Shown in pieces: positions 1 to 64,000 of a DNA stretch of 64,000 nt. The DNA comes from Acidobacteriota bacterium (GTDB lineage Bacteria > Acidobacteriota > Holophagae > Holophagales > Holophagaceae). Under the pieces are notes generated by a model that made no database searches, had not been told where the DNA came from, and worked only from the letters and a program-made list of their open reading frames with translations. Each line of letters begins with the position of its first letter. The first letter of the stretch is position 1. The stretch lies in contig JACPYP010000028.1 of NCBI GenBank assembly GCA_016195985.1, positions 1 to 64,000 on the forward strand, written 5' to 3'. Position numbers and translations under genes: made by a program.

Positions 1-1
1 C

Positions 2-396
2 CAACACGGCGGTGGCCTGGAGCGTGCAGGAGGCCAGCGGCGGCGCCGTGGATGGCTCGGGCCTGTACACCGCTCCAGCCACGCCAGGCACCTACCATGT
101 GAAGGCCACCAGCGCGGCAGACACGTCCAAGTCCGCCACGGTCGCGGTGACGGTGACCGCGGCTCCCCCCGTGGTGGCGGTGTCCATCAACCCCGAAGCG
201 CTCTCCGTGCAGCCGGGAAAGACGCAGCAGTTCACGGCCACGGTGACTGGCAGCACCAACACGGCGGTGGCCTGGAGCGTGCAGGAGGCCAGCGGCGGCG
301 CCGTGGATGGCTCGGGCCTGTACACCGCTCCAGCCACGCCAGGCACCTACCATGTGAAGGCCACCAGCGCGGCAGACACGTCCAAGTCCGCCACGG
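2..396 (+). repeat. Tandem Ig-domain coding repeat, 255 bp period
   Basis: Bases 2-141 and 257-396 are identical at the nucleotide level, a period of 255 bp (85 codons). Identity down to synonymous positions indicates recent duplication or gene conversion, and the array probably continues left of the window. Confidence 0.9.
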
Positions 397-1787
397 CCGA
401 CGTCTACCGCTGGCTGGATTCCAACCAGAAGCAGCGCACCGCCGTGCTGACCCGGAACGATGCGTCCGATCCCGGCGGCTCCCACGGCGGCATGCTCCGC
501 CAGTACCGCTACTTCCCTGGGGGTGGCAGCGCCGAACGGGTTGTCACCGGCACCGGGGCCAGCGGCCTATGGAACGGCTGGGGCTACCTCGTGAACCACT
601 ACAGCCCGGGGGATTCCAGCGAACAGTCTTTGGGGCACGCGGGCCAGTACCGGTTGGCCTTCACGGGCCGCCACCATGCCCTGCACGAATTCACCTGGAC
701 CTACCCCATCCTGGGGGTGTCCATCAAGGCCACGGTGCACTGGTTCATGGCCACGGGGCAGGATCATCCGGTCTACGCGGTCACCTACGACACCAGCGCC
801 GCAGGCCCCTCGGGCTTCGACGCCAGCCACCTCATCGACAGCCGTTCGCCCTACGGGGACCTGCAGTTCGGAGGCGATGGCAGCAATCCCAACGTGGATG
901 GCGTGGGCTGGGGGGACCACTACAAGTTCTTCACCCGGGATGAACCCTTTACGGCCCAAAGCCGATGGGACTACTCCCAGCCGAACACCGTTCCTTACGT
1001 GATCGAGTACATCAAGAACCCCGACGCGGAAATGGGATCGGTGCAGACCCAGAGCTGGCTTCAGCACAACACGGGGGGGACCTGGTTCACGAACAATTGG
1101 GGTCTCACGTCTGACAATCCGGCGGGGGAATTCGGCGCCTGGCGGATGCCGGCCAATTGGAACTGGCCCTACCAGCTGAACCAGTACGAATTGGGGGATT
1201 CGGGCCCCACCACCAGCAAGCGCCTGGCCTGGGGCCTCATGTACGGCGCCGTGGGCCAGCTGTCCACGTTTGGCTACGGCTACCAGACGACGATCGTGGG
1301 CCACCCCTACCAGAGCTACTCGGTCCACATGGTGCTGGGGCGCCACAGCGATTCGACCGTGGCCGGGCAGACCATCCAGGTGGAACGCAAGCTCGGCGCC
1401 ACCCTCACGGCCAGCCAGGGCACGGTGATCACCCAGGGGCCTGGCGGCGTGGGCCGGACGGATCCGGTGGCCTACGACAAGCCCGGATACAACCCCATCT
1501 ACGGCGCCTTCGAGCTGGCCGCGGACGCCACGGGGGCCTTCCAGGCCACCCTGAACGCGGCGGCGGGGGACATCAAGAACCCCCTCTTCATCGTCCGCGG
1601 CATGGGCGCCCTGCCCACCCAGATCACCCTGGGCGGGCGGACCCTGGTGGCCGATCAGGATTACTTCGCGTCCTACGAGACCACCACCCACCGCCTCTGG
1701 CTCACGCTGAACCTCAACTGGTCCGGCAGCCAGTCGCTGGGCAGCAATGCGACGGGAGCGCCGTCTCCGGATATCCAAACACCGTAG
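3..1787 (+). CDS. Secreted Ig-like repeat protein, 5' end outside window
   Basis: The frame is open at the left edge, so the gene begins upstream. The visible N-terminal part holds bacterial Ig-like (Big-type) repeats with a period of about 85 residues, containing motifs such as SGLYTAP and GTYHVKATSAAD. These repeats are typical of cell-surface or secreted proteins. After about residue 130 the sequence changes to a unique C-terminal domain of about 460 residues, rich in Trp, Tyr and Gly, which I do not recognise. It could be a carbohydrate-active or adhesive domain, but no catalytic motif is evident. No membrane anchor is visible at the C-terminus. It ends 28 bp from the convergent sensor kinase gene. 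The call of a surface or secreted protein is firm; the role of the C-terminal domain is unknown. Confidence 0.8.
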   Translation, partial: NTAVAWSVQEASGGAVDGSGLYTAPATPGTYHVKATSAADTSKSATVAVTVTAAPPVVAVSINPEALSVQPGKTQQFTATVTGSTNTAVAWSVQEASGGAVDGSGLYTAPATPGTYHVKATSAADTSKSATADVYRWLDSNQKQRTAVLTRNDASDPGGSHGGMLRQYRYFPGGGSAERVVTGTGASGLWNGWGYLVNHYSPGDSSEQSLGHAGQYRLAFTGRHHALHEFTWTYPILGVSIKATVHWFMATGQDHPVYAVTYDTSAAGPSGFDASHLIDSRSPYGDLQFGGDGSNPNVDGVGWGDHYKFFTRDEPFTAQSRWDYSQPNTVPYVIEYIKNPDAEMGSVQTQSWLQHNTGGTWFTNNWGLTSDNPAGEFGAWRMPANWNWPYQLNQYELGDSGPTTSKRLAWGLMYGAVGQLSTFGYGYQTTIVGHPYQSYSVHMVLGRHSDSTVAGQTIQVERKLGATLTASQGTVITQGPGGVGRTDPVAYDKPGYNPIYGAFELAADATGAFQATLNAAAGDIKNPLFIVRGMGALPTQITLGGRTLVADQDYFASYETTTHRLWLTLNLNWSGSQSLGSNATGAPSPDIQTP

Positions 1788-1815
1788 GCCTCCAAGGCCG
1801 GAGTCCGTGGTGGCG

Positions 1816-4800
1816 CTATTGCCCCTGGGACGGGCTTGGTTCCGCCACGGGCGCGACGGGAAGGCTGAGGATGAAGCAGCAGCCCGCGCCGCGCGCGCTC
1901 CGGCCGCTCAGGCGGCCTCCCATGAGTTCCGCGAGCCTCAGGGAAAGGTTCAAGCCCAGGCCTGAGCCCCCGTACCGCTGCTGCGTGTGCGCGCCTTCCG
2001 CCTGCTCAAAGGCCCGGAAGACGCGGCCCATCTGGTCCGGGGACATGCCGATGCCCGTATCTTCCACCTCGAACACGACGGTCGATCCTTCCTGGCGGAG
2101 GCGGAGGGTGATGAGCCCATCCTCCGTGAACTTCACGGCGTTGCCGAGCAGGTTGATGAGGATCTGCCGTAGCCTTCCCGCATCCATCTCGCAGGGAACC
2201 GGATGCCCGTCGGTTTCGAGCCGGAGGAGGTTGCGCCGGGCGCGGGCCAGCGGTTCCACATTGGTGAGGGCCTCCTGGGCCACGACCTGGGCCTCCACCG
2301 GCTCCGGCGCCAGCTCCATCATGCCCGCCTCGATCTTGGCCAGATCCAGGACGCCGTTGATGAGCTGGAGCAGGTGTCTTCCCGACGCGTTCACCCGCCC
2401 GGCGTCCTCCTTGAGCTGGCCGTCCTCATGCTCTTCGGCGCGCTCGTGGATGAGCTCGCTGTAGAGGAGGATGGCGTTCAGGGGGGTGCGGAGCTCGTGG
2501 CTCATGCCCGCGAGGTACATGGTCTTCTCCTCGGAGGCTTTGATGAGGCGCGCATTGGCCTCCTGCAATTCGCGGGTCCGGACTTCCACCTCGGCCTTCA
2601 GCCTCAGGTTGTGGAGCCTCAGGCGCGCGCTGCGCCAACGCGCCAGCAGGGCAATCAGTCCGCCGGGGATCAGGAGGCCCAGCAGGCGCGCCCACCAGGT
2701 CTGCCACCAGACCGGCAGGAGGATGACCGGAAGCTCCAACGGCGGGGAACGGGTGCCGTCCTCATCCACGGCACGGATCTTCAGCAGGTGGCGGCCGGGG
2801 TCGAGGCCCGCCAGGCTCAAGCGCGGTCCGTTGAGGGGCAGCCAGCGGGCTTCGCGGCCCTCGATCCAGGCTTCAAAGGTGAGCCGGGGCTGGCGGTCGA
2901 AGGAGAGCGCCTGGAAGCCCAGTTCCACGTCGCGGAAGGTGCCCTTCAGGGTGATGGGAAGGTGCAAGGAAAGGGGGCGGCCCTGTTCGGTGAGCCTCGA
3001 CAGGATGGGGGCCTCCAAACCAGGCGCTGGGGTTTCGCGAGAACCCAGGTAGCGGCCCAGCCCGGCGCTGGTGGCGATCCAGACATCCCGGGAGGGCTCC
3101 ACCAGGAATCCGTCCTGGTCGCAGTCGTTGCCCGGCAGGCCTTCCTGCCGGCTGAGGAAGACCGGCTGTTCCCGGCCCTGGGGATCCACCCGGTAGGCGC
3201 CATGGGAGGTGCCCAGCCAAAGGCGCCCCTGGCCGTCCAGGGCCGCGGCGAACACCGAGGCGGCGGGGTTCCAGGGCAGGGGGTTCCAGGCGCCCTGGGC
3301 TTGCACCCGGCCGTCCTGGATTTGGTACCTGCGGAAAGCAGGCGCGCCGGCGAGGCCCACCTCCACGTGGCCGCCCGGCCCCAGGGCGAAGCTGTGGGGC
3401 GGCGCGCCGGTGAAGCGGTCGAGCTGCTCCCAGCTCCGGCCCTGGCGCCAGTACAGGCCGTGCGTGGTGCCCAGCCAGATGCGGCCTTCGCGGTCCTGCC
3501 GGAGGAACTGGACGGGGCCGGATCCTTCGGGCAGGGCCAAGGGAGACCAGGCCCAGCCCGGGCGCCGGGGCCTCAGGCTCCAGATTCCCTGCTCCATGCT
3601 GGCGGCCCAGACTTCGCCGTCCTTGAAGGCGAAGCCTTTGGAGAAACGTCCTTCCTGGAACTGGCTGGTCTCGATGCGCTCGGCTTTCAGGGTGCCGGGG
3701 TCCACGCGGTAGACGGCCCTCTGCGCATCACCGCCACCAGACCAGATGCCGCCGTCCGGGGCGATGTCCACCTGGTTGAGGAAGACGCCCCGCACCACCA
3801 TGCGGAAACCCGCCGGCGTGCCCATGGCGAGCCCGGCGCGGTTGCCCACCCACAGGCGGCCCTGGTGGTCCCGCCGCAGCGACCAGGTGGTATAGCCCTC
3901 CAGCCCCTCGCTGCTGCCGTACTGGCGGACGAGGTTCCGCCCCAGGATCCGCTGCACGCCCAGGCCTGAAAGCCAGAGGCCGTTCTCGTGATCCACGAGG
4001 ACCGAGCGCAGGTTTACGTAGGGGAGGTGCGGGTTGAAGGGCACCTGGATCCGCGTGGCGCCCCGCAGGCCGATGGGGCCGAGGCTGGTGGAAGCCCAGA
4101 CGCGCCCGTCCCTGCGCGGCTCCAGGTTGTAGGCTTCGACGATGGACAGGTGGTTCCGCAGCGGTTCCCAGGCCCCGCCGGGCAGTGCGCCCCACACCTG
4201 GTGGTCGTCGCGGACCCACAGCCGGCCGTCGGCGTCCTGGGCCGCCTGGGACAGCGGACCGCCCGGTCCCGCCATGGATTCCCAGGTTCCGCCCTCCGCC
4301 GAGCCCAGCCACACCCGGTCTCCCGCGATCGCCAGCACGGTGCCGGAGCTGGCCCGGACGCGGAGATCCAGGGCGCGCTGGCCCTGGGGCCAGCCCGGCG
4401 CCGGGACGAAGCGCCCAGGGCTGGTTTCGCGGTAGGGCCGGCCCCCGACGAGCGTCCAGGCCAATCCCTGCCCGTCCAGGGTCACCGCTGTGGCCGGTCC
4501 GGACGGGAGCCCCTCCGCGGGGCCCGCCAGCCGCAGGCCCGGGCCCTCCAGCAGGGCGAGGCCGCCCATCGTCGCGGCAACGAGGCCGCCGCCCGGGCGG
4601 CAGGCGATGCCAAGGACGCCGCCCATCCCCGCGGGCGCCGGCAGGGAGGAAAACCGCTCTCCGTCGCCCCGGAACAGGCCCGTGTCGGCCCCGGCCCAGA
4701 TGAAGCCCTGGTCATCCTGTTCGAGAGCCAGCGTCCAGGTGCCGTTCAGTCCCTGCTCGGGCCCGAAGGGGCGGAAGACCGGCTGGCCCTCTCCCTGACC

Positions 4801-4872
4801 CAAGAGGATGGCGCACAAGCCGCAGAGTGCCAGACAGAGTGGACGCAGCATGAAGGGGCCTTGAACCATCAT
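1816..4872 (-). CDS. Periplasmic propeller sensor histidine kinase
   Basis: A 1018-residue membrane sensor kinase. It starts with a signal peptide or membrane segment (about residues 8-28), followed by a long periplasmic region of Reg_prop-type beta-propeller repeats with recurring GxLWxGT and GRVW-like motifs. A Y_Y_Y-type Ig domain lies at about 640-715 and a transmembrane helix at about 720-745. A short coiled coil then leads to a HisKA domain with the H-box MSHELRTPLNAIL (phospho-acceptor His near 792). The HATPase domain shows the N-box (LINLLGNAVKF), G1 (DTGIGM) and G2 (GSGLGL). No receiver or AraC domain follows, unlike the classic hybrid (HTCS) proteins, so a separate response regulator is expected; none is adjacent. 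Ligands of this family are often polysaccharide fragments, but nothing here names one. The start could also be at one of the Met codons within the next eight residues. Confidence 0.9.
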   Translation of the reverse strand: MMVQGPFMLRPLCLALCGLCAILLGQGEGQPVFRPFGPEQGLNGTWTLALEQDDQGFIWAGADTGLFRGDGERFSSLPAPAGMGGVLGIACRPGGGLVAATMGGLALLEGPGLRLAGPAEGLPSGPATAVTLDGQGLAWTLVGGRPYRETSPGRFVPAPGWPQGQRALDLRVRASSGTVLAIAGDRVWLGSAEGGTWESMAGPGGPLSQAAQDADGRLWVRDDHQVWGALPGGAWEPLRNHLSIVEAYNLEPRRDGRVWASTSLGPIGLRGATRIQVPFNPHLPYVNLRSVLVDHENGLWLSGLGVQRILGRNLVRQYGSSEGLEGYTTWSLRRDHQGRLWVGNRAGLAMGTPAGFRMVVRGVFLNQVDIAPDGGIWSGGGDAQRAVYRVDPGTLKAERIETSQFQEGRFSKGFAFKDGEVWAASMEQGIWSLRPRRPGWAWSPLALPEGSGPVQFLRQDREGRIWLGTTHGLYWRQGRSWEQLDRFTGAPPHSFALGPGGHVEVGLAGAPAFRRYQIQDGRVQAQGAWNPLPWNPAASVFAAALDGQGRLWLGTSHGAYRVDPQGREQPVFLSRQEGLPGNDCDQDGFLVEPSRDVWIATSAGLGRYLGSRETPAPGLEAPILSRLTEQGRPLSLHLPITLKGTFRDVELGFQALSFDRQPRLTFEAWIEGREARWLPLNGPRLSLAGLDPGRHLLKIRAVDEDGTRSPPLELPVILLPVWWQTWWARLLGLLIPGGLIALLARWRSARLRLHNLRLKAEVEVRTRELQEANARLIKASEEKTMYLAGMSHELRTPLNAILLYSELIHERAEEHEDGQLKEDAGRVNASGRHLLQLINGVLDLAKIEAGMMELAPEPVEAQVVAQEALTNVEPLARARRNLLRLETDGHPVPCEMDAGRLRQILINLLGNAVKFTEDGLITLRLRQEGSTVVFEVEDTGIGMSPDQMGRVFRAFEQAEGAHTQQRYGGSGLGLNLSLRLAELMGGRLSGRSARGAGCCFILSLPVAPVAEPSPSQGQ

Positions 4873-4945
4873 CGGCTCAATTCGCCGGGGAATGAACGGT
4901 TCGGCGCGAAAATCAGCGATCCGCCCCGCCCCCGGTCGATCCGTC

Positions 4946-6898
4946 TCAGCCCAGCCGCTCTTTCAGGCCGGAGCGTCTCGCCACGCTGCGCGCGCAGGCC
5001 GCCTGCACCGCTTCCTGGGTTCCCAGCAGCAGCACGCCCGCCTTGGCGCGGGTGAGGGCGGTGTAGAGCACTTCGCGGGTGAGGGCGGGATGTTCGGCCG
5101 GAGGCAGCACCAGGGCCAGGTCCCTGAACTCGGATCCCTGCGACTTGTGCACGGTCATGGCGTAGGCGTGATCCAGGCTGTCCTGGATGGCGGGCAGGGG
5201 GAAGCCCGCCAGGCCGCCGCCCCGGGGGAACAGCGCCTCCAGGCGGGCCTCGCCGTCGCCCCGCTGCACGGGCAGCACCAGGCCCTGGTCGCCGTTGAAG
5301 AGGCCCCGGCGCGGGTCGTTGCCGAGCACCATGACGGGTTCCCCGGCCACGAAGCGGGGCTGCCATTCCAGCCGGTCGGCGGAGGCTTCCAGGGCCAGTC
5401 CGTGCAGGTGGCGGTTCAGGGGATCCACGCCAACCAGATCCGTCCCTTCGTTCACGGGGCAGAGCAGGCGGAAGCCGTCGAAGTGGGCCAGCAGCCCGCG
5501 GGCGCGGTCGAGATCGGCCGGCGTCCAGTCCTGTCCGTCATGGTGAAGGGGAGCCAGCACCCTGGCCCGCCAGGCGGCGGGGCCCTCGCCGCCCCAGACA
5601 CGCTCGCGCATCCAGTCCTGGAGGAAGGCGGCCATCCATCGCCCCTTGAGCGCCGGGAGCGCCGGCGGTTCCACCAGCCAGACTCCGCCCGCCGCCGCGG
5701 CTTCCGCTGCAGTTCCCCGGCGGAGGCCGTCCTCGCCCCACAGTTCCGCCTGCCGCGCGGGCGCCTGGATGCGCTCCGCCTGCAGCAGAATGTGGCGGCC
5801 CTTGGGGTTGCGGGGGTCCATGCGGTAGCTCTGGTGCAGGGTCGCCGTGGCCTGGGGCAGGCCGGCCACCAGTTCGCGGAAGGCGGCTCCGGCCTCCACC
5901 GAGGGCAGCTGGTCCGCGTCGCCCAGCAGCACCAGGCGGGCTCCCGGGGCCAGGGCCGCGAGCAGGGCCTCCAGCAGCTCCAGGCCGATCATGGAGGCTT
6001 CGTCGACGATGATCAGCCCGGCGGGCAGCGGGTGCTCCGCGTGGTGGCGAAAGCCGCCCGCGCCGGCGTGGTAGCCCAGGGCGCGGTGCAGCGTTCTCGG
6101 CTCGGGGCATGCCTCGCGCAGCCGGAGGTCCAGCGCATCCGGCGCCTGGATGGCTTCCAGGCCCTGCCGCAGCGCTTCGCCCATGCGCTGGGCGGCCTTG
6201 CCCGTGGGGGCCGCCAGCAGGATGCGATCCAGGGGCAGGGGGTCCGTTTGGCGCTGCAGGGAGCGCAGCAGGGCCACGAGGATGGAGGTCTTCCCCGTGC
6301 CGGGGCGGCCGGTGATGAGGGCGAGCGGAGAGGCCAGGGCCAGGGCCACGGTCTGGCGCTGTTCTGCGTTCAGCGCCACGGGATCCTCGAGCACCGGTTC
6401 CTGTTGCCTGGCTTCGCCTGGGGGCTGCCGCAGGAGGGTCCGCAGGGCTTCGGCCGCGCGGATTTCCGAGGCCCGCAGGCGCTGGGAGGACAGCCAGCGG
6501 CCCTCCCAGACGAGGGGACGGCCCGAGGGCCCCGCCAGGCCTTCCAGTTCCGGGCTGGCGAGGGCTTGACGCAGCGGCTCCCAGGGGCCCATGGCGGCGG
6601 CGAGGGGCTCGGGCCAGTCGGGCTGGTCCAGATCCACCCGGCTGTGGCCCTGGCTTTCGGAGATCAGCACGCCCAGCAGCAGCCAGAAGGCCTGGGCCTG
6701 GGCCTGGTTCTGGGCCTGGTTCTGGGCCTGGTGCTGGGCCTCGGGCGCCGGCGCCAGCCGCGCCACCCGGTGGGCCAGCGCCGCCAGCGACGGCTCCAGA
6801 CCCAGATCCCTCAACAGAGCCTGGGCGCGTTCCAGCAGGTCCTGCCAGGGGCGCGGACCGAAGCAGCCCACGGGCGAAAGCGCGCGCCCCTCAGCCAT
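4946..6898 (-). CDS. recD: Exodeoxyribonuclease V alpha subunit RecD
   Basis: A 650-residue SF1B 5'-3' helicase subunit of the RecBCD double-strand-break repair nuclease. Walker A reads ITGRPGTGKTSI near residue 200. The DExx box is IIVDEAS, and the C-terminal helicase motifs include AMTVHKSQGSEF and LYTALTRAK. The ATG overlaps the end of recB by 8 bp, so it is translationally coupled as the last gene of recC-recB-recD. The N-terminal domain carries a low-complexity Gln-Ala run (about residues 74-90), encoded by a CTGGGCC-type direct repeat. Length is close to that of the E. coli protein. The identification rests on motifs and operon order. Confidence 0.95.
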   Translation of the reverse strand: MAEGRALSPVGCFGPRPWQDLLERAQALLRDLGLEPSLAALAHRVARLAPAPEAQHQAQNQAQNQAQAQAFWLLLGVLISESQGHSRVDLDQPDWPEPLAAAMGPWEPLRQALASPELEGLAGPSGRPLVWEGRWLSSQRLRASEIRAAEALRTLLRQPPGEARQQEPVLEDPVALNAEQRQTVALALASPLALITGRPGTGKTSILVALLRSLQRQTDPLPLDRILLAAPTGKAAQRMGEALRQGLEAIQAPDALDLRLREACPEPRTLHRALGYHAGAGGFRHHAEHPLPAGLIIVDEASMIGLELLEALLAALAPGARLVLLGDADQLPSVEAGAAFRELVAGLPQATATLHQSYRMDPRNPKGRHILLQAERIQAPARQAELWGEDGLRRGTAAEAAAAGGVWLVEPPALPALKGRWMAAFLQDWMRERVWGGEGPAAWRARVLAPLHHDGQDWTPADLDRARGLLAHFDGFRLLCPVNEGTDLVGVDPLNRHLHGLALEASADRLEWQPRFVAGEPVMVLGNDPRRGLFNGDQGLVLPVQRGDGEARLEALFPRGGGLAGFPLPAIQDSLDHAYAMTVHKSQGSEFRDLALVLPPAEHPALTREVLYTALTRAKAGVLLLGTQEAVQAACARSVARRSGLKERLG

Positions 6899-9800
6899 GG
6901 ACCACCTCCTGATGGATCCGCTCCAGCTCCCGCTGCCAGGCCTGGCATTCCGTCCAGCTGGGCCGCAGGGACCAGGTGCCCTGATCCGGCAGGCCCCGGA
7001 GGAAGACGTAGAGGATGCCGCCGAAGCGGGCCTCGTAGGCAGCTTCGTCGCGGATGTCCAGGAAGGCGAGGCAGGCTTGCAGGTAGACCTGGGCCTGCAG
7101 GAGGTAGTGCGCCATCACCGTGGCGTGCAGCGTCTCCGACGCGTAGTCGGGCAGCAGGTTGCTCTTCCAGTCCAGCAGGTAGACACGGCCATCCTGTTCG
7201 CAGAGCGCGTCGATGGAGCCCTTGAGCAGGTCCTTCTCCTGGGGGAAGCGGCGGGCGTCCACGAAGCGCGAGAAGAAATCCACCTCCCGCAGCAGCCGCC
7301 CGCACCGCGCGATCTGGATGGCGCCGCCCCAGGCCAGGGGCAGGTCCGAGCGCAGGCCCGCATAGACCATCTCTGCCGCCTTCGCCGCGCAGCTGCGAGG
7401 CAGGCCGTGCTGGTCGAGGACCGCCTGGATCTGGGCCTGCACGTCGGGCCGCTTGGACCAGGCGGCCAGCGCATCCATGGTGGTGGGGTCGGCCCATTCC
7501 AGCAGCTCGTGCAGGGCCTGTCCCGTGGCCGGGCCTGCGGGCAGGTCACCGGGGGCGGGCCGCGCCCCTGCCTGATCGCGGTCGCCGCGCAGGGGCGCTT
7601 CCGCCAGTTCCAAGCGGTGCTGCAGCGCGGTGAAGGAGGTGGTGATGAAGGGCCGGGCGGCCCGGGCGAGGGAACCGTGGTCCACCGAGGGCGCGGGAGG
7701 GACCGGGGGAAGGGCCAGGTGCCCGGGCAGCCGCGGGGGACCCGCCTCCGGGGCCGAGACGCCCAGGGCCGTGACCCGCTCCCACTGGAAGAGATCGCCG
7801 CGCTGATCCAGCCGTTTCACGAGCCGGGCGTTCAAGGGATCGTAGGCGTTCTGGAGCTTCCGCAGATCCCCCTTGTCGTTGGTTTCCGCGAAGGCGCAAA
7901 GGATGAGCTTGACCTGGGCGCGGGTCATGCCCACATAGAGCAGGCGCTCGCTCTCTTCGTGGGCCTCCTTGGCGGCCTGCCGCTTGACGGCCTCGGGCGC
8001 GGCGCCCAGCGCCAGGGCCCGCTGCCCGAGGTGGTGGAAGCGGGTGAGGCTGGAGCCGCGGCCCTTGCCATAGGCGAAGATGGCCACGATGGGGGCCTCC
8101 AGACCCTTGGCGGCGTGGAGGGTGAGGATTTGAACCGCCTCCTGGTCGCCTTCCAGCCGCTGCAGGTCGCTTTCCTCCGCCGAGGGTTTCTCGGCGCCGC
8201 GGCGCCAGCGGTCCAATTGCCGGATGAGATCCTCCAGCGTCATGCGGCGCTGGGATGCGGCGCCCATCAGCGCTTCGGCGATGTGGCGGACGTTCACCAG
8301 GGAGCGGTAGCCCGCCTCGGCGAGCAGCAGGCGCCGGACGAGGCCGCTCTCCTCCTGCATGGCCTCCAGCAGTTCGCCAAAACGCTGTTGCCGGGCCAGG
8401 GCGCCCCAGGCCAGCAGGCGCTGAAGGGCCGGATGATCCTCGCGCAGGCTGGCCAGGGAGCGCAGGTCCGCGAGGCTGTAGCCGAAGAAGGCGCTCAGGA
8501 AGGCCCGCAGCTGGGCCGAGGGATTCCGCGGATCCGCCACGGCCCGCAGGGCGTCCAGCCATTCCTCCGCTTCCCGGGTCTGGAAGAGGCCCTTCTGCTT
8601 GTAGAAGGCGCAGGGGATGCCTTCGGCGCGGAGGGCCCGGGCCATGAGCTCGCCCTCGGAGGCCTTGCCCACGAGGATCTGGACGTCACCGTAACCCAGC
8701 GCGCGGGTCCTGCCCGGCTCCCCGAACTGGATGTTTGAGGCCACCAGATCGCGCACCCTCAGTGCCAGTTGGCGCGCCAGGCGGCGCCAGAGGCTCTGCC
8801 CCCCCTGGGCGGTGTCGAGCACCAGCACGTCCGCGGGCGGAATGGGCCTTTCCTGCACCGTGGCCTGCAGGCGTTCGAGGCCGCAGGCCACGGGCCTGGG
8901 ATAGAGGGCGGGATCGGCGAAGTAGCCGTCCGTCCCGCCGCCGAGGATGTGGTTGTAGGCCTCGATGACGGCGGCGGTGGAGCGGAAGTTCCGCTCCAGG
9001 CGCTGCGGCTCGGCGCCGTGAAGGAGTTCGGCGCAGGCCGCCTGGTAAGTGGGCAGGTCGCCGCCGCGGAAGCCGTAGATGGCCTGCTTGGGATCGCCGA
9101 TGAGGACGAGGCGGCGGTCCTCCCGGAGGAAGATGCGGCGGAACACCTGCCACTGCAGGGGGTCCGTGTCCTGGAATTCGTCCACCAGGGCGATGTCGTA
9201 GCGCTGCCGCAGCCGCTGGGCCAGGGCCTCGCCGCCGGGCCCCTCCAGGGCCTCCACCACGCCCTGGACCATGCCCTGGAACGTGAAGAGGCCTTCTGTC
9301 TGGGCGAGGCGATGCTGCGTGCCGCGCACCTCGGGCAGGAACCGGTGGGCGAGGAGGGCCTCGGGGCTGAGCAGGCTGGCCCCGCCGCGCTGCAGCCACT
9401 GGTGAAGCGGGCCATGGTCGCCTTCCAGCGCGGCGGCGGCTTTCCACAGCGAGCCCAGGCTCAGGCGGTCGAGGACCTGCGCCCGCCGGAAATCCGTGTC
9501 CGCCTGGGGCAGCTCCGCGGCCAGGGCGGCCAGGGCCTTCGCTGCCGAGGCCACGGTGCTGTGGTGCACCTTGGCGGCCTTCCAGTCCAGGACCAGGGTG
9601 TCCGCCTGGGCGAACCAGGCGGGATCGAGGCCGTCGATCCAGGCCCGCCAATCCTCCCAGGCGGGCCACAACCGGCCGCCGTCCGCGTGGACATTCCAGA
9701 GTTCCTGCTCCAGGGCTTCGATGCTGCGGCCCGCGGCCAGACTGGCTTCCAGCATGGCCGCGGGCTCGGGCTGCCGGGTGAAGACCCGGTTCAGGGCCTC

Positions 9801-10259
9801 GCGGAAGGCGCGGCCGAAGAGGGCCCGCTCGTCCGCCAGTTCGCGGTCGAAGAGCGTGCGGCCTTCCAGGGCGGCCTCCTGCAGCACCTGGCGGCAGAAG
9901 CCGTGGATGGTGGACACCGGAGCCTGCTCGAAGGCGCGCAGCGCGGACGCCAGGCGCTCGCGGGCCTCCGCATCGATCTCCCAGAAAGGTGGCTGGTCAT
10001 CGTCGGCGGTCTTATCGTGGACTTCCTGCAGGTAGGCGCGGATGCGGGTGCGCAGCTCCTGGGTGGCCTTCTCTGTGAAGGTCACTACCAGGATGCGGTC
10101 GATGGTGGAGGCGCCCCGGATCACCAGGTCCGCCACCAGGCGCTGCAGGGTGTAGGTCTTTCCGGTGCCGGCGCTGGCCTCGATGACCTCGTGGCCCGGG
10201 CGCAGCTCGTCGAGCAGGGCGGGCTTGCTGACGCGGATTCGGCCCGCGCGCGCGTTCAC
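6891..10259 (-). CDS. recB: Exodeoxyribonuclease V beta subunit RecB
   Basis: A 1122-residue UvrD-type 3'-5' helicase fused to the RecB nuclease domain. I place the start at the GTG at 10259, because it overlaps the recC stop in a GTGA junction and puts the Q-motif and Walker A ([13 protein letters not shown]) about 25 residues from the N-terminus; the longer open frame upstream runs antiparallel through recC. Motif II is [14 protein letters not shown], and helicase motifs continue to [10 protein letters not shown]. The C-terminal nuclease signature [11 protein letters not shown] followed by YLLDWKSN contains the expected Asp and Lys metal-binding and catalytic residues. Processive unwinding and Chi-regulated degradation with RecC and RecD is the known role. 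Confidence 0.95.
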
Positions 10260-13200
10260 GCCCGCTCCCACTGCGCCTGAAGCGCGAGGAAGGGCGCCAG
10301 CCTCCGCCGGCCCACGTCGAGATCCTCCGCCTCCAGATCCTTCACCCGGGGCACGGGCCCCCGGAAGCTGGTGAGGGTGGCCCGGCCATCCTGATCGGTC
10401 TGATCCTGAATCCAATCCGCCAGGTCGGTGACGGGCCGGGAGGCCAGCAGGGCCTCGATGGGCAGGAGCCTGGGGGCCTCTTCCGCCAGGATGTCGCGGC
10501 ACCATTCCTCGAGCAGAGCCCGGGCCTCCGTCTGGGGCAGGGCGGGCAGCGGAAGCTGCCAGACCGCGGGGCCGGCGTCCCGGGGGGCGCTGTGCAGGCG
10601 GGCGGAACGCGGAACGCAATCGCCCGCGGCGCACAGGGCCACATGGCCGAGCCAGGCCCGCAGCGAGGCCAGGCGGTCCCGCTCCTTGGGGCCCTCCTTC
10701 CCGCACTCGGCGGTGGAAAGCAGCAGGAAGGCCCCGGAGCGAAGGGGTTCCGTGAGGCCTTCGAGCTGAATGGCTACGGGGCCCCGGGGATGGGCCGCGT
10801 CCAGCATCAAGGCGTCGTGATCCTCCAGAGGCAGGCCCTGGGTTTCCAAGGGCAGGCCTGCGCCGAAGCGATGCAGCTGGGTTCCGTGGGCATCACCGAC
10901 CAGTGCGGCCCAGGCCTGCAGCGTGTCCAGGTGGCGCTGGCTTTCGCCCTGGCTGAGGGGACCGATGGGCGCCTTGGCCTGGCTTTCGAGCCCGCGGCGC
11001 GTTTGCGCGTAGGCGGCCGCGAGGGGGGCCGCGAGGAGGGCATGGGTGGAAGCCGCGGACCAGAAGCTGCGGCGCAGAAGCCACCATTGGTCCAGGGGGC
11101 TGGAATCCACAGGGACATCCTCCACGTCGGCCGGATCTTCTTCCTCCTGACTGCGCACGCCCAGGCGGAGCGCCACGCCGCCCTGCACGGGGCACTCCAG
11201 CCAGCGGCGCAGGTCCCTGAGCGTGAGGCGCAGGCGGCTGGGCGGGGGCGCCTCGGCTTCGCCGATGGGCCCGCATCCCGCCACGCGGGTTTCGAGCGCT
11301 GCCTGGAGCGCGGCGTCGCCCCCGGCGGAAGCCAGGTGGCGGGGCAGGTCCCGCTGGCCGGTTTCCCGGCGGAGATGCTGGCCGAGCCACCGGGCCTCGG
11401 CCTCCCGCCGCGCGGCGGGGCTGTGGCAGGGCAGCGGATGGGGCAGCGGATGGGGGTGCGGGTGCGGCTGCGGATGGGGCTGCAGATCCGGAAATTGCGA
11501 CAGGTCGTGGCGATGGAGGGGCTGTTCGGGCAGGCAGGCGGCTTGCCACATGTCTCCGCCCAGGGTTTCCGACAGATCCCTCAGCAGGGGCGAAGGCTGC
11601 AGGGCTTCGCCGGTGGTGGCCTCGCGGCTGGGGTAGGTGCAGACGAGATGCTGGCGCGTGCAGAGCAGGGCCTCCAGGAACAGCTGCCGGTCCTGCTCGG
11701 GACGGGACACATCTCCGGCGCGGCGCGGGCTGGAGGCCACCAGATCGAGGGGATCGGGCCGCTCCGTTCCAGGGAAGAGGCCTTCGCCCAGGCCCATGAG
11801 AAAGAGCGCCTTGAAGGGAATGGCTCGCAGGGGCGTGTAGCAGCTCACCTGCACGCCGCGGCCCGGGGGCAGGGCGCTGTCGGCCATCAGCGCCTCCAGG
11901 GCGCCTTTCACGAGGCGGCGCAGGGCCTGGAAATCCAGGGCCACCCCGGGCAGCCCCGGCACCTGGAGCTGGGCGACCTTCTGAAGGGCCCTGCGCACCT
12001 TCTCGAAAGCTTCTGCCTCTCCTTCACTGGCGCTTCCCGGATCGGGGCCCAGGTAGGTTCGGAGGAACGTATCCAGCCGTTCCTCCCAGGCCGCGAGGGA
12101 AAAACGGCCTTGGGCCAGCGCCCGCAGATCCGCGGCGAGCGGTCCCAGAAGGGCCAGCAGGGCCGGAGATTCCGCGCGGCCCAGGGGCTGTCCCATGGGG
12201 CCCAGTTCCTCCATCACCTCGTCGTCCTTCATGAAGCGGCCCAGGGCCAGGCGCGTGAGCCCCTCATCCCAGGTCCAGCGCCCGCCCTCCACGTAGGTGC
12301 CCTCGGTCTCGGCGGCATCCAGCCGCGCCACGATGCCCGCCTGCTCGCAGAGCTGGCCCCACATATCTGGCGTGGCGCCCAGGCGCGCCTGAAGGAAGGG
12401 ATGGCTGACGGCCCGCAGCAGGCCGGCCCGGCTGAGGTCGCTCCCGGCGAGATCCAGCAGCAGCAGGCAGGCTTCCGCCAGATCGTGCAGGGCGCGGGAG
12501 GCGCCGAAGGCCCGGGCCCAGGGGATTTGATGGGCGCTGCGGAAGGCCGCGGCCAGGTGCTCCTGGTAGGCTTCCTGCTCCGCGGCGGGCACCAGCACGC
12601 CGATGTCGCCGAAGTGGAGATCGCCTCCGCTGTGCTGCACCAGATCCCAGATGAGGTTGGCGACGGCCTCCGCTTCACGGCGAGGCGATGGGCAGGGGAT
12701 GACGCGCAGGGAATCGTCTTCGGGGTCGGGGCCTTCCCAGGGTTCCGCATCCTCGGCGGAAGCCAGGACCCGGCGCTGGAGGCGCGGCAGCAGGCCCGTT
12801 CCGGCGGGGGCTTCGAAGCGGCCCAGGAAGTCGCCCTGGGCCAGGCCCGCCAGCAGCCGGAGCTGTTCCCGCGCAGGTCGGGCCCAGCGTTGCAGGATGA
12901 TTTCGACCCGATCCGAATGCAGGGCGAAGGGATCTTCGCCTTCTGGGGGGGCGCCATCGGGGGATGCGTCAGCGCCGCTTCCGGCGGGCCGCGCCCCGGG
13001 ATCCAGATCCCATGGCTCTTCGCAGGGGTTCACCAGGTAGAGGCGCACCGAGGCCCGGGTTCCCACCTGCGCCAGGGCATGGTGGAAGACCGGCGCCATG
13101 TGGCTCATGCCGAACAGGAACACGGCCTCGGGGAAGGGGGCTCGGGGAAAACTGGCATCCTCCAGCCAGTCGATGAGGGGCAGGGGCGGCTCCTTCAGCC

Positions 13201-13741
13201 CCTTCCAAGCGCGGCGCAACCGGCGCCAGAGGGCGCGTTGCCAGGCCTCCAGCGCGGCGGGCTCTGCGCCCCGGGCGGGGATCCCGCGGTCCCAGCTCCG
13301 GATCCAGTCCGGCCGCTGCAGCAGCAGACGCTCGAGGTGGTGGGAAAGGCGCTGGCCCAGCTGAATGGTCTTCAGGTCGACGGGTTCGCCTTCCAGGTAG
13401 GCGGTCAGGGGTTGGAGAGCTTCCTCCCGCGCGATGTCCGGATCCTGCAGCACGGACAGGACCGAGCCGAGGAGGGCGGTGCGGTCCAGCAGGGGCCGGT
13501 TGGCGTGGCGTTCCCAGAAGCCTTCCAGGTAGCAGAACTGCAGGTTCGCCACGGCGCCGAAGGCCTCGGCGAAGGAGGCCCGCAGGTAGTCCTTCACGTT
13601 GGGGTTAGGCACCACGATGGTGGCGGGTTTCCAGACGCCCTCCGCCCCCCGGAACAGGGCCAGGTCCAGCGCCAGCTGCGCCGCCAGGCTCTCGACCTGG
13701 TTGGCGTAGAAGACGTGGAGTCCGGAAGGCAATGAGGCCAT
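10256..13741 (-). CDS. recC: Exodeoxyribonuclease V gamma subunit RecC
   Basis: A 1161-residue RecC, the Chi-scanning subunit with an inactivated helicase fold. It begins LHVFYANQVESLAAQLA, typical of the family, and has the family motif IGVLVPAAEQEAY. First gene of the recCBD operon; its TGA overlaps the recB GTG. An unusual His-Pro repeat (PHPQPHPHPHPLPHPLP) lies near residue 760, encoded by a short tandem repeat, probably a surface loop. About 80 bp separate its ATG from the minus-strand yedK-like gene upstream, so this gap probably holds the recCBD promoter. Confidence 0.94.
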   Translation of the reverse strand: MASLPSGLHVFYANQVESLAAQLALDLALFRGAEGVWKPATIVVPNPNVKDYLRASFAEAFGAVANLQFCYLEGFWERHANRPLLDRTALLGSVLSVLQDPDIAREEALQPLTAYLEGEPVDLKTIQLGQRLSHHLERLLLQRPDWIRSWDRGIPARGAEPAALEAWQRALWRRLRRAWKGLKEPPLPLIDWLEDASFPRAPFPEAVFLFGMSHMAPVFHHALAQVGTRASVRLYLVNPCEEPWDLDPGARPAGSGADASPDGAPPEGEDPFALHSDRVEIILQRWARPAREQLRLLAGLAQGDFLGRFEAPAGTGLLPRLQRRVLASAEDAEPWEGPDPEDDSLRVIPCPSPRREAEAVANLIWDLVQHSGGDLHFGDIGVLVPAAEQEAYQEHLAAAFRSAHQIPWARAFGASRALHDLAEACLLLLDLAGSDLSRAGLLRAVSHPFLQARLGATPDMWGQLCEQAGIVARLDAAETEGTYVEGGRWTWDEGLTRLALGRFMKDDEVMEELGPMGQPLGRAESPALLALLGPLAADLRALAQGRFSLAAWEERLDTFLRTYLGPDPGSASEGEAEAFEKVRRALQKVAQLQVPGLPGVALDFQALRRLVKGALEALMADSALPPGRGVQVSCYTPLRAIPFKALFLMGLGEGLFPGTERPDPLDLVASSPRRAGDVSRPEQDRQLFLEALLCTRQHLVCTYPSREATTGEALQPSPLLRDLSETLGGDMWQAACLPEQPLHRHDLSQFPDLQPHPQPHPHPHPLPHPLPCHSPAARREAEARWLGQHLRRETGQRDLPRHLASAGGDAALQAALETRVAGCGPIGEAEAPPPSRLRLTLRDLRRWLECPVQGGVALRLGVRSQEEEDPADVEDVPVDSSPLDQWWLLRRSFWSAASTHALLAAPLAAAYAQTRRGLESQAKAPIGPLSQGESQRHLDTLQAWAALVGDAHGTQLHRFGAGLPLETQGLPLEDHDALMLDAAHPRGPVAIQLEGLTEPLRSGAFLLLSTAECGKEGPKERDRLASLRAWLGHVALCAAGDCVPRSARLHSAPRDAGPAVWQLPLPALPQTEARALLEEWCRDILAEEAPRLLPIEALLASRPVTDLADWIQDQTDQDGRATLTSFRGPVPRVKDLEAEDLDVGRRRLAPFLALQAQWERA

Positions 13742-13821
13742 GCCTCCACTCTAGAAGAAGCGTGTGGACAATGTTTGTCTGGGCGCGCCCGGCGTTTGTC
13801 CGGGCCTGTCCTGCGGAGCCC

Positions 13822-14415
13822 TCAGCGGGCCTGGATATCGATGGTCAGGGCAGCCCCCTCGGCCCGGAGCAGCGGGGTCAATTCCCGGGGCTGGGCAGCC
13901 GGATCGAGCCAGAGAGGCCAGGCCGCTTCGGGCAGGACCGCCGGCTGGCGCGCGGCGAACGGGGCCAGGGGACCCGCGGAGGGAACGGTGATGAGGCAGG
14001 TGCTGCACATGATTTCTCCATGGGGCCCCTGCCAGTCCTCCAGAAGGCCCGCGAGGACCAGGAGGCCGCCGGTCCGGCTGGCCGCCAGGGGGCCGGTCTC
14101 GGCGACGGGAAACCAGGAAACCGGGATGAGGCAGCGCTTCCGCCGGAAGGCACCCTGGAAGGTGCCGTTCACGGCCAGGGTTTCCGCGCGGGCGTGGGCG
14201 GGTTTCGGGGCCTCGTTGGGATCCGCCACCCAGGCCGGAATGAGGCCCCAGTGGGCGATCTCGATCTGGCGCTGGAGGCCCGCCTGCCGCACCACCAGGA
14301 CGGGGCTGCCGGGGCCGGCATCCCGCATGTCGATGCGGTCGAAGGGCGGGTTCGGCACCTTGAAGGTTTCGGCGAGGAGCGGCCCCTCGGCGATTAGGGT
14401 GAAGCGTCGGCACAT
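13822..14415 (-). CDS. SRAP (YedK/HMCES) family protein, divergent active site
   Basis: A 197-residue SOS-response-associated peptidase family protein. YedK/HMCES proteins shield abasic sites in single-stranded DNA by a thiazolidine crosslink through Cys2. Met1-Cys2-Arg3 (MCRRFTL) is present, as are an HARAET block (usually NARxET) and RCLIPV. The region that normally reads GFYEW is replaced by SWFPVAE, and the usual catalytic His motif (HxRMP) is replaced by FAARQPAVL. The crosslinking Cys is therefore kept while the Glu and His that assist reversal are not recognisable. It lies between recC and a metallopeptidase gene and is probably monocistronic. The family call is secure; activity is uncertain. 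Confidence 0.85.
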   Translation of the reverse strand: MCRRFTLIAEGPLLAETFKVPNPPFDRIDMRDAGPGSPVLVVRQAGLQRQIEIAHWGLIPAWVADPNEAPKPAHARAETLAVNGTFQGAFRRKRCLIPVSWFPVAETGPLAASRTGGLLVLAGLLEDWQGPHGEIMCSTCLITVPSAGPLAPFAARQPAVLPEAAWPLWLDPAAQPRELTPLLRAEGAALTIDIQAR

Positions 14416-14611
14416 GGCTCCAGGGTACCCGGCCCTCTAACGAGAACCGTTGGCGGGCCGGGACCGTAGGCCCTGAAAGGTGCGCCGACATGCGGGGAAT
14501 CGCCCTGATCCGCGCCCTGATCCGCGTCCTTGGCGCCACGTCGCGCCGCCGCGCATCCGGCGATGTGTTCCGGCCCCATCCCAGGTACAGTCCAAGGTCA
14601 TAGGAGCCGAG

Positions 14612-15844
14612 ATGACGCTTGGGGATGGGGCCATCGACTACGTGAACCTGGTGCTGGCGGTGGGCCGCCACGACGCCAACTTCGTGGACGCCTACTATGG
14701 GCCCGAGGCCTGGAAGGCCGTGGCCGAGGCCGGGGAGCCGCGGCCCCTCGCCGCGCTTCGCGCCGAGGCCCAGCGGCTGCTCGAAGGCGTGGCCACGGTG
14801 GCCGTCAATGAGGGTGAAGCCATCCGTCGTGACTACCTGCTGGGCCAGCTGGGCGCCGTGGAGGCGCACATCGCCCGCTTGCAGGGCCATGTCTTCAGCT
14901 TCGAGGATGAGGCGGAGGCCCTCTACCAGGTGCGTCCGGCCCCCGTCCCCGAGGCGGCCTTCGAGGCGGCCCTGGCCCGCCTCGACCAGATCCTTCCGGG
15001 AAGCGGCTCTGTCCAGGACCGCTACCAGCAGGCGCGGGGCAAGGTGCTCGTGCCTGTGGACCGGGTGGACGCTGTCTTCCAGGCGGCCATCGCCGAGGCC
15101 CGGGAACGCACCCGGAAGCACGCGACCCTGCCCGCCACGGACCAGTTCCGCGTGGAGTACGTGACGGGCAAATCCTGGTCCGCCTACAACTGGTACCAGG
15201 GCGGGGGCCGCTCTGTGATCCAGGTGAACCTGGACCTGCCCATCGCCATGGACCGCGCGCTGGATCTGGCGGCCCACGAGGGCTATCCCGGCCACTATGT
15301 CTACAACGCGCTGCTGGAACAACGCTTCGCCCGGCCCGAGCCCGAAGGCAGAGGCTGGGTGGAATTCACGGTGTACCCGCTGTTCTCGCCCCAGTCCCTC
15401 ATCGCCGAAGGTACGGCCAACTTCGGCATCGAGGTGGCCTTCCCGGGCGAGGAGCGCCTGGCCTTCGAGCGGGACGCGCTCTTTCCCTTGGCGGGCCTCG
15501 ATCCCGCCGAGGCCGAACGCTGGGCCCGCGTGCAGGTGGAGATGAAGACGCTGGCCTTCGCCGACAACGAGGCCGCCCGCGGCTACTTGGATGGGGCGAT
15601 GGACCGCGCCCAGGCCGAGGCCTTCCTGGTGAAGTACTCCTTGCGCACCGGGGGCCAGGCCGCCCAGCGCCTGCGCTTCATCGACACCTATCGCAGCTAC
15701 GTTATCAACTACAACCTGGGCGAACAGCTGGTGCGCGATTGGGTGAACCGGAAGGGCGGCACCGCCGATCAGCCCGGGCGCCGGTGGGAAGCCTTCGTGG
15801 ATCTCATCTCCAGCCCGCGGCTGCCCAAGGCGCTGGGTTTCTGA
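14612..15844 (+). CDS. DUF885-like metallopeptidase
   Basis: A 410-residue protein starting at the ATG at 14612, preceded by AGGAG. The segment AAHEGYPGHYVYN carries the HExxxxH-like HEGYPGH signature typical of DUF885 proteins, a zinc-metallopeptidase-like family. A downstream Glu in LIAEGTANFGIE could be the third metal ligand. It has no signal peptide, so it is probably cytoplasmic. The mid region (SWSAYNWYQGGGRSVIQVN) also fits the family. Substrate is unknown. It is transcribed alone, divergent from the SRAP gene. Confidence 0.75.
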   Translation: MTLGDGAIDYVNLVLAVGRHDANFVDAYYGPEAWKAVAEAGEPRPLAALRAEAQRLLEGVATVAVNEGEAIRRDYLLGQLGAVEAHIARLQGHVFSFEDEAEALYQVRPAPVPEAAFEAALARLDQILPGSGSVQDRYQQARGKVLVPVDRVDAVFQAAIAEARERTRKHATLPATDQFRVEYVTGKSWSAYNWYQGGGRSVIQVNLDLPIAMDRALDLAAHEGYPGHYVYNALLEQRFARPEPEGRGWVEFTVYPLFSPQSLIAEGTANFGIEVAFPGEERLAFERDALFPLAGLDPAEAERWARVQVEMKTLAFADNEAARGYLDGAMDRAQAEAFLVKYSLRTGGQAAQRLRFIDTYRSYVINYNLGEQLVRDWVNRKGGTADQPGRRWEAFVDLISSPRLPKALGF

Positions 15845-15953
15845 ATCAGGCAGGGTCAGCGCCGGGAAAAACAAGAGAGGCCGGTTTCGGAAAGGGGTAG
15901 ACTGGGGACCCCCTTTTAGCACCTTGTGACGCTTCAATCTGGAGTCGGTCGGA

Positions 15954-16715
15954 ATGGTTGCCTTCCCCTCGCGCAGGCTGATCCACAATCTGAATGAGAT
16001 CAAGCGCCTGGAGACCCGCCACTTCGTGCGGCTGGGCCAGGGCGAGGCGAAGACGGCGACGGTCTGCGGTGGCGAGCTGAAGGCCTTGGCCCTGCACTAC
16101 AAGACCTACCTGGGCTCACGTCGACTGGGCCTCGACGCCAAGGCCTACCGGGACATCGAGGCCTATTTCGGCTGTGTGGCCCAGGCCATGGACCAGCTGC
16201 GGGCCTGCCTCCAGGATCAGCCGCGCAGCCTGAAGCGGCTCCTCGATACCTATGAGCATGGCCACTCGGCCTGGACCCGGGACGGCAGCCGCCGCGCCGT
16301 GGACGCCAACAACACCATCATGCAGCTCTGGCAGGACAGCCATGCCGCCGGTTGGTTCGCAGCGCCTTCCTCTGGAGAAGGCGAACCGGGAGCCGCTCCG
16401 GAAAACCGCCAGGAGGAGCTGATGCGTCTGGCCAGCCTCATGCGCCACTTATCCGGCATCTATCACGGCCTTCAGGAACAGCCCCAAGCCCAGCGGGAGG
16501 AGCCTCGCCCAGCCTTCGACGAGAAGGATGCCCTGGTGTTCAACCTGGCCGAGCTGATCAAGAAGAAGGCCAGGCCCGTGCTGCACACCGTGGGCATCGC
16601 CGCCTCGATCCACGAATGGGCTACAGGCGATCAACATTCCCAACAGGCCCGCTTCCAGGCCGCCTACCAGACCTGGAAGAGCCGGCCCGACCCCGGGCTT
16701 CAGACCCGGAGCTGA
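15954..16715 (+). CDS. Protein of unknown function
   Basis: A 253-residue, mostly helical, soluble protein that I do not recognise. It has no signal peptide or membrane segment. The N-terminal half is rich in Arg, Lys and Leu with regularly spaced Tyr; the C-terminal half is more charged and contains EKDALVFNLAELIKKKARPVLHT. The start at 15954 has GGAG upstream at reasonable distance, and codon use and GC match its neighbours. It ends 16 bp from the convergent mobA gene. No function can be assigned. Confidence 0.7.
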   Translation: MVAFPSRRLIHNLNEIKRLETRHFVRLGQGEAKTATVCGGELKALALHYKTYLGSRRLGLDAKAYRDIEAYFGCVAQAMDQLRACLQDQPRSLKRLLDTYEHGHSAWTRDGSRRAVDANNTIMQLWQDSHAAGWFAAPSSGEGEPGAAPENRQEELMRLASLMRHLSGIYHGLQEQPQAQREEPRPAFDEKDALVFNLAELIKKKARPVLHTVGIAASIHEWATGDQHSQQARFQAAYQTWKSRPDPGLQTRS

Positions 16716-16731
16716 GGAGACACTGCCCGGT

Positions 16732-17301
16732 TCAGGGGCCTTCCTCCTCGAAGCGCTTTTTCTCCTCCGGCGTATCCACGTCGCGCCAGCCCGGCAGACC
16801 GCTGTCGAGGACGCGGTGGGGCAGGGATTCCGCCAGGCGCCACAGCGAGCGCGCCTGGGAGGCGGCGAGGGCCGGGCGCAGGCCGTGGGGCAGGAAGCCG
16901 CCCAGCGGCTGGAGGCGGCCCTCGGACCTTCCGAGCACCCAGCGGCCGTGGCCGGGGTCCGCCTGAAAGGCCTGCTCCGCCCAGGAACGCAGGTCCTCCG
17001 ACTGCCACCGCACCTGGTCGCAGGCCACCACCCACCAGAGGTCCACGGCCGGCGCGGGACGGCTCGCCCAGTGGGCCAGAGCCGCGGCCGGGCCCTGGCG
17101 GGGATCCTCCACCACCTCGAGGCCGGGGTGGTCGCGCAGGGGCTCTCCCAGCACCTGGATGGGGCCTTCGGGAAAGACTGACCGGAACACCGTGACCAGA
17201 TGGCTGCCCCAGGAGACCCCCGAGGGATGCGCCAGTCCATGTTTGGGGGCTCCCAGGCGCGAACCCTGGCCTCCCGTGAGAAGCAGCAACCCGGCCTTCA
17301 T
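16732..17301 (-). CDS. mobA: Molybdenum cofactor guanylyltransferase MobA
   Basis: A 189-residue NTP-transferase that attaches GMP to molybdopterin. The N-terminal nucleotide-binding motif reads LLTGGQGSRLGAPKHG, the MobA form of LxxGxSxRMGxxK. The later WVVACDQV matches the Asp of the metal-binding VxxCDxP motif. I chose the ATG at 17301 so that the protein begins MKAGLLLLTGG; the longer frame adds a non-homologous extension into mobB. It directly follows mobB (10 bp gap), so the pair is probably one transcript. It is somewhat divergent (SRLG rather than SRMG). Confidence 0.85.
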   Translation of the reverse strand: MKAGLLLLTGGQGSRLGAPKHGLAHPSGVSWGSHLVTVFRSVFPEGPIQVLGEPLRDHPGLEVVEDPRQGPAAALAHWASRPAPAVDLWWVVACDQVRWQSEDLRSWAEQAFQADPGHGRWVLGRSEGRLQPLGGFLPHGLRPALAASQARSLWRLAESLPHRVLDSGLPGWRDVDTPEEKKRFEEEGP

Positions 17302-17311
17302 GTCCTGGCTC

Positions 17312-17818
17312 TCATGTTCGGGCCTGTCCCGAACCATGGGCCAGGATGAACTCGGCCACGGCGCCGGGATCGTTCAGGTCCAGCCTGGGGATCTTCAAAC
17401 CCGGCAGGGGGACGTCGCTGGCGACGGCGACGATGTCGGGATCGTCCGGGCAGAGCAGCGGCTTGCCTTCGGATTGGCGGTGGATCTCGATCTTCGGATG
17501 GGGGTGGGTCTTGAATCCTTCGATGAGCAGCAGGTCCACGGGCGTCATGCGTTCGATGAGGGATTCGATGCTGGGTTCGGGCTCCTCCCGCGATTCGTGC
17601 ATCAGCACCCAGCGGGAGGACGTGACCACCAGCACCTCCGAGGCCCCGGCCTCCCGGTGCCGGAAGGAATCCTTGCCCGGCACGTCCACGTCGAAGCGGT
17701 GGTGCGCATGTTTCATGGTCGACACCCTGAGGCCGCGCTCCCGGAGAATCGGCAGCACCTCCACCACCAGGCTGGTCTTCCCGCTGCCGCTCCAACCCAC
17801 GATGCCCATGATCTTCAT
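17312..17818 (-). CDS. mobB: Molybdopterin-guanine dinucleotide biosynthesis protein MobB
   Basis: A 168-residue P-loop GTPase-like adaptor of Mo-cofactor maturation. Walker A is GWSGSGKTSL at about residues 7-16, followed by the family motif STMKHAHHRFDVD and later LLLIEGFK. The start at 17818 (MKIMGIVGW) removes a ten-residue unrelated extension. It is placed immediately upstream of mobA, the usual pairing. Confidence 0.92.
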   Translation of the reverse strand: MKIMGIVGWSGSGKTSLVVEVLPILRERGLRVSTMKHAHHRFDVDVPGKDSFRHREAGASEVLVVTSSRWVLMHESREEPEPSIESLIERMTPVDLLLIEGFKTHPHPKIEIHRQSEGKPLLCPDDPDIVAVASDVPLPGLKIPRLDLNDPGAVAEFILAHGSGQART

Positions 17819-17897
17819 TGTCCGGCCCCATCGATGCCAACCCACCATTCATGCACGCGGAGCGGCTTTCCGGAAGGTGGGCGGCCATGGGGCCCTC

Positions 17898-18767
17898 TTA
17901 GTCCGGTCCAAGTCCCCGCTCAAAGGCGGCGAGCAGCACGTCTGCTTCGGAGGCGCGAGCATCCGGCTCGATCCCCTGATATCCCCGAAGCATGCCGTCG
18001 AGCAACCGGTCCCGAGCGCCCGGGGCCAGGATGGCCACCAACCACTGGCTCAACCGGCCATCAACCATTTCCGCGACCTGCCGTCCCAGGATCCAGGCTC
18101 CGGCGGGCTCCGGCCTGAATTCGTAGCGGGCCATGGCTTCGGGATAGGCGTCGAAGAGCTGCTCGTCGGTCAGAGTGCCGCCGTGGTGGCGGAGCAGTTC
18201 ATAGAAGTCGGCCGCGTCCCTCCCACGGGTCCTGATGGCGCGGTCTCCGTGAGCCACGAGCTTGAGAAGGGCTTGGCCTGCGGCAGACGCCATGGGGATG
18301 CCGCGGGACTTGCCGATCCTCAACCGGATGGCGCTGGCCAGGGCCTGCTCGTAACCCAGCACGTGCATGACATGGGTTCCATCCGGAGGCCAGGTGATGG
18401 AACCGTCCGGCCCCGCGATACCGCCGAAAGGCATGAGATCGACTCGGGTATCGAGCCCTGTTCCGGCATCCGTGTGGATGACGCGCTGGGTTTCCTTTCC
18501 GTCCTTCCTGAACCTTCCGCCTGCGACGAGGGCGGCCCTCACTGCCTCGTAAGACGCCCAATCCCTCACGGTGACGCCGAAATCCAGGTCGGTGGTTTTC
18601 CGCCCGCTCGCGCAGCCATGGCCGTGATGCAGAAGGATCTCCCGGGCCATGGCACCGCTGAGGAGATAGGGGACTCCTTGGATCTGGAGCGCCTCGTCCA
18701 GGTCTCTCAGGAGCCCTGCGACATGGGGTTCAAGGGGGCGTTTAAGCTCCAGCCAGGAGGTCGTCAT
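17898..18767 (-). CDS. AbiEii-like nucleotidyltransferase (type IV TA toxin-like)
   Basis: A 289-residue DNA polymerase beta-fold nucleotidyltransferase. The signature is spread over YLLSGAMAREILLHH and KTTDLDFGV, where DLDF supplies the two catalytic Asp; a third acidic residue is probably in DTRVDLMPF. AbiEii-type toxins are GTP- or NTP-dependent nucleotidyltransferases that inhibit growth, and relatives such as MenT modify tRNA acceptor ends. The gene overlaps the preceding antitoxin-like gene by 26 bp, which implies translational coupling. It lies 6 kb from the tRNA array on the other strand; a link is only speculation. Confidence 0.8.
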   Translation of the reverse strand: MTTSWLELKRPLEPHVAGLLRDLDEALQIQGVPYLLSGAMAREILLHHGHGCASGRKTTDLDFGVTVRDWASYEAVRAALVAGGRFRKDGKETQRVIHTDAGTGLDTRVDLMPFGGIAGPDGSITWPPDGTHVMHVLGYEQALASAIRLRIGKSRGIPMASAAGQALLKLVAHGDRAIRTRGRDAADFYELLRHHGGTLTDEQLFDAYPEAMARYEFRPEPAGAWILGRQVAEMVDGRLSQWLVAILAPGARDRLLDGMLRGYQGIEPDARASEADVLLAAFERGLGPD

Positions 18768-19806
18768 GAATCCCTTCCGCTTCCGCGCGAGTGCGGGGGT
18801 CGCCGCTGTTCGCCAGATCCGCGTAGATCAAGAGGGCCGGGGCCAGGCCTTTCTTCTGGCCCGGAGCCTCGTGAACCGGCCAGAAGGCATCCAGGATCTC
18901 GATGGGGCCTTGGGCATCGGCGCGGAGCCGGTGGGCGGCGAGAAAATCCGTCCGGTCCGCGGGAAGGTAAATCGTCGCGGTGGCCGGAGCGAGGTTGCCG
19001 CGCCACTTCGCTGCGGCCACTTCGCCGCCCCAGCAACCCCCAAACCTTGCGGGATCCGCCTCCTTCCACCAAGGCTCATCCGCGGCGCGGTACCGCTTGG
19101 GATTCAGCTTGTTCCTGAGGCGCAGGGGATAATTCATGGCCCAGATCGTCATGGCGCGTTCGCGGTCCAGCCAGCGCCTGGTTCCATCGTCCATCTGGGC
19201 GATCAATCCCTGCAGCCGTAAATCCGTCAGGATCCGGCCCACGGTGCCGAGCGCCACGCCTGCGGCCCCGGCGATGTCCCGGTAGGTGGCGTTCAGCAGG
19301 CCTGTGGTGACCAGGAGGGCGAAAACGACCTTCAAGCCGGTGCGGTCGAAGGCCCGGGCCGGCTTCTCCCGCCGGGCCATGTCGCCCCGGGCCTTTTTCC
19401 CCTGGATGAGCACGAAGAGCCCATCTTGATCCAGGTAGGCGTTCCCTGCGGCGTCCATGAACTGCAGCCGCATCTGGCGGCAGTGTTCGGCCATCTTTGA
19501 AGTCAGGTGATTCGTAATCAGCAGGGCGCTTCCTCCCTCAGCCAGCCGTTCCGGCCCCCCATGCGAGGCCAGTTGGTTGAAGGCCAGGAGGGCCATCTGA
19601 CGATCCACGTTTTTTTTGACCTCGACCCAGCAGGCCACTTCCCGCCCTTCGTGGGTGATGACGATCTGCGCGTCTGGCCGCCAATGCGGGAGAGCCGTGT
19701 AGGCCACCTCGGGCCGGGCCTCTTCGCGGACTTCCAAACCCGTGTTCTCCCTGAATTGATCCAGGGCCTGTCTCAGGATGTGGCTTTCGGTCGGCGGAAG
19801 GGGCAT
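18742..19806 (-). CDS. AbiEi-like antitoxin with winged-helix domain
   Basis: A 354-residue protein placed as the antitoxin partner of the following nucleotidyltransferase. The first 130 residues contain a possible nuclease-like or sensing segment (CWVEVKKNVDRQMALLAFNQL). A winged-helix region lies at about 165-215 (TYRDIAGAAGVALGTVGRILTDL), and the C-terminal half resembles AbiEi-type domains. A nested dyad sits directly upstream of the start, fitting autorepression by a DNA-binding antitoxin. Length is larger than classic AbiEi (about 270 residues). Confidence 0.72.
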   Translation of the reverse strand: MPLPPTESHILRQALDQFRENTGLEVREEARPEVAYTALPHWRPDAQIVITHEGREVACWVEVKKNVDRQMALLAFNQLASHGGPERLAEGGSALLITNHLTSKMAEHCRQMRLQFMDAAGNAYLDQDGLFVLIQGKKARGDMARREKPARAFDRTGLKVVFALLVTTGLLNATYRDIAGAAGVALGTVGRILTDLRLQGLIAQMDDGTRRWLDRERAMTIWAMNYPLRLRNKLNPKRYRAADEPWWKEADPARFGGCWGGEVAAAKWRGNLAPATATIYLPADRTDFLAAHRLRADAQGPIEILDAFWPVHEAPGQKKGLAPALLIYADLANSGDPRTRAEAEGIHDDLLAGA

Positions 19807-19807
19807 G

Positions 19808-19860
19808 TGTTCATCATTGATCTTTGTTCACGAAGCGTGAACAAGAATTAATAATGAACA
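19808..19860. promoter_or_regulatory. Nested palindromic operator upstream of AbiE-like pair
   Basis: The inner dyad is TTGTTCACG, spacer AAG, CGTGAACAA (19824-19844), perfect over 9 bp. The outer dyad is TGTTCATCATT (19808-19818) and AATAATGAACA (19850-19860), matching at 10 of 11. All four arms share GTTCA. It lies just before the start of the antitoxin-like gene, as expected for cooperative autorepression. Confidence 0.75.
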
Positions 19861-20027
19861 TAAGGCGATCCTAGGGGAGTGGCAAGAGGTTGGTTCATCA
19901 AGCTTGGCCGCCAGGCGCGCAAATGATCATGGGTCATCGGCTTCTTGAGTCAGATGTCTTGGCAGACTGAGAGATAGGAACCCTGGAGCCATGGCCAACG
20001 GCGGTCGCTGCTGGTACTGTCCAGCCT

Positions 20028-20693
20028 ATGTCTGTCCGGGTTCTGGTGGTCGAAGACGAGCGTGCGATCGCGGACACGCTGCTCTATGCGCTGCGCACGG
20101 AGGGATTCGAGCCGGTCTGGTGCGACCTGGGGGGCCGCGCCCTGGAATTGGTCCGCTCTGACGAGCCGGCCCTGGTGATCCTGGACGTGGGCCTTCCCGA
20201 TCTGTCGGGATTCGAGGTCTGCCGCCGCATCCGCACCTTCTCGGAGGTTCCGATCCTGTTCCTGACCGCCCGGGGGGAGGAGGTGGACCGCATCGTGGGC
20301 CTCGAGATCGGGGCGGATGACTACGTCACCAAGCCTTTCAGCCCTCGTGAAGTCGCCACGCGGGTCCGCACGATCCTGCGGCGCTCCCGGCCCCATCCAT
20401 CCAGCACCGGATTCCACCTGGACGCAGCCTCGCGGAGGGTCACCTTCGCGGGCCGCCTGTTGGATCTGACTCGTTTCGAATACGAGCTGCTGCGCGCCCT
20501 GCTGGCCCACCGGGGGCGGATCTTCACGCGCGCGGAGCTGATGGAGATGGTCTGGGCCGGGGCCGAGGAGACCCAGGACCGCACGGTGGACACCCACATC
20601 AAGACGCTGCGCGCCAAGATCCGGGCGGTGGCGCCCGAGGCGGACCCCATCCAGACCCACCGCGGCCTGGGCTACAGCCTGGACGAGCCGTGA
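20028..20693 (+). CDS. creB: OmpR-family response regulator, CreB-like
   Basis: A 221-residue response regulator. The receiver domain has the acidic pair EDE, phospho-acceptor Asp in VILDVGLPDLSGF (about residue 53), FLTARGEEVDRIVGLEIGADDYVTKPF with the conserved Thr and Lys, and a C-terminal winged helix ending VDTHIKTLRAKI. The wording around the receiver and the gene order creB-creC-creD support CreB. Its TGA overlaps the GTG of creC. It would act with CreC in carbon or cell-envelope stress signalling as in E. coli. Confidence 0.88.
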   Translation: MSVRVLVVEDERAIADTLLYALRTEGFEPVWCDLGGRALELVRSDEPALVILDVGLPDLSGFEVCRRIRTFSEVPILFLTARGEEVDRIVGLEIGADDYVTKPFSPREVATRVRTILRRSRPHPSSTGFHLDAASRRVTFAGRLLDLTRFEYELLRALLAHRGRIFTRAELMEMVWAGAEETQDRTVDTHIKTLRAKIRAVAPEADPIQTHRGLGYSLDEP

Positions 20694-22129
20694 GACTGGG
20701 AATCCGCCTGCTGCTCGGGGTCTTCCTGATCGTGGGCCTGGGGGCCTACTTCGTGCTGTCGACCTTCTCCAAGGAAGTGAAGCCCGGCGTGCGCCAGGGC
20801 ATGGAGGTGGCCCTGGTGGACACCGCCAACCTGCTGGCGGAGCTGGCGGCGGACGACATGGTTCAGGGGCGCCTTTCCGGAGAGGAATTGGCCGGCGGGC
20901 AACTGGCCGCGGCCTTCAGGCGCTACAAAGCCCGGGAGGTGCAGGCCTCCGTGTGGGGCAGGGTGAAGGACCGCCCGGATTTCCGCCTGTACGTGACGGA
21001 TGAAACGGGAACGGTGCTCTACGACAGCGAGGGGCTTGCGGTGGGCCAGGACTACTCGCGCTGGAACGACGTCATGTTGACGCTCCGGGGGCAGTACGGC
21101 GTCCGGGCCACCCGCGCGGATCCCAAGGATCCCCGGACTTCAGCGATGCACGTGGCGGCCCCGGTGCGTCACGAAGGGCGGCTCCTCGGCGTGCTGACAG
21201 TGGTGGCTCCCACCGCCAGCGTGCAGCCCTACGCGGAACGAAGCGCGCGCCGGATCCGCAACGGCGGGGCGATCCTGCTCGGCGTCGCGCTGTTGGCGGG
21301 AATCGCCCTGACCTGGTGGCTGACGAAGGACGTGGCCCGGCTCCGCGCCTACGCCCGCAGCGTCGGCGTGGACGGCCGCACCCCGCTCCCCGCCCTGGGG
21401 GCCCCGGAGCTGCGGGAGCTGGGCAGCGCCCTGGAAGCCATGCGCGCCCGCATCGATGGCCGTGACTATGTGGAACGCTACGTCCAGACCCTGACCCACG
21501 AAATGAAAAGCCCCCTCTCGGCCATTCGCGGCGCGGCCGAGCTGCTGCGGGAACCGCTCCCGGAGCCGGACCGGGACCGCTTTCTGACGAACATCCTTGA
21601 GCAGGAGCGGCGCATGCGGGATCTGGTGGACCGCATGCTGGGCCTGGCGGACCTCCAGCACCGGCAGGGCCTGAAGGATCCCGCGCCCGTCGACCTCGCC
21701 TCCCTGGCCGTCAAGGTGGCCGCCAGCCGGGAACCCCAGGCCGCCCGGCGCGGCGTGTCCGTGGCGGTTCATGGCGCGGAGGGAGCGGTGGTCCGGGGAG
21801 AGGCCTTCCTGCTGGAGCAGGCGCTGGGGAACCTGGTGGACAACGCGATTTCCTTCGCCCCCAGGCAATCCGTGGTGCGCATCACCGTTCGTCCTGGAAG
21901 CCACGGCCTGCGTATGGACGTGAGCGACTCCGGCCCGGGTCTGCCCGATTTCGCCGTGGACAAGGTGTTCACCCCGTTCTTCTCGCTGCCGCGCCCGGAT
22001 GGAGAAGCCAAGGGCACGGGGCTGGGCCTTTGCTTTGTCCGCGAAGTGGCGCTCCTGCATGGGGGACAGGCCTTCCTGGCCAACCGGCCCGAGGGCGGCG
22101 CCCTTTCGTGGATCGAACTGCCCCGCTGA
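20690..22129 (+). CDS. creC: Sensor histidine kinase CreC
   Basis: A 479-residue sensor kinase with a GTG start overlapping creB (GTGA). There is a transmembrane helix at about 5-22, a periplasmic sensor region to about 190, and a second helix at about 195-212. The H-box reads LTHEMKSPLSAIRGAAELL (His near 269), very like E. coli CreC. The HATPase motifs are LGNLVDNAISF, DSGPGLPD and GTGLGLCFV. Partner of CreB; probably regulates creD. Confidence 0.9.
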   Translation: MRLGIRLLLGVFLIVGLGAYFVLSTFSKEVKPGVRQGMEVALVDTANLLAELAADDMVQGRLSGEELAGGQLAAAFRRYKAREVQASVWGRVKDRPDFRLYVTDETGTVLYDSEGLAVGQDYSRWNDVMLTLRGQYGVRATRADPKDPRTSAMHVAAPVRHEGRLLGVLTVVAPTASVQPYAERSARRIRNGGAILLGVALLAGIALTWWLTKDVARLRAYARSVGVDGRTPLPALGAPELRELGSALEAMRARIDGRDYVERYVQTLTHEMKSPLSAIRGAAELLREPLPEPDRDRFLTNILEQERRMRDLVDRMLGLADLQHRQGLKDPAPVDLASLAVKVAASREPQAARRGVSVAVHGAEGAVVRGEAFLLEQALGNLVDNAISFAPRQSVVRITVRPGSHGLRMDVSDSGPGLPDFAVDKVFTPFFSLPRPDGEAKGTGLGLCFVREVALLHGGQAFLANRPEGGALSWIELPR

Positions 22130-22142
22130 GGCGGACGAGAGA

Positions 22143-22158
22143 TTCACATCCGGCTCAC
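22143..22158 (+). promoter_or_regulatory. Candidate CreB-binding site (cre tag) before creD
   Basis: TTCAC at 22143-22147, six bases, then CTCAC at 22154-22158. The published CreB tag in E. coli is TTCAC-N6-TTCAC, so 9 of 10 positions match. It lies 63 bp before the creD ATG. A further TTCAC occurs at 22175. Confidence 0.6.
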
Positions 22159-22220
22159 AGGGCCCCATCCTCCCTTCACAGCCGGATCCCATCCTCCAGG
22201 AATCGAACCCGGAGGACCTC

Positions 22221-23576
22221 ATGCGTTTTTCGCTCCCCCTGAAAGCCCTCGCGGTGCTGGGCCTGGCCCTGCTCCTGCTGATCCCTCTAGGCATGACCCA
22301 GGGGATCGTGGAAAGCCGCAACCAGCGCCAGATGGAGACGGAAACCCAGGTGGCCAGACTCACCGCGGCCCCGCAAACCCTGGTGGGGCCCCTGCTGGTC
22401 ATCCCCTACAGCCTGGAGGTGAAACGGACCGAGAAGAACGAAAAGAGCGGCGAATGGCAGGAAGTCTGGGAGGAAGTGCAGCAGGAGCGCTGCCTGGTTC
22501 CCAAGGACTTGCAGTTCGACGGATCGGTGCAGATCGAGGCCCGGCGCCGCGGGCTCTACCGCACCCAGGTCTACCGCGTGAACGGCCCCATCAAGGGGCT
22601 CTTCACGATGGAGGCCCAGGGCGGCATCCGCCCCGGACGGAACCTGAAACTGGGCACGCCCTACCTGAGCCTGGGGATCAGCGATCCCCGGGGCATCCTG
22701 AACCGGGTGCCCCTGACCCTGGAAGGGCGCAGCTACGCCTTCCTGCCCGGCACCCGGCGCGCCTATCCAGGCACGGGCATCCACGTGCCCCTGCCGGACC
22801 TGGATCTGGCCCATGCCCGGGGCCTGTCCTTCGAGATCCCGCTGGAAGTGATGGGCACCCGCAGCCTGCACCTGGCCCCCATCGCGGATGAGACGCGCGT
22901 CACCCTGCAGGGCGCCTGGCCGGCCCCCAGCTTCGAGGGCGGATTCGCGCCCGTGGACCGCGCCTGGTCCAGTCAGGGCTTTTCGGCCCAGTGGAAGATC
23001 CCCCACCTGAGCCGCGACTTGGACACCCTCCTGAAAGGGGGAGCCGATGCGACGGCGCAGCATTTCGGGGTGGCCTTCATCGATCCCGTGAACATCTACC
23101 TTCAGTCGGAACGCGCCGCGAAATACGGCTTCCTGTTCATCCTTCTGACCTTCGGAGCCTTCCTGCTGCGGGAAGTGCTGCGCGCCCTGCCGCTCCATCC
23201 CGTCCAGTACCTGCTGGTGGGGATGGCCCTGGCGATCTTCTTCCTGCTGCTGTTGAGCCTCTCGGAACACCTGGGCTTCCCGCTCGCCTACACCGTGGCC
23301 ACCGTGAGCAACCTCGCGCTGCTGGGAGCCTACCTCGCCGGGGCCCTGAGAAACCGGCGCGAAACCCTCCTGTTCACGGGTGGGCTGGCCCTGCTCTACG
23401 CGGCCCTCTACGGACTCCTGGCCTCCGAGGACAACGCTCTCCTGCTGGGCTCCTTGCTCCTGTTCGCGCTGCTGGCCGGCGTGATGATCGGAACCCGCCA
23501 CATGGATTGGAAGAAGGCCTCCGAGCCGCCGTCAGCGCTGCCTCCGGTTCCGTCAACGCCGGTCACTGAAGCCTGA
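22221..23576 (+). CDS. creD: Inner membrane protein CreD
   Basis: A 451-residue CreD (cell envelope integrity, inner membrane). One N-terminal helix (about 7-27, [19 protein letters not shown]) is followed by a large periplasmic domain with the family segments EESLVPKDL-like ([14 protein letters not shown]) and FTMEAQGGI. At least five C-terminal helices start around residue 300 ([19 protein letters not shown]). GGAGG at 22211 supports the start at 22221. creD overexpression is the known output of CreBC and affects beta-lactam and colicin tolerance in other bacteria. Confidence 0.9.
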
Positions 23577-23587
23577 CCCCTGACCAC

Positions 23588-24130
23588 ATGGGTGCCAGGA
23601 TGAAGGGATGCCTCGCGGCCTCGGTGGTGGCGGCGCTCTCCGCCTGGCTGCTCATGCCGTGGCTCAGGGTGATGTGCTGGGGGCTCCCCCTCTGTTTCAA
23701 GGGGGAGCCGGCACGGCTGCCGATGCCTGTTTCCCGGGTGCGCGCCTTGGACGTGGCCGATACGTTCGGAGCCCCCCGCAGCGGCGGCAGGCGCCACGAA
23801 GGGGTGGACATCTTCGCGCCCCGCCACACGCCCATCCTCAGCACCACGGCGGGCGTCGTCGTCTCCGTAGGCGACAACCGCCTGGGGGGCCACGCCGTTC
23901 AGATCCTGGGGCCCGGAGGACAATGGCACTACTACGCCCACCTGGAAACCTTCGGCGAAATCCGGATCGGCCAGCGGGTGCCCGCCGGGTTTCCCATCGG
24001 CACCGTCGGCGATTCCGGCAACGCCAAAGGCACCCCGCCGCACCTCCACTACGGGACATACAGCCTCTTCATGAAAGCCGAGGATCCACTGCCCAGGTTG
24101 AGAGGGCGAGCCCGAATGGGCAGTTGGTAG
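23588..24130 (+). CDS. M23 (LytM) family peptidase
   Basis: A 180-residue zinc endopeptidase of the M23 family, acting on peptidoglycan or an activator of amidases. An N-terminal membrane anchor or signal (about 6-28) precedes the catalytic domain. Metal ligands are the H and D of RRHEGVDIF and the second H of HLHYG. The domain is compact and complete, and the C-terminus is short and basic. A start four codons later (23600) is also possible. It is last before the tRNA island and unrelated to it. Confidence 0.88.
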
Positions 24131-24172
24131 GTCAGATCGGATCTAAGTTCGAAAAAACTTATCCAAAAAACA

Positions 24173-24201
24173 TTGACTGATGATTGTCGTTCGGCTACCT
24201 T
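24173..24201 (+). promoter_or_regulatory. Candidate promoter of the tRNA island
   Basis: TTGACT at 24173-24178, 17 bases, then TACCTT at 24196-24201. An A-rich stretch upstream (24150-24170) could act as an UP element. The -35 is good and the -10 weak. It stands before the first ORF and the tRNA run. Confidence 0.5.
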
Positions 24202-24245
24202 TTGAATCTGCCTGGTTGTCAACCGGCCCTCAAAGGAGATTCACC

Positions 24246-24428
24246 GTGTTCCTCAAATCCCACCTCAGCCTGCATGGCACAGCGAGCGCACCTGCGCGTC
24301 GCGTGGCGATGCTCACGGCGCTGGGATTTGATGCCCGGTGCTCGGAGTGGCCAGGTTCCCAGGAATCCCAGTCCCGAAGGGACCATCGCTATCTCAAGAG
24401 TCAAGGGAACTTGATTCCGACCGTGTAA
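24246..24428 (+). CDS. Small 60-residue ORF leading the tRNA array
   Basis: A GTG start with a strong AAAGGAG 7 nt upstream, encoding a basic, Ser- and Arg-rich protein (begins MFLKSHLSLHGTASAPARR). No homology is recognised and there is no signal or membrane segment. It sits between the candidate promoter and the first tRNA-like element. It could be a leader peptide or a real small protein; the good ribosome site is the main support. Confidence 0.45.
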   Translation: MFLKSHLSLHGTASAPARRVAMLTALGFDARCSEWPGSQESQSRRDHRYLKSQGNLIPTV

Positions 24429-24540
24429 GGCGCTTAGGCGGTTCACACCCGAACTGGCGTCACCGGAAGACCTGAAGAGCCCAGGGGCATGGGTCCGCAG
24501 CATCAGGCGTTCCGGAACATGGTTGAAGCGAACGGCCCAT

Positions 24541-24689
24541 AGGGGACGTGGCCCAGCGGCTACGGCATTTGACTCGGGCACTTCCTCTGTGCCCTCGCCC
24601 TGCCGGGCGACATCTGCGCTGTGCTCCTGCTCCCTCGCTTCGCGAGATCGCAGAAGGGGCCCGTGGTTCGAGTCCTCTCGCCCTTACCA
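24541..24689 (+). tRNA. Long tRNA-like element A (unresolved anticodon)
   Basis: 149 nt with a tRNA-like D-arm (GCCCAGCGGCTACGGC), a terminal T-loop TTCGAGT and encoded CCA. The middle holds extra hairpins: GGGCAC/GTGCCC around TTCCTCT, TCGCCC/GGGCGA, and CTCGC/GCGAG inside TCTGCG/CGCAGA. The acceptor pairs only partly (5 of 7). Its 5' half is nearly the same as element B at 25259. I could not fold a standard anticodon arm; it may be a tRNA with inserts or a degenerate one. Confidence 0.5.
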
Positions 24690-24700
24690 CCATCCATTGA

Positions 24701-24774
24701 TGGGGGATCGTTCAGCGGCAGGACGCGGGCCTTTGGCTCCCGAGACCCTGGTTCGATTCCAGGTCCCCCAGCCA
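24701..24774 (+). tRNA. tRNA-Gln(TTG)
   Basis: Acceptor TGGGGGA/TCCCCCA pairs fully, including U1-A72 typical of Gln; discriminator G; CCA encoded. Anticodon loop CTTTGGC, T-loop TTCGATT. Confidence 0.92.
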
Positions 24775-24784
24775 ATCCACCCGC

Positions 24785-24878
24785 GGTGAGGTCAACCGAA
24801 ATCGGTATCGGCCCCGGTTGCTATCCGGGTTGGGGAAGTTATATCTCCATATGAGTTCGATCCTCACCCTCACCGCCA
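24785..24878 (+). tRNA. tRNA-Ser(GCT)
   Basis: Acceptor GGTGAGG/CCTCACC, anticodon stem CCCGG/CCGGG around TTGCTAT, long class II variable arm, T-loop TTCGATC, G73, CCA encoded. Confidence 0.9.
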
Positions 24879-25094
24879 TTGCTTTTCATCAATTCTTGTT
24901 CATTGAAAACTTCATATTTGGGATAACTGCTATTTCTGATCGTTTGAGGACGATCGGGAAGGTGGAAACAAGGGCAGGCGGAAGCCTTCTGGCCCGGCAG
25001 ATCACCGCCTCAGGCATGCCTGGGCGCATCACCGGCACGTGAGGACAACTGCTTGCCCGCAGTACCCCTGTCGGTATGACCGGCAGGGGTCTCT

Positions 25095-25173
25095 GGAGCG
25101 TTGGAGGAGTCAGGCCGTCCTCGGTGCACTGTCTATGCACACATCACGGGTTCGAATCCCGTACGCTCCGCCA
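25095..25173 (+). tRNA. tRNA-Asp(GTC)
   Basis: Acceptor GGAGCGT/ACGCTCC, anticodon stem GTGCA/TGCAC around CTGTCTA, T-arm ACGGG/CCCGT, G73 as expected for Asp, CCA encoded. Base 37 is a pyrimidine (T), which is unusual. Confidence 0.85.
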
Positions 25174-25178
25174 TTTTC

Positions 25179-25254
25179 GGGTCCGAAGTGTTGTCGCGTG
25201 GCATGCCTGCTTTGCAAGCAGGAGGGCCGGGTTCGATCCCCGGCGGATCCACCA
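25179..25254 (+). tRNA. tRNA-Ala(TGC)
   Basis: Acceptor GGGTCCG/CGGATCC with the G3-U70 alanine identity pair; anticodon stem CCTGC/GCAGG around TTTGCAA; T-loop TTCGATC; A73; CCA encoded. Confidence 0.92.
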
Positions 25255-25258
25255 GTCT

Positions 25259-25419
25259 AGGGAGCATGGCCAAACGGTAAGGCATTTGACTCGGGCACAT
25301 CCTGTGCCCTCGCCCCTTCGGGGCGGCCATCGCTCCACGATGCCGTCCTATTCCTCAATCCTGAGGAATGGTGGTTCTCAGCCAGGCAATCGCGGGTTCG
25401 AATCCCTCCACTTGTACCA
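25259..25419 (+). tRNA. Long tRNA-like element B (unresolved anticodon)
   Basis: 161 nt ending in a T-arm (loop TTCGAAT) and CCA. The 5' half (D-arm GGCCAAACGGTAAGGC, then ATTTGACTCGGGCAC) is almost the same as element A. Internal hairpins are GGGCAC/GTGCCC, a GC-rich CGCCC/GGGCG hairpin and ATTCCTCA/TGAGGAAT. The 3' acceptor strand does not pair with the presumed 5' end. Either a tRNA with a structured insert or a tRNA-derived RNA. Confidence 0.45.
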
Positions 25420-25423
25420 TCAT

Positions 25424-25508
25424 GCCGCTCGCACCTCACTGGACGGGGCACCGGACTGTAAATCCGGCGTAGCGATGCAACAGGGTTCGATTCCCTGGGG
25501 CGGCACCA
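25424..25508 (+). tRNA. tRNA-Tyr(GTA)
   Basis: Acceptor GCCGCTC/GGGCGGC (one G-U), anticodon stem CCGGA/TCCGG around CTGTAAA, extended variable arm as expected for bacterial Tyr, T-loop TTCGATT, A73, CCA encoded. Confidence 0.9.
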
Positions 25509-25510
25509 AT

Positions 25511-25585
25511 CTGGGCGTGGGCCAGCGGTTGGCCACCTGCCTTGGGAGCAGGCCGACACAGGTTCGAATCCTGTCACCCAGACCA
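25511..25585 (+). tRNA. tRNA-Pro(TGG)
   Basis: Acceptor CTGGGCG/CACCCAG with C1-G72 typical of Pro and one C-A mismatch at pair 6-67. Anticodon stem CCTGC/GCAGG around CTTGGGA, T-loop TTCGAAT, A73, CCA encoded. Confidence 0.9.
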
Positions 25586-25587
25586 AT

Positions 25588-25661
25588 GAGGCTGTCGTCC
25601 AGCGGCAGGACCGGGCGCCGCCATCACCCAGACACGGGTTCAAATCCCGTCAGCCTCTCCA
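25588..25661 (+). tRNA. tRNA-Gly(GCC), C33 variant
   Basis: Acceptor GAGGCTG/CAGCCTC, T-loop TTCAAAT, U73 as expected for Gly, CCA encoded. Best anticodon arm is GGGCG/CACCC (one C-A mismatch) around CCGCCAT, giving GCC with C33 and T38. The anticodon is less certain than for its neighbours. Confidence 0.7.
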
Positions 25662-25667
25662 ATCCAA

Positions 25668-25746
25668 GCCCCAGTACGCTATCCGGTATCGCGGCCACTC
25701 TCAGAAAGTGGTGTTTCTGTCCGTTCGACTCGGACCTGGGGTACCA
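25668..25746 (+). tRNA. tRNA-Leu(CAG) with short variable loop
   Basis: Acceptor GCCCCAG/CTGGGGT, anticodon stem CCACT/AGTGG around CTCAGAA, T-arm GTCCG/CGGAC with TTCGACT, A73, CCA encoded. The variable loop is only 7 nt (TGTTTCT), whereas bacterial Leu tRNAs normally have a long arm. Confidence 0.85.
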
Positions 25747-25841
25747 ATTGCACGGCCCATCCGGTTCCCTTCAGTGTGGGGCTCTGGGGGGATCGTGAGG
25801 GACACGACCAGCCGTCCCCGAAGAGGTCACGTTAAGACCTA

Positions 25842-25935
25842 GGTGAGTTGAGCGGAATGGCATCGCACCCGTCTGGAAGACGGTCTCGCCCTCTGTCCTG
25901 AGGGCGTCCCGGTTCGAATCCGGGACTCACCTCCA
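25842..25935 (+). tRNA. tRNA-Ser(GGA)
   Basis: Acceptor GGTGAGT/ACTCACC, anticodon loop CTGGAAG, long variable arm, T-arm CCCGG/CCGGG with TTCGAAT, T73, CCA encoded. The 95 nt before it (25747-25841) contain only a GGGAC/GTCCC hairpin. Confidence 0.9.
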
Positions 25936-25937
25936 CT

Positions 25938-26009
25938 GACTCGCGCGCCAGGGCGCAGGCCGGACTCCAAATCCAGCCGGGCGGGGTTCGATTCCCCGGT
26001 GGGTCGCCA
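25938..26009 (+). tRNA. tRNA-Trp(CCA)
   Basis: Acceptor GACTCGC/GTGGGTC (two G-U pairs), anticodon loop CTCCAAA with one mismatch in the stem, T-arm CGGGG/CCCCG with TTCGATT, G73 typical of Trp, CCA encoded. Confidence 0.88.
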
Positions 26010-26014
26010 TTCTT

Positions 26015-26067
26015 AGTGGCCGTTACGGAATGATCCATCCAGGCGTCGTCATTCCGTTACGGCCACT
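26015..26067. repeat. 19-bp inverted repeat after tRNA-Trp
   Basis: AGTGGCCGTTACGGAATGA at 26015-26033 faces TCATTCCGTTACGGCCACT at 26049-26067, 18 of 19 positions paired, with a 15-nt loop. It begins 6 nt after the tRNA end. It could be an attenuator, a processing stem or the scar of a mobile element; there is no T-tract. Confidence 0.8.
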
Positions 26068-26118
26068 TATGCCGTCGTCGCCACTGATTTGAATGATTGT
26101 TTGATTGCGACGGCTCAG

Positions 26119-26196
26119 TGCCGCCTAGCTCCAATCTGGTAGAGCGCTCGCCCGATAAGCGAGAGGGTCTGGGTTCGATTCCCAGGGCGGCAACCA
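26119..26196 (+). tRNA. tRNA-Ile(GAT), C33 variant
   Basis: Acceptor TGCCGCC/GGCGGCA, D-arm GCTC/GAGC, anticodon stem CTCGC/GCGAG around CCGATAA (C33), T-arm CTGGG/CCCAG with TTCGATT, A73, CCA encoded. Confidence 0.92.
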
Positions 26197-26201
26197 TGCA
26201 T

Positions 26202-26277
26202 GGGTCCAAGGTGTTGCGGCGTGACACACGCGGATGGCATCCGCGAGAACCCGGTTGAACTCCGGGTGGATCCACCA
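26202..26277 (+). tRNA. tRNA-Ala(GGC)
   Basis: Acceptor GGGTCCA/TGGATCC keeps G3-U70. Anticodon stem CGCGG/CCGCG around ATGGCAT; A73; CCA encoded. The T-loop is TTGAACT, where the nearly universal C56 is G. Confidence 0.88.
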
Positions 26278-26282
26278 GTCAA

Positions 26283-26376
26283 GGCGAGTTGAGCGGAACG
26301 GTATCGCACCCGCCCCGAAAGCGGGCTGGCCCTCTGCCCCGAGGGTCTGGGAGTTCAAGTCTCCCACTCGCCGCCA
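26283..26376 (+). tRNA. tRNA-Ser(CGA), C33 variant
   Basis: Acceptor GGCGAGT/ACTCGCC, anticodon stem CCCGC/GCGGG around CCCGAAA (C33), long variable arm, T-arm GGGAG/CTCCC with TTCAAGT, G73, CCA encoded. Confidence 0.9.
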
Positions 26377-26380
26377 TCCA

Positions 26381-26452
26381 GCCCCATCCCAGGGAGGGCC
26401 AGGGTCTTCTAAACCCGAACGGCAGGTTCGACTCCTGCACGAACTGCGCAAG
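26381..26452 (+). pseudogene. Partial tRNA-Arg(TCT)
   Basis: An anticodon arm GGGT/ACCC around CTTCTAA (TCT) and a good T-arm GCAGG/CCTGC with TTCGACT are present. The 5' acceptor strand does not pair with the 3' side and no CCA is encoded. It is probably a damaged tRNA at the end of the first run. Confidence 0.6.
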
Positions 26453-26728
26453 CCATCCTTCCTTCGGGATCTGGGGAAGTATCCGAATCCTCAGGACGAG
26501 CCTTGAGCGGAAATGATCGTCCGTACTGGGATGCGACCTCCCGAACTTGGAGAGGACTCGATCACCTGGGCGGAGCAGCAGCCCGATTAAAACGTCGAGT
26601 CACCGAAATAGCGCCCGATCCCGGCTGCAGGATTACCAGCAGGCAAGGCCGGCCTAGATGGGACTTTCGTCACAGAATGAAATGACTTCGGTCAGCGTAG
26701 GATGGGACGGCCATCTTGCGGAGAATAC
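26453..26728 (+). other. 276-bp spacer before the AT-rich gene pair
   Basis: No tRNA could be folded here. The composition drifts from GC-rich to neutral towards the AT-rich genes. A junction of an insertion is plausible. Confidence 0.4.
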
Positions 26729-27664
26729 ATGGACATTCAGGCCTATGGATTTTCTTACACGCCACCTGCGTTCATTTCAGTTCAAGAATTATTTGCTGAA
26801 ATGCAGTCTCTTCATAAAGCGAAGAAGAAGTGGCGAGGTCAATTTAGGCTGCTTTCATTCCACAACCAAGTAGACAGGAACAGTCTAATTCGAGGTGGCA
26901 TCTTAAGCGTGAGAGATGAGAAGGTCGCATTGCGGTTGCTAGAAATTGGCGGGGAAATGAGGGTTGTCCCTACGGAACAGGATGAAGAACACATCGACTT
27001 CAACTGTTTCCTCTTCAAATTGGACCGAACTAGGCCGAGCAGGGTCGTGCGAGGGCTATTCACCACATACTTCGGGAGTCTTTCTATCAGGGGTTGGGGT
27101 CAGTATTTGGATCGCCTCTCAGCCCAAGTAGTACGAAACAAGGTTGAAAATCTTCTAGAAGAGGCAGGAGAGTCGGCAAGTTTGCGCGCCGTTAGCAAGT
27201 ACATAGATGAACGCAACATCAGCACAACTGGCGTCTTTGCCCAAATTGTTGTGAGCGGAAATTTTAAACAATTAGTTAGTGATTTAAGAGAAATTAAAAG
27301 GCTACAAATGCATTACGAAGTTGTCGATGAAGACATAAACCCAGACACCCCACTTCCACAGCATTCAGAGCACGTGAGAGACACGAGGGTGATTACCTTT
27401 GAAGCAGGACTACGAGGAAGAAGTGCTGCGCGGCAAATATACGATTATATCCATGCCATGGGGGCATCGAGCGCAAAGGTGATTGGAATTACAGAGGAAA
27501 ATGAAGACACTGATGTAGATTTAAATATGAATCCAGAACGATTCTGGAATAAAGATTTAGATGAAATTAAAAGAACGATGCGGATATCTGTTGAAGATTT
27601 CTCGGATAGTCCTATATTTGAACTATTGAGCGGGCGATTCCATGCAGATCCAAGACTATCATAA
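26729..27664 (+). CDS. Unknown soluble protein of an AT-rich two-gene cassette
   Basis: A 311-residue soluble protein starting MDIQAYGFSYTPPAF; an upstream in-frame Met (26702) is possible. I do not recognise the family. There is no membrane segment; it is rich in charged residues, with an acidic C-terminal third (TEENEDTDVDLNMNPERFW). Codon use and GC content differ sharply from the flanking DNA, so it was probably acquired. Its 3' end overlaps the next gene by 23 bp, which suggests coupled translation of a soluble plus membrane pair. Such architecture is common in abortive-infection modules (for example RexAB of lambda), but this is an analogy, not homology. Confidence 0.75.
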   Translation: MDIQAYGFSYTPPAFISVQELFAEMQSLHKAKKKWRGQFRLLSFHNQVDRNSLIRGGILSVRDEKVALRLLEIGGEMRVVPTEQDEEHIDFNCFLFKLDRTRPSRVVRGLFTTYFGSLSIRGWGQYLDRLSAQVVRNKVENLLEEAGESASLRAVSKYIDERNISTTGVFAQIVVSGNFKQLVSDLREIKRLQMHYEVVDEDINPDTPLPQHSEHVRDTRVITFEAGLRGRSAARQIYDYIHAMGASSAKVIGITEENEDTDVDLNMNPERFWNKDLDEIKRTMRISVEDFSDSPIFELLSGRFHADPRLS

Positions 27665-28283
27665 TTCAATTTTCAAAAAATTTAAGAACCTCCTTAGACA
27701 GTCTATATATCCATTTATTGGTTCTATCCTAATTTTAGTAATTATTCTTTGGTGGAAGTACTTTTTAAATTTACAAAATGATTATTTTATTTATCAATAT
27801 AAAGCGATTTTCAGAATTCCTTTATTTTCTGGTTTCCTTACGATTGGCAGTTTTATGCTTTCATTTAAAGCATTTACGGTATTGCGACTACATGAAGATG
27901 TTTATAAGTCCCCAGAATACCAAGAGCGCTGGGTTAAACGTGCGATGGATTTTAGTTTAAAACCAATCACATATCTTGATCCACTGGCTCGCCTGACTGA
28001 CACATTTTTCTTGGCTATTTTCTTTTCACTGATGGCTGCATTTTTACAGGTCACACTAGGACTCATTCCGAAATTATGGTTGGTCTGCTTCTGTGTCTGG
28101 GCGGCTCTTTTTTCGGGATGTTTGGTTCTTCGATCTTTGTATGTGTTGCGTCAAAATCTAGTCGAATGGCAGAAATTACTGTCGAAGAAATACGCGGATG
28201 AATTGGAAGCGAAGATCTCGCAATTAAAGGAAGAGATCGCGAAAAAAGAATCGGAATGCCTAAAAGCTGCGAATCGAGATTAG
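27642..28283 (+). CDS. Four-helix membrane protein with C-terminal coiled coil
   Basis: A 213-residue membrane protein. Helices lie at about residues 22-42 (FIGSILILVIILWWKYFL), 56-80, 115-138 and 143-166. A charged C-terminal coiled coil follows (LSKKYADELEAKISQLKEEI). It is coupled to the preceding gene by overlap and shares its AT-rich composition. The family is not recognised. It could be the effector of a membrane-acting defence pair; that is inference from architecture. Confidence 0.75.
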   Translation: MQIQDYHNSIFKKFKNLLRQSIYPFIGSILILVIILWWKYFLNLQNDYFIYQYKAIFRIPLFSGFLTIGSFMLSFKAFTVLRLHEDVYKSPEYQERWVKRAMDFSLKPITYLDPLARLTDTFFLAIFFSLMAAFLQVTLGLIPKLWLVCFCVWAALFSGCLVLRSLYVLRQNLVEWQKLLSKKYADELEAKISQLKEEIAKKESECLKAANRD

Positions 28284-28936
28284 TCACAGCGCTGGCAGCG
28301 ATTCGTGGTGTAACTGATTCCTTGACGAATCGAGGCTGCAATCACCCCAACACCAGTGGGAAGAGCCTGTGAGAACGGGCTAGCTAGTGCACCTCGCCTG
28401 GAATAACGGGACTGGTCGCCAATGCGGCGAGGTGCACTTCCATAAGGGTGTGGCCCCTCTGGCGCATGAACACGCCCACGCTGTCACCCCTCTGGGGGGC
28501 GTGGCAGCGCCCCCAGACCCTCGCCATAAAGTGCCCCCATGCTTCTCGAATGCACCCGGTATTTCGAGCGGGCACTACTAGCTGCCCTACCGGAGGACCA
28601 TCGTACCGAGGACGCCGTGCGGATAAAGCTGGGGAGCTAGGCCACGGCTGAACCGGTCGAAGGATCGACCCTTCCAAGGCGACTCCAGAAAATCGGCTAG
28701 CGGATCTGTGAGGCCAAGCTCTCTAGGAGTGAAGAGCATAGGTTGAACCGGGGTTCCACAAGCTGAATATGCTTGGACCTCCGGCCGTGTGGCTCGGTCG
28801 TTCATAGCTTGCTCCGGGGCCGGGATAACCGGCAAACGGTGGTTGATCGAGGTGACAATCACCTTGATTGAATTGAGGAAACTACCCTCACGTTGCCATG
28901 TCAAGCCACACAGTGGTGGAAACCATCCACATTCAC
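28284..28936 (+). other. 653-bp non-coding, structured region
   Basis: No convincing ORF or tRNA. Several inverted repeats are present: GATTCG/CGAATC (28300-28341), a perfect 13-bp dyad at 28386-28438, a CGCTG/CAGCG stem near 28480-28510, GGTCGA/TCGACC near 28657-28672, and ATCGAGGTGA/TCACCTTGAT (28846-28868). The density of stems suggests a structured RNA or an eroded tRNA stretch. It is not tmRNA or RNase P by their core motifs. Confidence 0.5.
28386..28438. repeat. Perfect 13-bp inverted repeat
   Basis: AGTGCACCTCGCC at 28386-28398 and GGCGAGGTGCACT at 28426-28438, separated by 27 nt. Confidence 0.85.
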
Positions 28937-29012
28937 GCGCCCGTAGCTGAACGGGATTAGCACCAGTTTACGAAGCTGGTTCATGGGGGTTCGAGTCCCT
29001 CCGGGCGCACCA
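28937..29012 (+). tRNA. tRNA-Arg(ACG)
   Basis: Acceptor GCGCCCG/CGGGCGC, anticodon stem CCAGT/GCTGG around TTACGAA, T-loop TTCGAGT, A73, CCA encoded. ACG would need deamination to ICG to read CGN broadly. Confidence 0.93.
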
Positions 29013-29025
29013 ATCACGAACGCAC

Positions 29026-29100
29026 GGACTGGAAGCTCAACGGCCGAGCAGCGCCCTGTTAAGGCGCACGATGCGGGTTCGAATCCCGCCCAGTTCGCCA
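29026..29100 (+). tRNA. tRNA-Asn(GTT)
   Basis: Acceptor GGACTGG/CCAGTTC, anticodon stem GCGCC/GGCGC around CTGTTAA, T-arm GCGGG/CCCGC with TTCGAAT, G73 typical of Asn, CCA encoded. Confidence 0.93.
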
Positions 29101-29126
29101 ATCGGGCCCAGTGCGGGCCCCAGAAG

Positions 29127-29200
29127 GTGACGTTAGCTCAGTGGCAGAGCACCGCGCTGTGAACGCGGATGCATCGGTTCGATTCCGTTACGTCACACCA
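29127..29200 (+). tRNA. tRNA-His(GTG), lacks C73
   Basis: Acceptor GTGACGT/ACGTCAC, anticodon stem CCGCG/CGCGG around CTGTGAA, T-loop TTCGATT, CCA encoded. The discriminator is A, not the C73 that pairs with G-1 in bacterial His tRNAs; a G does precede position 1. Confidence 0.9.
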
Positions 29201-29204
29201 CCAC

Positions 29205-29283
29205 GGGCTGGAAGCTGAAACGCGGATGCAGCGCCGGACTGAAAATCCGGAGGATGTCAGTTCGACTCTGACCCAGCCCACCA
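29205..29283 (+). tRNA. tRNA-Phe(GAA)
   Basis: Acceptor GGGCTGG/CCAGCCC, anticodon stem CCGGA/TCCGG around CTGAAAA, T-arm GTCAG/CTGAC with TTCGACT, A73, CCA encoded. Confidence 0.93.
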
Positions 29284-29284
29284 C

Positions 29285-29357
29285 ACCCCATCGTTCAGGT
29301 GAAGAACGCGGCTCTCCGAAGGCCGAGGTCCCGGTGTCGAACCCGGTGGGGGTAACA
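29285..29357 (+). tRNA. tRNA-Arg(CCG), 3' end ACA
   Basis: Anticodon stem CGGCT/GGCCG around CTCCGAA. Acceptor ACCCCAT/TGGGGGT pairs over 5 bp, with mismatches at the inner end. The T-loop has an extra base (TGTCGAAC between CCGG and CCGG). The 3' end reads ACA instead of CCA. Weakened but recognisable. Confidence 0.75.
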
Positions 29358-29358
29358 G

Positions 29359-29435
29359 GTCCTCGAAGCCGAATCGCATGAGGCAGCCCCCTCCTAAGGG
29401 GCAGGTTGGCGGCTGGAATCCGCCCGAGGACACCA
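29359..29435 (+). tRNA. tRNA-Arg(CCT)
   Basis: Acceptor GTCCTCG/CGAGGAC, anticodon stem GCCCC/GGGGC around CTCCTAA, T-stem GGCGG/CCGCC with a non-standard loop CTGGAAT (T54 and C56 lost), A73, CCA encoded. Confidence 0.88.
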
Positions 29436-29437
29436 TT

Positions 29438-29513
29438 GCCGCCTTAGCTCATCTGGCAGAGCGCCCGCCTTGTAAGCGGGGGGCACCCGGATCATGACCG
29501 GGAGGCGGCTCCA
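29438..29513 (+). tRNA. tRNA-Thr(TGT)
   Basis: Acceptor GCCGCCT/AGGCGGC, D-arm GCTC/GAGC, anticodon stem CCCGC/GCGGG around CTTGTAA, T-stem CCCGG/CCGGG with a non-standard loop ATCATGA, T73, CCA encoded. Confidence 0.88.
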
Positions 29514-29516
29514 CCT

Positions 29517-29594
29517 CAGCCTGTAGCTTAGTCTGGCGAAAGCGCCGGTCTGGGGGACCGGAGACCGCCCGTTCAAATCGGGCCAGGCTGACCA
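29517..29594 (+). tRNA. tRNA-Pro(GGG)
   Basis: Acceptor CAGCCTG/CAGGCTG with C1-G72, anticodon stem CCGGT/ACCGG around CTGGGGG, T-arm GCCCG/CGGGC with TTCAAAT, A73, CCA encoded. Confidence 0.92.
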
Positions 29595-29595
29595 C

Positions 29596-29670
29596 ACTCC
29601 TGTAGCTCAGAGGCAGAGCGCCTGGCCCACACCCAGGAGGTTGGGGTTTCGAGATCCCCCGGGAGTACCA
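29596..29670 (+). tRNA. tRNA-Val(CAC), C33 variant
   Basis: Acceptor ACTCCTG/CGGGAGT, D-arm GCTC/GAGC, anticodon stem CCTGG/CCAGG around CCCACAC (C33). The T-loop region GGGGTTTCGAGATCCCC has altered loop length. A73, CCA encoded. Confidence 0.88.
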
Positions 29671-29674
29671 CTTC

Positions 29675-29749
29675 GCCCTCGTAGCTCATGGGCAGAGCGC
29701 CCGCCCGACACGCGGGAGGCGATTGGTTCGACACCAGCCGGGGGCACCA
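29675..29749 (+). tRNA. tRNA-Val(GAC), C33 variant
   Basis: Acceptor GCCCTCG/CGGGGGC, D-arm GCTC/GAGC, anticodon stem CCCGC/GCGGG around CCGACAC (C33), T-loop TTCGACA, A73, CCA encoded. Confidence 0.9.
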
Positions 29750-29750
29750 C

Positions 29751-29826
29751 GGACCGTGACGCATCGGAGTAAGCGGCCAGCCCTTCAAGCTGGTGGAAGA
29801 GGGTGCAAGTCCCTCACGGTTCGCCA
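29751..29826 (+). tRNA. tRNA-Glu(TTC), C33 variant
   Basis: Acceptor GGACCGT/ACGGTTC, anticodon stem CCAGC/GCTGG around CCTTCAA (C33), T-stem GAGGG/CCCTC with loop TGCAAGT (T55 changed to G), G73 typical of Glu, CCA encoded. Confidence 0.9.
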
Positions 29827-29832
29827 TTCCAC

Positions 29833-29908
29833 ACCGCAGTAGCTCAGGTGGAAGAGCACCCGGTTCTTACCCAGGAGGGCGCCGTTTCGACTACGGCCTG
29901 CGGTACCA
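29833..29908 (+). tRNA. tRNA-Lys(CTT)
   Basis: Acceptor ACCGCAG/CTGCGGT, anticodon stem CCCGG/CCAGG (one mismatch) around TTCTTAC, T-arm GCCGT/ACGGC with TTCGACT, A73, CCA encoded. Confidence 0.9.
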
Positions 29909-29911
29909 ATC

Positions 29912-30039
29912 CGGCGTGTAGCGCAGCCTGGGAGCGCGCCTGCTTCGGGAGCAGGAGGTCCGGCCTCTGTGCGAAAGCACAGGAGCGCGCACGGCGCGCG
30001 ATAGGCCGGAATTCTGTTCAATCCTGGCCACGCCGACCA
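29912..30039 (+). tRNA. tRNA-Pro(CGG) with three-way-junction insert
   Basis: Acceptor CGGCGTG/CACGCCG with C1-G72, D-arm typical of Pro, anticodon stem CCTGC/GCAGG around TTCGGGA, A73, CCA encoded. At the variable loop/T-arm boundary there is an insert of about 55 nt: outer stem TCCGGCCT/AGGCCGGA enclosing CTGTGC-GAAA-GCACAG and GCGCGC-ACG-GCGCGC. The T-stem itself is weak around TTCAATC. Total 128 nt against the usual 77. Confidence 0.88.
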
Positions 30040-30127
30040 AATCTCATCCGGGATCTCCCCGTGTGAGCCCACCCGACCCACCATGTGTGGGCTTCAACCC
30101 AAAACCCTGTTACGAAAGGAGGCGACC

Positions 30128-31294
30128 ATGTCCCTCGCAACCCTCCAAGGGGCTGTCGCCCCCATCAAGATGTGGACCCCCGTCCACGACGTCGAATCCC
30201 AGGCCCTCACCCAGCTCAAGAATATCGCGGCCCTGCCATGGGTGTTCAAGCATGTGGCCGTTATGCCCGACGTCCATTTCGGGAAGGGCGCCACGGTGGG
30301 ATCCGTCATCGCCATGAAAGACGCCATCGCGCCTGCCGCAGTAGGCGTGGACATCGGTTGTGGCATGGCTGCCGTGAAGACCAACCTTACAGCCTCGGAT
30401 CTTCCCGAAAGCCTCAAGGCCCTGCGGCTCAGCATTGAACAGGCCATCCCCGTGGGGTTCAACCAGTACCGGGACCCCCTGGATGCCATCGAACGGCACG
30501 CCCTCTGGGATGAATTCGAGGATCTCGATGCACGGGTGCAGAACCTCTTCGGAAAGGCCCGCCGTCAGGCGGGAACCCTGGGAGGTGGCAACCACTTCAT
30601 CGAGGTCTGCCTGGACCAAGACCAGGTCGTGTGGATCATGCTCCACTCGGGCAGCCGGAACATCGGCAATGAGTTGGCCAAGATCCACATCGAGGTCGCT
30701 CAAAAACTGGCCCACAACCAGGGTCTGCCTGACCGTGATCTGGCCGTGTTCCTCAAGGGCACCAAGGAGATGGCGGCCTACCGTCGGGACCTCTTCTGGG
30801 CCCAGCAGTACGCCTTCCTCAACCGCGAAGCGATGCTGGATCAGGTGAAGGATGTCGTGAAGGCCCACTTCCCCGAAGTGGCTTTCGAGTCCCCCATCCT
30901 CTGCCATCACAACTACGTGTCGGAAGAAGTCCACTTCGGCGAGGAGGTCCTGGTGACCCGCAAGGGGGCTATCCGGGCCGGACGCGGCGAATGGGGCATC
31001 ATTCCTGGTTCCATGGGCGCCCGCAGCTTCATCGTCCAGGGCAAGGGGAACCCCGAGTCCTTCGAATCGGCGTCCCATGGCGCCGGGCGGAAGATGAGCC
31101 GGAATGCCGCCAAGAAGCACTTCAGCGTGCAGGACCTCGCCCGTCAGACCGAAGGCGTCGAGTGCCGGAAGGATGCGGGTGTCCTGGATGAAATTCCAGG
31201 CTGCTACAAGGACATTGATGAGGTCATGCGCAACCAGGCGGATCTCGTCGAAATCCGGTTTGAACTGAAGCAGGTGCTCTGCGTGAAGGGGTAG
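30128..31294 (+). CDS. rtcB: RNA-splicing ligase RtcB
   Basis: A 388-residue GTP-dependent RNA ligase that joins 3'-phosphate or 2',3'-cyclic phosphate ends to 5'-OH ends, as in tRNA splicing and repair of nuclease-cleaved RNA. Metal-site and catalytic motifs are present: GVDIGCGMAAV (Asp and Cys ligands), GGGNHFIEV, LHSGSRNIGN, HHNYVSEE, and the guanylylated-His motif ASHGAGRKMSR near residue 330. The length is slightly below E. coli RtcB (408). The start at 30128 has a near-perfect AAAGGAGG; a longer in-frame start at 30083 lacks one. It lies between two tRNA runs, with slipin downstream and no RtcA or RtcR nearby. The context points to tRNA processing or repair. Confidence 0.96.
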   Translation: MSLATLQGAVAPIKMWTPVHDVESQALTQLKNIAALPWVFKHVAVMPDVHFGKGATVGSVIAMKDAIAPAAVGVDIGCGMAAVKTNLTASDLPESLKALRLSIEQAIPVGFNQYRDPLDAIERHALWDEFEDLDARVQNLFGKARRQAGTLGGGNHFIEVCLDQDQVVWIMLHSGSRNIGNELAKIHIEVAQKLAHNQGLPDRDLAVFLKGTKEMAAYRRDLFWAQQYAFLNREAMLDQVKDVVKAHFPEVAFESPILCHHNYVSEEVHFGEEVLVTRKGAIRAGRGEWGIIPGSMGARSFIVQGKGNPESFESASHGAGRKMSRNAAKKHFSVQDLARQTEGVECRKDAGVLDEIPGCYKDIDEVMRNQADLVEIRFELKQVLCVKG

Positions 31295-31770
31295 TCCCTT
31301 CCTGGAGCCAGAAGACCACCCACGCCCGGGCTTCCAACCCGGGCGCGGGTCAGGAGGGGGGCCTGGCCAGTGCGGCGTCCCCGGCCCACGGAGCCTCATG
31401 GGTTCCCGGTCGGCCGGAGATGTCCCGCGATTCGACCCAGGAGGAGCCCTCCCGTATGGGGACGACGCACTGTCCCACGATCAAGGGGTTCGACTCCCCA
31501 ACGACCTACGCAGTCGTGCACTGGTTGCAACGCGCCTTGTAAGCGCTCGGAACCACCCACCACTTCCGCCCAGGCCCCTGCCCGAGGGATTCGTCTCAAG
31601 GGCAGGGGGCATCCCGGCCAGTGGTCTCCACCTGTCGCATCTGCGGCAGGGGCCGGACTCGGACCCTCCAGGCGCACGCCATATCGCGCCCAGGTCCGGG
31701 TCCCGCCGGAGACCCCGCCGGTAAGCCCCCGGGGCCTCGGCTGAAGTCTTACCAAGAAAGGAATTCAACG
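31295..31770 (+). other. 476-bp rtcB-slipin spacer with tRNA-like remnants
   Basis: No complete tRNA could be folded. Visible fragments: a hairpin CGCCCGGG/CCCGGGCG around CTTCCAA, which looks like a Gly(TCC) anticodon arm (31331-31353); a T-arm AGGGG/CCCCA around TTCGACT (31482-31500); and a Thr(TGT)-like arm with loop CTTGTAA near 31533. A CCCCTGCCC/GGGCAGGGG stem sits at 31575-31608. These look like decayed or rearranged tRNAs, or tRNAs too unusual for me to recognise. Confidence 0.55.
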
Positions 31771-32862
31771 ATGTATCAGCGTTATGTCATCTCCGACCAG
31801 GAGCGTGGTCTCCTGGTCCGCAACGGTCAGCTCACCCGCTGGCTGGAACCCGGCCGTCACCGGGTATTCCGGGGCCTGTCCCGCCTGGAACTGCGCCTCT
31901 TTAACCGCGACACCCTCATGACCCCGTTCACTCCGGAGCTGATGGCAGTGGCCCCTTCTGGCGCCGCCGTAGAAGCCTTCGTGCCCGAGACCCACCTGGG
32001 TCTCCTGCGGGCGGACGGTGTGCCCAAGGCCGTGCTCCAGCCTGGCCGCTACCTGCTCTGGCAGCTCGCGGCCAAGGTGACCCTGGATGTGGTGAGCCTC
32101 GAGCCGCTGCGGCCTGCAATCCCGGAAGGTTTCTGGGCCCTGGTGCCCGCCGCCCAGGCTCAGACCGTTCTGGTTCTGCCCTTCGAGCGCGCCCTCGTCC
32201 ACGTCGACGGTGTGCTGCGCGAGGTCCTCTCCGAGGGCCGCGCGCTCTACAGCACCCTCAACCGCAAGCTTGAAGTGATGCGGGTGGACCTGCGCGAGCA
32301 GGAAATGCAGATCCTCGGCCAGGAGCTGATGACCCGTGACAAGGTCACCCTCCGACTGAACCTGGTCGTGAAGTACCGCGTCGTCGACCCCGTGAAGGCG
32401 GTGCAGTCCGTGGCCTCCCTGCGGGATGCGCTCTACAGCGAAGCCCAGATGTCGGCCCGGCACTTCGTGGCCGAGCTGAACCTGGACCAGCTCCTGGAGC
32501 GTCGCTCCGAGGCCGTGGCCCCCATGGCGGAAGCCCTGCGGGAACGCGCCGCATCCTGGGGTGCGGAGGTGCTGAAGCTCGACGTGAAGGACCTGGTCCT
32601 TCCCGGTGAGATGAAGCAGCTCCTCAACCAGGTCATCGAGGCCGAGAAGAAGGCCGCGGCCCAGGTCATTCTGCGCCGTGAGGAAGTTGCCTCGACCCGT
32701 TCCATGGCGAACACCGCCCAGATGCTCGAGCGCAACCCCGCACTCCTGCGCCTGAAGGAACTGGAAGCCTTCAAGGAGATCGCATCCGCGATCCCCAACC
32801 TCACCCTCGTCATGGGTCAACCCGAACTGCTTCGCAGCCTGAGTGGCCTGAACAAGGACTGA
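31771..32862 (+). CDS. Slipin / SPFH (Band 7) family protein
   Basis: A 363-residue SPFH-domain protein. The N-terminal segment is YVISDQERGLLVRNGQLTRWLEPGRH, followed by the band-7 core with REQEMQILGQELMTRDKVTLRLNLVVKYRVVDP. An Ala/Glu-rich helical region (VIEAEKKAAAQVILRREEVASTRSMANTA) and a conserved end (LRLKELEAFKEIA) fit slipins. Unlike most stomatins it has no N-terminal membrane hairpin. The start at 31771 has AAAGGA. Slipin genes occur beside rtcB in other bacterial RNA-repair loci, to my recollection; its mechanistic role there is unknown. Confidence 0.9.
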   Translation: MYQRYVISDQERGLLVRNGQLTRWLEPGRHRVFRGLSRLELRLFNRDTLMTPFTPELMAVAPSGAAVEAFVPETHLGLLRADGVPKAVLQPGRYLLWQLAAKVTLDVVSLEPLRPAIPEGFWALVPAAQAQTVLVLPFERALVHVDGVLREVLSEGRALYSTLNRKLEVMRVDLREQEMQILGQELMTRDKVTLRLNLVVKYRVVDPVKAVQSVASLRDALYSEAQMSARHFVAELNLDQLLERRSEAVAPMAEALRERAASWGAEVLKLDVKDLVLPGEMKQLLNQVIEAEKKAAAQVILRREEVASTRSMANTAQMLERNPALLRLKELEAFKEIASAIPNLTLVMGQPELLRSLSGLNKD

Positions 32863-32872
32863 GGCAACAGTC

Positions 32873-32903
32873 AGGGGGTGTGAGTGTGCCATTCACACCC
32901 CCT
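32873..32903 (+). terminator. Hairpin after slipin
   Basis: AGGGGGTGTGA and TCACACCCCCT form a perfect 11-bp stem with a 9-nt loop, 10 nt after the slipin stop and 7 nt before tRNA-Gly. There is no U-tract, so it may be a processing or stability stem rather than a terminator. Confidence 0.55.
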
Positions 32904-32910
32904 ACTTCGT

Positions 32911-32984
32911 GCGGGTCTGGTCCAGCGGCCGGGCCTCGGCCTTCCAAGCCGATGAGAGGGGTTCGACTCCCCTGACCCGCTCCA
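32911..32984 (+). tRNA. tRNA-Gly(TCC)
   Basis: Acceptor GCGGGTC/GACCCGC, anticodon stem TCGGC/GCCGA around CTTCCAA, T-loop TTCGACT, U73 typical of Gly, CCA encoded. Confidence 0.93.
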
Positions 32985-32987
32985 TTT

Positions 32988-33064
32988 GCACCAGAAGCCG
33001 AAGCGGACGAAGCGCGGAACTGCAAATTCCGTCATAGGGGGTTCGAGTCCCTCCTGGTGCTCCA
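32988..33064 (+). tRNA. tRNA-Cys(GCA)
   Basis: Acceptor GCACCAG/CTGGTGC, anticodon stem CGGAA/TTCCG around CTGCAAA, T-loop TTCGAGT, U73 (Cys identity), CCA encoded. Confidence 0.93.
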
Positions 33065-33067
33065 CTG

Positions 33068-33143
33068 GCCCGAGGAGCTTGGTCGGTTAAGCCCCCGCTC
33101 GGTAGGCGGGAGAACACCGGTTCGATCCCGGTCTCGGGCTCCA
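33068..33143 (+). tRNA. tRNA-Thr(GGT), C33 variant
   Basis: Acceptor GCCCGAG/CTCGGGC, anticodon stem CCCGC/GCGGG around TCGGTAG (C33), T-arm ACCGG/CCGGT with TTCGATC, T73, CCA encoded. Confidence 0.92.
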
Positions 33144-33178
33144 CTCATCCACCTGCAGTTATCCCGATGTGAAGTTTG

Positions 33179-33251
33179 GCTTCTTGGTCATGTGCTGTGA
33201 CACCGCTCTCGTAATGCGGAAGGCCGGGTTGGATTCCCGGAGAAGGCTCCA
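33179..33251 (+). tRNA. tRNA-Thr(CGT)
   Basis: Acceptor GCTTCTT/AGAAGGC (two G-U pairs and one mismatch), anticodon loop CTCGTAA in stem CCGCT/TGCGG, T-stem CCGGG/CCCGG with loop TTGGATT (C56 lost), T73, CCA encoded. Confidence 0.78.
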
Positions 33252-33253
33252 CC

Positions 33254-33331
33254 GCGCGCGTGGCGGAACTGGCATACGCATCCAGCTCAAACCTGGAGTT
33301 TCTGTGGGTTCGACCCCCACCGCCCGCACCA
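33254..33331 (+). tRNA. tRNA-Leu(CAA) with short variable loop
   Basis: Acceptor GCGCGCG/CGCCCGC (one mismatch), a Leu-type D-arm (TGGCGGAACTGGCATACGCA), anticodon stem TCCAG/CTGGA around CTCAAAC, T-arm GTGGG/CCCAC with TTCGACC, A73, CCA encoded. The variable loop is 6 nt (GTTTCT) instead of a long arm. Confidence 0.88.
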
Positions 33332-33343
33332 CCCGAGGTTCCC

Positions 33344-33847
33344 ATGTCCAGACACACCAAAAAGCACTGCGCACAGATCGTCCTCGCCCTGGACTGCCAC
33401 TACATGCCCATGGTTGAGATCTCCCGCCGGAAGGCTCTGAAGGCCATGGCCACGGGTCGAGCCCATGCGCTGGACCTGAAGACCTGGTCGAAGCTCGGCC
33501 TGCAGGACGTGGCCTCGCAGCCCTTCCACGCCGTAGTCTTCTCGAAGGCCAGGGCGGTGGCTGAATCGAAACTCGGGTTCGGGCGCGGCAATGCCAGCAT
33601 CCTCCGGCGTGACGAACATCGTTGCCAGTACGTGGGGTGCATGCGCCGCGCAACCACGGTGGACCATGTCATCCCCCGGTGCCAGGGCGGGCCGAGCACC
33701 TGGGCGAACCTGGTCGCGTGCTGCCGGGAGTGCAACGCAAGGAAGGGCGGAAGAACGCCCGAGCAGGCTGGCATGCAACTAAGGTCGGCTGTACGTAGTC
33801 AGCGGGCTCTCCTGTTGGAGCGGTTCCATGTCTTGGCGGGAGTTTGA
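33344..33847 (+). CDS. HNH endonuclease family protein
   Basis: A 167-residue stand-alone HNH protein. The N-terminal half follows the common pattern LDCHYMPMVEISRRKALKAMATGRA. The nuclease core has CQYVGC, TTVDHVIPRCQGG (the His and Asp of the beta-beta-alpha metal fold), WANLVACCRECN and RKGGRTPEQAGM; CxxxxC plus CxxC suggests a structural zinc. The start at 33344 lies 12 nt after tRNA-Leu; a longer open frame would overlap that tRNA. It ends the co-directional tRNA block. A degenerate copy of its C-terminal half lies at 37.3-37.55 kb. Confidence 0.9.
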   Translation: MSRHTKKHCAQIVLALDCHYMPMVEISRRKALKAMATGRAHALDLKTWSKLGLQDVASQPFHAVVFSKARAVAESKLGFGRGNASILRRDEHRCQYVGCMRRATTVDHVIPRCQGGPSTWANLVACCRECNARKGGRTPEQAGMQLRSAVRSQRALLLERFHVLAGV

Positions 33848-33904
33848 GGGCATGGCGAGAAGGGCTGATGGCCCACCCTGGGACCAGGGTCGGACATCAG
33901 CCCT

Positions 33905-35275
33905 TTACGAAACCAGAAATGGGCGAAGGCCTTGAATCGAGGACTGGCTGGGTCCATTCGAGCCGAGGAAAACATGGCACTTCGTAGTGTTCTCCACCCT
34001 CTCTATCAGCTCGGTGGCAGACCCCACGGGCCCTTCGAACATGGGTTTCACTGTGTTGATGAAGCCCGTGAGTTTGGCCTGATGTGTGAGGTCATGGGTG
34101 GCATTCCATTTAAGATCGGCGATGATCTCATGATTCCCAGATGAGCGGATACAGAGCGTCTCATCCCCTGGCTGTAGGGGGGCGCGATAACCCTCGCACC
34201 AGTTCAAGGCTCTATCCTTGTCGAAGACATCCAGGTGAGTCACTAGAAGCCCATCCAGGGGGCCGGCCACAGCCATTGCATACCGAAGAAGGACTGCATC
34301 GGGATGGCCTCTCCGGAACTGGCCTTGCCAGCCATTGTTGCTGTTGTGTGGCTCGCCGAGGTAATCCAAGGCAGGGTCCTCGGTGGGGAGGGGGCCTCGA
34401 CCGTGACGGGTGAGGTAGGAGCGGAGAACTCCGAAGTGATGCACCTTCGTTTGGAGGCCGGCCTCCTGGACCAGGGCGTCCACCGAGGCAGGTCGGGGGC
34501 TGCTCCACGTTGTGTGGGGATGGAATCCATGCCACTCGTCCAACAAGAATCCCTGGGCGCCCTCGAAGATTACGGTCCCTGGGTCGTGGAGTCGCTCCGA
34601 GAGGGCATTCTCGGAGACTTCTGGCACCTGGCTTAGGAGCGCGCAGGCTTGTTCCAGCCAAATTTCATTGATGGAAGGGTCCCGGAGGATGAGTCGTTCG
34701 GTCTCAAGACCGGGTGGACCAGGATCCCCATCCAACTCCGCGAGCAACCGCCTCCTGAGGGCCTCGAGCTTCTCCTTCGCCAGGGTTGGGTGGTTTAGAT
34801 CCTGGAGGTGCATCGTGTCTTCAGGGCTGAGGATGGATTGATGCACTGTTTCCCCGATGCCAACACCGCAGGTGCCATGGGAATTCTGGCCCCGCAACAG
34901 TTCGCGCACCTTTCCGGCGGCTTGGTGAAGGGGGGTCGTGAGACGACAGCGGGGATCGATGCTCAGGCGGGCGAGGGCATCCGGTACTCCGGAGCGCCGG
35001 AGGTATTCGGCCTCAACCAGGAGGGCTGTGGGATGGACGATGACCGGGTGGGCGAGAAAGGTCCTCGCACCAGGCTGGAATGTTCCGGATCCGAATTGGG
35101 AAAAGGTGTGGTGGCGGCCATCAGGCAGGACCACGTTGTGACCGGCCTGCGCGCCACCATTGAATCGCACGATGGTGTGGGCGTTCCACACACGGCAGAG
35201 GTGGTCAGTGTAGAGACCCTTCCCGCAGTCCCCGAAGGCTAGCCCGAGGATCGAGACAAGCCTGTCCGCGGCCAA
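33905..35275 (-). CDS. Divergent adenylosuccinate synthetase (PurA) paralogue
   Basis: A 456-residue PurA-fold protein. The P-loop reads LAFGDCGKGLYTD where canonical PurA has GDEGKGK: the catalytic Asp is kept and the next Glu is Cys. VRFNGGAQAGHNVV retains the catalytic His. NSHGTCGVGIGE, VIFEGAQGFLLDEWHG, LRSYLTRHGRGPLPTE and VTHLDVFDK align with GTTGRGIG, EGAQG, TRVGAGPFPTE and TKLDVLD of PurA. PurA ligates IMP to Asp using GTP. Because the sequence diverges and sits in an accessory cluster, it may act on another substrate, as the phage PurZ paralogue does on dGMP. It is last in the kinase-VWA-PurA operon (12 bp gap). Confidence 0.85.
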   Translation of the reverse strand: MAADRLVSILGLAFGDCGKGLYTDHLCRVWNAHTIVRFNGGAQAGHNVVLPDGRHHTFSQFGSGTFQPGARTFLAHPVIVHPTALLVEAEYLRRSGVPDALARLSIDPRCRLTTPLHQAAGKVRELLRGQNSHGTCGVGIGETVHQSILSPEDTMHLQDLNHPTLAKEKLEALRRRLLAELDGDPGPPGLETERLILRDPSINEIWLEQACALLSQVPEVSENALSERLHDPGTVIFEGAQGFLLDEWHGFHPHTTWSSPRPASVDALVQEAGLQTKVHHFGVLRSYLTRHGRGPLPTEDPALDYLGEPHNSNNGWQGQFRRGHPDAVLLRYAMAVAGPLDGLLVTHLDVFDKDRALNWCEGYRAPLQPGDETLCIRSSGNHEIIADLKWNATHDLTHQAKLTGFINTVKPMFEGPVGSATELIERVENTTKCHVFLGSNGPSQSSIQGLRPFLVS

Positions 35276-35287
35276 GTGCGACCTCTG

Positions 35288-36262
35288 TCAACTGAAGAGT
35301 TGCTTCCACCAACTCGTGCGGGAGGCTCCGGTGGTGGATTGCATGTGGGGCTGATTGAGCGAAGCCACGCCGAGGAGATCCGCATAGGGCCGAAGGGCTC
35401 GGATGACCGCCGCGATTCGATCGCGGTGCCACCCCTGTCCATGGAGCGCCTTGGCAAGAGCATCCAAGTCGGGTAATCGCTTCTCCGTGAGACCTACAAT
35501 TGCAGCCGCGACTGCACAGGTATCCTCGTAGGATTCCATGCAGATGACGTGGTCCCCGAGTACTTCACGCCATCGGGGCTCACAGCTTTTGCCACGCCGG
35601 AGGTCGGGGATGAGGAAGAAGAGATTGTAGGTCTCGGCCGCCGCGGCGACGACCTCCTCCAGGGGTAGATCCTCGTCGAGTTTCTCTCCGAAGATGCCCT
35701 CGATCTGGTGTCTAGAGATGGCCGGGTAGGGTAGTTCGTCGCCAGTCATGAAGAGGTAGCCACGCTTCCTGCGCTTGGCCCAGCAGTCCAGGTCCGTGTG
35801 CTGGGCAAGGGTGTAGAAGGCTAGGTCATAGCTCTCGTGGTGGTTGCCGCCGCCACCGCCTTCCAGGAAACACCAGGTGAGCCATTGGTCCATGAGTTCT
35901 GCGGTGGTCTCGAACTGTCCGACCTGCAGGGAAGCGCGGTCCGACATGGCGTCGCCAACCGCCATGAAGAGCACCTGCGGATCGGGAACGGCGCATTCCT
36001 CCAGGAGTTTCATGAAGGTGGGGAGTTCTTTCTTCGCCAACAGCTTGGGGATGTCCCCCATCGAGCCTGTGACGTCCAGCGCGAAGACAATGCCGAGTGA
36101 ATCAGGATGCTCTGCGCTGTCCCTGGATTCACGGACCTTCAGGCCCTTGGGATCCATGAGGGCATGGCAGGAGGACTGCCTGAACACTTCGGTATGGGGC
36201 CGATTGGCGCGGGAGGCGATGAGGGCCTGGTGGGCTTCCTGCGAATAATTTCCATATCCCAT
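35288..36262 (-). CDS. VWA-domain protein
   Basis: A 324-residue von Willebrand A-domain protein. The MIDAS motif is LDVTGSMGD (DxSxS variant DVTGS), with the third-position Thr and Asp probably in MTGDEL. The sequence EGGGGGNHHESYDLAFY precedes it. It has no signal peptide, so it is probably cytoplasmic. It lies between a kinase-like and a PurA-like gene with short gaps (29 and 12 bp). VWA-kinase pairs occur in TerY-type triads, where the third member is a PP2C phosphatase; here that position is held by a PurA paralogue. Confidence 0.85.
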   Translation of the reverse strand: MGYGNYSQEAHQALIASRANRPHTEVFRQSSCHALMDPKGLKVRESRDSAEHPDSLGIVFALDVTGSMGDIPKLLAKKELPTFMKLLEECAVPDPQVLFMAVGDAMSDRASLQVGQFETTAELMDQWLTWCFLEGGGGGNHHESYDLAFYTLAQHTDLDCWAKRRKRGYLFMTGDELPYPAISRHQIEGIFGEKLDEDLPLEEVVAAAAETYNLFFLIPDLRRGKSCEPRWREVLGDHVICMESYEDTCAVAAAIVGLTEKRLPDLDALAKALHGQGWHRDRIAAVIRALRPYADLLGVASLNQPHMQSTTGASRTSWWKQLFS

Positions 36263-36291
36263 GGTGTGTCCTATCGATGGAGGCCGGGTGT

Positions 36292-37263
36292 TTAGGCTTC
36301 AGGGATGAAGGGAATGAAGGTGGGTGGTCCGTAGGCTTGCCGTGATGCTTCCTTGAGCAGGTGGTCGAGGCTTTGAGCCGTCTGAGTGGCGCACCAGGCC
36401 AGATCCTCGCAGCAACGATGGAGGAGGTCTGCGAGCGGGTCGGGAACGCGGCTGGGAATGGAAGATGCATCGGCCATTCCGGATAGAACGGCCCGGGTGG
36501 ACCAGGCGGATTGGGCCAGGTCACGGGTCACGGTTGGCTGGGACAGGAGGTCCTTAGGAGCCTCAACTCTCACTTGTGCGTGTCCCCACCCGATGATTCG
36601 AATGCCGTGGTCCTGGGGGTGGACAAGCAGGTGCTCGGGAGCCAAGTCCGTGTGCACCCAGTTCCGGTCGTGGACAAAGCCCAGAGCGCCAAGCATGCGC
36701 CGCCACATCCAGATGGCATGCTTGGGGTCGATGCCCCGTGGATTTAGGTGGAGCACATCGGAGAGGGTTCCCCAAAAACCTGTGGGGTGTCTGAGGAGCA
36801 ACAGTTCTTGTCCGAGGCCAAAGGGCCCTTCCGAGGATCCAACTCCTTCGACCTGGGGGAGGTGCTGTGATGCCAGGACTCCGCCGGTGGGATCGGCTTC
36901 CATCAATGATCGAAGCACCGACGCCTCTTGAGCCAGCCGGCCAGACTCATGGCCTGGTCTTGCGAGCTTAACAGTCACACGTTCACCGCCTGGTCCCAGG
37001 CGCTGCCCGAGGTACACATCGCTGTGAGCTCCACGCCCGAGGGAACCGAGAATTTGATACCGGTGGCTCTGGTAGCGTACTGCCAGACCCGAAGCAGGGG
37101 TGGCCTGAGACCTTGCGTAGGCTTCCTTGAACCTCGCGGCCTGAACGACTTCTTCTGCTCGCGAGACCATCGAGCCACAGTTGGGACAAGTCACCATCCG
37201 CCACCGGGCTTGCCTAGGCAGAGGTGCCCCACACTGAGGGCATGCCAATACGTTAAAAAGCAT
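36292..37263 (-). CDS. Zinc-ribbon protein kinase-like protein
   Basis: A 323-residue protein. The N-terminus starts MLFNVLACPQCGAPL and continues to TCPNCGS, giving a CxxC-CxxC zinc ribbon (residues 8-32). A kinase-like domain follows: glycine loop LGRGAHSDVYLG, lysine in VTVKLAR, and catalytic loop VHTDLAPEHLL (HRD becomes HTD, Asp kept). The DFG position reads IIGWG, so the Mg-binding Asp is missing and the protein may be a pseudokinase or atypical. I prefer the start at 37263; the longer open frame runs across the degenerate HNH copy and has no related sequence. First gene of the minus-strand trio. Confidence 0.82.
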   Translation of the reverse strand: MLFNVLACPQCGAPLPRQARWRMVTCPNCGSMVSRAEEVVQAARFKEAYARSQATPASGLAVRYQSHRYQILGSLGRGAHSDVYLGQRLGPGGERVTVKLARPGHESGRLAQEASVLRSLMEADPTGGVLASQHLPQVEGVGSSEGPFGLGQELLLLRHPTGFWGTLSDVLHLNPRGIDPKHAIWMWRRMLGALGFVHDRNWVHTDLAPEHLLVHPQDHGIRIIGWGHAQVRVEAPKDLLSQPTVTRDLAQSAWSTRAVLSGMADASSIPSRVPDPLADLLHRCCEDLAWCATQTAQSLDHLLKEASRQAYGPPTFIPFIPEA

Positions 37264-37329
37264 GAGGTAACGATAGCATACAGACCCCTTTAACTCGCTT
37301 GCGATTCGACCTGAATCCTTCCAGCCTCG

Positions 37330-37551
37330 CTGCGTATGTGGGGGTTGGAGCAAGGGCGATTGGTGGACCCCATCATCCCCCGGAGTGAGGGCGGGCCGAG
37401 CGCCTGGGCGAACCTGGTCGCATGCTGCCGGGAGTGCAATGCACGGAAGAGCGGAAGAACCCCAGAGCAGGCTGGCATGCAACTCCGATCCTCGGTCAGG
37501 TCCCAGCGGGCCCTGCTGATGGATCGGCTGAACACACTGGCACAAGCTTAG
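37330..37551 (+). pseudogene. Truncated HNH nuclease copy
   Basis: The C-terminal half of an HNH protein closely related to the intact gene at 33344, including PIIPRSEGGPSAWANLVACC and RTPEQAGMQLRS. The DNA also matches closely over about 190 bp. The N-terminal half is absent and the His of VDHVIP has become Pro (VDPIIP), so it cannot be active. It marks the far side of the kinase-VWA-PurA segment. Confidence 0.8.
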
Positions 37552-37669
37552 GCACGGAAGGTTACGCAGGGGCACGGTGTTCGTCTCAATACGTGCCTCT
37601 GCATGAGCTGGGACTGGGTTGGGGAGTGATTTTTCAGTAGAGTGTCCTCTATCCCTCCTCAGGTGCTCC

Positions 37670-40600
37670 ATGCTGCGTCGCCTTGTCATTGCACTACTGG
37701 CTCTTATCCCGGTCTATGCCCAGGTCCCTCTGGCAATGCCGGTCATCCAGGTCACCCAGGAGGACCGGACGCAGGCCGCCAAACTCCATGACCTCCACAT
37801 CAGCGTGAAGGTCGTGGGTCATGTGGCGACGACGACCTGGGACATGACGGTTTTCAATCCTCAGGATCGAGTCCTCGAAGGTGAACTCGTCTTCCCACTG
37901 GGAGAGGGCCAGACGATCTCCCGCTTCGCCATGGACGTGAATGGCCGACTCCGGGAAGGGGTGGTGGTGGAGAAGGTCAAAGGTCGGAAGGCCTTCGAGG
38001 AGATCGTCCGCCGAGGTGTGGACCCTGGCCTGCTTGAGAGGACCGCCGGCAACAGCTTCATGGCGCGGGTCTATCCGATTCCGGCCAAGGGCTACAAGCG
38101 CGTGGTCCTGGCGTATGAGCAGGAACTTGCCGATGCGGGCCCAAAAAATCTGCTCTACCGGCTGCCCCTGGCCTTTACCGAGAAGGTCGCCATCTTCGGC
38201 TTGCGTGTCGAAGTCCTGGATCAGCCAGAGGCACCGCAGGCCACCTCCAGCCCGCTGGCCAACTTCACCTTCAAGTCCATTCGCCGCGGCTTCCTGGCCG
38301 AGGAAACCCGGACGGATTTTGCGCCGGACAGCCCCTTGGCGGTGGTCATCCCCAGGGGCGAGGGCAGCAGCCAGGTGTTCGTGGAGCAACGGGACGGCAC
38401 ATCCTACTTCTTCGTGATGGTCCATCCCCGTCTTCCCCGGGAAACGAAGGCCATGCCCCGACACCTCCTAGTGGTCTGGGATGCCTCGGCCAGCGCCAGG
38501 AACCGGAACCTGAAGCGGGAACTCGACCTGTTGGAGGCCTATCTCCGGCGTCTGGGATCCTGCCGCGTGAGTCTCAGCGTGTTCCGCAATGTGGCGGAAC
38601 CTCTTCGGACCTTCCGTATCCTGGATGGCGATACCCAGGACTTGCGGAAGCATCTCCAGGCCCTCCCCCTGGACGGCGCCACCCACCTCGGAGCTTTGGA
38701 TCTCAAGTCGGTCCAGGCGGACGAAACCCTGATGTTCTCCGATGGAATGAACACCTTCGGCCCTGGTGGGCCCCAGTTCCCCGACGCGCCGCTCCTGGCG
38801 ATCAATAGCGCCTTGGTCGCCGAACATGGGCTCCTCCGGGCCATCAGCGAAGCGCGGGGCGGCGAATATCTCAACCTCCAAGCCCTGAGCAATGACGAAG
38901 CCCTTCTGGCCCTCAAAACCCGACCCTTGGCCTTCCTTCGGGCCACCTGCGGTGCCGGTGACGTCGAAAGCGTTTATCCCGGCGCAGGGCGGGTGATCCG
39001 CGGGCCTTTCGGTTTGGCGGGCATCCTGAAGACGGCCCGGGCCAAGGTGACGCTCCACTTCGGCTTCGGCACCAGCGTCCGTTTCTCCAAGACCTTCGAC
39101 ATCGACGCCAGCCTGGCCGCCGTGGATGCCCCCGTGGCACGCCTCTGGGCCCAGCGCAAGCTTGCCGACCTGGAGCTGGACAAGGTCCGAAACGCCAAGG
39201 CGATCACTTCGCTGGGCCAGGCCCACAGCCTCGTTACGGAAGGCACAAGCCTCATCGTGCTCGATGATGTGGCCGACTATGTCCGATACCGGATTGTGCC
39301 TCCAGAAGGCCTTCGTGCCGAATACGATCGCCGCGTATCCATGGAGCTCGACCAATCGAAACAGCGGGACAAGGATCACCTTGAGTCCTTGGTGCAGCAG
39401 TTCGAGGAGCGGAAAACCTGGTGGAAGACCGTCTTCAAGGTGCCCCAGAAGCCGAAGGAAAAAGAGCTTGAGGACGTGGGCGTTCCTGGGGGTATCCCTG
39501 GTGGCGTGATTGGGGGAGTTGTCGGTGGGGTGGTCGGAGGTGTGGTTGGTGGCACCGCAAGAACAACGATTCCACCTCCTCCCCCTCCGCCGCCACCAGC
39601 TGCCAATACTCCGGGTGTGCAAAGACACCATAGGCAGTCCGAGGCAGTCGTGGAGGTCGTCGCCCGGGCCGCATCGGTCGATCAGACAACGGTGACAAGC
39701 GCGGTGAATTTATCGGCAGATGGGCTCGCGAGTGTTCCTGGTCTTCGTGCGGAGGAGGAAGCTTCTGCATCCATCCGTTTGAAGGCATGGTCGCCAGACA
39801 CGCCCTATCTAAGGGAGTTGAAAGGCGTTCCGAAGCCTGAACGATACGCCCTCTATCTCCGTCAGCGGGAAATCCATGGAAAGACACCCGGGTTCTTCCT
39901 TGACGCCTCCGATTTCTTCCGGGATCAAGGCGAGAAGGATTTAGCCCTTCGCATCCTCTCCAACCTCGCCGAGCTCAAGCTGGAGGATGCCCCGCTCCTG
40001 AGGGTCCTGGGCTACCGTCTTCGTCAGTTGGGGCTTCCCGGCATGGCCGTGTGGACTTTTGAGGAAGCCTTGCGAATGCGCGAAGAGGAGCCCCAGAGCC
40101 GCCGGGACCTTGCCCTCGCTTTGACAGAGGCCGGTCAACCGCAGAAGGCCCTCGACCTGTTTTGGGAACTGGTGAAAACTCCGTGGGACGGGCGGTTCCA
40201 GGATGTGAACATCATCGGGGTGGGCGAGTTGAACGCCCTCCTGGCCATGTCGAAGGCCAAGCTCGATGCGTCAGCAATCGACCCGCGGCTTCTGACGAAT
40301 CTGCCCGTGGATGTGCGCGTGGTCCTGAACTGGGATACGGATAACAGCGACATGGACCTTCACGTGGTGGACCCAAGGGGCGAGGAGTGCTTCTACAGCC
40401 ACAACAAGACCGCCATCGGTGGGCGAATTAGCCGGGATGTGACGGACGGATATGGCCCCGAGGAGTTCCTCCTCCATCGGGCCCTTCCCGGCGTCTATAA
40501 GGTGAAAGCCAATTTCTTCGGCACCAGGCAACAAACGGCCGTCGGGGCCACCACCGTCGCGCTGGAGCTCTATTTGCGATACGGAACCGGCCGCGTGGAG

Positions 40601-40678
40601 AACCGCTCAATGACCCTCCGCCTGGATGGCAAAGGCCGGATGGTCGATATCGGGGAGTTCCGCTTCGACCAGAAGTAG
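37670..40678 (+). CDS. Secreted VIT-VWA-DUF2135 protein
   Basis: A 1002-residue protein with a signal peptide (MLRRLVIALLALIPVYA). A VIT domain lies at about 25-150 (ARVYPIPAKGYKRVVLAYEQEL) and a VWA domain at about 265-430 with a variant MIDAS (VVWDASASARN). A glycine-rich hinge (GVIGGVVGGVVGGVVGG) and a run of eight Pro follow at about 620-660. Helical TPR-like repeats come next, then a C-terminal DUF2135 domain (WDTDNSDMDLHVVDPRGEE). Domain order matches bacterial inter-alpha-trypsin-inhibitor-like proteins of the cell envelope. The start at 37670 was chosen for the signal peptide. It is probably outside the tRNA module functionally, though adjacent to it. Confidence 0.88.
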   Translation: MLRRLVIALLALIPVYAQVPLAMPVIQVTQEDRTQAAKLHDLHISVKVVGHVATTTWDMTVFNPQDRVLEGELVFPLGEGQTISRFAMDVNGRLREGVVVEKVKGRKAFEEIVRRGVDPGLLERTAGNSFMARVYPIPAKGYKRVVLAYEQELADAGPKNLLYRLPLAFTEKVAIFGLRVEVLDQPEAPQATSSPLANFTFKSIRRGFLAEETRTDFAPDSPLAVVIPRGEGSSQVFVEQRDGTSYFFVMVHPRLPRETKAMPRHLLVVWDASASARNRNLKRELDLLEAYLRRLGSCRVSLSVFRNVAEPLRTFRILDGDTQDLRKHLQALPLDGATHLGALDLKSVQADETLMFSDGMNTFGPGGPQFPDAPLLAINSALVAEHGLLRAISEARGGEYLNLQALSNDEALLALKTRPLAFLRATCGAGDVESVYPGAGRVIRGPFGLAGILKTARAKVTLHFGFGTSVRFSKTFDIDASLAAVDAPVARLWAQRKLADLELDKVRNAKAITSLGQAHSLVTEGTSLIVLDDVADYVRYRIVPPEGLRAEYDRRVSMELDQSKQRDKDHLESLVQQFEERKTWWKTVFKVPQKPKEKELEDVGVPGGIPGGVIGGVVGGVVGGVVGGTARTTIPPPPPPPPPAANTPGVQRHHRQSEAVVEVVARAASVDQTTVTSAVNLSADGLASVPGLRAEEEASASIRLKAWSPDTPYLRELKGVPKPERYALYLRQREIHGKTPGFFLDASDFFRDQGEKDLALRILSNLAELKLEDAPLLRVLGYRLRQLGLPGMAVWTFEEALRMREEEPQSRRDLALALTEAGQPQKALDLFWELVKTPWDGRFQDVNIIGVGELNALLAMSKAKLDASAIDPRLLTNLPVDVRVVLNWDTDNSDMDLHVVDPRGEECFYSHNKTAIGGRISRDVTDGYGPEEFLLHRALPGVYKVKANFFGTRQQTAVGATTVALELYLRYGTGRVENRSMTLRLDGKGRMVDIGEFRFDQK

Positions 40679-41090
40679 GTACGAGTTTTCCGACGCCCGG
40701 ATTGGGCCGGACAGAGGTTCTGGGGATCCGTGTTCAAGCGCACCCACGGGGTTCTCGGAAAGCTGGACGCGCAGGTTCCGGAGGGTTTGGAGGGTGAAGC
40801 CGATCTGCTTGGCTTGTTCGACCAAGTGCTCGCTATTGTGCCAGATTGAACCCAATTTAAGGTGCAATTTTATGTTGTAAATGATTTATTTATATTGATT
40901 TATGAATTGTTGAGCCAACCCGCTTGGTCCAATGGTGTGTTCATCCGAACCCCGCAACCGTCCCCCCGGTTCAGATTCCTCTGCAATATTCCCGACTTTC
41001 CGCCGTCTTCAGGAACGAGGGGAAATCAGGGCCGAAGATCTCCCATTCAATGGAAGTCCAATGCGGCCACGGTCATTCGGGAAGGGGTCT
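40679..41090. other. 412-bp intergenic region
   Basis: Contains a short AT-rich patch (40860-40915). No tRNA, repeat or convincing ORF was found; some sequence near 41000 is open in frame with the next gene. Confidence 0.5.
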
Positions 41091-41627
41091 ATGAGAATTC
41101 TGGGGAAGGCGGTTCCCGTCTCCAGCAGGCGTGCCAACCAATTCAAGGAATCCAGCGCGCATGGTGATCGAGGTTCCGGTGCGGTGTTCATTTGGGAGGC
41201 TGCTTTCCCTGGGAATTCGCGGGGCATTCACGGGCCATTCCCGGATGCCCTGCGCGCACCGGAGGATGGTGGCTCGCCCATCGCCCGTGACGTGGCCGGC
41301 TTCTTCGAGATGTGGGCCCACATTGAAGAAGGGTTCGCGGCCCTGGATGCGTCGGATCAGAGGGCCTTCCGGGAGGACAAGGATCTGGTGCCGCCGGTTT
41401 TCCAAGGATTCGACGGGCAGTGCGAAGGCGAGTACCAGCACATGGCCAGGTTCATGATCGAAGAGTTGGGCCGCTTCAAGGGATTCGCCGGACGGGATCT
41501 GGAATCCTATCATCCGATGGTGGGTCGGTACCGGCAGCTGCTCGAGGCCTTCCGCCCCATTTGGAGCCGGACTGAGGGCGGGCGCCCGCTCACGGCGGAC
41601 GAGCTGAGGGCCGTCCTGACCTGTTGA
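41091..41627 (+). CDS. YfbU-like family protein
   Basis: A protein of about 178 residues. The C-terminal half (FQGFDGQCEGEYQHMARFMIEE, LESYHPMVGRYRQLLEAF, LTADELRAVL) matches the pattern of the YfbU family, whose function is unknown. The N-terminal part is less typical, so the start is uncertain; I chose 41091 because AAGGGG precedes it, but the frame is open to 40932. Mostly alpha-helical, cytoplasmic. It stands alone before an ABC exporter. Confidence 0.65.
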   Translation: MRILGKAVPVSSRRANQFKESSAHGDRGSGAVFIWEAAFPGNSRGIHGPFPDALRAPEDGGSPIARDVAGFFEMWAHIEEGFAALDASDQRAFREDKDLVPPVFQGFDGQCEGEYQHMARFMIEELGRFKGFAGRDLESYHPMVGRYRQLLEAFRPIWSRTEGGRPLTADELRAVLTC

Positions 41628-41768
41628 CGCCATCGCGCGCAAGCCCGGGACCTGCCCACAGGACCTGCCGTCCTTCGCCGGGGCTTTCCCGCCGAGGGAA
41701 GGGTCCTGGCCCGCGAAACCCAACCCCACACCTCCCTTTTGAACAGCATTCGTTTGGACGGAAAGAAC

Positions 41769-43622
41769 ATGAGACACCACGGAGAAACGCATGGGGGAGG
41801 TTTTGGCGGCGGCGCCAGGGGCGGCTTTCCGGATTCGGGGAATGCCGATTCAAAGGCGCCCAAAGCCAGTCTCGGGGCCTTCGTCCGGTTGATCTGGAGC
41901 GCCAAGCCCTCGGCATTCGTTTTGGGTCTGGCCCTGATCCTGGGAGCGGCTTCGACGGTCGGCGGCCTGCTCGTCCCCATGCTCACCAAGGGGCTGGTCA
42001 ACGGGTTTTCCCTTTCTTCCGTCGGGGCCGGGCAGGTCGGCCTCATCCTGGCGGCCTTCCTCGTGCAGGCGGCCGCGGGGGCCCTCTCCGGCTACCTTCT
42101 CGCGAGGGTGGGGCAGGGCGTGGTGGCGGCCCTGCGCGAGCGGCTCTGGCGGAAAGAGCTGGCCCTGTTCGTGCCGGATTTCGACAGCGAGGGCTCGGGC
42201 GCCCTGGTTTCGAGAATGACCAATGACACGGCGGTGGTGAAGGCGTTCATCACCGACCACCTGGCGGGGCTTGTGACCGGCGTGATCTCGCTGGCGGGGG
42301 CCGTGGGCTTCCTCCTCTTCCTCAACTGGAGGATGACCCTCGTCATCTTCGTGGCCCTGCCGGTGGCGGCCCTGGTCCTCGTGCCCATCGGTATGTTCAT
42401 GTCGAAGCTGGCCCGCAGGACCATGGACGAACAGGCGGCCTTCACGGGCACCCTCTCCCGCGTCCTGTCGGAGATACGGCTCGTCAAATCCTCCAACGCC
42501 GAAGCAAGGGAATTCCAGGTCGGCAAGGACGCCATCGCCTCCCTCTACACCCTCGGCGTGCGCGAAGGCGCCGCCATGGCCCTGATCAGCCCCATCATGT
42601 CCCTCGTGATGATGTTCCTTCTCGTCGTCGTCATCGGCTACGGCGGCGCCCAGGTGGCCTCCGGGACTCTCACCGCGGGCGATCTCGTCGCCTTCATCCT
42701 CTACATCTTCCAGGTCATCATGCCCGTCGCGATGATCTCTCAGGCGCTGACCCAGCTTCAGAAGGCCCGGGGGGCTACCGAGAGCATCATCCGCCTCCTG
42801 GCCGCCCCGGAGGAGAGGACGGAGGAGGGAACCGACTTCGAACGCGTGGATGAGGCCATTCGTTTCGAGAATGTGGACTTCTCCTACGAGCCCGGCAATC
42901 CGGTTCTGCGGAACCTGAGCTTCGACCTCAAGCCAGGCAGCCTGACGGCCATCGTGGGCCCCTCGGGCGGAGGAAAGACCACGGTCTTTTCCCTCTTGGA
43001 GCGGTTCTATGAACCCGGCTCAGGAGCGATCTTCCATGGTGCGCGTCCCATCGGCGATTACTCCCTTGCCACCTGGCGCGGTTCCATCGGCTATGTCTCC
43101 CAGGACAGCCCCCTGATGTCGGGCACGATCCGCGACAACCTGTGCTACGGCGTGAGCGCCGCCATCGCTGGGGACCAGGCGAAGGTCGAGGAGGCCGCGC
43201 GGGCCGCCTACGCCGACGCATTCATCGCGGCCCTGCCCAAGGGGTACGACACGGAGGTGGGCGATCGCGGCGTGAAGCTCTCCGGAGGGCAGAGGCAGCG
43301 CCTCGCCATCGCCCGGGCCCTCCTGCGCGATCCCGCGATCCTCATGCTCGACGAGGCGACCTCGAGCCTCGACAGCGCCTCGGAAGTGTGGGTTCAGAAG
43401 GCCCTCGAAAACCTCATGCGCGGCAGGACCACCCTCGTGATCGCCCACCGCCTCGCCACCGTTCTCGACGCGGACAAGATCCTGTTCATCGAGGGGGGCG
43501 AGCTCACCGGCGCCGGAAGCCACGAAGAGCTCCTTGAGAGCCACGATCTGTACCGCTCCTTCGCCCAGCACCAGCTCCGGATGCCCGTGGCGCCGCTTGT
43601 TGCGAGGCCTCTCGCCGTTTAG
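41769..43622 (+). CDS. ABC exporter (fused membrane and ATPase domains)
   Basis: A half-transporter of 617 residues of the MsbA/LmrA type. A Gly-rich N-terminus is followed by six helices (about 35-310) and a nucleotide-binding domain with Walker A VGPSGGGKTTVF, Q-loop SQDSPL, signature LSGGQRQRLAI, Walker B ILMLDEATSSLD and H-loop VIAHRLATV. It would work as a homodimer to export lipids or drugs; the substrate cannot be inferred. The start could also be at 41739, ten codons earlier. Confidence 0.92.
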   Translation: MRHHGETHGGGFGGGARGGFPDSGNADSKAPKASLGAFVRLIWSAKPSAFVLGLALILGAASTVGGLLVPMLTKGLVNGFSLSSVGAGQVGLILAAFLVQAAAGALSGYLLARVGQGVVAALRERLWRKELALFVPDFDSEGSGALVSRMTNDTAVVKAFITDHLAGLVTGVISLAGAVGFLLFLNWRMTLVIFVALPVAALVLVPIGMFMSKLARRTMDEQAAFTGTLSRVLSEIRLVKSSNAEAREFQVGKDAIASLYTLGVREGAAMALISPIMSLVMMFLLVVVIGYGGAQVASGTLTAGDLVAFILYIFQVIMPVAMISQALTQLQKARGATESIIRLLAAPEERTEEGTDFERVDEAIRFENVDFSYEPGNPVLRNLSFDLKPGSLTAIVGPSGGGKTTVFSLLERFYEPGSGAIFHGARPIGDYSLATWRGSIGYVSQDSPLMSGTIRDNLCYGVSAAIAGDQAKVEEAARAAYADAFIAALPKGYDTEVGDRGVKLSGGQRQRLAIARALLRDPAILMLDEATSSLDSASEVWVQKALENLMRGRTTLVIAHRLATVLDADKILFIEGGELTGAGSHEELLESHDLYRSFAQHQLRMPVAPLVARPLAV

Positions 43623-43661
43623 GAGGGGGCATGGATTCAGGCCCTGGGGGGGAATCCAGGG

Positions 43662-45230
43662 CTACCAGGCTTTCACGGCATCCCCCGGCTTCACGGGCGT
43701 CAGAACCAGATCGTGGAAATCGTAGCTGAAGTCCGTGGTGGGGGAGACCGCCTTCATGCGGGCCTGGGCCACGGTGCCATCGGGATTCAGGGCGAAGGTG
43801 AGGTAGGCGTCGGCGTCCAGGGTGCGGTCGTTCCAGCGGGCGATGAAGCTGTCCTGCTGGAAATGCTCCAGCCGGCCCGTGAGGCCCGGGGTGTGGGTGA
43901 AGCGGATGGCCAGGGCGCCCTCCTGCTGTTCCACGAGGATGTCGCCGTACCAGGGATCCCGGTACCGTCCCGCGTAGGAAGCCAGGGGAAGCGAGGGGTG
44001 GGAATCCGGGGCCCGGCGGGCGGCGTCCTTCTGGACCGCAGCCTTGGAGGCGGCCCGGGACGCATCCCGCAGCACGCGGAAGGTCTCCACCCAATCCTTG
44101 GCAGGCGCTCCCAGATCCCGGTCCAAGACCGCGTGGGTGATGGCGTGGAAGGCGGCGGTGCTCTCCGCATTGGTGAGCACTACCACCGCCAGCTTGCGCC
44201 CAGGCAGGAACGTGACGCGGGAAACCATGCCGGGCAGGCCGCCGGTGTGCCAGACCATGGCCTGGCCCCGGTACTCCTGCACCACCTCCCCCATGGCGTA
44301 GGCCGTGAGGGGAGAGGCCATTTCCCGGAGAGATTCGGGCAGGTCCACGGAGGGTATCAGGGTCAGAGGCGTCCACAGGATCCGGGCCTGGGCCTCCGAG
44401 AAGAGGCGCTTGCCTCCGCCCAGGTCCCCCTTGGCCAGGAGGATCCCCGCCCAGCGCGCCATGTCCTCGGCCGAGGAGAGGATGGAACCCGCAGGGGCGA
44501 TGTTGTCATCGCCTCCCAGCGCCACCGGAGCCAGGCCGTCGCCCAGGGGGGCGTGAGGCGTGGCGGTGGGATCCCCGGGCCGCAGGTCCCGGGCCCGGGC
44601 GCGGGTGGACGCCATGCCCGCGGGCCGGAAGATCCGCTCCCGCAGGAAGTCCGCCCAGGAGCTGCCGGAGACCCGCTCGATCACGGCGCCCGCCACGAGG
44701 TACAGAAGGTTGTCGTAGGCGTATTCGCTGCGGAAGCTGGTGGCCAGGGGCACGAAGCGGAGGCGGTGCAGAATCTCCTCGGGCTTGAGGTCCGTGGAGG
44801 GGAAGAACATGAGGTCCCCGGCCCCCAGGCCCAGCCCGCTGCGGTGGCAGAGCAGGTCCCTGATGCGCATCTCCCGGGTGACGTAGGCATCGCTCATCTG
44901 GAAGCCCGGCAGGCGGTCCACCACCCGGTCCTCCCACCCCAGCTTCCCTTCGTCCACCAGGATGGCCAGCGCCGCGGCGGTGAAGACCTTGGTGTTGGAG
45001 GCGATGCCGAAGAGGGTCTGGGGAGTCACCGCCTCCCGGCCGCCCTCCTTCATCACGCCATACCCCTTGGACACGGTGACCTTGCCGTCCTTGACCACGG
45101 CCACTGCCAGGCCGGGCACGTGGAAGGCGCTCCTCGCCTTCTCCACCACCTGGTCCAAGGTGGCCTGGGGGATTTGCGCCGCCGCCGGCAGCGCGAGGCA
45201 GACCAACAGGGCTGGAAGAGACAGGCGCAT
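43662..45230 (-). CDS. Serine beta-lactamase-like hydrolase
   Basis: A 522-residue secreted or periplasmic protein with a signal peptide (MRLSLPALLVCLALPAAA). The class C/penicillin-binding fold has the SxxK motif SNTK (Ser78, Lys81) and YxN in YAYDN. The C-terminal part (about 420-520, YAGRYRDPWYGDILVEQQEG) looks like a DUF3471 domain. Such proteins are often D-amino peptidases or esterases rather than true beta-lactamases. The start at 45230 was chosen for the signal peptide. It is convergent with the ABC exporter. Confidence 0.88.
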   Translation of the reverse strand: MRLSLPALLVCLALPAAAQIPQATLDQVVEKARSAFHVPGLAVAVVKDGKVTVSKGYGVMKEGGREAVTPQTLFGIASNTKVFTAAALAILVDEGKLGWEDRVVDRLPGFQMSDAYVTREMRIRDLLCHRSGLGLGAGDLMFFPSTDLKPEEILHRLRFVPLATSFRSEYAYDNLLYLVAGAVIERVSGSSWADFLRERIFRPAGMASTRARARDLRPGDPTATPHAPLGDGLAPVALGGDDNIAPAGSILSSAEDMARWAGILLAKGDLGGGKRLFSEAQARILWTPLTLIPSVDLPESLREMASPLTAYAMGEVVQEYRGQAMVWHTGGLPGMVSRVTFLPGRKLAVVVLTNAESTAAFHAITHAVLDRDLGAPAKDWVETFRVLRDASRAASKAAVQKDAARRAPDSHPSLPLASYAGRYRDPWYGDILVEQQEGALAIRFTHTPGLTGRLEHFQQDSFIARWNDRTLDADAYLTFALNPDGTVAQARMKAVSPTTDFSYDFHDLVLTPVKPGDAVKAW

Positions 45231-45567
45231 GGGGGCCTCGAAAAGGAGCCCAGTGTAGCAAATGGGCCTGGCGGGCGGGGCGTTTGCTGGTTTGGCTGGA
45301 CCCGTGGCGGAACCACAGATCTTGGCGCCAACGCTCATGTTCGGCGCTCGCGCCGACCGGCCCAGGCCCAAGATGACGGCCTGAAGCCAGAATGCCGCGG
45401 TTCAATGGCGCTTTGGAGCCTTGGACCGATCGCAAGGCTTGGGTGTTCCGAGCGCCGGGAATCAGGTGCTGGGCCCGGATTGTCGTTGGAAGCGGCGGGA
45501 GAGAACCAACAAGGAAACTGGGGAACTGGCTGTACCCCAGGCGCCACCATGGTTATGCTGGATTTGC
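45231..45567. other. 337-bp divergent intergenic region
   Basis: Lies between the beta-lactamase-like gene and a tetR gene. It should hold both promoters. I see no clear palindromic operator and no RNA gene. Confidence 0.4.
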
Positions 45568-46224
45568 ATGGATTCGTCGACTCCTGATACCCGAACAGCT
45601 CTCCTCCAGGCCGCCCTGGTGTGCTTTGCTGATCATGGATTCGACGGCGCGAGCATGCGGATGATTGCCCTGAAAGCGGGCCGCCCGCTCTCGCTCCTTT
45701 CGCACTACTTCAAGAACAAGGAGGGCCTGTACCTCGAGGTCTTCAAGTGTGTTCTCGAATCCTCTGCGCATCACCCCGCCGCCTTCACGCCGGGCAAACG
45801 CCTGGATCCCCAGGATCGGCAGGGCGCCATCAGCCTGATTCGGGAACAAATCCACCTCATGTTCGAGCAGGCGGTCCCGAAGGCTGCTTTGCAGAACCCC
45901 CTCGATGACTACCGGGCCCGCCTCTGGGTTCAGGAATTGCGGACCACGCGCCCCAGCCTGCACCCGATCATCCGGCAGTACCTCAACCCCGCCGTGGAAA
46001 TGATGCAGAGCTGCATCCGGGTGCTCCGTCCCGATCTGAACGAATCCCAGGTGGTGTTCCTCGGCATTACTGTCATGGGCCAGGTGGTGTGCCACGGCAT
46101 GATGTCGGGCCTCAACAAGGTCCTCTGGGGTGATCCTCCCCCTTTTGGCAGCCACTTCCAGGAGGCGGAATTTCTCGTGGATTTCTGCCTCCACGGCCTT
46201 CGCGCGGGCACCCCGGCAGACTAG
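45568..46224 (+). CDS. TetR-family regulator
   Basis: A 218-residue TetR repressor. The N-terminal helix-turn-helix shows ALLQAALVCFADHGFDGASMRMIALKAGRPLSLLSHYFKNKEGLY, the standard pattern. The C-terminal ligand domain is of the CerR/DUF1956-like kind (MGQVVCHGMMSG). It resembles the second TetR at 47138 in its C-terminal domain (RACIRAIRPDL against SCIRVLRPDL), so the two are probably paralogues. The target is unknown, perhaps the neighbouring genes. Confidence 0.88.
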   Translation: MDSSTPDTRTALLQAALVCFADHGFDGASMRMIALKAGRPLSLLSHYFKNKEGLYLEVFKCVLESSAHHPAAFTPGKRLDPQDRQGAISLIREQIHLMFEQAVPKAALQNPLDDYRARLWVQELRTTRPSLHPIIRQYLNPAVEMMQSCIRVLRPDLNESQVVFLGITVMGQVVCHGMMSGLNKVLWGDPPPFGSHFQEAEFLVDFCLHGLRAGTPAD

Positions 46225-46233
46225 GCCCAGGCG

Positions 46234-46268
46234 GACCAGGGCCGGAGAGGGGAATCCTCTCCGGCCCT
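46234..46268. terminator. Strong terminator-like hairpin between convergent genes
   Basis: CCAGGGCCGGAGAGG and CCTCTCCGGCCCTGG form a perfect 15-bp stem with a 5-nt loop (GGAAT), located just after the tetR stop and before the end of the convergent outer-membrane gene. No long T-tract; probably bidirectional. Confidence 0.7.
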
Positions 46269-46293
46269 GGAACCTTGGGGTGCGTCCGCGGCA

Positions 46294-46341
46294 ATGTGCC
46301 GATCAGAACCGGTAGATGAGTGCCGATCAGAACCGGTAGAT
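46294..46341 (-). repeat. 24-bp tandem duplication across the stop codon of the barrel gene
   Basis: Two exact, adjacent copies (46294-46317 and 46318-46341). In the minus frame the unit encodes the C-terminal IYRF and its stop, so the second copy lies beyond the stop as a spare end. Confidence 0.85.
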
Positions 46342-46887
46342 GAACGAGGCGTTCGCCGAAGGCGAGGTGATTTCCGGCTTGGCCCCGAACAGCCGGGGTT
46401 CGTATTTCGCATGGACGTACCTGACTTCAACGCCCATGTTCGGCGTGAACATGTAGCCGGCGGAAACAGCGCCGTAGGGGCTGTTCGGCGTATCGTTGTC
46501 GCTTCCGCCAGGCAGGTCCATCTCGAACTTCGCCATGCCGAAACCAAGGCCGGCACCGACGTAGGCGCCCTGGTTCACTTTGCCGGAGAAGTAATAGTTG
46601 TAGTCCGCGCCCAGCTGGAGCAGTTGAACCTTGCGGGTGGGGCTGCTCTTCTCGAAGTAGGTGTAGTCGAGCCGTGGGACCACTGCGTGGCCGCCGGTGA
46701 AGCCGATGACGGCATGGGCGCCGAGGCCGTAGCCCAGGCTGTTGTCCAGCAGGCCCTTGTCGCCCAGATCACTGGTGGGGAAGGCCACGGTGCCTTGGAG
46801 GCCGAACTTGAGGTCCTGGGCGGCGAGAGGACCACTGGCCAACGCAAGGCCGGTAAGGCAGAGGGCCAAGGGTAGCTTCGAGGTCAT
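46327..46887 (-). CDS. Small outer-membrane beta-barrel protein
   Basis: A 186-residue protein with a signal peptide (MTSKLPLALCLTGLALASGPLAA), alternating beta-strand pattern (GLQGTVAFPTSDLG, YVGAGLGFGMAKFEM) and a C-terminal aromatic residue (SFIYRF), the usual signal for the BAM machinery. AAAAGGAG supports the start at 46887. It lies divergent to tetR2 and the RND operon, and a perfect dyad lies 69 bp upstream of its start, so it is probably regulated with the pump. Confidence 0.85.
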   Translation of the reverse strand: MTSKLPLALCLTGLALASGPLAAQDLKFGLQGTVAFPTSDLGDKGLLDNSLGYGLGAHAVIGFTGGHAVVPRLDYTYFEKSSPTRKVQLLQLGADYNYYFSGKVNQGAYVGAGLGFGMAKFEMDLPGGSDNDTPNSPYGAVSAGYMFTPNMGVEVRYVHAKYEPRLFGAKPEITSPSANASFIYRF

Positions 46888-46955
46888 GGGGATCTCCTTT
46901 TGCCCGTGAGGGCGTGGGTGGATGGGGAAGATCTCGAAGGGTTCGAGACCTGTTG

Positions 46956-46973
46956 ATCGGTCAAACGACCGAT
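46956..46973. promoter_or_regulatory. TetR operator, site 1
   Basis: ATCGGTC-AAAC-GACCGAT, a perfect 7-bp dyad in the barrel gene/tetR2 intergenic region. A second perfect dyad, TCTCGAA-GGG-TTCGAGA, lies at 46932-46948. Confidence 0.65.
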
Positions 46974-47107
46974 AGTATATAAATAAATTAATAGAACGAT
47001 TGACCAATGTCAACTGGGTTTTTATAAATAGATATTATAAAATTATACGAGTTTATAAATTATTTAAAAAAATATTGGCAAACTTGAGCGACTGATTGAA
47101 TACTATG

Positions 47108-47125
47108 ATCGGTCGAACGATCAAT
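47108..47125. promoter_or_regulatory. TetR operator, site 2
   Basis: ATCGGTCG-AA-CGATCAAT, an imperfect dyad sharing ATCGGTC with site 1, 12 bp before the chosen tetR2 start. The two sites flank an AT-rich divergent promoter region (46975-47090), fitting autorepression by TetR2. Confidence 0.65.
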
Positions 47126-47137
47126 CGCGGGAACGTC

Positions 47138-47797
47138 ATGAACACCTTCCATCTGGACCCTCACTCCGACTCGAGAGAATCCCTGATCACGGCCGCCCTG
47201 GCCTGCTTCGCGAAGTACGGTTACGACGCCACCTCCATCCGTTTGATCGCTTCAATGGCCGGTAAAAATTCCTCGCTCATCTCCTACTACTTCGGGGGCA
47301 AAGAAGGGCTCTACCGGGAGGTTTTCAAACACCTGTTGACCCGGTTCACCTCGGGGCCCGTCGACTCCTGGACACCCGGCCCCGAGGAAACGGCGGCGGG
47401 ACCAGAAGGGGGCCGGTCCCGCCTGCGCCTGCTCATCCGGCGCATCCTCATCGAAGTGGAGGCCCATTTCCACGCCCTGGATCCCCTGAAAGACGCCGCG
47501 GCCCGCTTGTTCCTCAGCGAGATTCATGCGCCGAAGGATGAGGTGAAGGATCTGCTGCGTGAACGCATTGAGCCTTCAGTGCGGGAACTCCGCGCATGCA
47601 TCCGGGCGATCCGGCCCGACCTCTCGAATTCGGATACGGATTTCTGGGGCATCACCATCCAGGGAAGCTGCATCGGCCACGCGCTGCGCTCAGAGATCAA
47701 CCGCCTGATCTGGACCTGCTCGGAGCCGCGCCCGCCGCTCGAGGAGATGACGGATCGCCTCACGGACTTCGTCTACCACGGACTTATCCACGTCTGA
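47138..47797 (+). CDS. TetR-family regulator of the RND operon
   Basis: A 219-residue TetR protein. The helix-turn-helix reads ALACFAKYGYDATSIRLIASMAGKNSSLISYYFGGKEGLY and the C-terminal domain is similar to that of the TetR at 45568. I place the start at 47138 because the upstream in-frame Met (47096) lies within the operator. It is followed after 65 bp by the RND efflux genes, the usual arrangement for a local repressor of multidrug pumps. Confidence 0.9.
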   Translation: MNTFHLDPHSDSRESLITAALACFAKYGYDATSIRLIASMAGKNSSLISYYFGGKEGLYREVFKHLLTRFTSGPVDSWTPGPEETAAGPEGGRSRLRLLIRRILIEVEAHFHALDPLKDAAARLFLSEIHAPKDEVKDLLRERIEPSVRELRACIRAIRPDLSNSDTDFWGITIQGSCIGHALRSEINRLIWTCSEPRPPLEEMTDRLTDFVYHGLIHV

Positions 47798-47862
47798 GTT
47801 CATCCCGGCGCCACGCCCACCTGCCACCCAAGGCTTTCTCAGTCCACCAAGGAGCTTTTCCC

Positions 47863-49023
47863 ATGCACACCCCCAATCGAGCCGGACGGATCACCATCGC
47901 GGGAGCTCTCGTGGCCAGCGGATTGATGCTCGGCTGCGGCAAGAAGGAACAGGCCAAGGCCACTCCCGACGTGGCGGTGATGGAGGTGCAGTCCGAGCGG
48001 ACGGCCCTCACGTCCGAACTGCCGGGCAGGGTCTCTGCCTTTCTCGTCGCCGAAGTGCATCCGCAGGTGAACGGGATCATCCAGAAGCGCCTCTTCACCG
48101 AAGGTGGCGATGTGAAGGCCGGCGACCTTCTCTACCAGATCGATCCTGCGCCCTACCAGGCGGCCTATGACACGGCTTCCGCGGCCATGGCCCGGGCCGA
48201 GGCCAACCTGCCTGCCGTCCGCAAGCGAGCCGAACGATTCAAGGAGCTGCTCGGCGTCAACGCCGTGGGACAGCAGGATCATGACGATGCCGCCGCTGCG
48301 CTGAAGCAGGCGGAGGCCGACGTCCAGGCCGCGAAGGCCAGCGCCGAGTCTGCCCGCATCAACCTCGCCTACACCCGCATCACCGCGCCCATCTCTGGCC
48401 GCATCGGCCGGTCCAGCGTGACGCCAGGCGCCCTCGCTGCGGCTTACCAGGGCCAGGCTTTCACCACCATCCAGCAGCTGGATTCGGTCTATGTGGATTC
48501 GCCCCAGTCTTCCGCGATCCTCATGGAGATCCAGCGCAACCTGGCCAGCCGCCGCCTCAAGGGCGGCACGCCCGAACAGGCCAAGGTCAAGCTCCTCCTG
48601 GAGGACGGGACCCCATATGCCCAGCCGGGCCTCTTGAAGTTCTCGGATGTCACAGTGGATCCGACCACGGGTTCGCAGATCCTCCGCATGGTTTTCCCCA
48701 ATCCCGGCCACATCCTGCTGCCGGGCATGTACGTCCGGGCCGTGGTGGAAGAGGGCGTGGCGGATCAGGCCATCCTCGTCCCCCAGAAGGGCGTTACCCG
48801 CGATCCCAAAGGCAACGCCATCGCCATGGTGGTGGATGGCGCCGGCAAGGTCGAACAGCGGATGCTCACGGTGGATCGCGCCATCGGCGACCGGTGGCTG
48901 ATCCGCGAGGGCCTCCGCGCTGGCGACCGCCTGATCCTCGAAGGGCTGCAGAAGATCCGGCCCGGCGCGGCGGTGAACGTGGTGCCCTTCAAGGTGAATC
49001 CCACTCCCTCCGTCTCGAAGTGA
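47863..49023 (+). CDS. RND efflux periplasmic adaptor (AcrA-like)
   Basis: A 386-residue membrane fusion lipoprotein. A lipobox-like end is seen in LVASGLMLGC (Cys about 25). The biotinyl-lipoyl hairpin domain follows (LPGRVSAFLVAEVHPQVNG, LAYTRITAPISGRIG) and then the beta-barrel and proximal domains (GMYVRAVVEEG). AAGGAG upstream supports the start. It bridges the inner pump and outer channel encoded next. Confidence 0.94.
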   Translation: MHTPNRAGRITIAGALVASGLMLGCGKKEQAKATPDVAVMEVQSERTALTSELPGRVSAFLVAEVHPQVNGIIQKRLFTEGGDVKAGDLLYQIDPAPYQAAYDTASAAMARAEANLPAVRKRAERFKELLGVNAVGQQDHDDAAAALKQAEADVQAAKASAESARINLAYTRITAPISGRIGRSSVTPGALAAAYQGQAFTTIQQLDSVYVDSPQSSAILMEIQRNLASRRLKGGTPEQAKVKLLLEDGTPYAQPGLLKFSDVTVDPTTGSQILRMVFPNPGHILLPGMYVRAVVEEGVADQAILVPQKGVTRDPKGNAIAMVVDGAGKVEQRMLTVDRAIGDRWLIREGLRAGDRLILEGLQKIRPGAAVNVVPFKVNPTPSVSK

Positions 49024-49035
49024 AGGAGCCGATCC

Positions 49036-52000
49036 ATGGTTAATTTCTTCATTGACCGGCCCATCTTCGCCTGGGTGGTCGCCATCGTCATGATGCTGGC
49101 CGGTCTTCTGGCGATCAAGAGCCTGCCGGTCTCCCAGTACCCCCCCGTGGCGCCGCCCGCCATCTCCGTGGATGCCTTCTATCCAGGCGCTTCCGCCAAG
49201 ACCGTGGAGAACACCGTCACCCAGATCATTGAGCAGAAGATGACCGGCCTGGACCGGCTGCTCTACATGTCGGCCAACAGCGATTCCGCCGGCCACGGCA
49301 GCGTCACCCTGACCTTCCAGCCGGGCACTGATCCCGATTCGGCCTGGGCCAAGGTGCAGAACAAGCTGGAACTGGCCAAGCCGCTGATGCCCCAGGTCGT
49401 GCAGCAGATGGGCATCACGGTTTCCAAATCCACCAAGAACATGTTCATGATCCTGGCCCTCAGTTCCTCTGACGGCAGCCTGAACGCAGACGATTTGCGC
49501 GACTACCTGGCCTCCAATGTGGAGAACGTCATCAGCCGCGTGGAAGGGGTGGGCGAGGTCACCTCCTTCGGCACCCAGTACGCCATGCGCATCTGGCTGA
49601 ATCCGGATCGCATGGTGGGCTACCACTTGACCCCGGACGACATTCGCCAGGCCGTGAAGGCCTACAACGCGCAGATCTCGGCAGGCCAGGTCGGCGGCCT
49701 TCCCGCCCTCAAGGGCCAGCAGCTGAACGTGACCGTGAATGTGCAGGAACTCCTGCAGACTCCCGAACAGTTCGGCAACATCCCGTTGCGCATCAATGCG
49801 GACGGATCCACCATCCGCATCCGCGACGTGGCCCGCACCGAGCTGGGCACCGAATCCTACGAAAGCGAATCGGCCCTCAATGGCAGGCCCACGGCGGGCA
49901 TGATGATCCGCCTGGCTTCAGGCGCCAATGCCCTGGACACCTCCAAACTGATCAAGGCGAAGATGGACTCTCTCTCGCGGTACTTTCCGGCCGGAGTGCA
50001 GGTCGACTACCCATATGAGACCACTCCCTTCGTGTCGGTGGCCATCGCGGAGGTGGTGAAGACCCTGGTGGAAGCCGTGGTGCTGGTGTTCCTGGTCATG
50101 CTGTTGTTCCTCGGAAACTTCCGCGCCACCTTGATTCCGACCATCGCCGTGCCAGTGGTGCTGCTGGGCACCTTCGCGGTGCTGCAGTACGCGGGCATGA
50201 CCATCAACATGCTCACCATGTTCGCCATGGTGCTCGCCATCGGGCTGCTGGTGGATGACGCCATCGTGGTGGTGGAAAACGTTGAGCGCATCATGCACGA
50301 GGAGGGACTGTCGCCGCTCGAGGCCACCCGGAAATCCATGGGGCAGATCACCGGCGCCCTGGTGGGCATCGGCCTGGTGTTGTCGGCGGTGTTTGGCCCC
50401 ATGGCCTTCTTCGGCGGCTCCACCGGCATCATCTTCCGCCAGTTCTCCTTCACGCTGATCACCGCCATGATGCTGTCGGTGGTGGTGGCCCTGGTGCTGA
50501 CTCCCTCGCTGTGCGTGAGTTTCCTCAAGCCGGTGAAGAAGGGGCACGAGGCTGCCGAATCGGGTTGGGCGGTCACCCGGCCCTTCTTCCTGTGGTTCGA
50601 CCGCTTCTATTACCGGATCAGCGAAATCTTCGTGGCCCAGCTGGGCCGGGTTCTGGCCAGGAGCCTGCGTTACTGCCTGATCTTCCTGCTCATTGTCGGC
50701 GGCGCCGGCCTGCTGATGTTCCGCCTGCCCACCGCCTTTCTGCCGGAAGAGGACCAGGGCATCCTCCTGACCATGGTCAACCTGCCCGCGGGCGCCACGC
50801 TGGAGCAGACCCAGAAGGTGATGAAGGACGTGGAACGCCATTTCCTGGTCGACGAGAAGGATGCCGTGGCCTCGTGTATGACCGTGTCCGGCTACAGCGT
50901 GGCCGGCCGCGGCCAGAACAACGCCATGGCCTTCGTGAAGCTCAAGGATTGGCACCAACGCGAGAGACCGGAGCTGAAGGCCGAGGCGGTGGTCGCCCGC
51001 GCCATGCGCACGTTCTCCGGCCGGCGGGATGCCATGCTGTTCGCCTTCGCGCCACCGGCCATCCTGGAACTGGGCAACGCCACCGGGTTCGACTTCCAGC
51101 TCCAGGATCGGGGCGGTGTCGGCCACGAAAAACTGATGGAAGCCCGCAACATGCTGCTGGGCATGGCAGCCCAGAATCCGGCGCTGAAGTCGGTTCGCCC
51201 CAACGGGCTGGAAGACCTTCCGGAATACAACGTTCAGGTCAATCAGGATCGCGCCGGGGCGTTGGGGGTGCCCATGCCGGCCATCGCCGACACGCTGACA
51301 AGCACCTGGGGCGGGTCGTACGTGAACGACTTCATCAACAACGGCCGCGTGAAGCGGGTCTACATCGAGGCTGAGGCCAAGTTCCGCTCGCAGCTGGAAG
51401 ACCTGAACAAGCTGTACGTGCCCAATAAGGCGGGCGCCATGGTACCGTTCTCGGCATTCGCCTCCGGCAAGTGGTCATTCGGATCGCCCAATCTGCAGCG
51501 CTACAACAGCTTTCCCTCTGTGGAGATCCTCGGCGAACCCGCCAAGGGCAAGAGCACCGGCGAGGCCATGAAAGCGATGGAGGACATCGCCACCAAGCTT
51601 CCTGCCGGGATCGGCTTCGAGTGGACCGGGCTCTCCTATCAAGAACGCCAGGCGGGATCCCAGACCACGGCGCTTTACGCGGTCTCCGTGCTGGTGATCT
51701 TCCTCTGCCTCGCGGCCCTCTACGAGAGCTGGACGGTACCCATCTCGATCCTGCTGATCCTGCCTGTGGGCGTGTTCGGAACCGTGCTGGCCACCTGGTC
51801 CCGGGGCTTGTCCAGCGACGTCTACTTCCAAATCGGCCTGCTGACCACCCTGGGCCTGGCGGCCAAGAATGCGATTCTGATCGTGCAGTTCGCCCAGGAG
51901 CTGATGGCCCAAGGAGTCGGGCTCATGGAAGCGGCCATGGAGGCCTCCCGCCTGCGCCTCCGGCCGATTCTCATGACCTCTCTGGCCTTCACCTTCGGCG

Positions 52001-52209
52001 TGCTTCCCATGGCCCTGACGCGGGGCGCCGGCGCGGCGGCCCAGAATGCCATCGGCACAGGCGTGGTCGGGGGAATGCTGTCCGCCACGTTCATCGCCAT
52101 TTTCTTCATCCCCCTGTCGTTCGTGCTGGTGAGCCAGATGTTCAAGAAGAGATCTGTGGTTCCGGTTCCCGCCGTGGTCCCGCCTGTTTCTGAGGAGGGC
52201 CGGCCATGA
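49036..52209 (+). CDS. RND multidrug pump (AcrB-like, HAE1 family)
   Basis: A 1057-residue inner-membrane proton antiporter. It begins MVNFFIDRPIFAWVVAIVMMLAGLLA, typical of HAE1 pumps, and contains ARTELGTESYE, the proton-relay Asp pair in GLLVDDAIVVVENVER, and the second-half helices (GLAAKNAILIVQFAQEL). It is complete in length. It follows the adaptor by 12 bp, and its stop overlaps the channel gene start (ATGA). Confidence 0.96.
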   Translation: MVNFFIDRPIFAWVVAIVMMLAGLLAIKSLPVSQYPPVAPPAISVDAFYPGASAKTVENTVTQIIEQKMTGLDRLLYMSANSDSAGHGSVTLTFQPGTDPDSAWAKVQNKLELAKPLMPQVVQQMGITVSKSTKNMFMILALSSSDGSLNADDLRDYLASNVENVISRVEGVGEVTSFGTQYAMRIWLNPDRMVGYHLTPDDIRQAVKAYNAQISAGQVGGLPALKGQQLNVTVNVQELLQTPEQFGNIPLRINADGSTIRIRDVARTELGTESYESESALNGRPTAGMMIRLASGANALDTSKLIKAKMDSLSRYFPAGVQVDYPYETTPFVSVAIAEVVKTLVEAVVLVFLVMLLFLGNFRATLIPTIAVPVVLLGTFAVLQYAGMTINMLTMFAMVLAIGLLVDDAIVVVENVERIMHEEGLSPLEATRKSMGQITGALVGIGLVLSAVFGPMAFFGGSTGIIFRQFSFTLITAMMLSVVVALVLTPSLCVSFLKPVKKGHEAAESGWAVTRPFFLWFDRFYYRISEIFVAQLGRVLARSLRYCLIFLLIVGGAGLLMFRLPTAFLPEEDQGILLTMVNLPAGATLEQTQKVMKDVERHFLVDEKDAVASCMTVSGYSVAGRGQNNAMAFVKLKDWHQRERPELKAEAVVARAMRTFSGRRDAMLFAFAPPAILELGNATGFDFQLQDRGGVGHEKLMEARNMLLGMAAQNPALKSVRPNGLEDLPEYNVQVNQDRAGALGVPMPAIADTLTSTWGGSYVNDFINNGRVKRVYIEAEAKFRSQLEDLNKLYVPNKAGAMVPFSAFASGKWSFGSPNLQRYNSFPSVEILGEPAKGKSTGEAMKAMEDIATKLPAGIGFEWTGLSYQERQAGSQTTALYAVSVLVIFLCLAALYESWTVPISILLILPVGVFGTVLATWSRGLSSDVYFQIGLLTTLGLAAKNAILIVQFAQELMAQGVGLMEAAMEASRLRLRPILMTSLAFTFGVLPMALTRGAGAAAQNAIGTGVVGGMLSATFIAIFFIPLSFVLVSQMFKKRSVVPVPAVVPPVSEEGRP

Positions 52210-53678
52210 CGCCCATCAAAACCCTTCCAGTCCTGCTGCTCGTGGCCATGACCGGGTGTGTCTCGATGGCGCCGAAAGTCCGCCTGCCCGCGCCACCCGT
52301 GCCCGGCGCCTGGCCCGAGGGGCCTGCCTACAAAGCCCCGGCCGCCAGCCCCGCCCTTACGGCCCAAGAGGTCGCATGGCAGGATTTCTACGCAGACGCA
52401 AAGCTGAAGAAGGTCCTTCAGCTCGCCCTTGAGAACAACCGGGATTTGCGGATCGCGGTTCTGAACACCGATAAGGTGCGAGCCTATTACCAAATCCAGC
52501 GCGCTGAACTGCTGCCAACGGTCAACGCCGCCGGTGCCGGCACCCGGCAAAGGCTTCCAGCCAGTGTGTCCGGCACGGGGCAGCGGCTGGTGGCCGAGCA
52601 GGACACGGTCAATGTGGGCATCAGCTCCTGGGAGCTGGATTTCTTCGGCCGGGTGCGGAGCCTCAAGAATCGGGCGCTTGAACAATACCTTGCGACGGAA
52701 CAGGCTCGAAACAACGCCCAGATCTCGCTTCTCGGCGAGGTGGCCAATCTGTACCTCGCCTTTGGCGCCGACCGCGAGAACCTGAAACTGGCCCAGGACA
52801 CCCTCGGGAGCCAGGAGGCTTCCTACAAGCTCATCCAGCGCCGCTTCGAGGTGGGCGCCTCGTCTGAAATGGACGCCCGCCGCGCTCAAATCGGGGTGGA
52901 GACGGCCCGCGGCGACGTGGCCCGGTACACCCACACCGTCGCTTTGGACCGGAATGCGCTGAACCTCCTGGTGGGAACCTTCGTCCCTCCAGAACTGCTG
53001 CCTGAAACCTTGGGGAGCGCGATGGCCCTGAAAGACATCACGCCAGGATTGCCGTCGGAGGTGTTGACGCGCCGCCCGGACATACGCATGGCCGAGAATC
53101 AGCTCAGGGCCGCCAACGCCAACATCGGCGCGGCGAGGGCAGCCTTCTTCCCTCGCATCGCTCTCACCACCAGCCTCGGCACCATGGCCAGCGACTTGTC
53201 GGGGCTGTTCAAGACCGGTTCCGATTCCTGGGCCTTCTCGCCCCAGATCACCCTTCCGATTTTCGACACGGGTTCCCGGCTCGCCAATCTCCGGGCGGCG
53301 AAGGCTGACCGGGACATCGCTGTGGCTCAGTACGAAAAAGCCATCCAGGGAGCGTTCCGGGAAGTGGCGGATGCCCTGGCCCAGCGCGGCACCATCGATG
53401 ATCAGCTAGCCGCCCAGGAGACGCTGGTGCAGGCCACGGAAACCACCCACCGCCTGGCCACGGCCCGTTACACGGCCGGAGTCGATGGCTATTTGAGTGT
53501 GCTGGACGCCCAGCGTTCCCTGTACGGCGCCCAGCAGGGCCTCATCGCCCTCCGCCGGGCCAAGCTCGGCAACCTCGTCACGCTTTACAAAGTGCTCGGA
53601 GGAGGCCACTCGGATCAGACTCCGGCTGCATCTTCCAACCCGGCCAAGGGACAGCCCTCTGTTCAGCGAGGGCGCTGA
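52206..53678 (+). CDS. Outer-membrane efflux channel (OprM/TolC-like lipoprotein)
   Basis: A 490-residue outer-membrane factor. A lipobox (LVAMTGC) puts the lipid Cys near residue 18. Two OEP repeats follow, with family segments SWELDFFGRVRSLKNRALEQYL, RRPDIRMAENQLRAANANIGAARAAFFP and DAQRSLYGAQQ. It completes the tripartite pump. Confidence 0.94.
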   Translation: MTPIKTLPVLLLVAMTGCVSMAPKVRLPAPPVPGAWPEGPAYKAPAASPALTAQEVAWQDFYADAKLKKVLQLALENNRDLRIAVLNTDKVRAYYQIQRAELLPTVNAAGAGTRQRLPASVSGTGQRLVAEQDTVNVGISSWELDFFGRVRSLKNRALEQYLATEQARNNAQISLLGEVANLYLAFGADRENLKLAQDTLGSQEASYKLIQRRFEVGASSEMDARRAQIGVETARGDVARYTHTVALDRNALNLLVGTFVPPELLPETLGSAMALKDITPGLPSEVLTRRPDIRMAENQLRAANANIGAARAAFFPRIALTTSLGTMASDLSGLFKTGSDSWAFSPQITLPIFDTGSRLANLRAAKADRDIAVAQYEKAIQGAFREVADALAQRGTIDDQLAAQETLVQATETTHRLATARYTAGVDGYLSVLDAQRSLYGAQQGLIALRRAKLGNLVTLYKVLGGGHSDQTPAASSNPAKGQPSVQRGR

Positions 53679-53786
53679 GGAGGGGCATCAACCAATCCGG
53701 GGCGTTGGAGGCCGAGCCGGATACGGCTTGGTCCCAGCCACCCGGCCCCGGGGCAGCCGCCCCATCACTGTTTCACGGAGGCAACG

Positions 53787-54050
53787 ATGAAAGGCGTCAT
53801 CATTCACCTGAGCGACAACCAGCTGGCAGCGGTCATCGCCTGCGAGACCGAGGATTACATGGTGGTTGATCTCGGGAAGCCGGGGCAGTTCGCCAATGGC
53901 GATTTGGTGGATACCCAAGGGCTGTGGTTCGGAGAGCACGGGAAGATCTTGAACAAGACCTCGGACCGAAAAGTGGAAGCATCAGTCCAGTGCATCGTCC
54001 GCGATTTGACTTCAGCCCGGCACGAATGCGACGACCTGCAGCCGAACTAG
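53787..54050 (+). CDS. Small hypothetical protein
   Basis: 87 residues, MKGVIIHLSDNQLAAVIACE, with a good GGAGG upstream. No signal peptide, no recognised domain; probably a small beta-rich cytoplasmic protein. Confidence 0.65.
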   Translation: MKGVIIHLSDNQLAAVIACETEDYMVVDLGKPGQFANGDLVDTQGLWFGEHGKILNKTSDRKVEASVQCIVRDLTSARHECDDLQPN

Positions 54051-54065
54051 CAACCAGGTCAGCCG

Positions 54066-54593
54066 CTACGGCTTGGCAATGGCTTTATTTAAAAACTCGG
54101 CCAGTACCGGCGAATCGTAAAAAAGGCCAATCACCTTGTATTCGTTCGAGTACTTCCTGAGCTCCAGCCTTATCGTGCCGGGTCCATTCTGGAACTGGGC
54201 TTTGTACACCATGCGGCCCCAGGTGCCTTTCTGGTCCACGCCGGTCGACACAAATTGGACTTCCTTCGAGATCACTGGCCCAAGTTGATCGGTGATGCCG
54301 CCAAGGACGGCGTTGTGTTTCTCTTCTGTCAAAGATTCCTTCCCATCAGGGCCGATGAGTTGATAGGCCCCCGAGAAGTCCTTCGCTTCAATCTTTGCAA
54401 GGTACGCGGAACAAGCAGGGCCAAAGTTGCTTTCCCCAACCTTCATGGCGCCCTTGACCATGAAGACGCAACTCACGGCCATCAACACAAGAAAGCCCAA
54501 CGCCCCGCCACACCCCCAAGCGATCCATTTCCCCCAGGGCTTGCGCTTGACGGCGGGGTATTCCGACTCGGGGGGAGCATAGCTCATGTCCAT
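54066..54593 (-). CDS. Membrane-anchored protein with DUF4019/NTF2-like domain
   Basis: A 175-residue protein with a Pro-rich cytoplasmic start (MSYAPPESEYP), one helix at about 27-47 (GGALGFLVLMAVSCVFMV), and a periplasmic domain (FGPACSAYLAKIEAKDFSGAYQLIG, MVYKAQFQNGPGTIRLELRK) of the pattern of DUF4019/DUF4864-like stress proteins. The exact family is uncertain. Convergent with the preceding small gene. Confidence 0.7.
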   Translation of the reverse strand: MDMSYAPPESEYPAVKRKPWGKWIAWGCGGALGFLVLMAVSCVFMVKGAMKVGESNFGPACSAYLAKIEAKDFSGAYQLIGPDGKESLTEEKHNAVLGGITDQLGPVISKEVQFVSTGVDQKGTWGRMVYKAQFQNGPGTIRLELRKYSNEYKVIGLFYDSPVLAEFLNKAIAKP

Positions 54594-54756
54594 AGCGTCT
54601 CCTCTTGATGAAGGGGTTGGACAGCGGCTTCACGAACGAAAGGAATTTGTTTCAGCTGCACGGAGGTGACAAGCAGAGGCGAGAACGCGAAATGTTGAAA
54701 GAGAGCGAAAGGCAATGCGGGGATGGCCGGCTTGAGCGAAGGGCTAGGCCGACTCA

Positions 54757-55086
54757 CTAATCGACGATGAACAGTTTTGCACCAACTGAAGTGAAGGAGC
54801 GGTGAGGTTCAGCATTGTCCGCGACCTGGTAGCTCATTCCCGGCCGAAGAAGGAAGGTGCGACCATCTTTAAGCTCCGTGTGTAATTCGCCTTCAAGGCA
54901 AAGGAGGATATGACCCTTTGCGCACCAGTGGTCGGCAACGTATCCAGGCGAATATTCAACCATTCGAACTCGAATGGGGCCGAAGTTGCAGGTTCGCCAG
55001 GTGGCAGTTCCAATGTCGCCTTTGTGGAGCGAAGGCTCGACTGATGACCAGTCAGTGGCGCCGAATGGGATTCCAGTCATTTGCAT
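54757..55086 (-). CDS. DHCW-motif cupin
   Basis: A 109-residue single-domain cupin. MVEYSPGYVADHWCAKGHILLCLEGEL contains the signature DHWCAKGH of the DHCW-motif family, with His as putative metal ligands; LRPGMSYQVAD and EPHRSFT complete the barrel. The start at 55086 was chosen for the family N-terminus. Function of the family is unknown. Confidence 0.85.
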   Translation of the reverse strand: MQMTGIPFGATDWSSVEPSLHKGDIGTATWRTCNFGPIRVRMVEYSPGYVADHWCAKGHILLCLEGELHTELKDGRTFLLRPGMSYQVADNAEPHRSFTSVGAKLFIVD

Positions 55087-55287
55087 GGATGCCTCCTGGG
55101 GGCCTAACGAATGACGCTGACCAGCTCCCCCTGGGTGGAGTGGACGAGCGGATCCGAGGAATCGAGCGGCTGGCAGAATGGGAGGCAATGCAATCGGAGT
55201 CGAGTTGAGCTGGGGATTCCCGGAAGCTGTAAAGAACTTCCAAAGCTCTGGCACCGTCAGCGAGATCACAGGCGGAGACGGATTCCT

Positions 55288-55389
55288 ATGGCTTATTTCG
55301 GATGGCTTGCCTTCATCCTTTCCGCCTACTCTGGTTTGGTTCAGCTCGTGAAGACCTGGTACACGCGGCGATTCGGAGCCTGGTTATGA
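55288..55389 (+). CDS. Single-helix small membrane protein (33 residues)
   Basis: MAYFGWLAFILSAYSGLVQL begins a 33-residue peptide with one hydrophobic helix and a basic end (KTWYTRRFGAWL). GGCGGAG precedes the ATG, and a strong hairpin terminator follows 25 nt after the stop. This arrangement supports a real small gene. Confidence 0.5.
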   Translation: MAYFGWLAFILSAYSGLVQLVKTWYTRRFGAWL

Positions 55390-55414
55390 ATCTCCGTGCC
55401 TTCCTTTTTAGGAC

Positions 55415-55439
55415 GGCCCCCGCCTTGATGGCGGGGGCC
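55415..55439 (+). terminator. Terminator hairpin
   Basis: GGCCCCCGCC-TTGAT-GGCGGGGGCC, a perfect 10-bp GC stem followed by CTTGTT. Fits the end of the small gene upstream. Confidence 0.7.
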
Positions 55440-55562
55440 CTTGTTGGCTTGGAACACCAGTGGCACATCGCTTTCATGGCTTTTGAAGGCGTGTAAAAGT
55501 TCTGGGTGCCTGACCGACGTATCTGCTGAAGGCGGTGCTGAAGGCACTGGTCGAGTCGTATC

Positions 55563-55784
55563 CTAGGGGTTCAGCACCCACTGGGCCACCACCTGCTCAT
55601 CCGAGAGTCCGAATGTGTGCTTGAGAAGGTGGAGCCCGGCCATCAGGCGGATGGGAACCCCTGGGCGCCCATTATCCGGGCGATACAGGGCGGCGTTTGG
55701 GTCTTCGGCTTCGAAAAATGGCTTCATCCATACACCAGAAATCGCGGGTCTCCCCTCACATTCTGGTGTACCAGATAGGCCCAA
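55563..55784 (-). pseudogene. IS5-type transposase N-terminal fragment
   Basis: The peptide RPGVPIRLMAGLHLLKHTFG followed by LSDEQVVAQWVLNP is the N-terminal DUF772 region of IS5-family transposases. It stops right after, so the catalytic DDE part is missing. Remnant of an insertion sequence. Confidence 0.75.
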
Positions 55785-55950
55785 AGCTCCCTCAAATGTC
55801 TGCGAAATCTACATCTGTGACTTGTTCAGGGCCGACCAAGATATTCGGGTACACCAGAAAGTCAGGGGAGACCCCCCAATTTTTCTGATGTACCCGATAT
55901 GTCTAAAGCTCCCTGCCATTGTCAAATCTATGTTTGTGACTTGGTTATGG
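55732..55950. repeat. Two diverged copies of a ~110-bp palindromic element
   Basis: Copy 1 carries ACACCAGAA (55732-55740) and TTCTGGTGT (55761-55769); copy 2 carries ACACCAGAAA (55851-55860) and TTTCTGATGT (55882-55891). Both are followed by related sequence (AAAGCTCCCT, then TGTGACTTG). The hairpin loops are in opposite orientation (GGGTCTCCCCTCA at 55746 against TCAGGGGAGACCC at 55862). Confidence 0.7.
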
Positions 55951-56025
55951 CCAATTTATTACTTGCTCCATCTAGGGGTTTGGGGATGGTTGTGTGATCT
56001 TTATTGCATGATATTTATAAAGATT

Positions 56026-57321
56026 TTATTGTATTGGGAAAAACATAAATGTTCCAAAAATATTGTCCTTATAAACTTGGAACCTAACTGGTCCAGTGTA
56101 TCCTGTGTTTGGTCCGGTGATACTGGCAGTGCTTGAGTATCCGGAAGAATTACTGATTTCACGACTCCATTTGTAGGAGAAATCCCAAGTGTTCGTTGAA
56201 ACATACTTGATTAAACCAAAGACAGATCCACCTGTCTGAAGAGAAACCGAATAAGAATCAGTTGCGGTTTGTCCCAGGGTAGAAGTTGTTTGTCCTCCCA
56301 GACTTAAATTCTGAGATGATGGTTGGCCACCACCTGCTGGCGGTTCATACAGCAGCACTTGATTAAATTGGAGGTCGAAGCGAGTTTTGTCTACAGTGGA
56401 GGAAGAACCATTCCAATACGGATTCCTACCTAAAATAGCGGCAAAATCAACCCCGTTTAATTCTCCATCCTGACCAGCCCAAGTTCTCTGAATTGCGGTC
56501 CAGACACCGGGGGCTTCGGTTTGAATTAATGTCGGATTTTTTAACCATTTTACATATAGTTTTATAATGTCGCCAGGACCCGCGGGGTCTCGTTCATCAT
56601 AATTCACACTTGAATAATTCTGGTACCAAAAAGAAGTCCCGTTTCCTGATCCATTAAAATGAGAAGTTGAGTTGATATAATACTTGGGATTCAGCCAAAT
56701 AATAAAGCAGTCATAATCGTGATTCAACCCTTCAGCTGCGTTTTGAGGTCCGGGGTAAGTTTCGCTAAAATTAGTGCTTGATGTAATTGTGGTGGATGAA
56801 CTGTTTTCAATTTGCGTTTTCCAATTTGCTGAAAAACTTGCACCTGCAACCAAGGCGTTTAAATTAAAGTTATAATTAGTGGCTCTGCCAATTGTTTCTG
56901 AAGTTGAATTTTTCGAACCGATAGAGCTACTTGTTCCATATGTAACAGCACTTTTAGGCCCTGGAGGGGCATATACTAGGGATAAAATCTGATATTTTGG
57001 ATAAATTGCCCCCTTTACGGTGAGAGCTATATCATCAATTCCATCTGCAATGATGTCATAGTTGCCATCTGTTGAGGTGGCTTTTAATTCTTTGCCTGAG
57101 CCTTTTGGGCTATCGGGGATTTGGGTTGATCTCCCCGGAAATTCATGAATGCCCCCCACAGGATCGATCCATTTATAGTTCTCATAATATATGGTTCTTC
57201 CGTTATTTCTTATAGAACAAGATGTTTTTCCGTATGGGTACCCCGGGACATCGAATTGCTTTATTGTTTGACCAAAAAGCGAAATTCCTAATAGCCCAAT
57301 AAAAATATTTATATATTTCAT
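56026..57321 (-). CDS. AT-rich secreted protein of unknown function
   Basis: A 431-residue protein with a signal peptide (MKYINIFIGLLGISLFGQ). It is rich in Asn, Ser, Thr, Gly and Tyr with alternating polar-hydrophobic strands, which suggests an extracellular beta-rich protein. No catalytic motif is recognised. GC content is far below the surroundings, and transposase remnants lie on both sides, so it was probably acquired. A toxin or adhesin role is possible but not shown. Confidence 0.75.
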   Translation of the reverse strand: MKYINIFIGLLGISLFGQTIKQFDVPGYPYGKTSCSIRNNGRTIYYENYKWIDPVGGIHEFPGRSTQIPDSPKGSGKELKATSTDGNYDIIADGIDDIALTVKGAIYPKYQILSLVYAPPGPKSAVTYGTSSSIGSKNSTSETIGRATNYNFNLNALVAGASFSANWKTQIENSSSTTITSSTNFSETYPGPQNAAEGLNHDYDCFIIWLNPKYYINSTSHFNGSGNGTSFWYQNYSSVNYDERDPAGPGDIIKLYVKWLKNPTLIQTEAPGVWTAIQRTWAGQDGELNGVDFAAILGRNPYWNGSSSTVDKTRFDLQFNQVLLYEPPAGGGQPSSQNLSLGGQTTSTLGQTATDSYSVSLQTGGSVFGLIKYVSTNTWDFSYKWSREISNSSGYSSTASITGPNTGYTGPVRFQVYKDNIFGTFMFFPIQ

Positions 57322-58248
57322 CTTGTGCTCCCTGAGATCATATTGTTGGGATTGTATATAGCATTGCTTATATTGGTTTAGGCGGTCCCCTGATGGATTG
57401 TGAATTTGACAAATACATTATCATTTTTCTTTTGACAGACACATCAATAGATACAATTTGATATTGTGGTAGGTTTTAAAAAGAATTGATGATGTGAATT
57501 GAAGCTGATAATGCCTACTTTGATAAGATTGGACCGCTCAAAATTGTGCCTTCTCATATCTTGAATTATCTAAATAATAGTAATAAGTCCTCTTGAATCC
57601 CTCCTTCCTTGCTATCTGCTCCTTTTATTCTGTACTGTTGATTTAAATCCAAATAACAATGCGAACAATCTGGTGACCTCCTACGTAGCCTTCCGTGAGA
57701 GTGGCATAACTCCTATTGAATCTTCAGTAGTTCCCCTGAACGGTATGAAATCAACCGCGAACGGTAATTAGGGCGTGTTTTCAAAATCGGAGCCAAGTGA
57801 GCAGACAGGCGATAGCGACCATGGCGCTGTAATTGCGCATGGTCTTGTCGTAGCGAGTGGCGAGGCTGCGGTATTGCTTAACCGAACACCTCCCGCTTGA
57901 TTATGGATGGCGTGACTTTCCTTGCAACTGCGATGGATCTACAACCAAGTCACGCACCTCGGCGATTTCGGCCTTTGAATGACCTGTCCATCCATGCCCC
58001 GCTCGCTACGCTTCTTCCCGCCCTACAGCAGTCGTGTCCAGCCCTCGGAGGCGCTGCGCTCGGAATGGGCATGGCTCAACCAGTCATCCCATTTCTGGGA
58101 CGCGGGATGCCGAGAGCGGGACGGCGGACTGTGCTGGACTCGCGGGCTGGCATTGATTTAACGAAAGTCCCTCCTGGCACTGGCATTGCTTTCCATGAGT
58201 CGGGACACTCGATCCCGGTGGAGTTGCTCCATGGCCATGCCCCCCCTG
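57322..58248. other. 927-bp intergenic region with IS remnant
   Basis: The first 450 bp are AT-rich without an ORF. An IS5-type transposase tail follows, then GC-rich sequence leading to the permease gene. Open frames over 57897-58637 overlap the permease and are not supported. Confidence 0.6.
57781..57891 (-). pseudogene. IS5-type transposase C-terminal fragment
   Basis: The minus strand encodes RSLATRYDKTMRNYSAMVAI followed by ACLLTWLRF and a stop, the classic C-terminal end of IS5-group transposases. Only about 36 codons remain. Confidence 0.85.
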
Positions 58249-60552
58249 ATGTCCCATGGGTTCCGCGCCCTGTGGCGCCATCCCTGGCACAGCCTGGGGG
58301 TGGCCCTGCTGCTAGCCCTAGGCATCGGTCCGGTCCTCGCCCTGTCGGCCCTGGCGGACCAGCTCCTGGTGCGCAATGCGCCGTACCCCGAGCCCCATCG
58401 GGTGGTGCAGGTTCATGGCGTCATTCCCGAATACGACCGCTGCCAGTTCAATCCGACCGCCTTCCACCACCTGCAGGAGGGCACCCGCGCCTTTTCGGCT
58501 CTGACGCTCCTGGAACCCAGCACCTTCGCCCTGGGGCGGGGCGTCGATTCGGTTCCAGTGGAGGTCGTGCGCGCCACGGCGGATTTCGGGCAGGTGCTGG
58601 GCGTGGCACCCCTTGCAGGGCGGCTTACCTTCCTTAAGGACGAGGACACCTTCGGGGGGACCCGGGTCGCCATCGCGACGGAACGGGCCTGGCGACGGCG
58701 CCACGGGGCGAATCCCGCGCTGGTGGGCAGCACCATCCCGCTGGAGGGCCTGCCGACGATCATCGTGGGCATTCTGCCGGAGCGCGTGGCCTTCCCCTCC
58801 TCCAGGGTTGCAGAGGCCGAATACGTCGTGCCCGCCGCATTCACGCCGGTGGAGCGCGAGGAGAACGGCAATAACTGGGAGGTGATCGGGCGGCTCTCCC
58901 CGGGTACGACTCTGGCCCAGGCTAACGCCGCCCTGGCTTCCCTGGCGGCCTCTCAAGTCATCCCTGGCCGTACCGGCTTCCGGGCCCTACAGGTGAGCGA
59001 GGAGCTGGCGGCGGGCTGGAAGCGCCCCCTGGGACTCTTCGGGGTGGCATCTGTCCTGCTGCTCGTGCTGGCGGGCATCAATGCGGCTTACCTCATCCTG
59101 GCGCGCTCAGAGGCACGGCGTGGTGACTTGGCGGTGGCCACGGCCCTGGGTGCCCCCGCAGCGGGCATGGTTGGGCAGTACATGGCTGAAGGGCTGGGGC
59201 TCAGTGTCCTGGGTCTGGGTTTGGGCTTCGGTGTGGCCTTCGGGGTCCGCCAGGCCCTCGTTCTCCATTTCGGGCTCCAGTCCACACCGTCCTTCTCGCT
59301 GGCCACGGTAGGCGTGGGATGTCTCACCTCGCTCCTGCTGGTCTTGCTGGCGTCCGCGGTTCCTGCCTGGGTGGCGGCCCGGATCTCCCCCATGGAGGCC
59401 CTCAAGGCCGGAGGGCGCGGCATGGCGACCGGCGGCCGTCGCTGGGTGCTGGTGGGCGAGCTGGCCCTGACCTCGATCCTCTTGGTGGGCGCGGGGCTGC
59501 TGCTGCGCACCTTGATGGCCCTGGGAAACCTACCTACAGGCCTGCGGGCTCCAGAGCAGGTGCTTGCGGTGACGATCCAGTTGCCGTCGGGGGCCTATCC
59601 CTCCTCTCCCACCCGGCAGGCCCTGTTCGACACCCTTGTCTCCCGGCTGGGCACGGTCTCCGGCGTCACCCACTCCGCCCTCACACAGACAGCTCCCTTC
59701 TTCAAGCCCAACGGACATGGCGTATGGAACACACCGGACGGCCGCAAGTTGAAGGTCAACATCCACACCCTGGCCGGAGACCTGCCGGGGGCCCTGGGCC
59801 TGCAACTCCGAGAGGGGCGGCTGCCCCGACAGGGCGCGGCGGAGGCTCTGGTGAGCGACACCCTTGCGAAAGACCTCAGCGGCGACGAGAGCGCCTTGGG
59901 GCGGAATATTCTAGGCCGGAACACGGTGGTAGGGGTCGTGAGCGCCACCGCGGAGCGCGATCCGCGCCGCGGTTTTGCCCGGCAGGCCTGGATACCGCTC
60001 GATCCTGAGTGGACGTTCGTCGATGTCTTCCTCCGGACGGATGGACAGCCTGAATCCCTCCTGCCCGGCCTGCGCAGCGTCCTCCACCAGGTGGGCCCCG
60101 ATCTCCAGATGCTGGAGCCCACCCGGCTCTCGGACGCAATCTCTCATGCTCACGCCGAGCCTCGGAAGGCAGCTCAGCTGCTGGGTGCCCTGGCGGTCAT
60201 TGCCCTGGTCCTGGCCGCGGCGGGTATCTACGGCGTCGCCACCCAGCTCACCTTGCGCCGCAGGCAGGAGTTCGGAATGCGAGTCGCGATGGGCGCGACC
60301 CCCGGCACCCTGATCCGCCTTGTGCTGAATCAGGGGCTGCGATTGGTCGCCCTGGGGCTCGGGCTCGGCCTCCTGGGCTCTCTGTGGGCGACGATGCTCC
60401 TGAAGAGCCTGCTCCACGGCGTGGCGAACCTCGATCCTCTCACCTATGTCCTGGGCGCCCTGGTGCTCGTGGGCACGGCGCTCCTGGCCCTGCTGCTGCC
60501 CGCCCTGCGAGCCGCCCGGCTCTCCCCCTGGGAAGCCCTTAGGGCGGAGTAG
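58249..60552 (+). CDS. MacB-like ABC transporter permease (ADOP type)
   Basis: A 767-residue permease with two FtsX-type four-helix units. The N-terminus is RALWRHPWHSLGVALLLALGIGPVLALSALADQLL, followed by a periplasmic MacB_PCD-like domain (about 50-245). FtsX units lie near 265-430 and 650-765 (TQLTLRRQEFGMRVAMGATPGTLIRLVL with one extra Arg, and SPWEALRAE at the end). This duplicated layout is common in Acidobacteriota. No ATPase gene is adjacent. The start was set at 58249; the open frame begins at 58186. Confidence 0.85.
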   Translation: MSHGFRALWRHPWHSLGVALLLALGIGPVLALSALADQLLVRNAPYPEPHRVVQVHGVIPEYDRCQFNPTAFHHLQEGTRAFSALTLLEPSTFALGRGVDSVPVEVVRATADFGQVLGVAPLAGRLTFLKDEDTFGGTRVAIATERAWRRRHGANPALVGSTIPLEGLPTIIVGILPERVAFPSSRVAEAEYVVPAAFTPVEREENGNNWEVIGRLSPGTTLAQANAALASLAASQVIPGRTGFRALQVSEELAAGWKRPLGLFGVASVLLLVLAGINAAYLILARSEARRGDLAVATALGAPAAGMVGQYMAEGLGLSVLGLGLGFGVAFGVRQALVLHFGLQSTPSFSLATVGVGCLTSLLLVLLASAVPAWVAARISPMEALKAGGRGMATGGRRWVLVGELALTSILLVGAGLLLRTLMALGNLPTGLRAPEQVLAVTIQLPSGAYPSSPTRQALFDTLVSRLGTVSGVTHSALTQTAPFFKPNGHGVWNTPDGRKLKVNIHTLAGDLPGALGLQLREGRLPRQGAAEALVSDTLAKDLSGDESALGRNILGRNTVVGVVSATAERDPRRGFARQAWIPLDPEWTFVDVFLRTDGQPESLLPGLRSVLHQVGPDLQMLEPTRLSDAISHAHAEPRKAAQLLGALAVIALVLAAAGIYGVATQLTLRRRQEFGMRVAMGATPGTLIRLVLNQGLRLVALGLGLGLLGSLWATMLLKSLLHGVANLDPLTYVLGALVLVGTALLALLLPALRAARLSPWEALRAE

Positions 60553-60774
60553 TGCCGAGGCGGACGGACCCCGGGCAAGTCGAGATGCTCATGACCTTCG
60601 GCTTCTGGCCACACCGCCCGGCACCTCTCCAAGTGACACGTCTCCGATGTGGTTTAAATCATTCCAGGCGCTGATGGCGCGCCGGGAGAGGGGCGCGGCA
60701 TTGCACCCCAAGAGGTGAAAGCCCGAAAAGCAACGTTCTTCGCGCGTGCTCGGGAGGTTGTGAAGCTCGCTGCA
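60553..60774. other. 222-bp gap between convergent genes
   Basis: No ORF, RNA gene or clear terminator hairpin is seen. Confidence 0.4.
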
Positions 60775-61497
60775 TCACACTCCAATCTGCGCCCAAGTAT
60801 TCCGTGCCCTCCAGGCTAGAAACATCACCCAAATCGCGCAGCCGATCAGAAGTAAACCCATGGTCTTGGGGATCCATCTGCTTAGGAATTTCGACACGTG
60901 GCTTTCAGCGTATCTGCTGGCCCATCCGGACGATGCTCCTGCCATAAACAATAGGAGCACATGACCAAGGGCGTAGGCGAAGAGCAGTACACCTCCCCAC
61001 ATCACCTTTTTCTGGAGGGCGACAATGGTCAGGACGGCAGCCAGAGCCGGAGTAGCGCATGGAGCGGACAGGGTTCCAGTCAATGCGCCCAGAGCAAAGG
61101 CACCGAGCAGCCCAGCACCTTGGAATCGCCGGAAGCTCTGGCGGGGGGTAGGAAGGCTATAGAGTCCAAGCAAGTGCAAGCCCACAGCGAGCAAGATAAG
61201 CCCAAGGATGGCCTTCCATCCCCACCCCACGTCACCCATGAGGCTGCCGGTCAAAGCGGCCACCAGACCGAGGATCGTGAAAGCTGTAGCCAGCCCCAGT
61301 ACGAAGACCGCCGATAGCACCATCGGATGGTGCCGCCCCTCCCGGGTGCCTCCGGTGAAGCCAACCACCAGAGGCGCCGCCACCAGTACGCAGGGATTGG
61401 CGGAGGTGAGTAGGCCACCCAGAAACACCAAGCCGAGTTGCTGGTAGGCAGGAGCCTGGGCCACCAGGTCCGCTAAGCGTCCGAGCAGTCCTTCCAT
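60775..61497 (-). CDS. CcdA/DsbD-like thiol-transfer membrane protein
   Basis: A 240-residue six-helix protein of the CcdA/DsbD family, which carries electrons from cytoplasmic thioredoxin across the membrane. The conserved Cys pair is seen in TSANPCVLVAAP and LSAPCATPALAAV, each in the usual position of helices 1 and 4. It overlaps the upstream thioredoxin gene by 1 nt (TAATG), so it is coupled. It probably keeps the periplasmic thioredoxin reduced. Confidence 0.85.
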   Translation of the reverse strand: MEGLLGRLADLVAQAPAYQQLGLVFLGGLLTSANPCVLVAAPLVVGFTGGTREGRHHPMVLSAVFVLGLATAFTILGLVAALTGSLMGDVGWGWKAILGLILLAVGLHLLGLYSLPTPRQSFRRFQGAGLLGAFALGALTGTLSAPCATPALAAVLTIVALQKKVMWGGVLLFAYALGHVLLLFMAGASSGWASRYAESHVSKFLSRWIPKTMGLLLIGCAIWVMFLAWRARNTWAQIGV

Positions 61498-61883
61498 TAT
61501 TTCAGTCCGACTTTGGCCAGAGCCGCGAGGAACTCGTCCTTGGGCCAGTAACCGATGTGCCGCGTGACTTCTTTGCCGCTGGGGTCGAAGACCACCTGGG
61601 TGGGCATGACCATGATTTTGTGTGCCTGGGCTTCCTTGGCGTACTGGGTGACATAGAAATTCCGAACCTGGGCACGATTTCCGAATTTTTGCTGAAGCTC
61701 ACCCAGGATGGGCTGCATCTTCACACAGGGTACACAGGTGGGGCCCCCGAACTCGATGATCGCCCAGCTCTTGCAAACAAGGGCCTGATTCAGCCCAGAA
61801 GGATCCAGTGAGGGCACGGGGCCCTGGGCAGGTAGAGCAAGAAAACAGAGGCAGGCCAGCACGCCAACGCGGGTCGCGAACAT
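61497..61883 (-). CDS. Secreted thioredoxin-fold protein
   Basis: 128 residues with a signal peptide (GVLACLCFLALPAQG) and a thioredoxin fold: IIEFGGPTCVPCVKMQPIL holds the CVPC active site, and cis-Pro is in VMPTQVVFD. Periplasmic partner of the CcdA-like protein. Part of the ArsR-controlled operon. Confidence 0.88.
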   Translation of the reverse strand: MFATRVGVLACLCFLALPAQGPVPSLDPSGLNQALVCKSWAIIEFGGPTCVPCVKMQPILGELQQKFGNRAQVRNFYVTQYAKEAQAHKIMVMPTQVVFDPSGKEVTRHIGYWPKDEFLAALAKVGLK

Positions 61884-61918
61884 GGGGACTCCTTAAAAGG
61901 GTCTTGAGAGGTGAAGGA

Positions 61919-62152
61919 TTAGTTTTTGATGAGCGCCAGGATGTCGTCCGCATTGATCACCCGGCCTTGGGACTTGATCTGTCCGTCCAACGCGAGGGCC
62001 GGGGTGCTCAGGACGCCCCGGGCAGCCATCGCGGCATAGTCGGAAATCTTCACCACCTCGTGAATGCCGCCGGATTGTTCCACAGCCTGGCGGGCGTGCT
62101 TCTCCAGCATCTGGCACTTCGCGCAGCCGGGACCGAAGACTTCGATGAGCAT
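61919..62152 (-). CDS. Small thioredoxin/glutaredoxin-like protein
   Basis: A 77-residue protein with MLIEVFGPGCAKCQMLEKHA (CAKC active site) and GVLSTPALALDGQ (cis-Pro). This redox-active family often sits next to ArsP/YraQ-type permeases. It lies 8 bp after the permease gene. Confidence 0.9.
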   Translation of the reverse strand: MLIEVFGPGCAKCQMLEKHARQAVEQSGGIHEVVKISDYAAMAARGVLSTPALALDGQIKSQGRVINADDILALIKN

Positions 62153-62160
62153 GAGAACTC

Positions 62161-63231
62161 CTAGATGAGGGTGTTGAAGAGGTAGCCGACCAGCGTGATG
62201 CCAAGAGCGACAACACCGATGAAGGTAGCGATGAGACGTGGACGCATCACCCGGCGCAGAATGATGGTTTCAGGCAGGGAAAGGCCAATGACGGCCATCA
62301 TAAAGGCCAGGGTAGAGCCCAGGGCAGCCCCCTTGCCCAGTAGGGCCTCCACAATGGGCATCACCCCCGCCGCATTTGAATAGAGAGGCACGCCCACCAG
62401 GACGGCCAAGGGAACGCTGTACCAGTGCCCCTTACCCAGCAGATCAGCCATGAATGTTTCAGGCACAAAGCCGTGGATGAGCGCACCCACTGAGATACCC
62501 GCAAGAATGTAGGGCCAGACCTTTCCGACGATGTCCTTCACCCCTTGGAGTGCCAAATTCAGGCGATCTGACAGGGTGGCCCTCTGTTGTTCTTTGGCTT
62601 CACCAAGGGAGGGCGCATTCAGGGCATCCTGAACCCAACCCTCCAGGTGGCGTTCCACCTTGAGCCCCCCCAAGACGAAGCCAGAGATGAAGGCGATGCC
62701 TAGCCCTGTCCCGGCATAGATTAAGGCGATCTTCCAGCCGAACATCGCGAAGAGCATTCCCAGCGCCACTTCATTGATCATGGGCGCGGCCACTAAGAAG
62801 CTGAAGGTCACTCCAAGTGGTACCCCGGCGCGCAGGAATCCAATAAACAAAGGCACCGCCGAGCAGGAGCAGAAAGGGGTCATGATCCCGAAGAGCGAGG
62901 CTAGGGCGTTGCCAAGGCCCGACCGGCGTCTGGAGAGGGCATCGCGAACCCTGGTTGGGCTCACGAAAGTCTGGAGGAAGGTGACAATGAAGACCACGAG
63001 CGTGAGCAGCAGCAGAACCTTCGGCACATCGTAGAAAAAGAATGCCACGGCCTCGCCGAGATGAGTCTTTGGCGCCAGTCGGAACAATTGGAACGCAATC
63101 CACTCCGAGGCCGGATGGCTCATGACGTAGAGCAGAATCCAGATAGGCAGCGCCAAGAGAAGCCACCCACCCCGTTTCAGGAAAGACGTTCGGGTGGGGG
63201 TATTGGCTGCACTTGAGCAACATTCAGGCAT
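62161..63231 (-). CDS. Permease of the YraQ/ArsP (DUF318) family
   Basis: A 356-residue membrane protein with about eight helices in two repeats. The signatures GIMTPFCSCSAVPLFIGFLRAG and VPLYSNAAGVMPIVEALL are those of DUF318 permeases, which include organoarsenical and metal efflux proteins. FCSCS supplies a Cys pair for metal or thiol chemistry. I chose the ATG at 63231, which overlaps the end of arsR by 8 bp; its N-terminus MPECCSSA adds two more Cys. The substrate is not known. Confidence 0.87.
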   Translation of the reverse strand: MPECCSSAANTPTRTSFLKRGGWLLLALPIWILLYVMSHPASEWIAFQLFRLAPKTHLGEAVAFFFYDVPKVLLLLTLVVFIVTFLQTFVSPTRVRDALSRRRSGLGNALASLFGIMTPFCSCSAVPLFIGFLRAGVPLGVTFSFLVAAPMINEVALGMLFAMFGWKIALIYAGTGLGIAFISGFVLGGLKVERHLEGWVQDALNAPSLGEAKEQQRATLSDRLNLALQGVKDIVGKVWPYILAGISVGALIHGFVPETFMADLLGKGHWYSVPLAVLVGVPLYSNAAGVMPIVEALLGKGAALGSTLAFMMAVIGLSLPETIILRRVMRPRLIATFIGVVALGITLVGYLFNTLI

Positions 63232-63619
63232 CGGCTGCCACCGGGGCAGGCTGAGCCGCCTTTTGGACCCTGGAACAGACCACGGGGATGGCCGTGGCCT
63301 GGACTTCCTTAGCGCGCAACCGGTCTTGCAGCACCTCATCGAGGGCACCTGCTTCTGCAAGCAATCCTTTCAGCAGAGGTATAGAGTTCTTCTTCACCAC
63401 CGATACGAAGACCCACCTGCCTTCCTTCCGTTCCGTCAGGAAACCTGCTCGACGGAGTTCCTTGAGGGCTTCGGACACAGAGGACTGGGGCACTTGGAGT
63501 GTCTCAGCGATCTGACAGACGCAAAGCTCACCGGCATCCAGAAGGGCCAGGACACGCAGGCGCAGAGGGTGGGATACCGCCTTCACTTGCTCGACCAGCG
63601 TCCGTAGGTCTTCGGCCAC
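63224..63619 (-). CDS. ArsR-family metalloregulator
   Basis: A 131-residue winged-helix repressor. It has VKAVSHPLRLRVLALLDAGELCVCQIAETL with the CVC metal-binding pair of ArsR proteins in the alpha-3 helix, and VSEALKELRRAGFL for recognition. The C-terminus is extended and contains another Cys (VVCSRV). First gene of a five-gene operon with the permease, two thioredoxin-like proteins and the CcdA-like protein. Confidence 0.92.
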   Translation of the reverse strand: MAEDLRTLVEQVKAVSHPLRLRVLALLDAGELCVCQIAETLQVPQSSVSEALKELRRAGFLTERKEGRWVFVSVVKKNSIPLLKGLLAEAGALDEVLQDRLRAKEVQATAIPVVCSRVQKAAQPAPVAADA

Positions 63620-63680
63620 GACAGCCCCCTTCCAAAGTGGCGCACGCGTCGATTTGACCCGACTGGTGCCACGCAGAGAC

Positions 63681-63720
63681 GATACATCGGTAATATCGGA
63701 AAATATCGAAATATATAAAT
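63681..63720. promoter_or_regulatory. Candidate ArsR operator and promoter region
   Basis: Three ATCG cores (ACATCGG, ATATCGG, ATATCGA) recur every 9-10 bp between 63685 and 63709, about one helical turn apart, followed by an AT-rich stretch, 60-100 bp upstream of arsR. Confidence 0.5.
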
Positions 63721-63884
63721 TGTGCTGCCCGTCACACCCTTAAGGAGCCATTTGGTTTGCCCGGAAAGATCGAACCTGGGCTAATCAGCGGCACTTGAGC
63801 CCAGTTTAGATGGGGATGAAATCCGCGCTGGCGCGCGAGCTATTCACGTCCAACCTGGGAATCCTCAGTCACGGAACCCGACCT

Positions 63885-64000
63885 TCAATCCCTGCCGGTG
63901 GTGGATGGCGGAGGCCCTTCGAAATGCAGATCGCCAAATGTGGCGTCTTCGATCAGCGGAATGTCCCTTTGTCCAAGGATTCTCAATAACTCCTTTTTTT
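63885..64000 (-). CDS. 3' end of a gene entering from the right edge
   Basis: A frame open to the window edge encodes ELLRILGQRDIPLIEDATFG and ends DLHFEGPPPSTTGRD before a TGA at 63885. It could be the C-terminus of a larger protein. The family cannot be judged from 38 residues. The 265 bp between this and arsR show only the operator. Confidence 0.35.
   Translation of the reverse strand, partial: KKELLRILGQRDIPLIEDATFGDLHFEGPPPSTTGRD

Follow-up and report, generated by a model that had tools for sequence, protein, structure and literature searches.

Introduction

The TerY-P triad consists of a VWA protein, a PP2C and a kinase bearing a C-terminal zinc ribbon, and its pairing of VWA protein with zinc-ribbon kinase, as described in PMC11090510, resembles two members of the three-gene operon described here. 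The third member recalls PurZ, the phage N6-succino-2-amino-deoxyadenylate synthetase, a repurposed homologue of PurA (PF00709) which has serine at position 13 in 100% of the 147 phage sequences of PMC12884076. The neighbourhood of the operon has its own precedent in Anabaena, in which a tRNA array and rtcB, slipin and HNH genes are under TrcR repression; in PMC10272220 this set is spread over several loci and does not include the trio, although the kinds of gene are the same as those adjoining it here.

The components of the operon have also been catalogued singly. PHROGs 1211, 2971 and 3043 correspond to three proteins of mycobacteriophage Sebata and are matched by our three proteins as well, yet the families stand apart, 2971 without a function and 1211 under a PurZ-type name. 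For Vi01-like phages, PMC10892097 tabulates a VWA protein and, in another row, an adenylosuccinate synthase, with no link drawn between them. No published description of the cassette as a whole was found in the open PMC literature, a scope outside which most subscription journals and bioRxiv fall.

Results

Organization of the locus

The window analysed, a 64,000-nucleotide stretch of an Acidobacteriota contig (JACPYP010000028.1), contains the following features.

24076-33847, plus strand: tRNA array/rtcB/slipin/HNH island (context)
30083-31294, plus strand: rtcB, in the tRNA island
31768-32862, plus strand: slipin gene, in the tRNA island
33344-33847, plus strand: HNH endonuclease gene, end of the tRNA island (context, outside the cassette)
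33658-33823, plus strand: left-hand copy of a direct repeat of 166 nt, within the HNH gene
33905-35275, minus strand: PurA-like gene (TTG start, 456 aa), third gene of the trio
35288-36262, minus strand: VWA gene (ATG start, 324 aa), with DxTGS motif and invariant GDE
36292-37263, minus strand: kinase-like gene (ATG start, 323 aa), with N-terminal zinc ribbon
37362-37527, plus strand: right-hand copy of the same direct repeat (166 nt, 83%), which is a remnant of HNH
37673-40678, plus strand: VIT-domain protein (context; right flank common to genome G021)

The initial annotation had proposed a tight operon of kinase, VWA protein and PurA paralogue facing the tRNA array, and this arrangement was borne out: the three reading frames are intact, the gaps between them are 12 and 29 nt, and they are transcribed toward the plus-strand tRNA, rtcB, slipin and HNH genes. 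The trio is a real operon and its arrangement is far beyond chance, as many phages, plasmids and bacterial genomes carry the set. Direct repeats of 166 nt flank it on both sides. Most of the island aligns to genome G049 at 89-98% identity, with the exception of 26442-28917, and the trio is absent from G049 although a tRNA/rtcB island of this type is present there. Genome G021 shares the right flank and the HNH remnant and lacks the trio at that site, which is not a clean empty site in that the alignment is confined to the HNH repeat and the flank on the right. The cassette may be pictured as an acquisition beside the tRNA-array/rtcB island.

Distribution and linkage of the VWA and PurA-like genes

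Relatives of the VWA protein were confirmed in at least 503 stretches of genome contigs, in 243 of viral contigs and in 207 records of named phages. The initial annotation had regarded a PurA homologue in the third place as unusual; it proved instead to be the rule, as a PurA-like gene lies within 4 kb of the VWA gene in 75/79 of the bacterial loci kept, these being the nearest 79 of at least 503 with a lean toward Burkholderiales, Verrucomicrobia, Myxococcota and Chloroflexi, and in 81/85 of the viral loci kept, some of which come from one contig (L033/L125, L036/L155 and L037/L177) and five of which were reached by the PurA query only. Restricting the count to loci from the VWA scan leaves the PurA-like gene present in 151/159, and five of the eight misses lie no more than 114 nt from a contig end. 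All seven named plasmid and phage loci, which were selected through PurA or VWA matches, carry both genes.

The spread is patchy by taxonomy, with the trio in 1/77 genomes of the order and the VWA protein in 4/396 genomes of the phylum, the source genome counted. The best reading is of a horizontally mobile cassette found in large phages and across many bacteria of soil. Near the loci, nothing that could serve as partner enzyme, sensor or effector recurred widely, in a search that did not extend to purB itself. Among the PADLOC 2.0.0 models of anti-phage defence systems the VWA and PurA-like proteins were without matches, and the kinase received kinase-type matches and one weak Cas12f match.

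Predicted active site of the PurA-like protein

The product of the third gene matches the Pfam family Adenylsucc_synt at 206 bits (cut-off 27) and contains the GDCGKG P-loop previously noted. Its matches to the NCBIfam adenylosuccinate synthase models all fall far below the cut-offs (165 versus 402 and 141 versus 396 bits). Structure prediction gave a model with the PurA fold (pLDDT 92; best Foldseek E-value 3.5e-30).

The phosphoryl-transfer residues Asp13, Lys16, His41 and Gln224, together with R272, are present in 70/70 aligned PurA-like rows, a set made up of the window protein, 8 named proteins and 61 of 165 PurA-like frames (those with a resolvable start, a stop, plus-strand orientation and 330-520 aa), with a few proteins entered twice and many close relatives. 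Asp333 is likewise common to PurA and the PurA-like protein. The IMP and aspartate pockets, in contrast, differ systematically from those of PurA. N38 is left in 1/70 rows and is glutamine in 69, T129 is left in 2/70 and is cysteine or valine in 68, R131 and T301 are left in none, K331 is also replaced, and R143 and R303 are retained in only 4/70 and 11/70, whereas 11/11 PurA yardsticks retain N38, T129, R131, R143, T301 and R303; these differences are read from an alignment having a one-residue gap in the aspartate loop, and the R303-R305 equivalences may shift by one. Two of the replacements, V273 to His273 and T301 to Gln301, occur in 70/70 rows as new fixed residues. Values of dN/dS were 0.05-0.57 in the 10 of 30 attempted comparisons for which they could be computed, indicating purifying selection. 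Judged by the alignment, the active site is rebuilt, with phosphoryl-transfer residues kept and pockets altered; residues retained at this level are no proof that the protein is catalytic.

We tentatively favour, at somewhat less than even confidence, a mobile three-gene cassette whose PurA-derived enzyme has a non-canonical purine product and is controlled by the VWA protein together with a kinase-like sensor or chaperone-adaptor. Such an enzyme would, like PurA, use GTP to phosphorylate the purine 6-oxo position, and would act on another purine substrate, with a nucleophile other than aspartate, or both. The product would be a non-canonical purine serving as signal or antimetabolite, and the nucleotide signal put forward in the initial annotation is a possibility. 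A MIDAS-type site in the VWA protein could provide for complex assembly or gating, and the degenerate kinase might sense or deliver, a J-domain pointing toward Hsp70 and a zinc ribbon toward nucleic acid or protein.

The same pattern of residues bears on an alternative in which the PurA-like protein is a non-catalytic GTP switch or scaffold, signalling GTP or purine levels to the VWA protein and the kinase and forming no product. Changed substrate-side pockets and regulatory-looking partners, a degenerate kinase and a VWA fold, are what such a switch would be expected to have, yet the invariance of Asp13, Lys16, His41 and Gln224 would be superfluous in a pure binding protein, and we consider this alternative unlikely.

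Association with tRNA arrays and RNA repair

A second alternative holds that the trio is a dedicated translation-stress module whose partners are RtcB, slipin and the tRNA array and which would act, for instance, upon tRNA damage. It is prompted by the adjoining tRNA/rtcB island in the window, the gene kinds of which are those of the Anabaena TrcR set, and phages offer further instances. In the Bixzunaviruses Sebata, Tonenili and Pinkcreek a gene for polynucleotide kinase lies close to the trio, Pinkcreek encodes 29 tRNAs and a tmRNA (PMC9476963), five or more tRNAs occur in 14/85 viral loci at distances from the VWA gene down to 0.5 kb, an RtcB match occurs in 4/85, and 21/43 large viral contigs carry 10 or more tRNAs. 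Against this, 0/79 bacterial loci had five or more tRNAs or an RtcB match in the flanks examined, which measured at most 10 kb on either side, RtcB having been sought by one blastp with the RtcB of the window as query. Among the 21 tRNA-rich viral contigs, 8 have an array no more than 10 kb from the trio, where 4.6-5.7 are expected (P 0.06-0.18), in a placement test that combines Rfam counts per contig with ARAGORN counts near the trio and includes several loci ending at contig ends. RecA-like control loci had five or more tRNAs in 2/26, a difference too small to judge.

The RNA-repair neighbourhood proposed initially thus holds for this window, where the trio adjoins rtcB and tRNA genes, and does not extend to the bacterial loci or to G049, which retains such an island without the trio. 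A conserved RNA-repair link was rejected on these counts and on the placement test, and we regard a dedicated translation-stress module as decidedly improbable.

The kinase-like and VWA proteins

The kinase-like protein matches Pfam Pkinase barely above the cut-off (32.0 versus 31.7), along with sub-threshold zinc ribbons, one of which lies at about residues 8-40. As had been noted, it lacks the DFG aspartate, which is glycine in the window protein; the HRD-position aspartate is retained. Degeneration is general in the family, with the HRD aspartate in 14/59 and the DFG aspartate in 7/59 rows, which comprise the window protein, 51 filtered frames, 6 named proteins and Variovorax, and among which some proteins appear twice and L123_6277 is probably a different kinase. 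The N-terminus is interchangeable, being either a zinc ribbon or J-domain-like; the latter class was defined by an H-P/T-D motif within the N-terminal 110 residues, its DnaJ Pfam matches being weak and below the cut-off, and three zinc-ribbon proteins with wrong starts were counted as 'other'. The kinase itself is replaceable. Of 85 viral loci, 36 have the kinase only, 30 a small upstream ORF only, 19 neither and none both, such that kinase and small ORF are mutually exclusive in this set. Because the kinase was undetected in 49/85 viral loci, the unit does not depend on it.

The VWA protein is recognizable by structure, its AlphaFold model (pLDDT 91) matching integrin-I/VWA folds. The window protein had no Pfam match at E<=0.1 and no NCBIfam VWA or TerY match, and PF00092 is weakly matched by 2/23 family members. 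In the VWA protein of phage Pinkcreek, an intein lies four residues ahead of the GDE motif.

These properties reduce the TerY-type triad of the initial annotation to an analogy. A phospho-switch of the TerY-P kind, with the VWA or PurA-like protein as substrate of the kinase, would accord with a three-gene operon holding a VWA protein and a zinc-ribbon kinase. However, the window operon has a PurA-like gene where TerY-P has PP2C, its zinc ribbon is N-terminal (a J-domain-like region elsewhere) and not C-terminal, the catalytic residues of the kinase are mostly gone, and the kinase was undetected in many viral loci. Membership in TerY-P was rejected for the missing PP2C, the position of the zinc ribbon and the lost DFG aspartate, and a switch of this kind seems very unlikely to us.

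Relationship to PurA and PurZ

Phylogeny placed the PurA-like protein outside both PurA and PurZ. A single branch (support 100/99) splits off 34 PurA-like rows, and 9 PurA rows are grouped at 97/92. An ordinary purA is present elsewhere in the same genome, and the description of the gene as a divergent PurA paralogue is upheld, as it neither falls within PurA nor is the only purA of its genome.

A PurZ-like role, the production of a modified base for phage DNA, might be suspected, since the genes are carried by phages and the PHROG matched by the PurA-like protein is named '2-aminooxy adenylosuccinate synthetase', also the product name of the phiVC8 PurZ record. The differences are considerable. 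Position 13 is aspartate throughout the 70 rows and serine in phiVC8 PurZ, as in the 147 phage sequences cited above; N38, T129 and V273 are retained in phiVC8 PurZ and altered in the PurA-like proteins; and PurA-like genes are common in bacterial genomes and plasmids. The PurZ structure 7odx is a more distant match to the model (Foldseek 1.6e-15), and the NCBIfam PurZ model scores 33.9 bits where its cut-off is 300. Identity with PurZ was rejected on Asp13 and on this score, and a PurZ-like function has in our judgement only a slight probability.

That the gene is an ordinary second PurA with relaxed sequence, as fold and family match might suggest, is highly implausible given its separate clade, systematic pocket changes and constant VWA linkage, and a backup role was rejected in view of the clade, the pocket changes and the canonical purA in the genome.

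Discussion

Because both bacteria and lytic phages carry the cassette, its distribution, which is the basis of this proposal, suggests that it serves in stress or in conflict, whether phage-host or phage-phage, and not in housekeeping. It is possible, though on balance doubtful, that the cassette represents a new class of purine chemistry, with a PurA-fold enzyme under the control of a VWA protein and either an interchangeable J-domain or zinc-ribbon pseudokinase or a small protein. Its product would be an undescribed purine nucleotide that acts as a signal or as a weapon on both sides of a phage-host or phage-phage conflict. A PurA subfamily that has a systematically rebuilt pocket, and that is tied to a VWA protein in lytic phages as well as in distant bacteria, points to a purine reaction as yet unrecognised, and public annotation masks this family as 'adenylosuccinate synthetase' or by a name of PurZ type. 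Tractable M. smegmatis phages carry the genes, so that the question is directly testable, and Mycobacterium phage records include 188 with the VWA gene and 189 with the PurA-like gene.

A kinase-like/VWA/PurA-like cassette recurs in bacteria, plasmids and phages

The operon proposed in the initial annotation is real, and consists of three intact, tightly spaced genes separated by 29 nt (kinase-VWA) and 12 nt (VWA-PurA-like):

36292-37263, minus strand: kinase-like gene, intact, first in order
35288-36262, minus strand: VWA gene, intact, second in order
33905-35275, minus strand: PurA-like gene, intact, third in order

In Pfam searches the PurA-like protein matched PF00709 at 206 bits (cut-off 27) and the kinase stood barely above the Pkinase cut-off, with zinc-ribbon matches below threshold; the VWA protein had no Pfam or NCBIfam match at E<=0.1. 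Foldseek searches with the AlphaFold models of the PurA-like and VWA proteins (pLDDT 92 and 91) returned PurA structures for the former and mostly integrin beta-I domains for the latter, with the NorD VWA within the top 50.

The cassette is also wider than first assumed. By tblastn, PurA-like and VWA genes are neighbours on Variovorax, Rhodococcus, Tsukamurella, Acetobacter and Agrobacterium vitis plasmids, as they are in two Bixzunavirus mycobacteriophages, Sebata and Tonenili, where a polynucleotide kinase gene lies nearby. VWA relatives were confirmed in at least 503 stretches of genome contigs, in 243 of viral contigs (80 loci kept) and in 207 named phage records (188 Mycobacterium, 10 Rhizobium, 6 Vibrio, 3 others), while the PurA-like query found 227 phage records (189 Mycobacterium, 10 Rhizobium, 6 Vibrio and 22 others, some of which look like ordinary bacterial PurA). 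Among the bacterial loci analysed, the best 79 of at least 503, a PurA-like gene lay within 4 kb in 75, a kinase was present in 77 and both in 74, with the order kinase-VWA-PurA in 70. Viral loci carried PurA-like genes in 81/85 cases and kinases in 36/85, and the seven named plasmid or phage loci, selected via PurA or VWA matches, all carried both; counting only loci returned by the VWA scan, PurA-like genes were found near VWA in 151/159. After de-replication to 84 loci, of which 21 came from genomes, only three other families recurred within 7 kb of VWA in at least six loci: a small viral ORF in 20, an antisense frame in 10 and, in 6, a family read as Nudix. In Rhodococcus, Tsukamurella and Agrobacterium, annotated NUDIX genes adjoin the trio. 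Rhizobium phage RHph_TM40 carries genes for a HAD-type hydrolase, a phosphoribosyltransferase-like protein and an NMN adenylyltransferase/Nudix protein a few kb before its VWA-PurA pair (L205:1887-4223). No description of the cassette was found in searches of the open PMC literature.

The first subunit is exchangeable

By a motif rule, an N-terminal zinc ribbon was present in 26/30 kinase rows from bacterial genome loci; of the remaining four, three showed it on inspection and the last probably belongs to a different kinase. The kinases of the window and of the Variovorax plasmid share this ribbon. In most viral kinases, as in the proteins encoded on the Rhodococcus, Tsukamurella, Acetobacter and Agrobacterium plasmids, the ribbon is replaced by a J-domain-like HPD motif, for which DnaJ Pfam matches were weak and under cut-off. 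Catalytic residues are mostly gone, the HRD Asp remaining in 14/59 rows and the DFG Asp in 7/59. In 30/85 viral loci the position directly upstream of VWA is occupied by the small ORF of about 120-140 aa (e.g. L140:9574-9990, whose product had zero PHROG matches). Kinase and small ORF never co-occur: 36 viral loci had only the kinase, 30 only the small ORF, 19 neither and none both (Fisher 2.5e-10, which is not a true probability since the loci are kin).

Within the VWA gene of phage Pinkcreek (L259:2785-4605, annotated hypothetical protein) we identified an intein of about 255 aa (TIGR01445, 30.8 against a cut-off of 24.5), inserted four residues ahead of the invariant GDE motif. Inteins favour conserved functional sites. 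VWA matches in other Mycobacterium phages stop near this site. In ten close comparisons, dN/dS was 0.12-0.57 for the kinase (n=6), 0.05 and 0.57 for VWA, and 0.16 twice for the PurA-like gene.

A separate PurA-like clade with a remodelled active site

In a maximum-likelihood tree of 44 rows (34 PurA-like, 9 PurA, a single PurZ), all PurA-like sequences fell on one side of a branch with support 100/99, and the PurA sequences were grouped by a separate branch (97/92); the exact position of PurZ is unsure because it forms one very long branch. The window protein clusters with those of Variovorax, Rhizobacter, Janthinobacterium, Rugamonas and a Verrucomicrobiaceae MAG (100/100). PMC12884076 describes 481 phage PurA homologues, with a PurZ group of 151 (four archaeal) and other PurA homologues as root; the cassette family presumably accounts for part of its non-PurZ remainder. 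The PHROG 1211 name '2-aminooxy adenylosuccinate synthetase' is applied both to the true PurZ of phiVC8 and to the Asp13-bearing cassette family (names of this type at L044:7977-9302 and L206:23081-24112), and phages may therefore be misread as Z-DNA phages.

We compared 70 PurA-like rows, in E. coli numbering, with 11 PurA and phiVC8 PurZ as yardsticks. G12, D13, K16, G17, H41, Q224 and R272 are invariant and D333 is kept in 69/70. Substitutions comprise N38 to Q (69/70), I126 to H (65/70), T129 to C or V (68/70), V273 to H and T301 to Q (both 70/70), K331 to C or H (69/70) and loss of R131 (70/70; V in 53); R143 is retained in 4/70 and R303 in 11/70, and C14 of the window's GDCGKG motif occurs in 19/70. 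We take R131, R143, T301 and K331 to be functional residues in PurA. Asp13 is termed essential in PMC12884076. PMC8342488 places Asn, Thr, Gln and Val in the base pocket of S-2L PurZ, presumably equivalent to N38, T129, Q224 and V273, and reports that in E. coli PurA R303 makes contact with aspartate and with O2' of IMP; a flexible loop also touches aspartate. The picture suggested by these residues is of purine phosphorylation chemistry kept and substrate or nucleophile changed.

The PurA-like protein would most likely be an enzyme that uses GTP to activate a purine and gives a non-canonical product; of the residues bearing on GTP use, Asp333 is kept and Lys331 is replaced. The VWA protein would hold or gate this enzyme in a complex, the pseudokinase or small protein would direct it, and the system may act in conflict. 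The gene set, separate clade, residues and folds are the established parts of this scheme.

Patchy distribution and probable arrival beside a tRNA island

The paralogue is not the sole purA of its genome: a canonical copy (523 bits, against 206 for the paralogue) lies on another contig. PurA-like searches of the order gave matches in 65/77 genomes, several of them incomplete; apart from the window's own paralogue (1066 bits) these reached at most 40% identity and 103 bits, and the paralogue is therefore confined to this genome among the 77. VWA was present in 4/396 genomes of a phylum draw, its own included. The cassette is patchy and was probably acquired horizontally.

To its left, tRNA genes, rtcB, slipin and HNH make up an island. 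In the relative G049 this island (31 tRNA genes in the fetched piece) ends at the HNH gene and lacks the trio; apart from 26442-28917 and some small gaps, it matches window 24076-33830 at 89-98% identity. Another genome, G021, has the right flank in common with the window: the match starts at base 37266, three bases ahead of the kinase start codon, and runs through an HNH remnant and a VIT gene. It lacks the trio, and tRNA genes within the 19.5 kb fetched. HNH sequence also forms a 166-nt direct repeat (83%), with one copy on either side of the trio. Given these trio-free genomes and this repeat, the trio looks like a separate arrival beside the island.

A link to RNA repair is unsupported: neither five or more tRNAs nor an RtcB match occurred within the up to 10 kb examined on each side in any of the best 79 of at least 503 bacterial loci, and the G049 island lacks the trio. 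The likening to TerY-type triads likewise found no support. Among viral loci, 14/85 had at least five tRNAs and four an RtcB match, against at least five tRNAs in 2/26 control loci with a RecA-like gene; tRNA density was about 2.0 per 10 kb versus about 0.6. Of 43 large viral contigs, 21 held at least ten tRNAs, and in 8 of these an array lay within 10 kb of the trio (expected 4.6-5.7, P 0.06-0.18). A functional link between trio and tRNAs is a possibility.

The tRNA-array/rtcB/slipin/HNH island (window 24076-33847, L225) is common to one genus relative and is an island in its own right, its rtcB being present in only 3/47 genus genomes; PMC10272220 reports these gene kinds in the Anabaena TrcR regulon. 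A permuted tmRNA called by ARAGORN at 29191-29622, across tRNA-Phe, -Thr and -Pro genes, is probably spurious. GC content is 69.8% left of the island (1-24000) and 59.3% within it; the trio has 60.9%, and the stretch right of 41000 has 61.2%.
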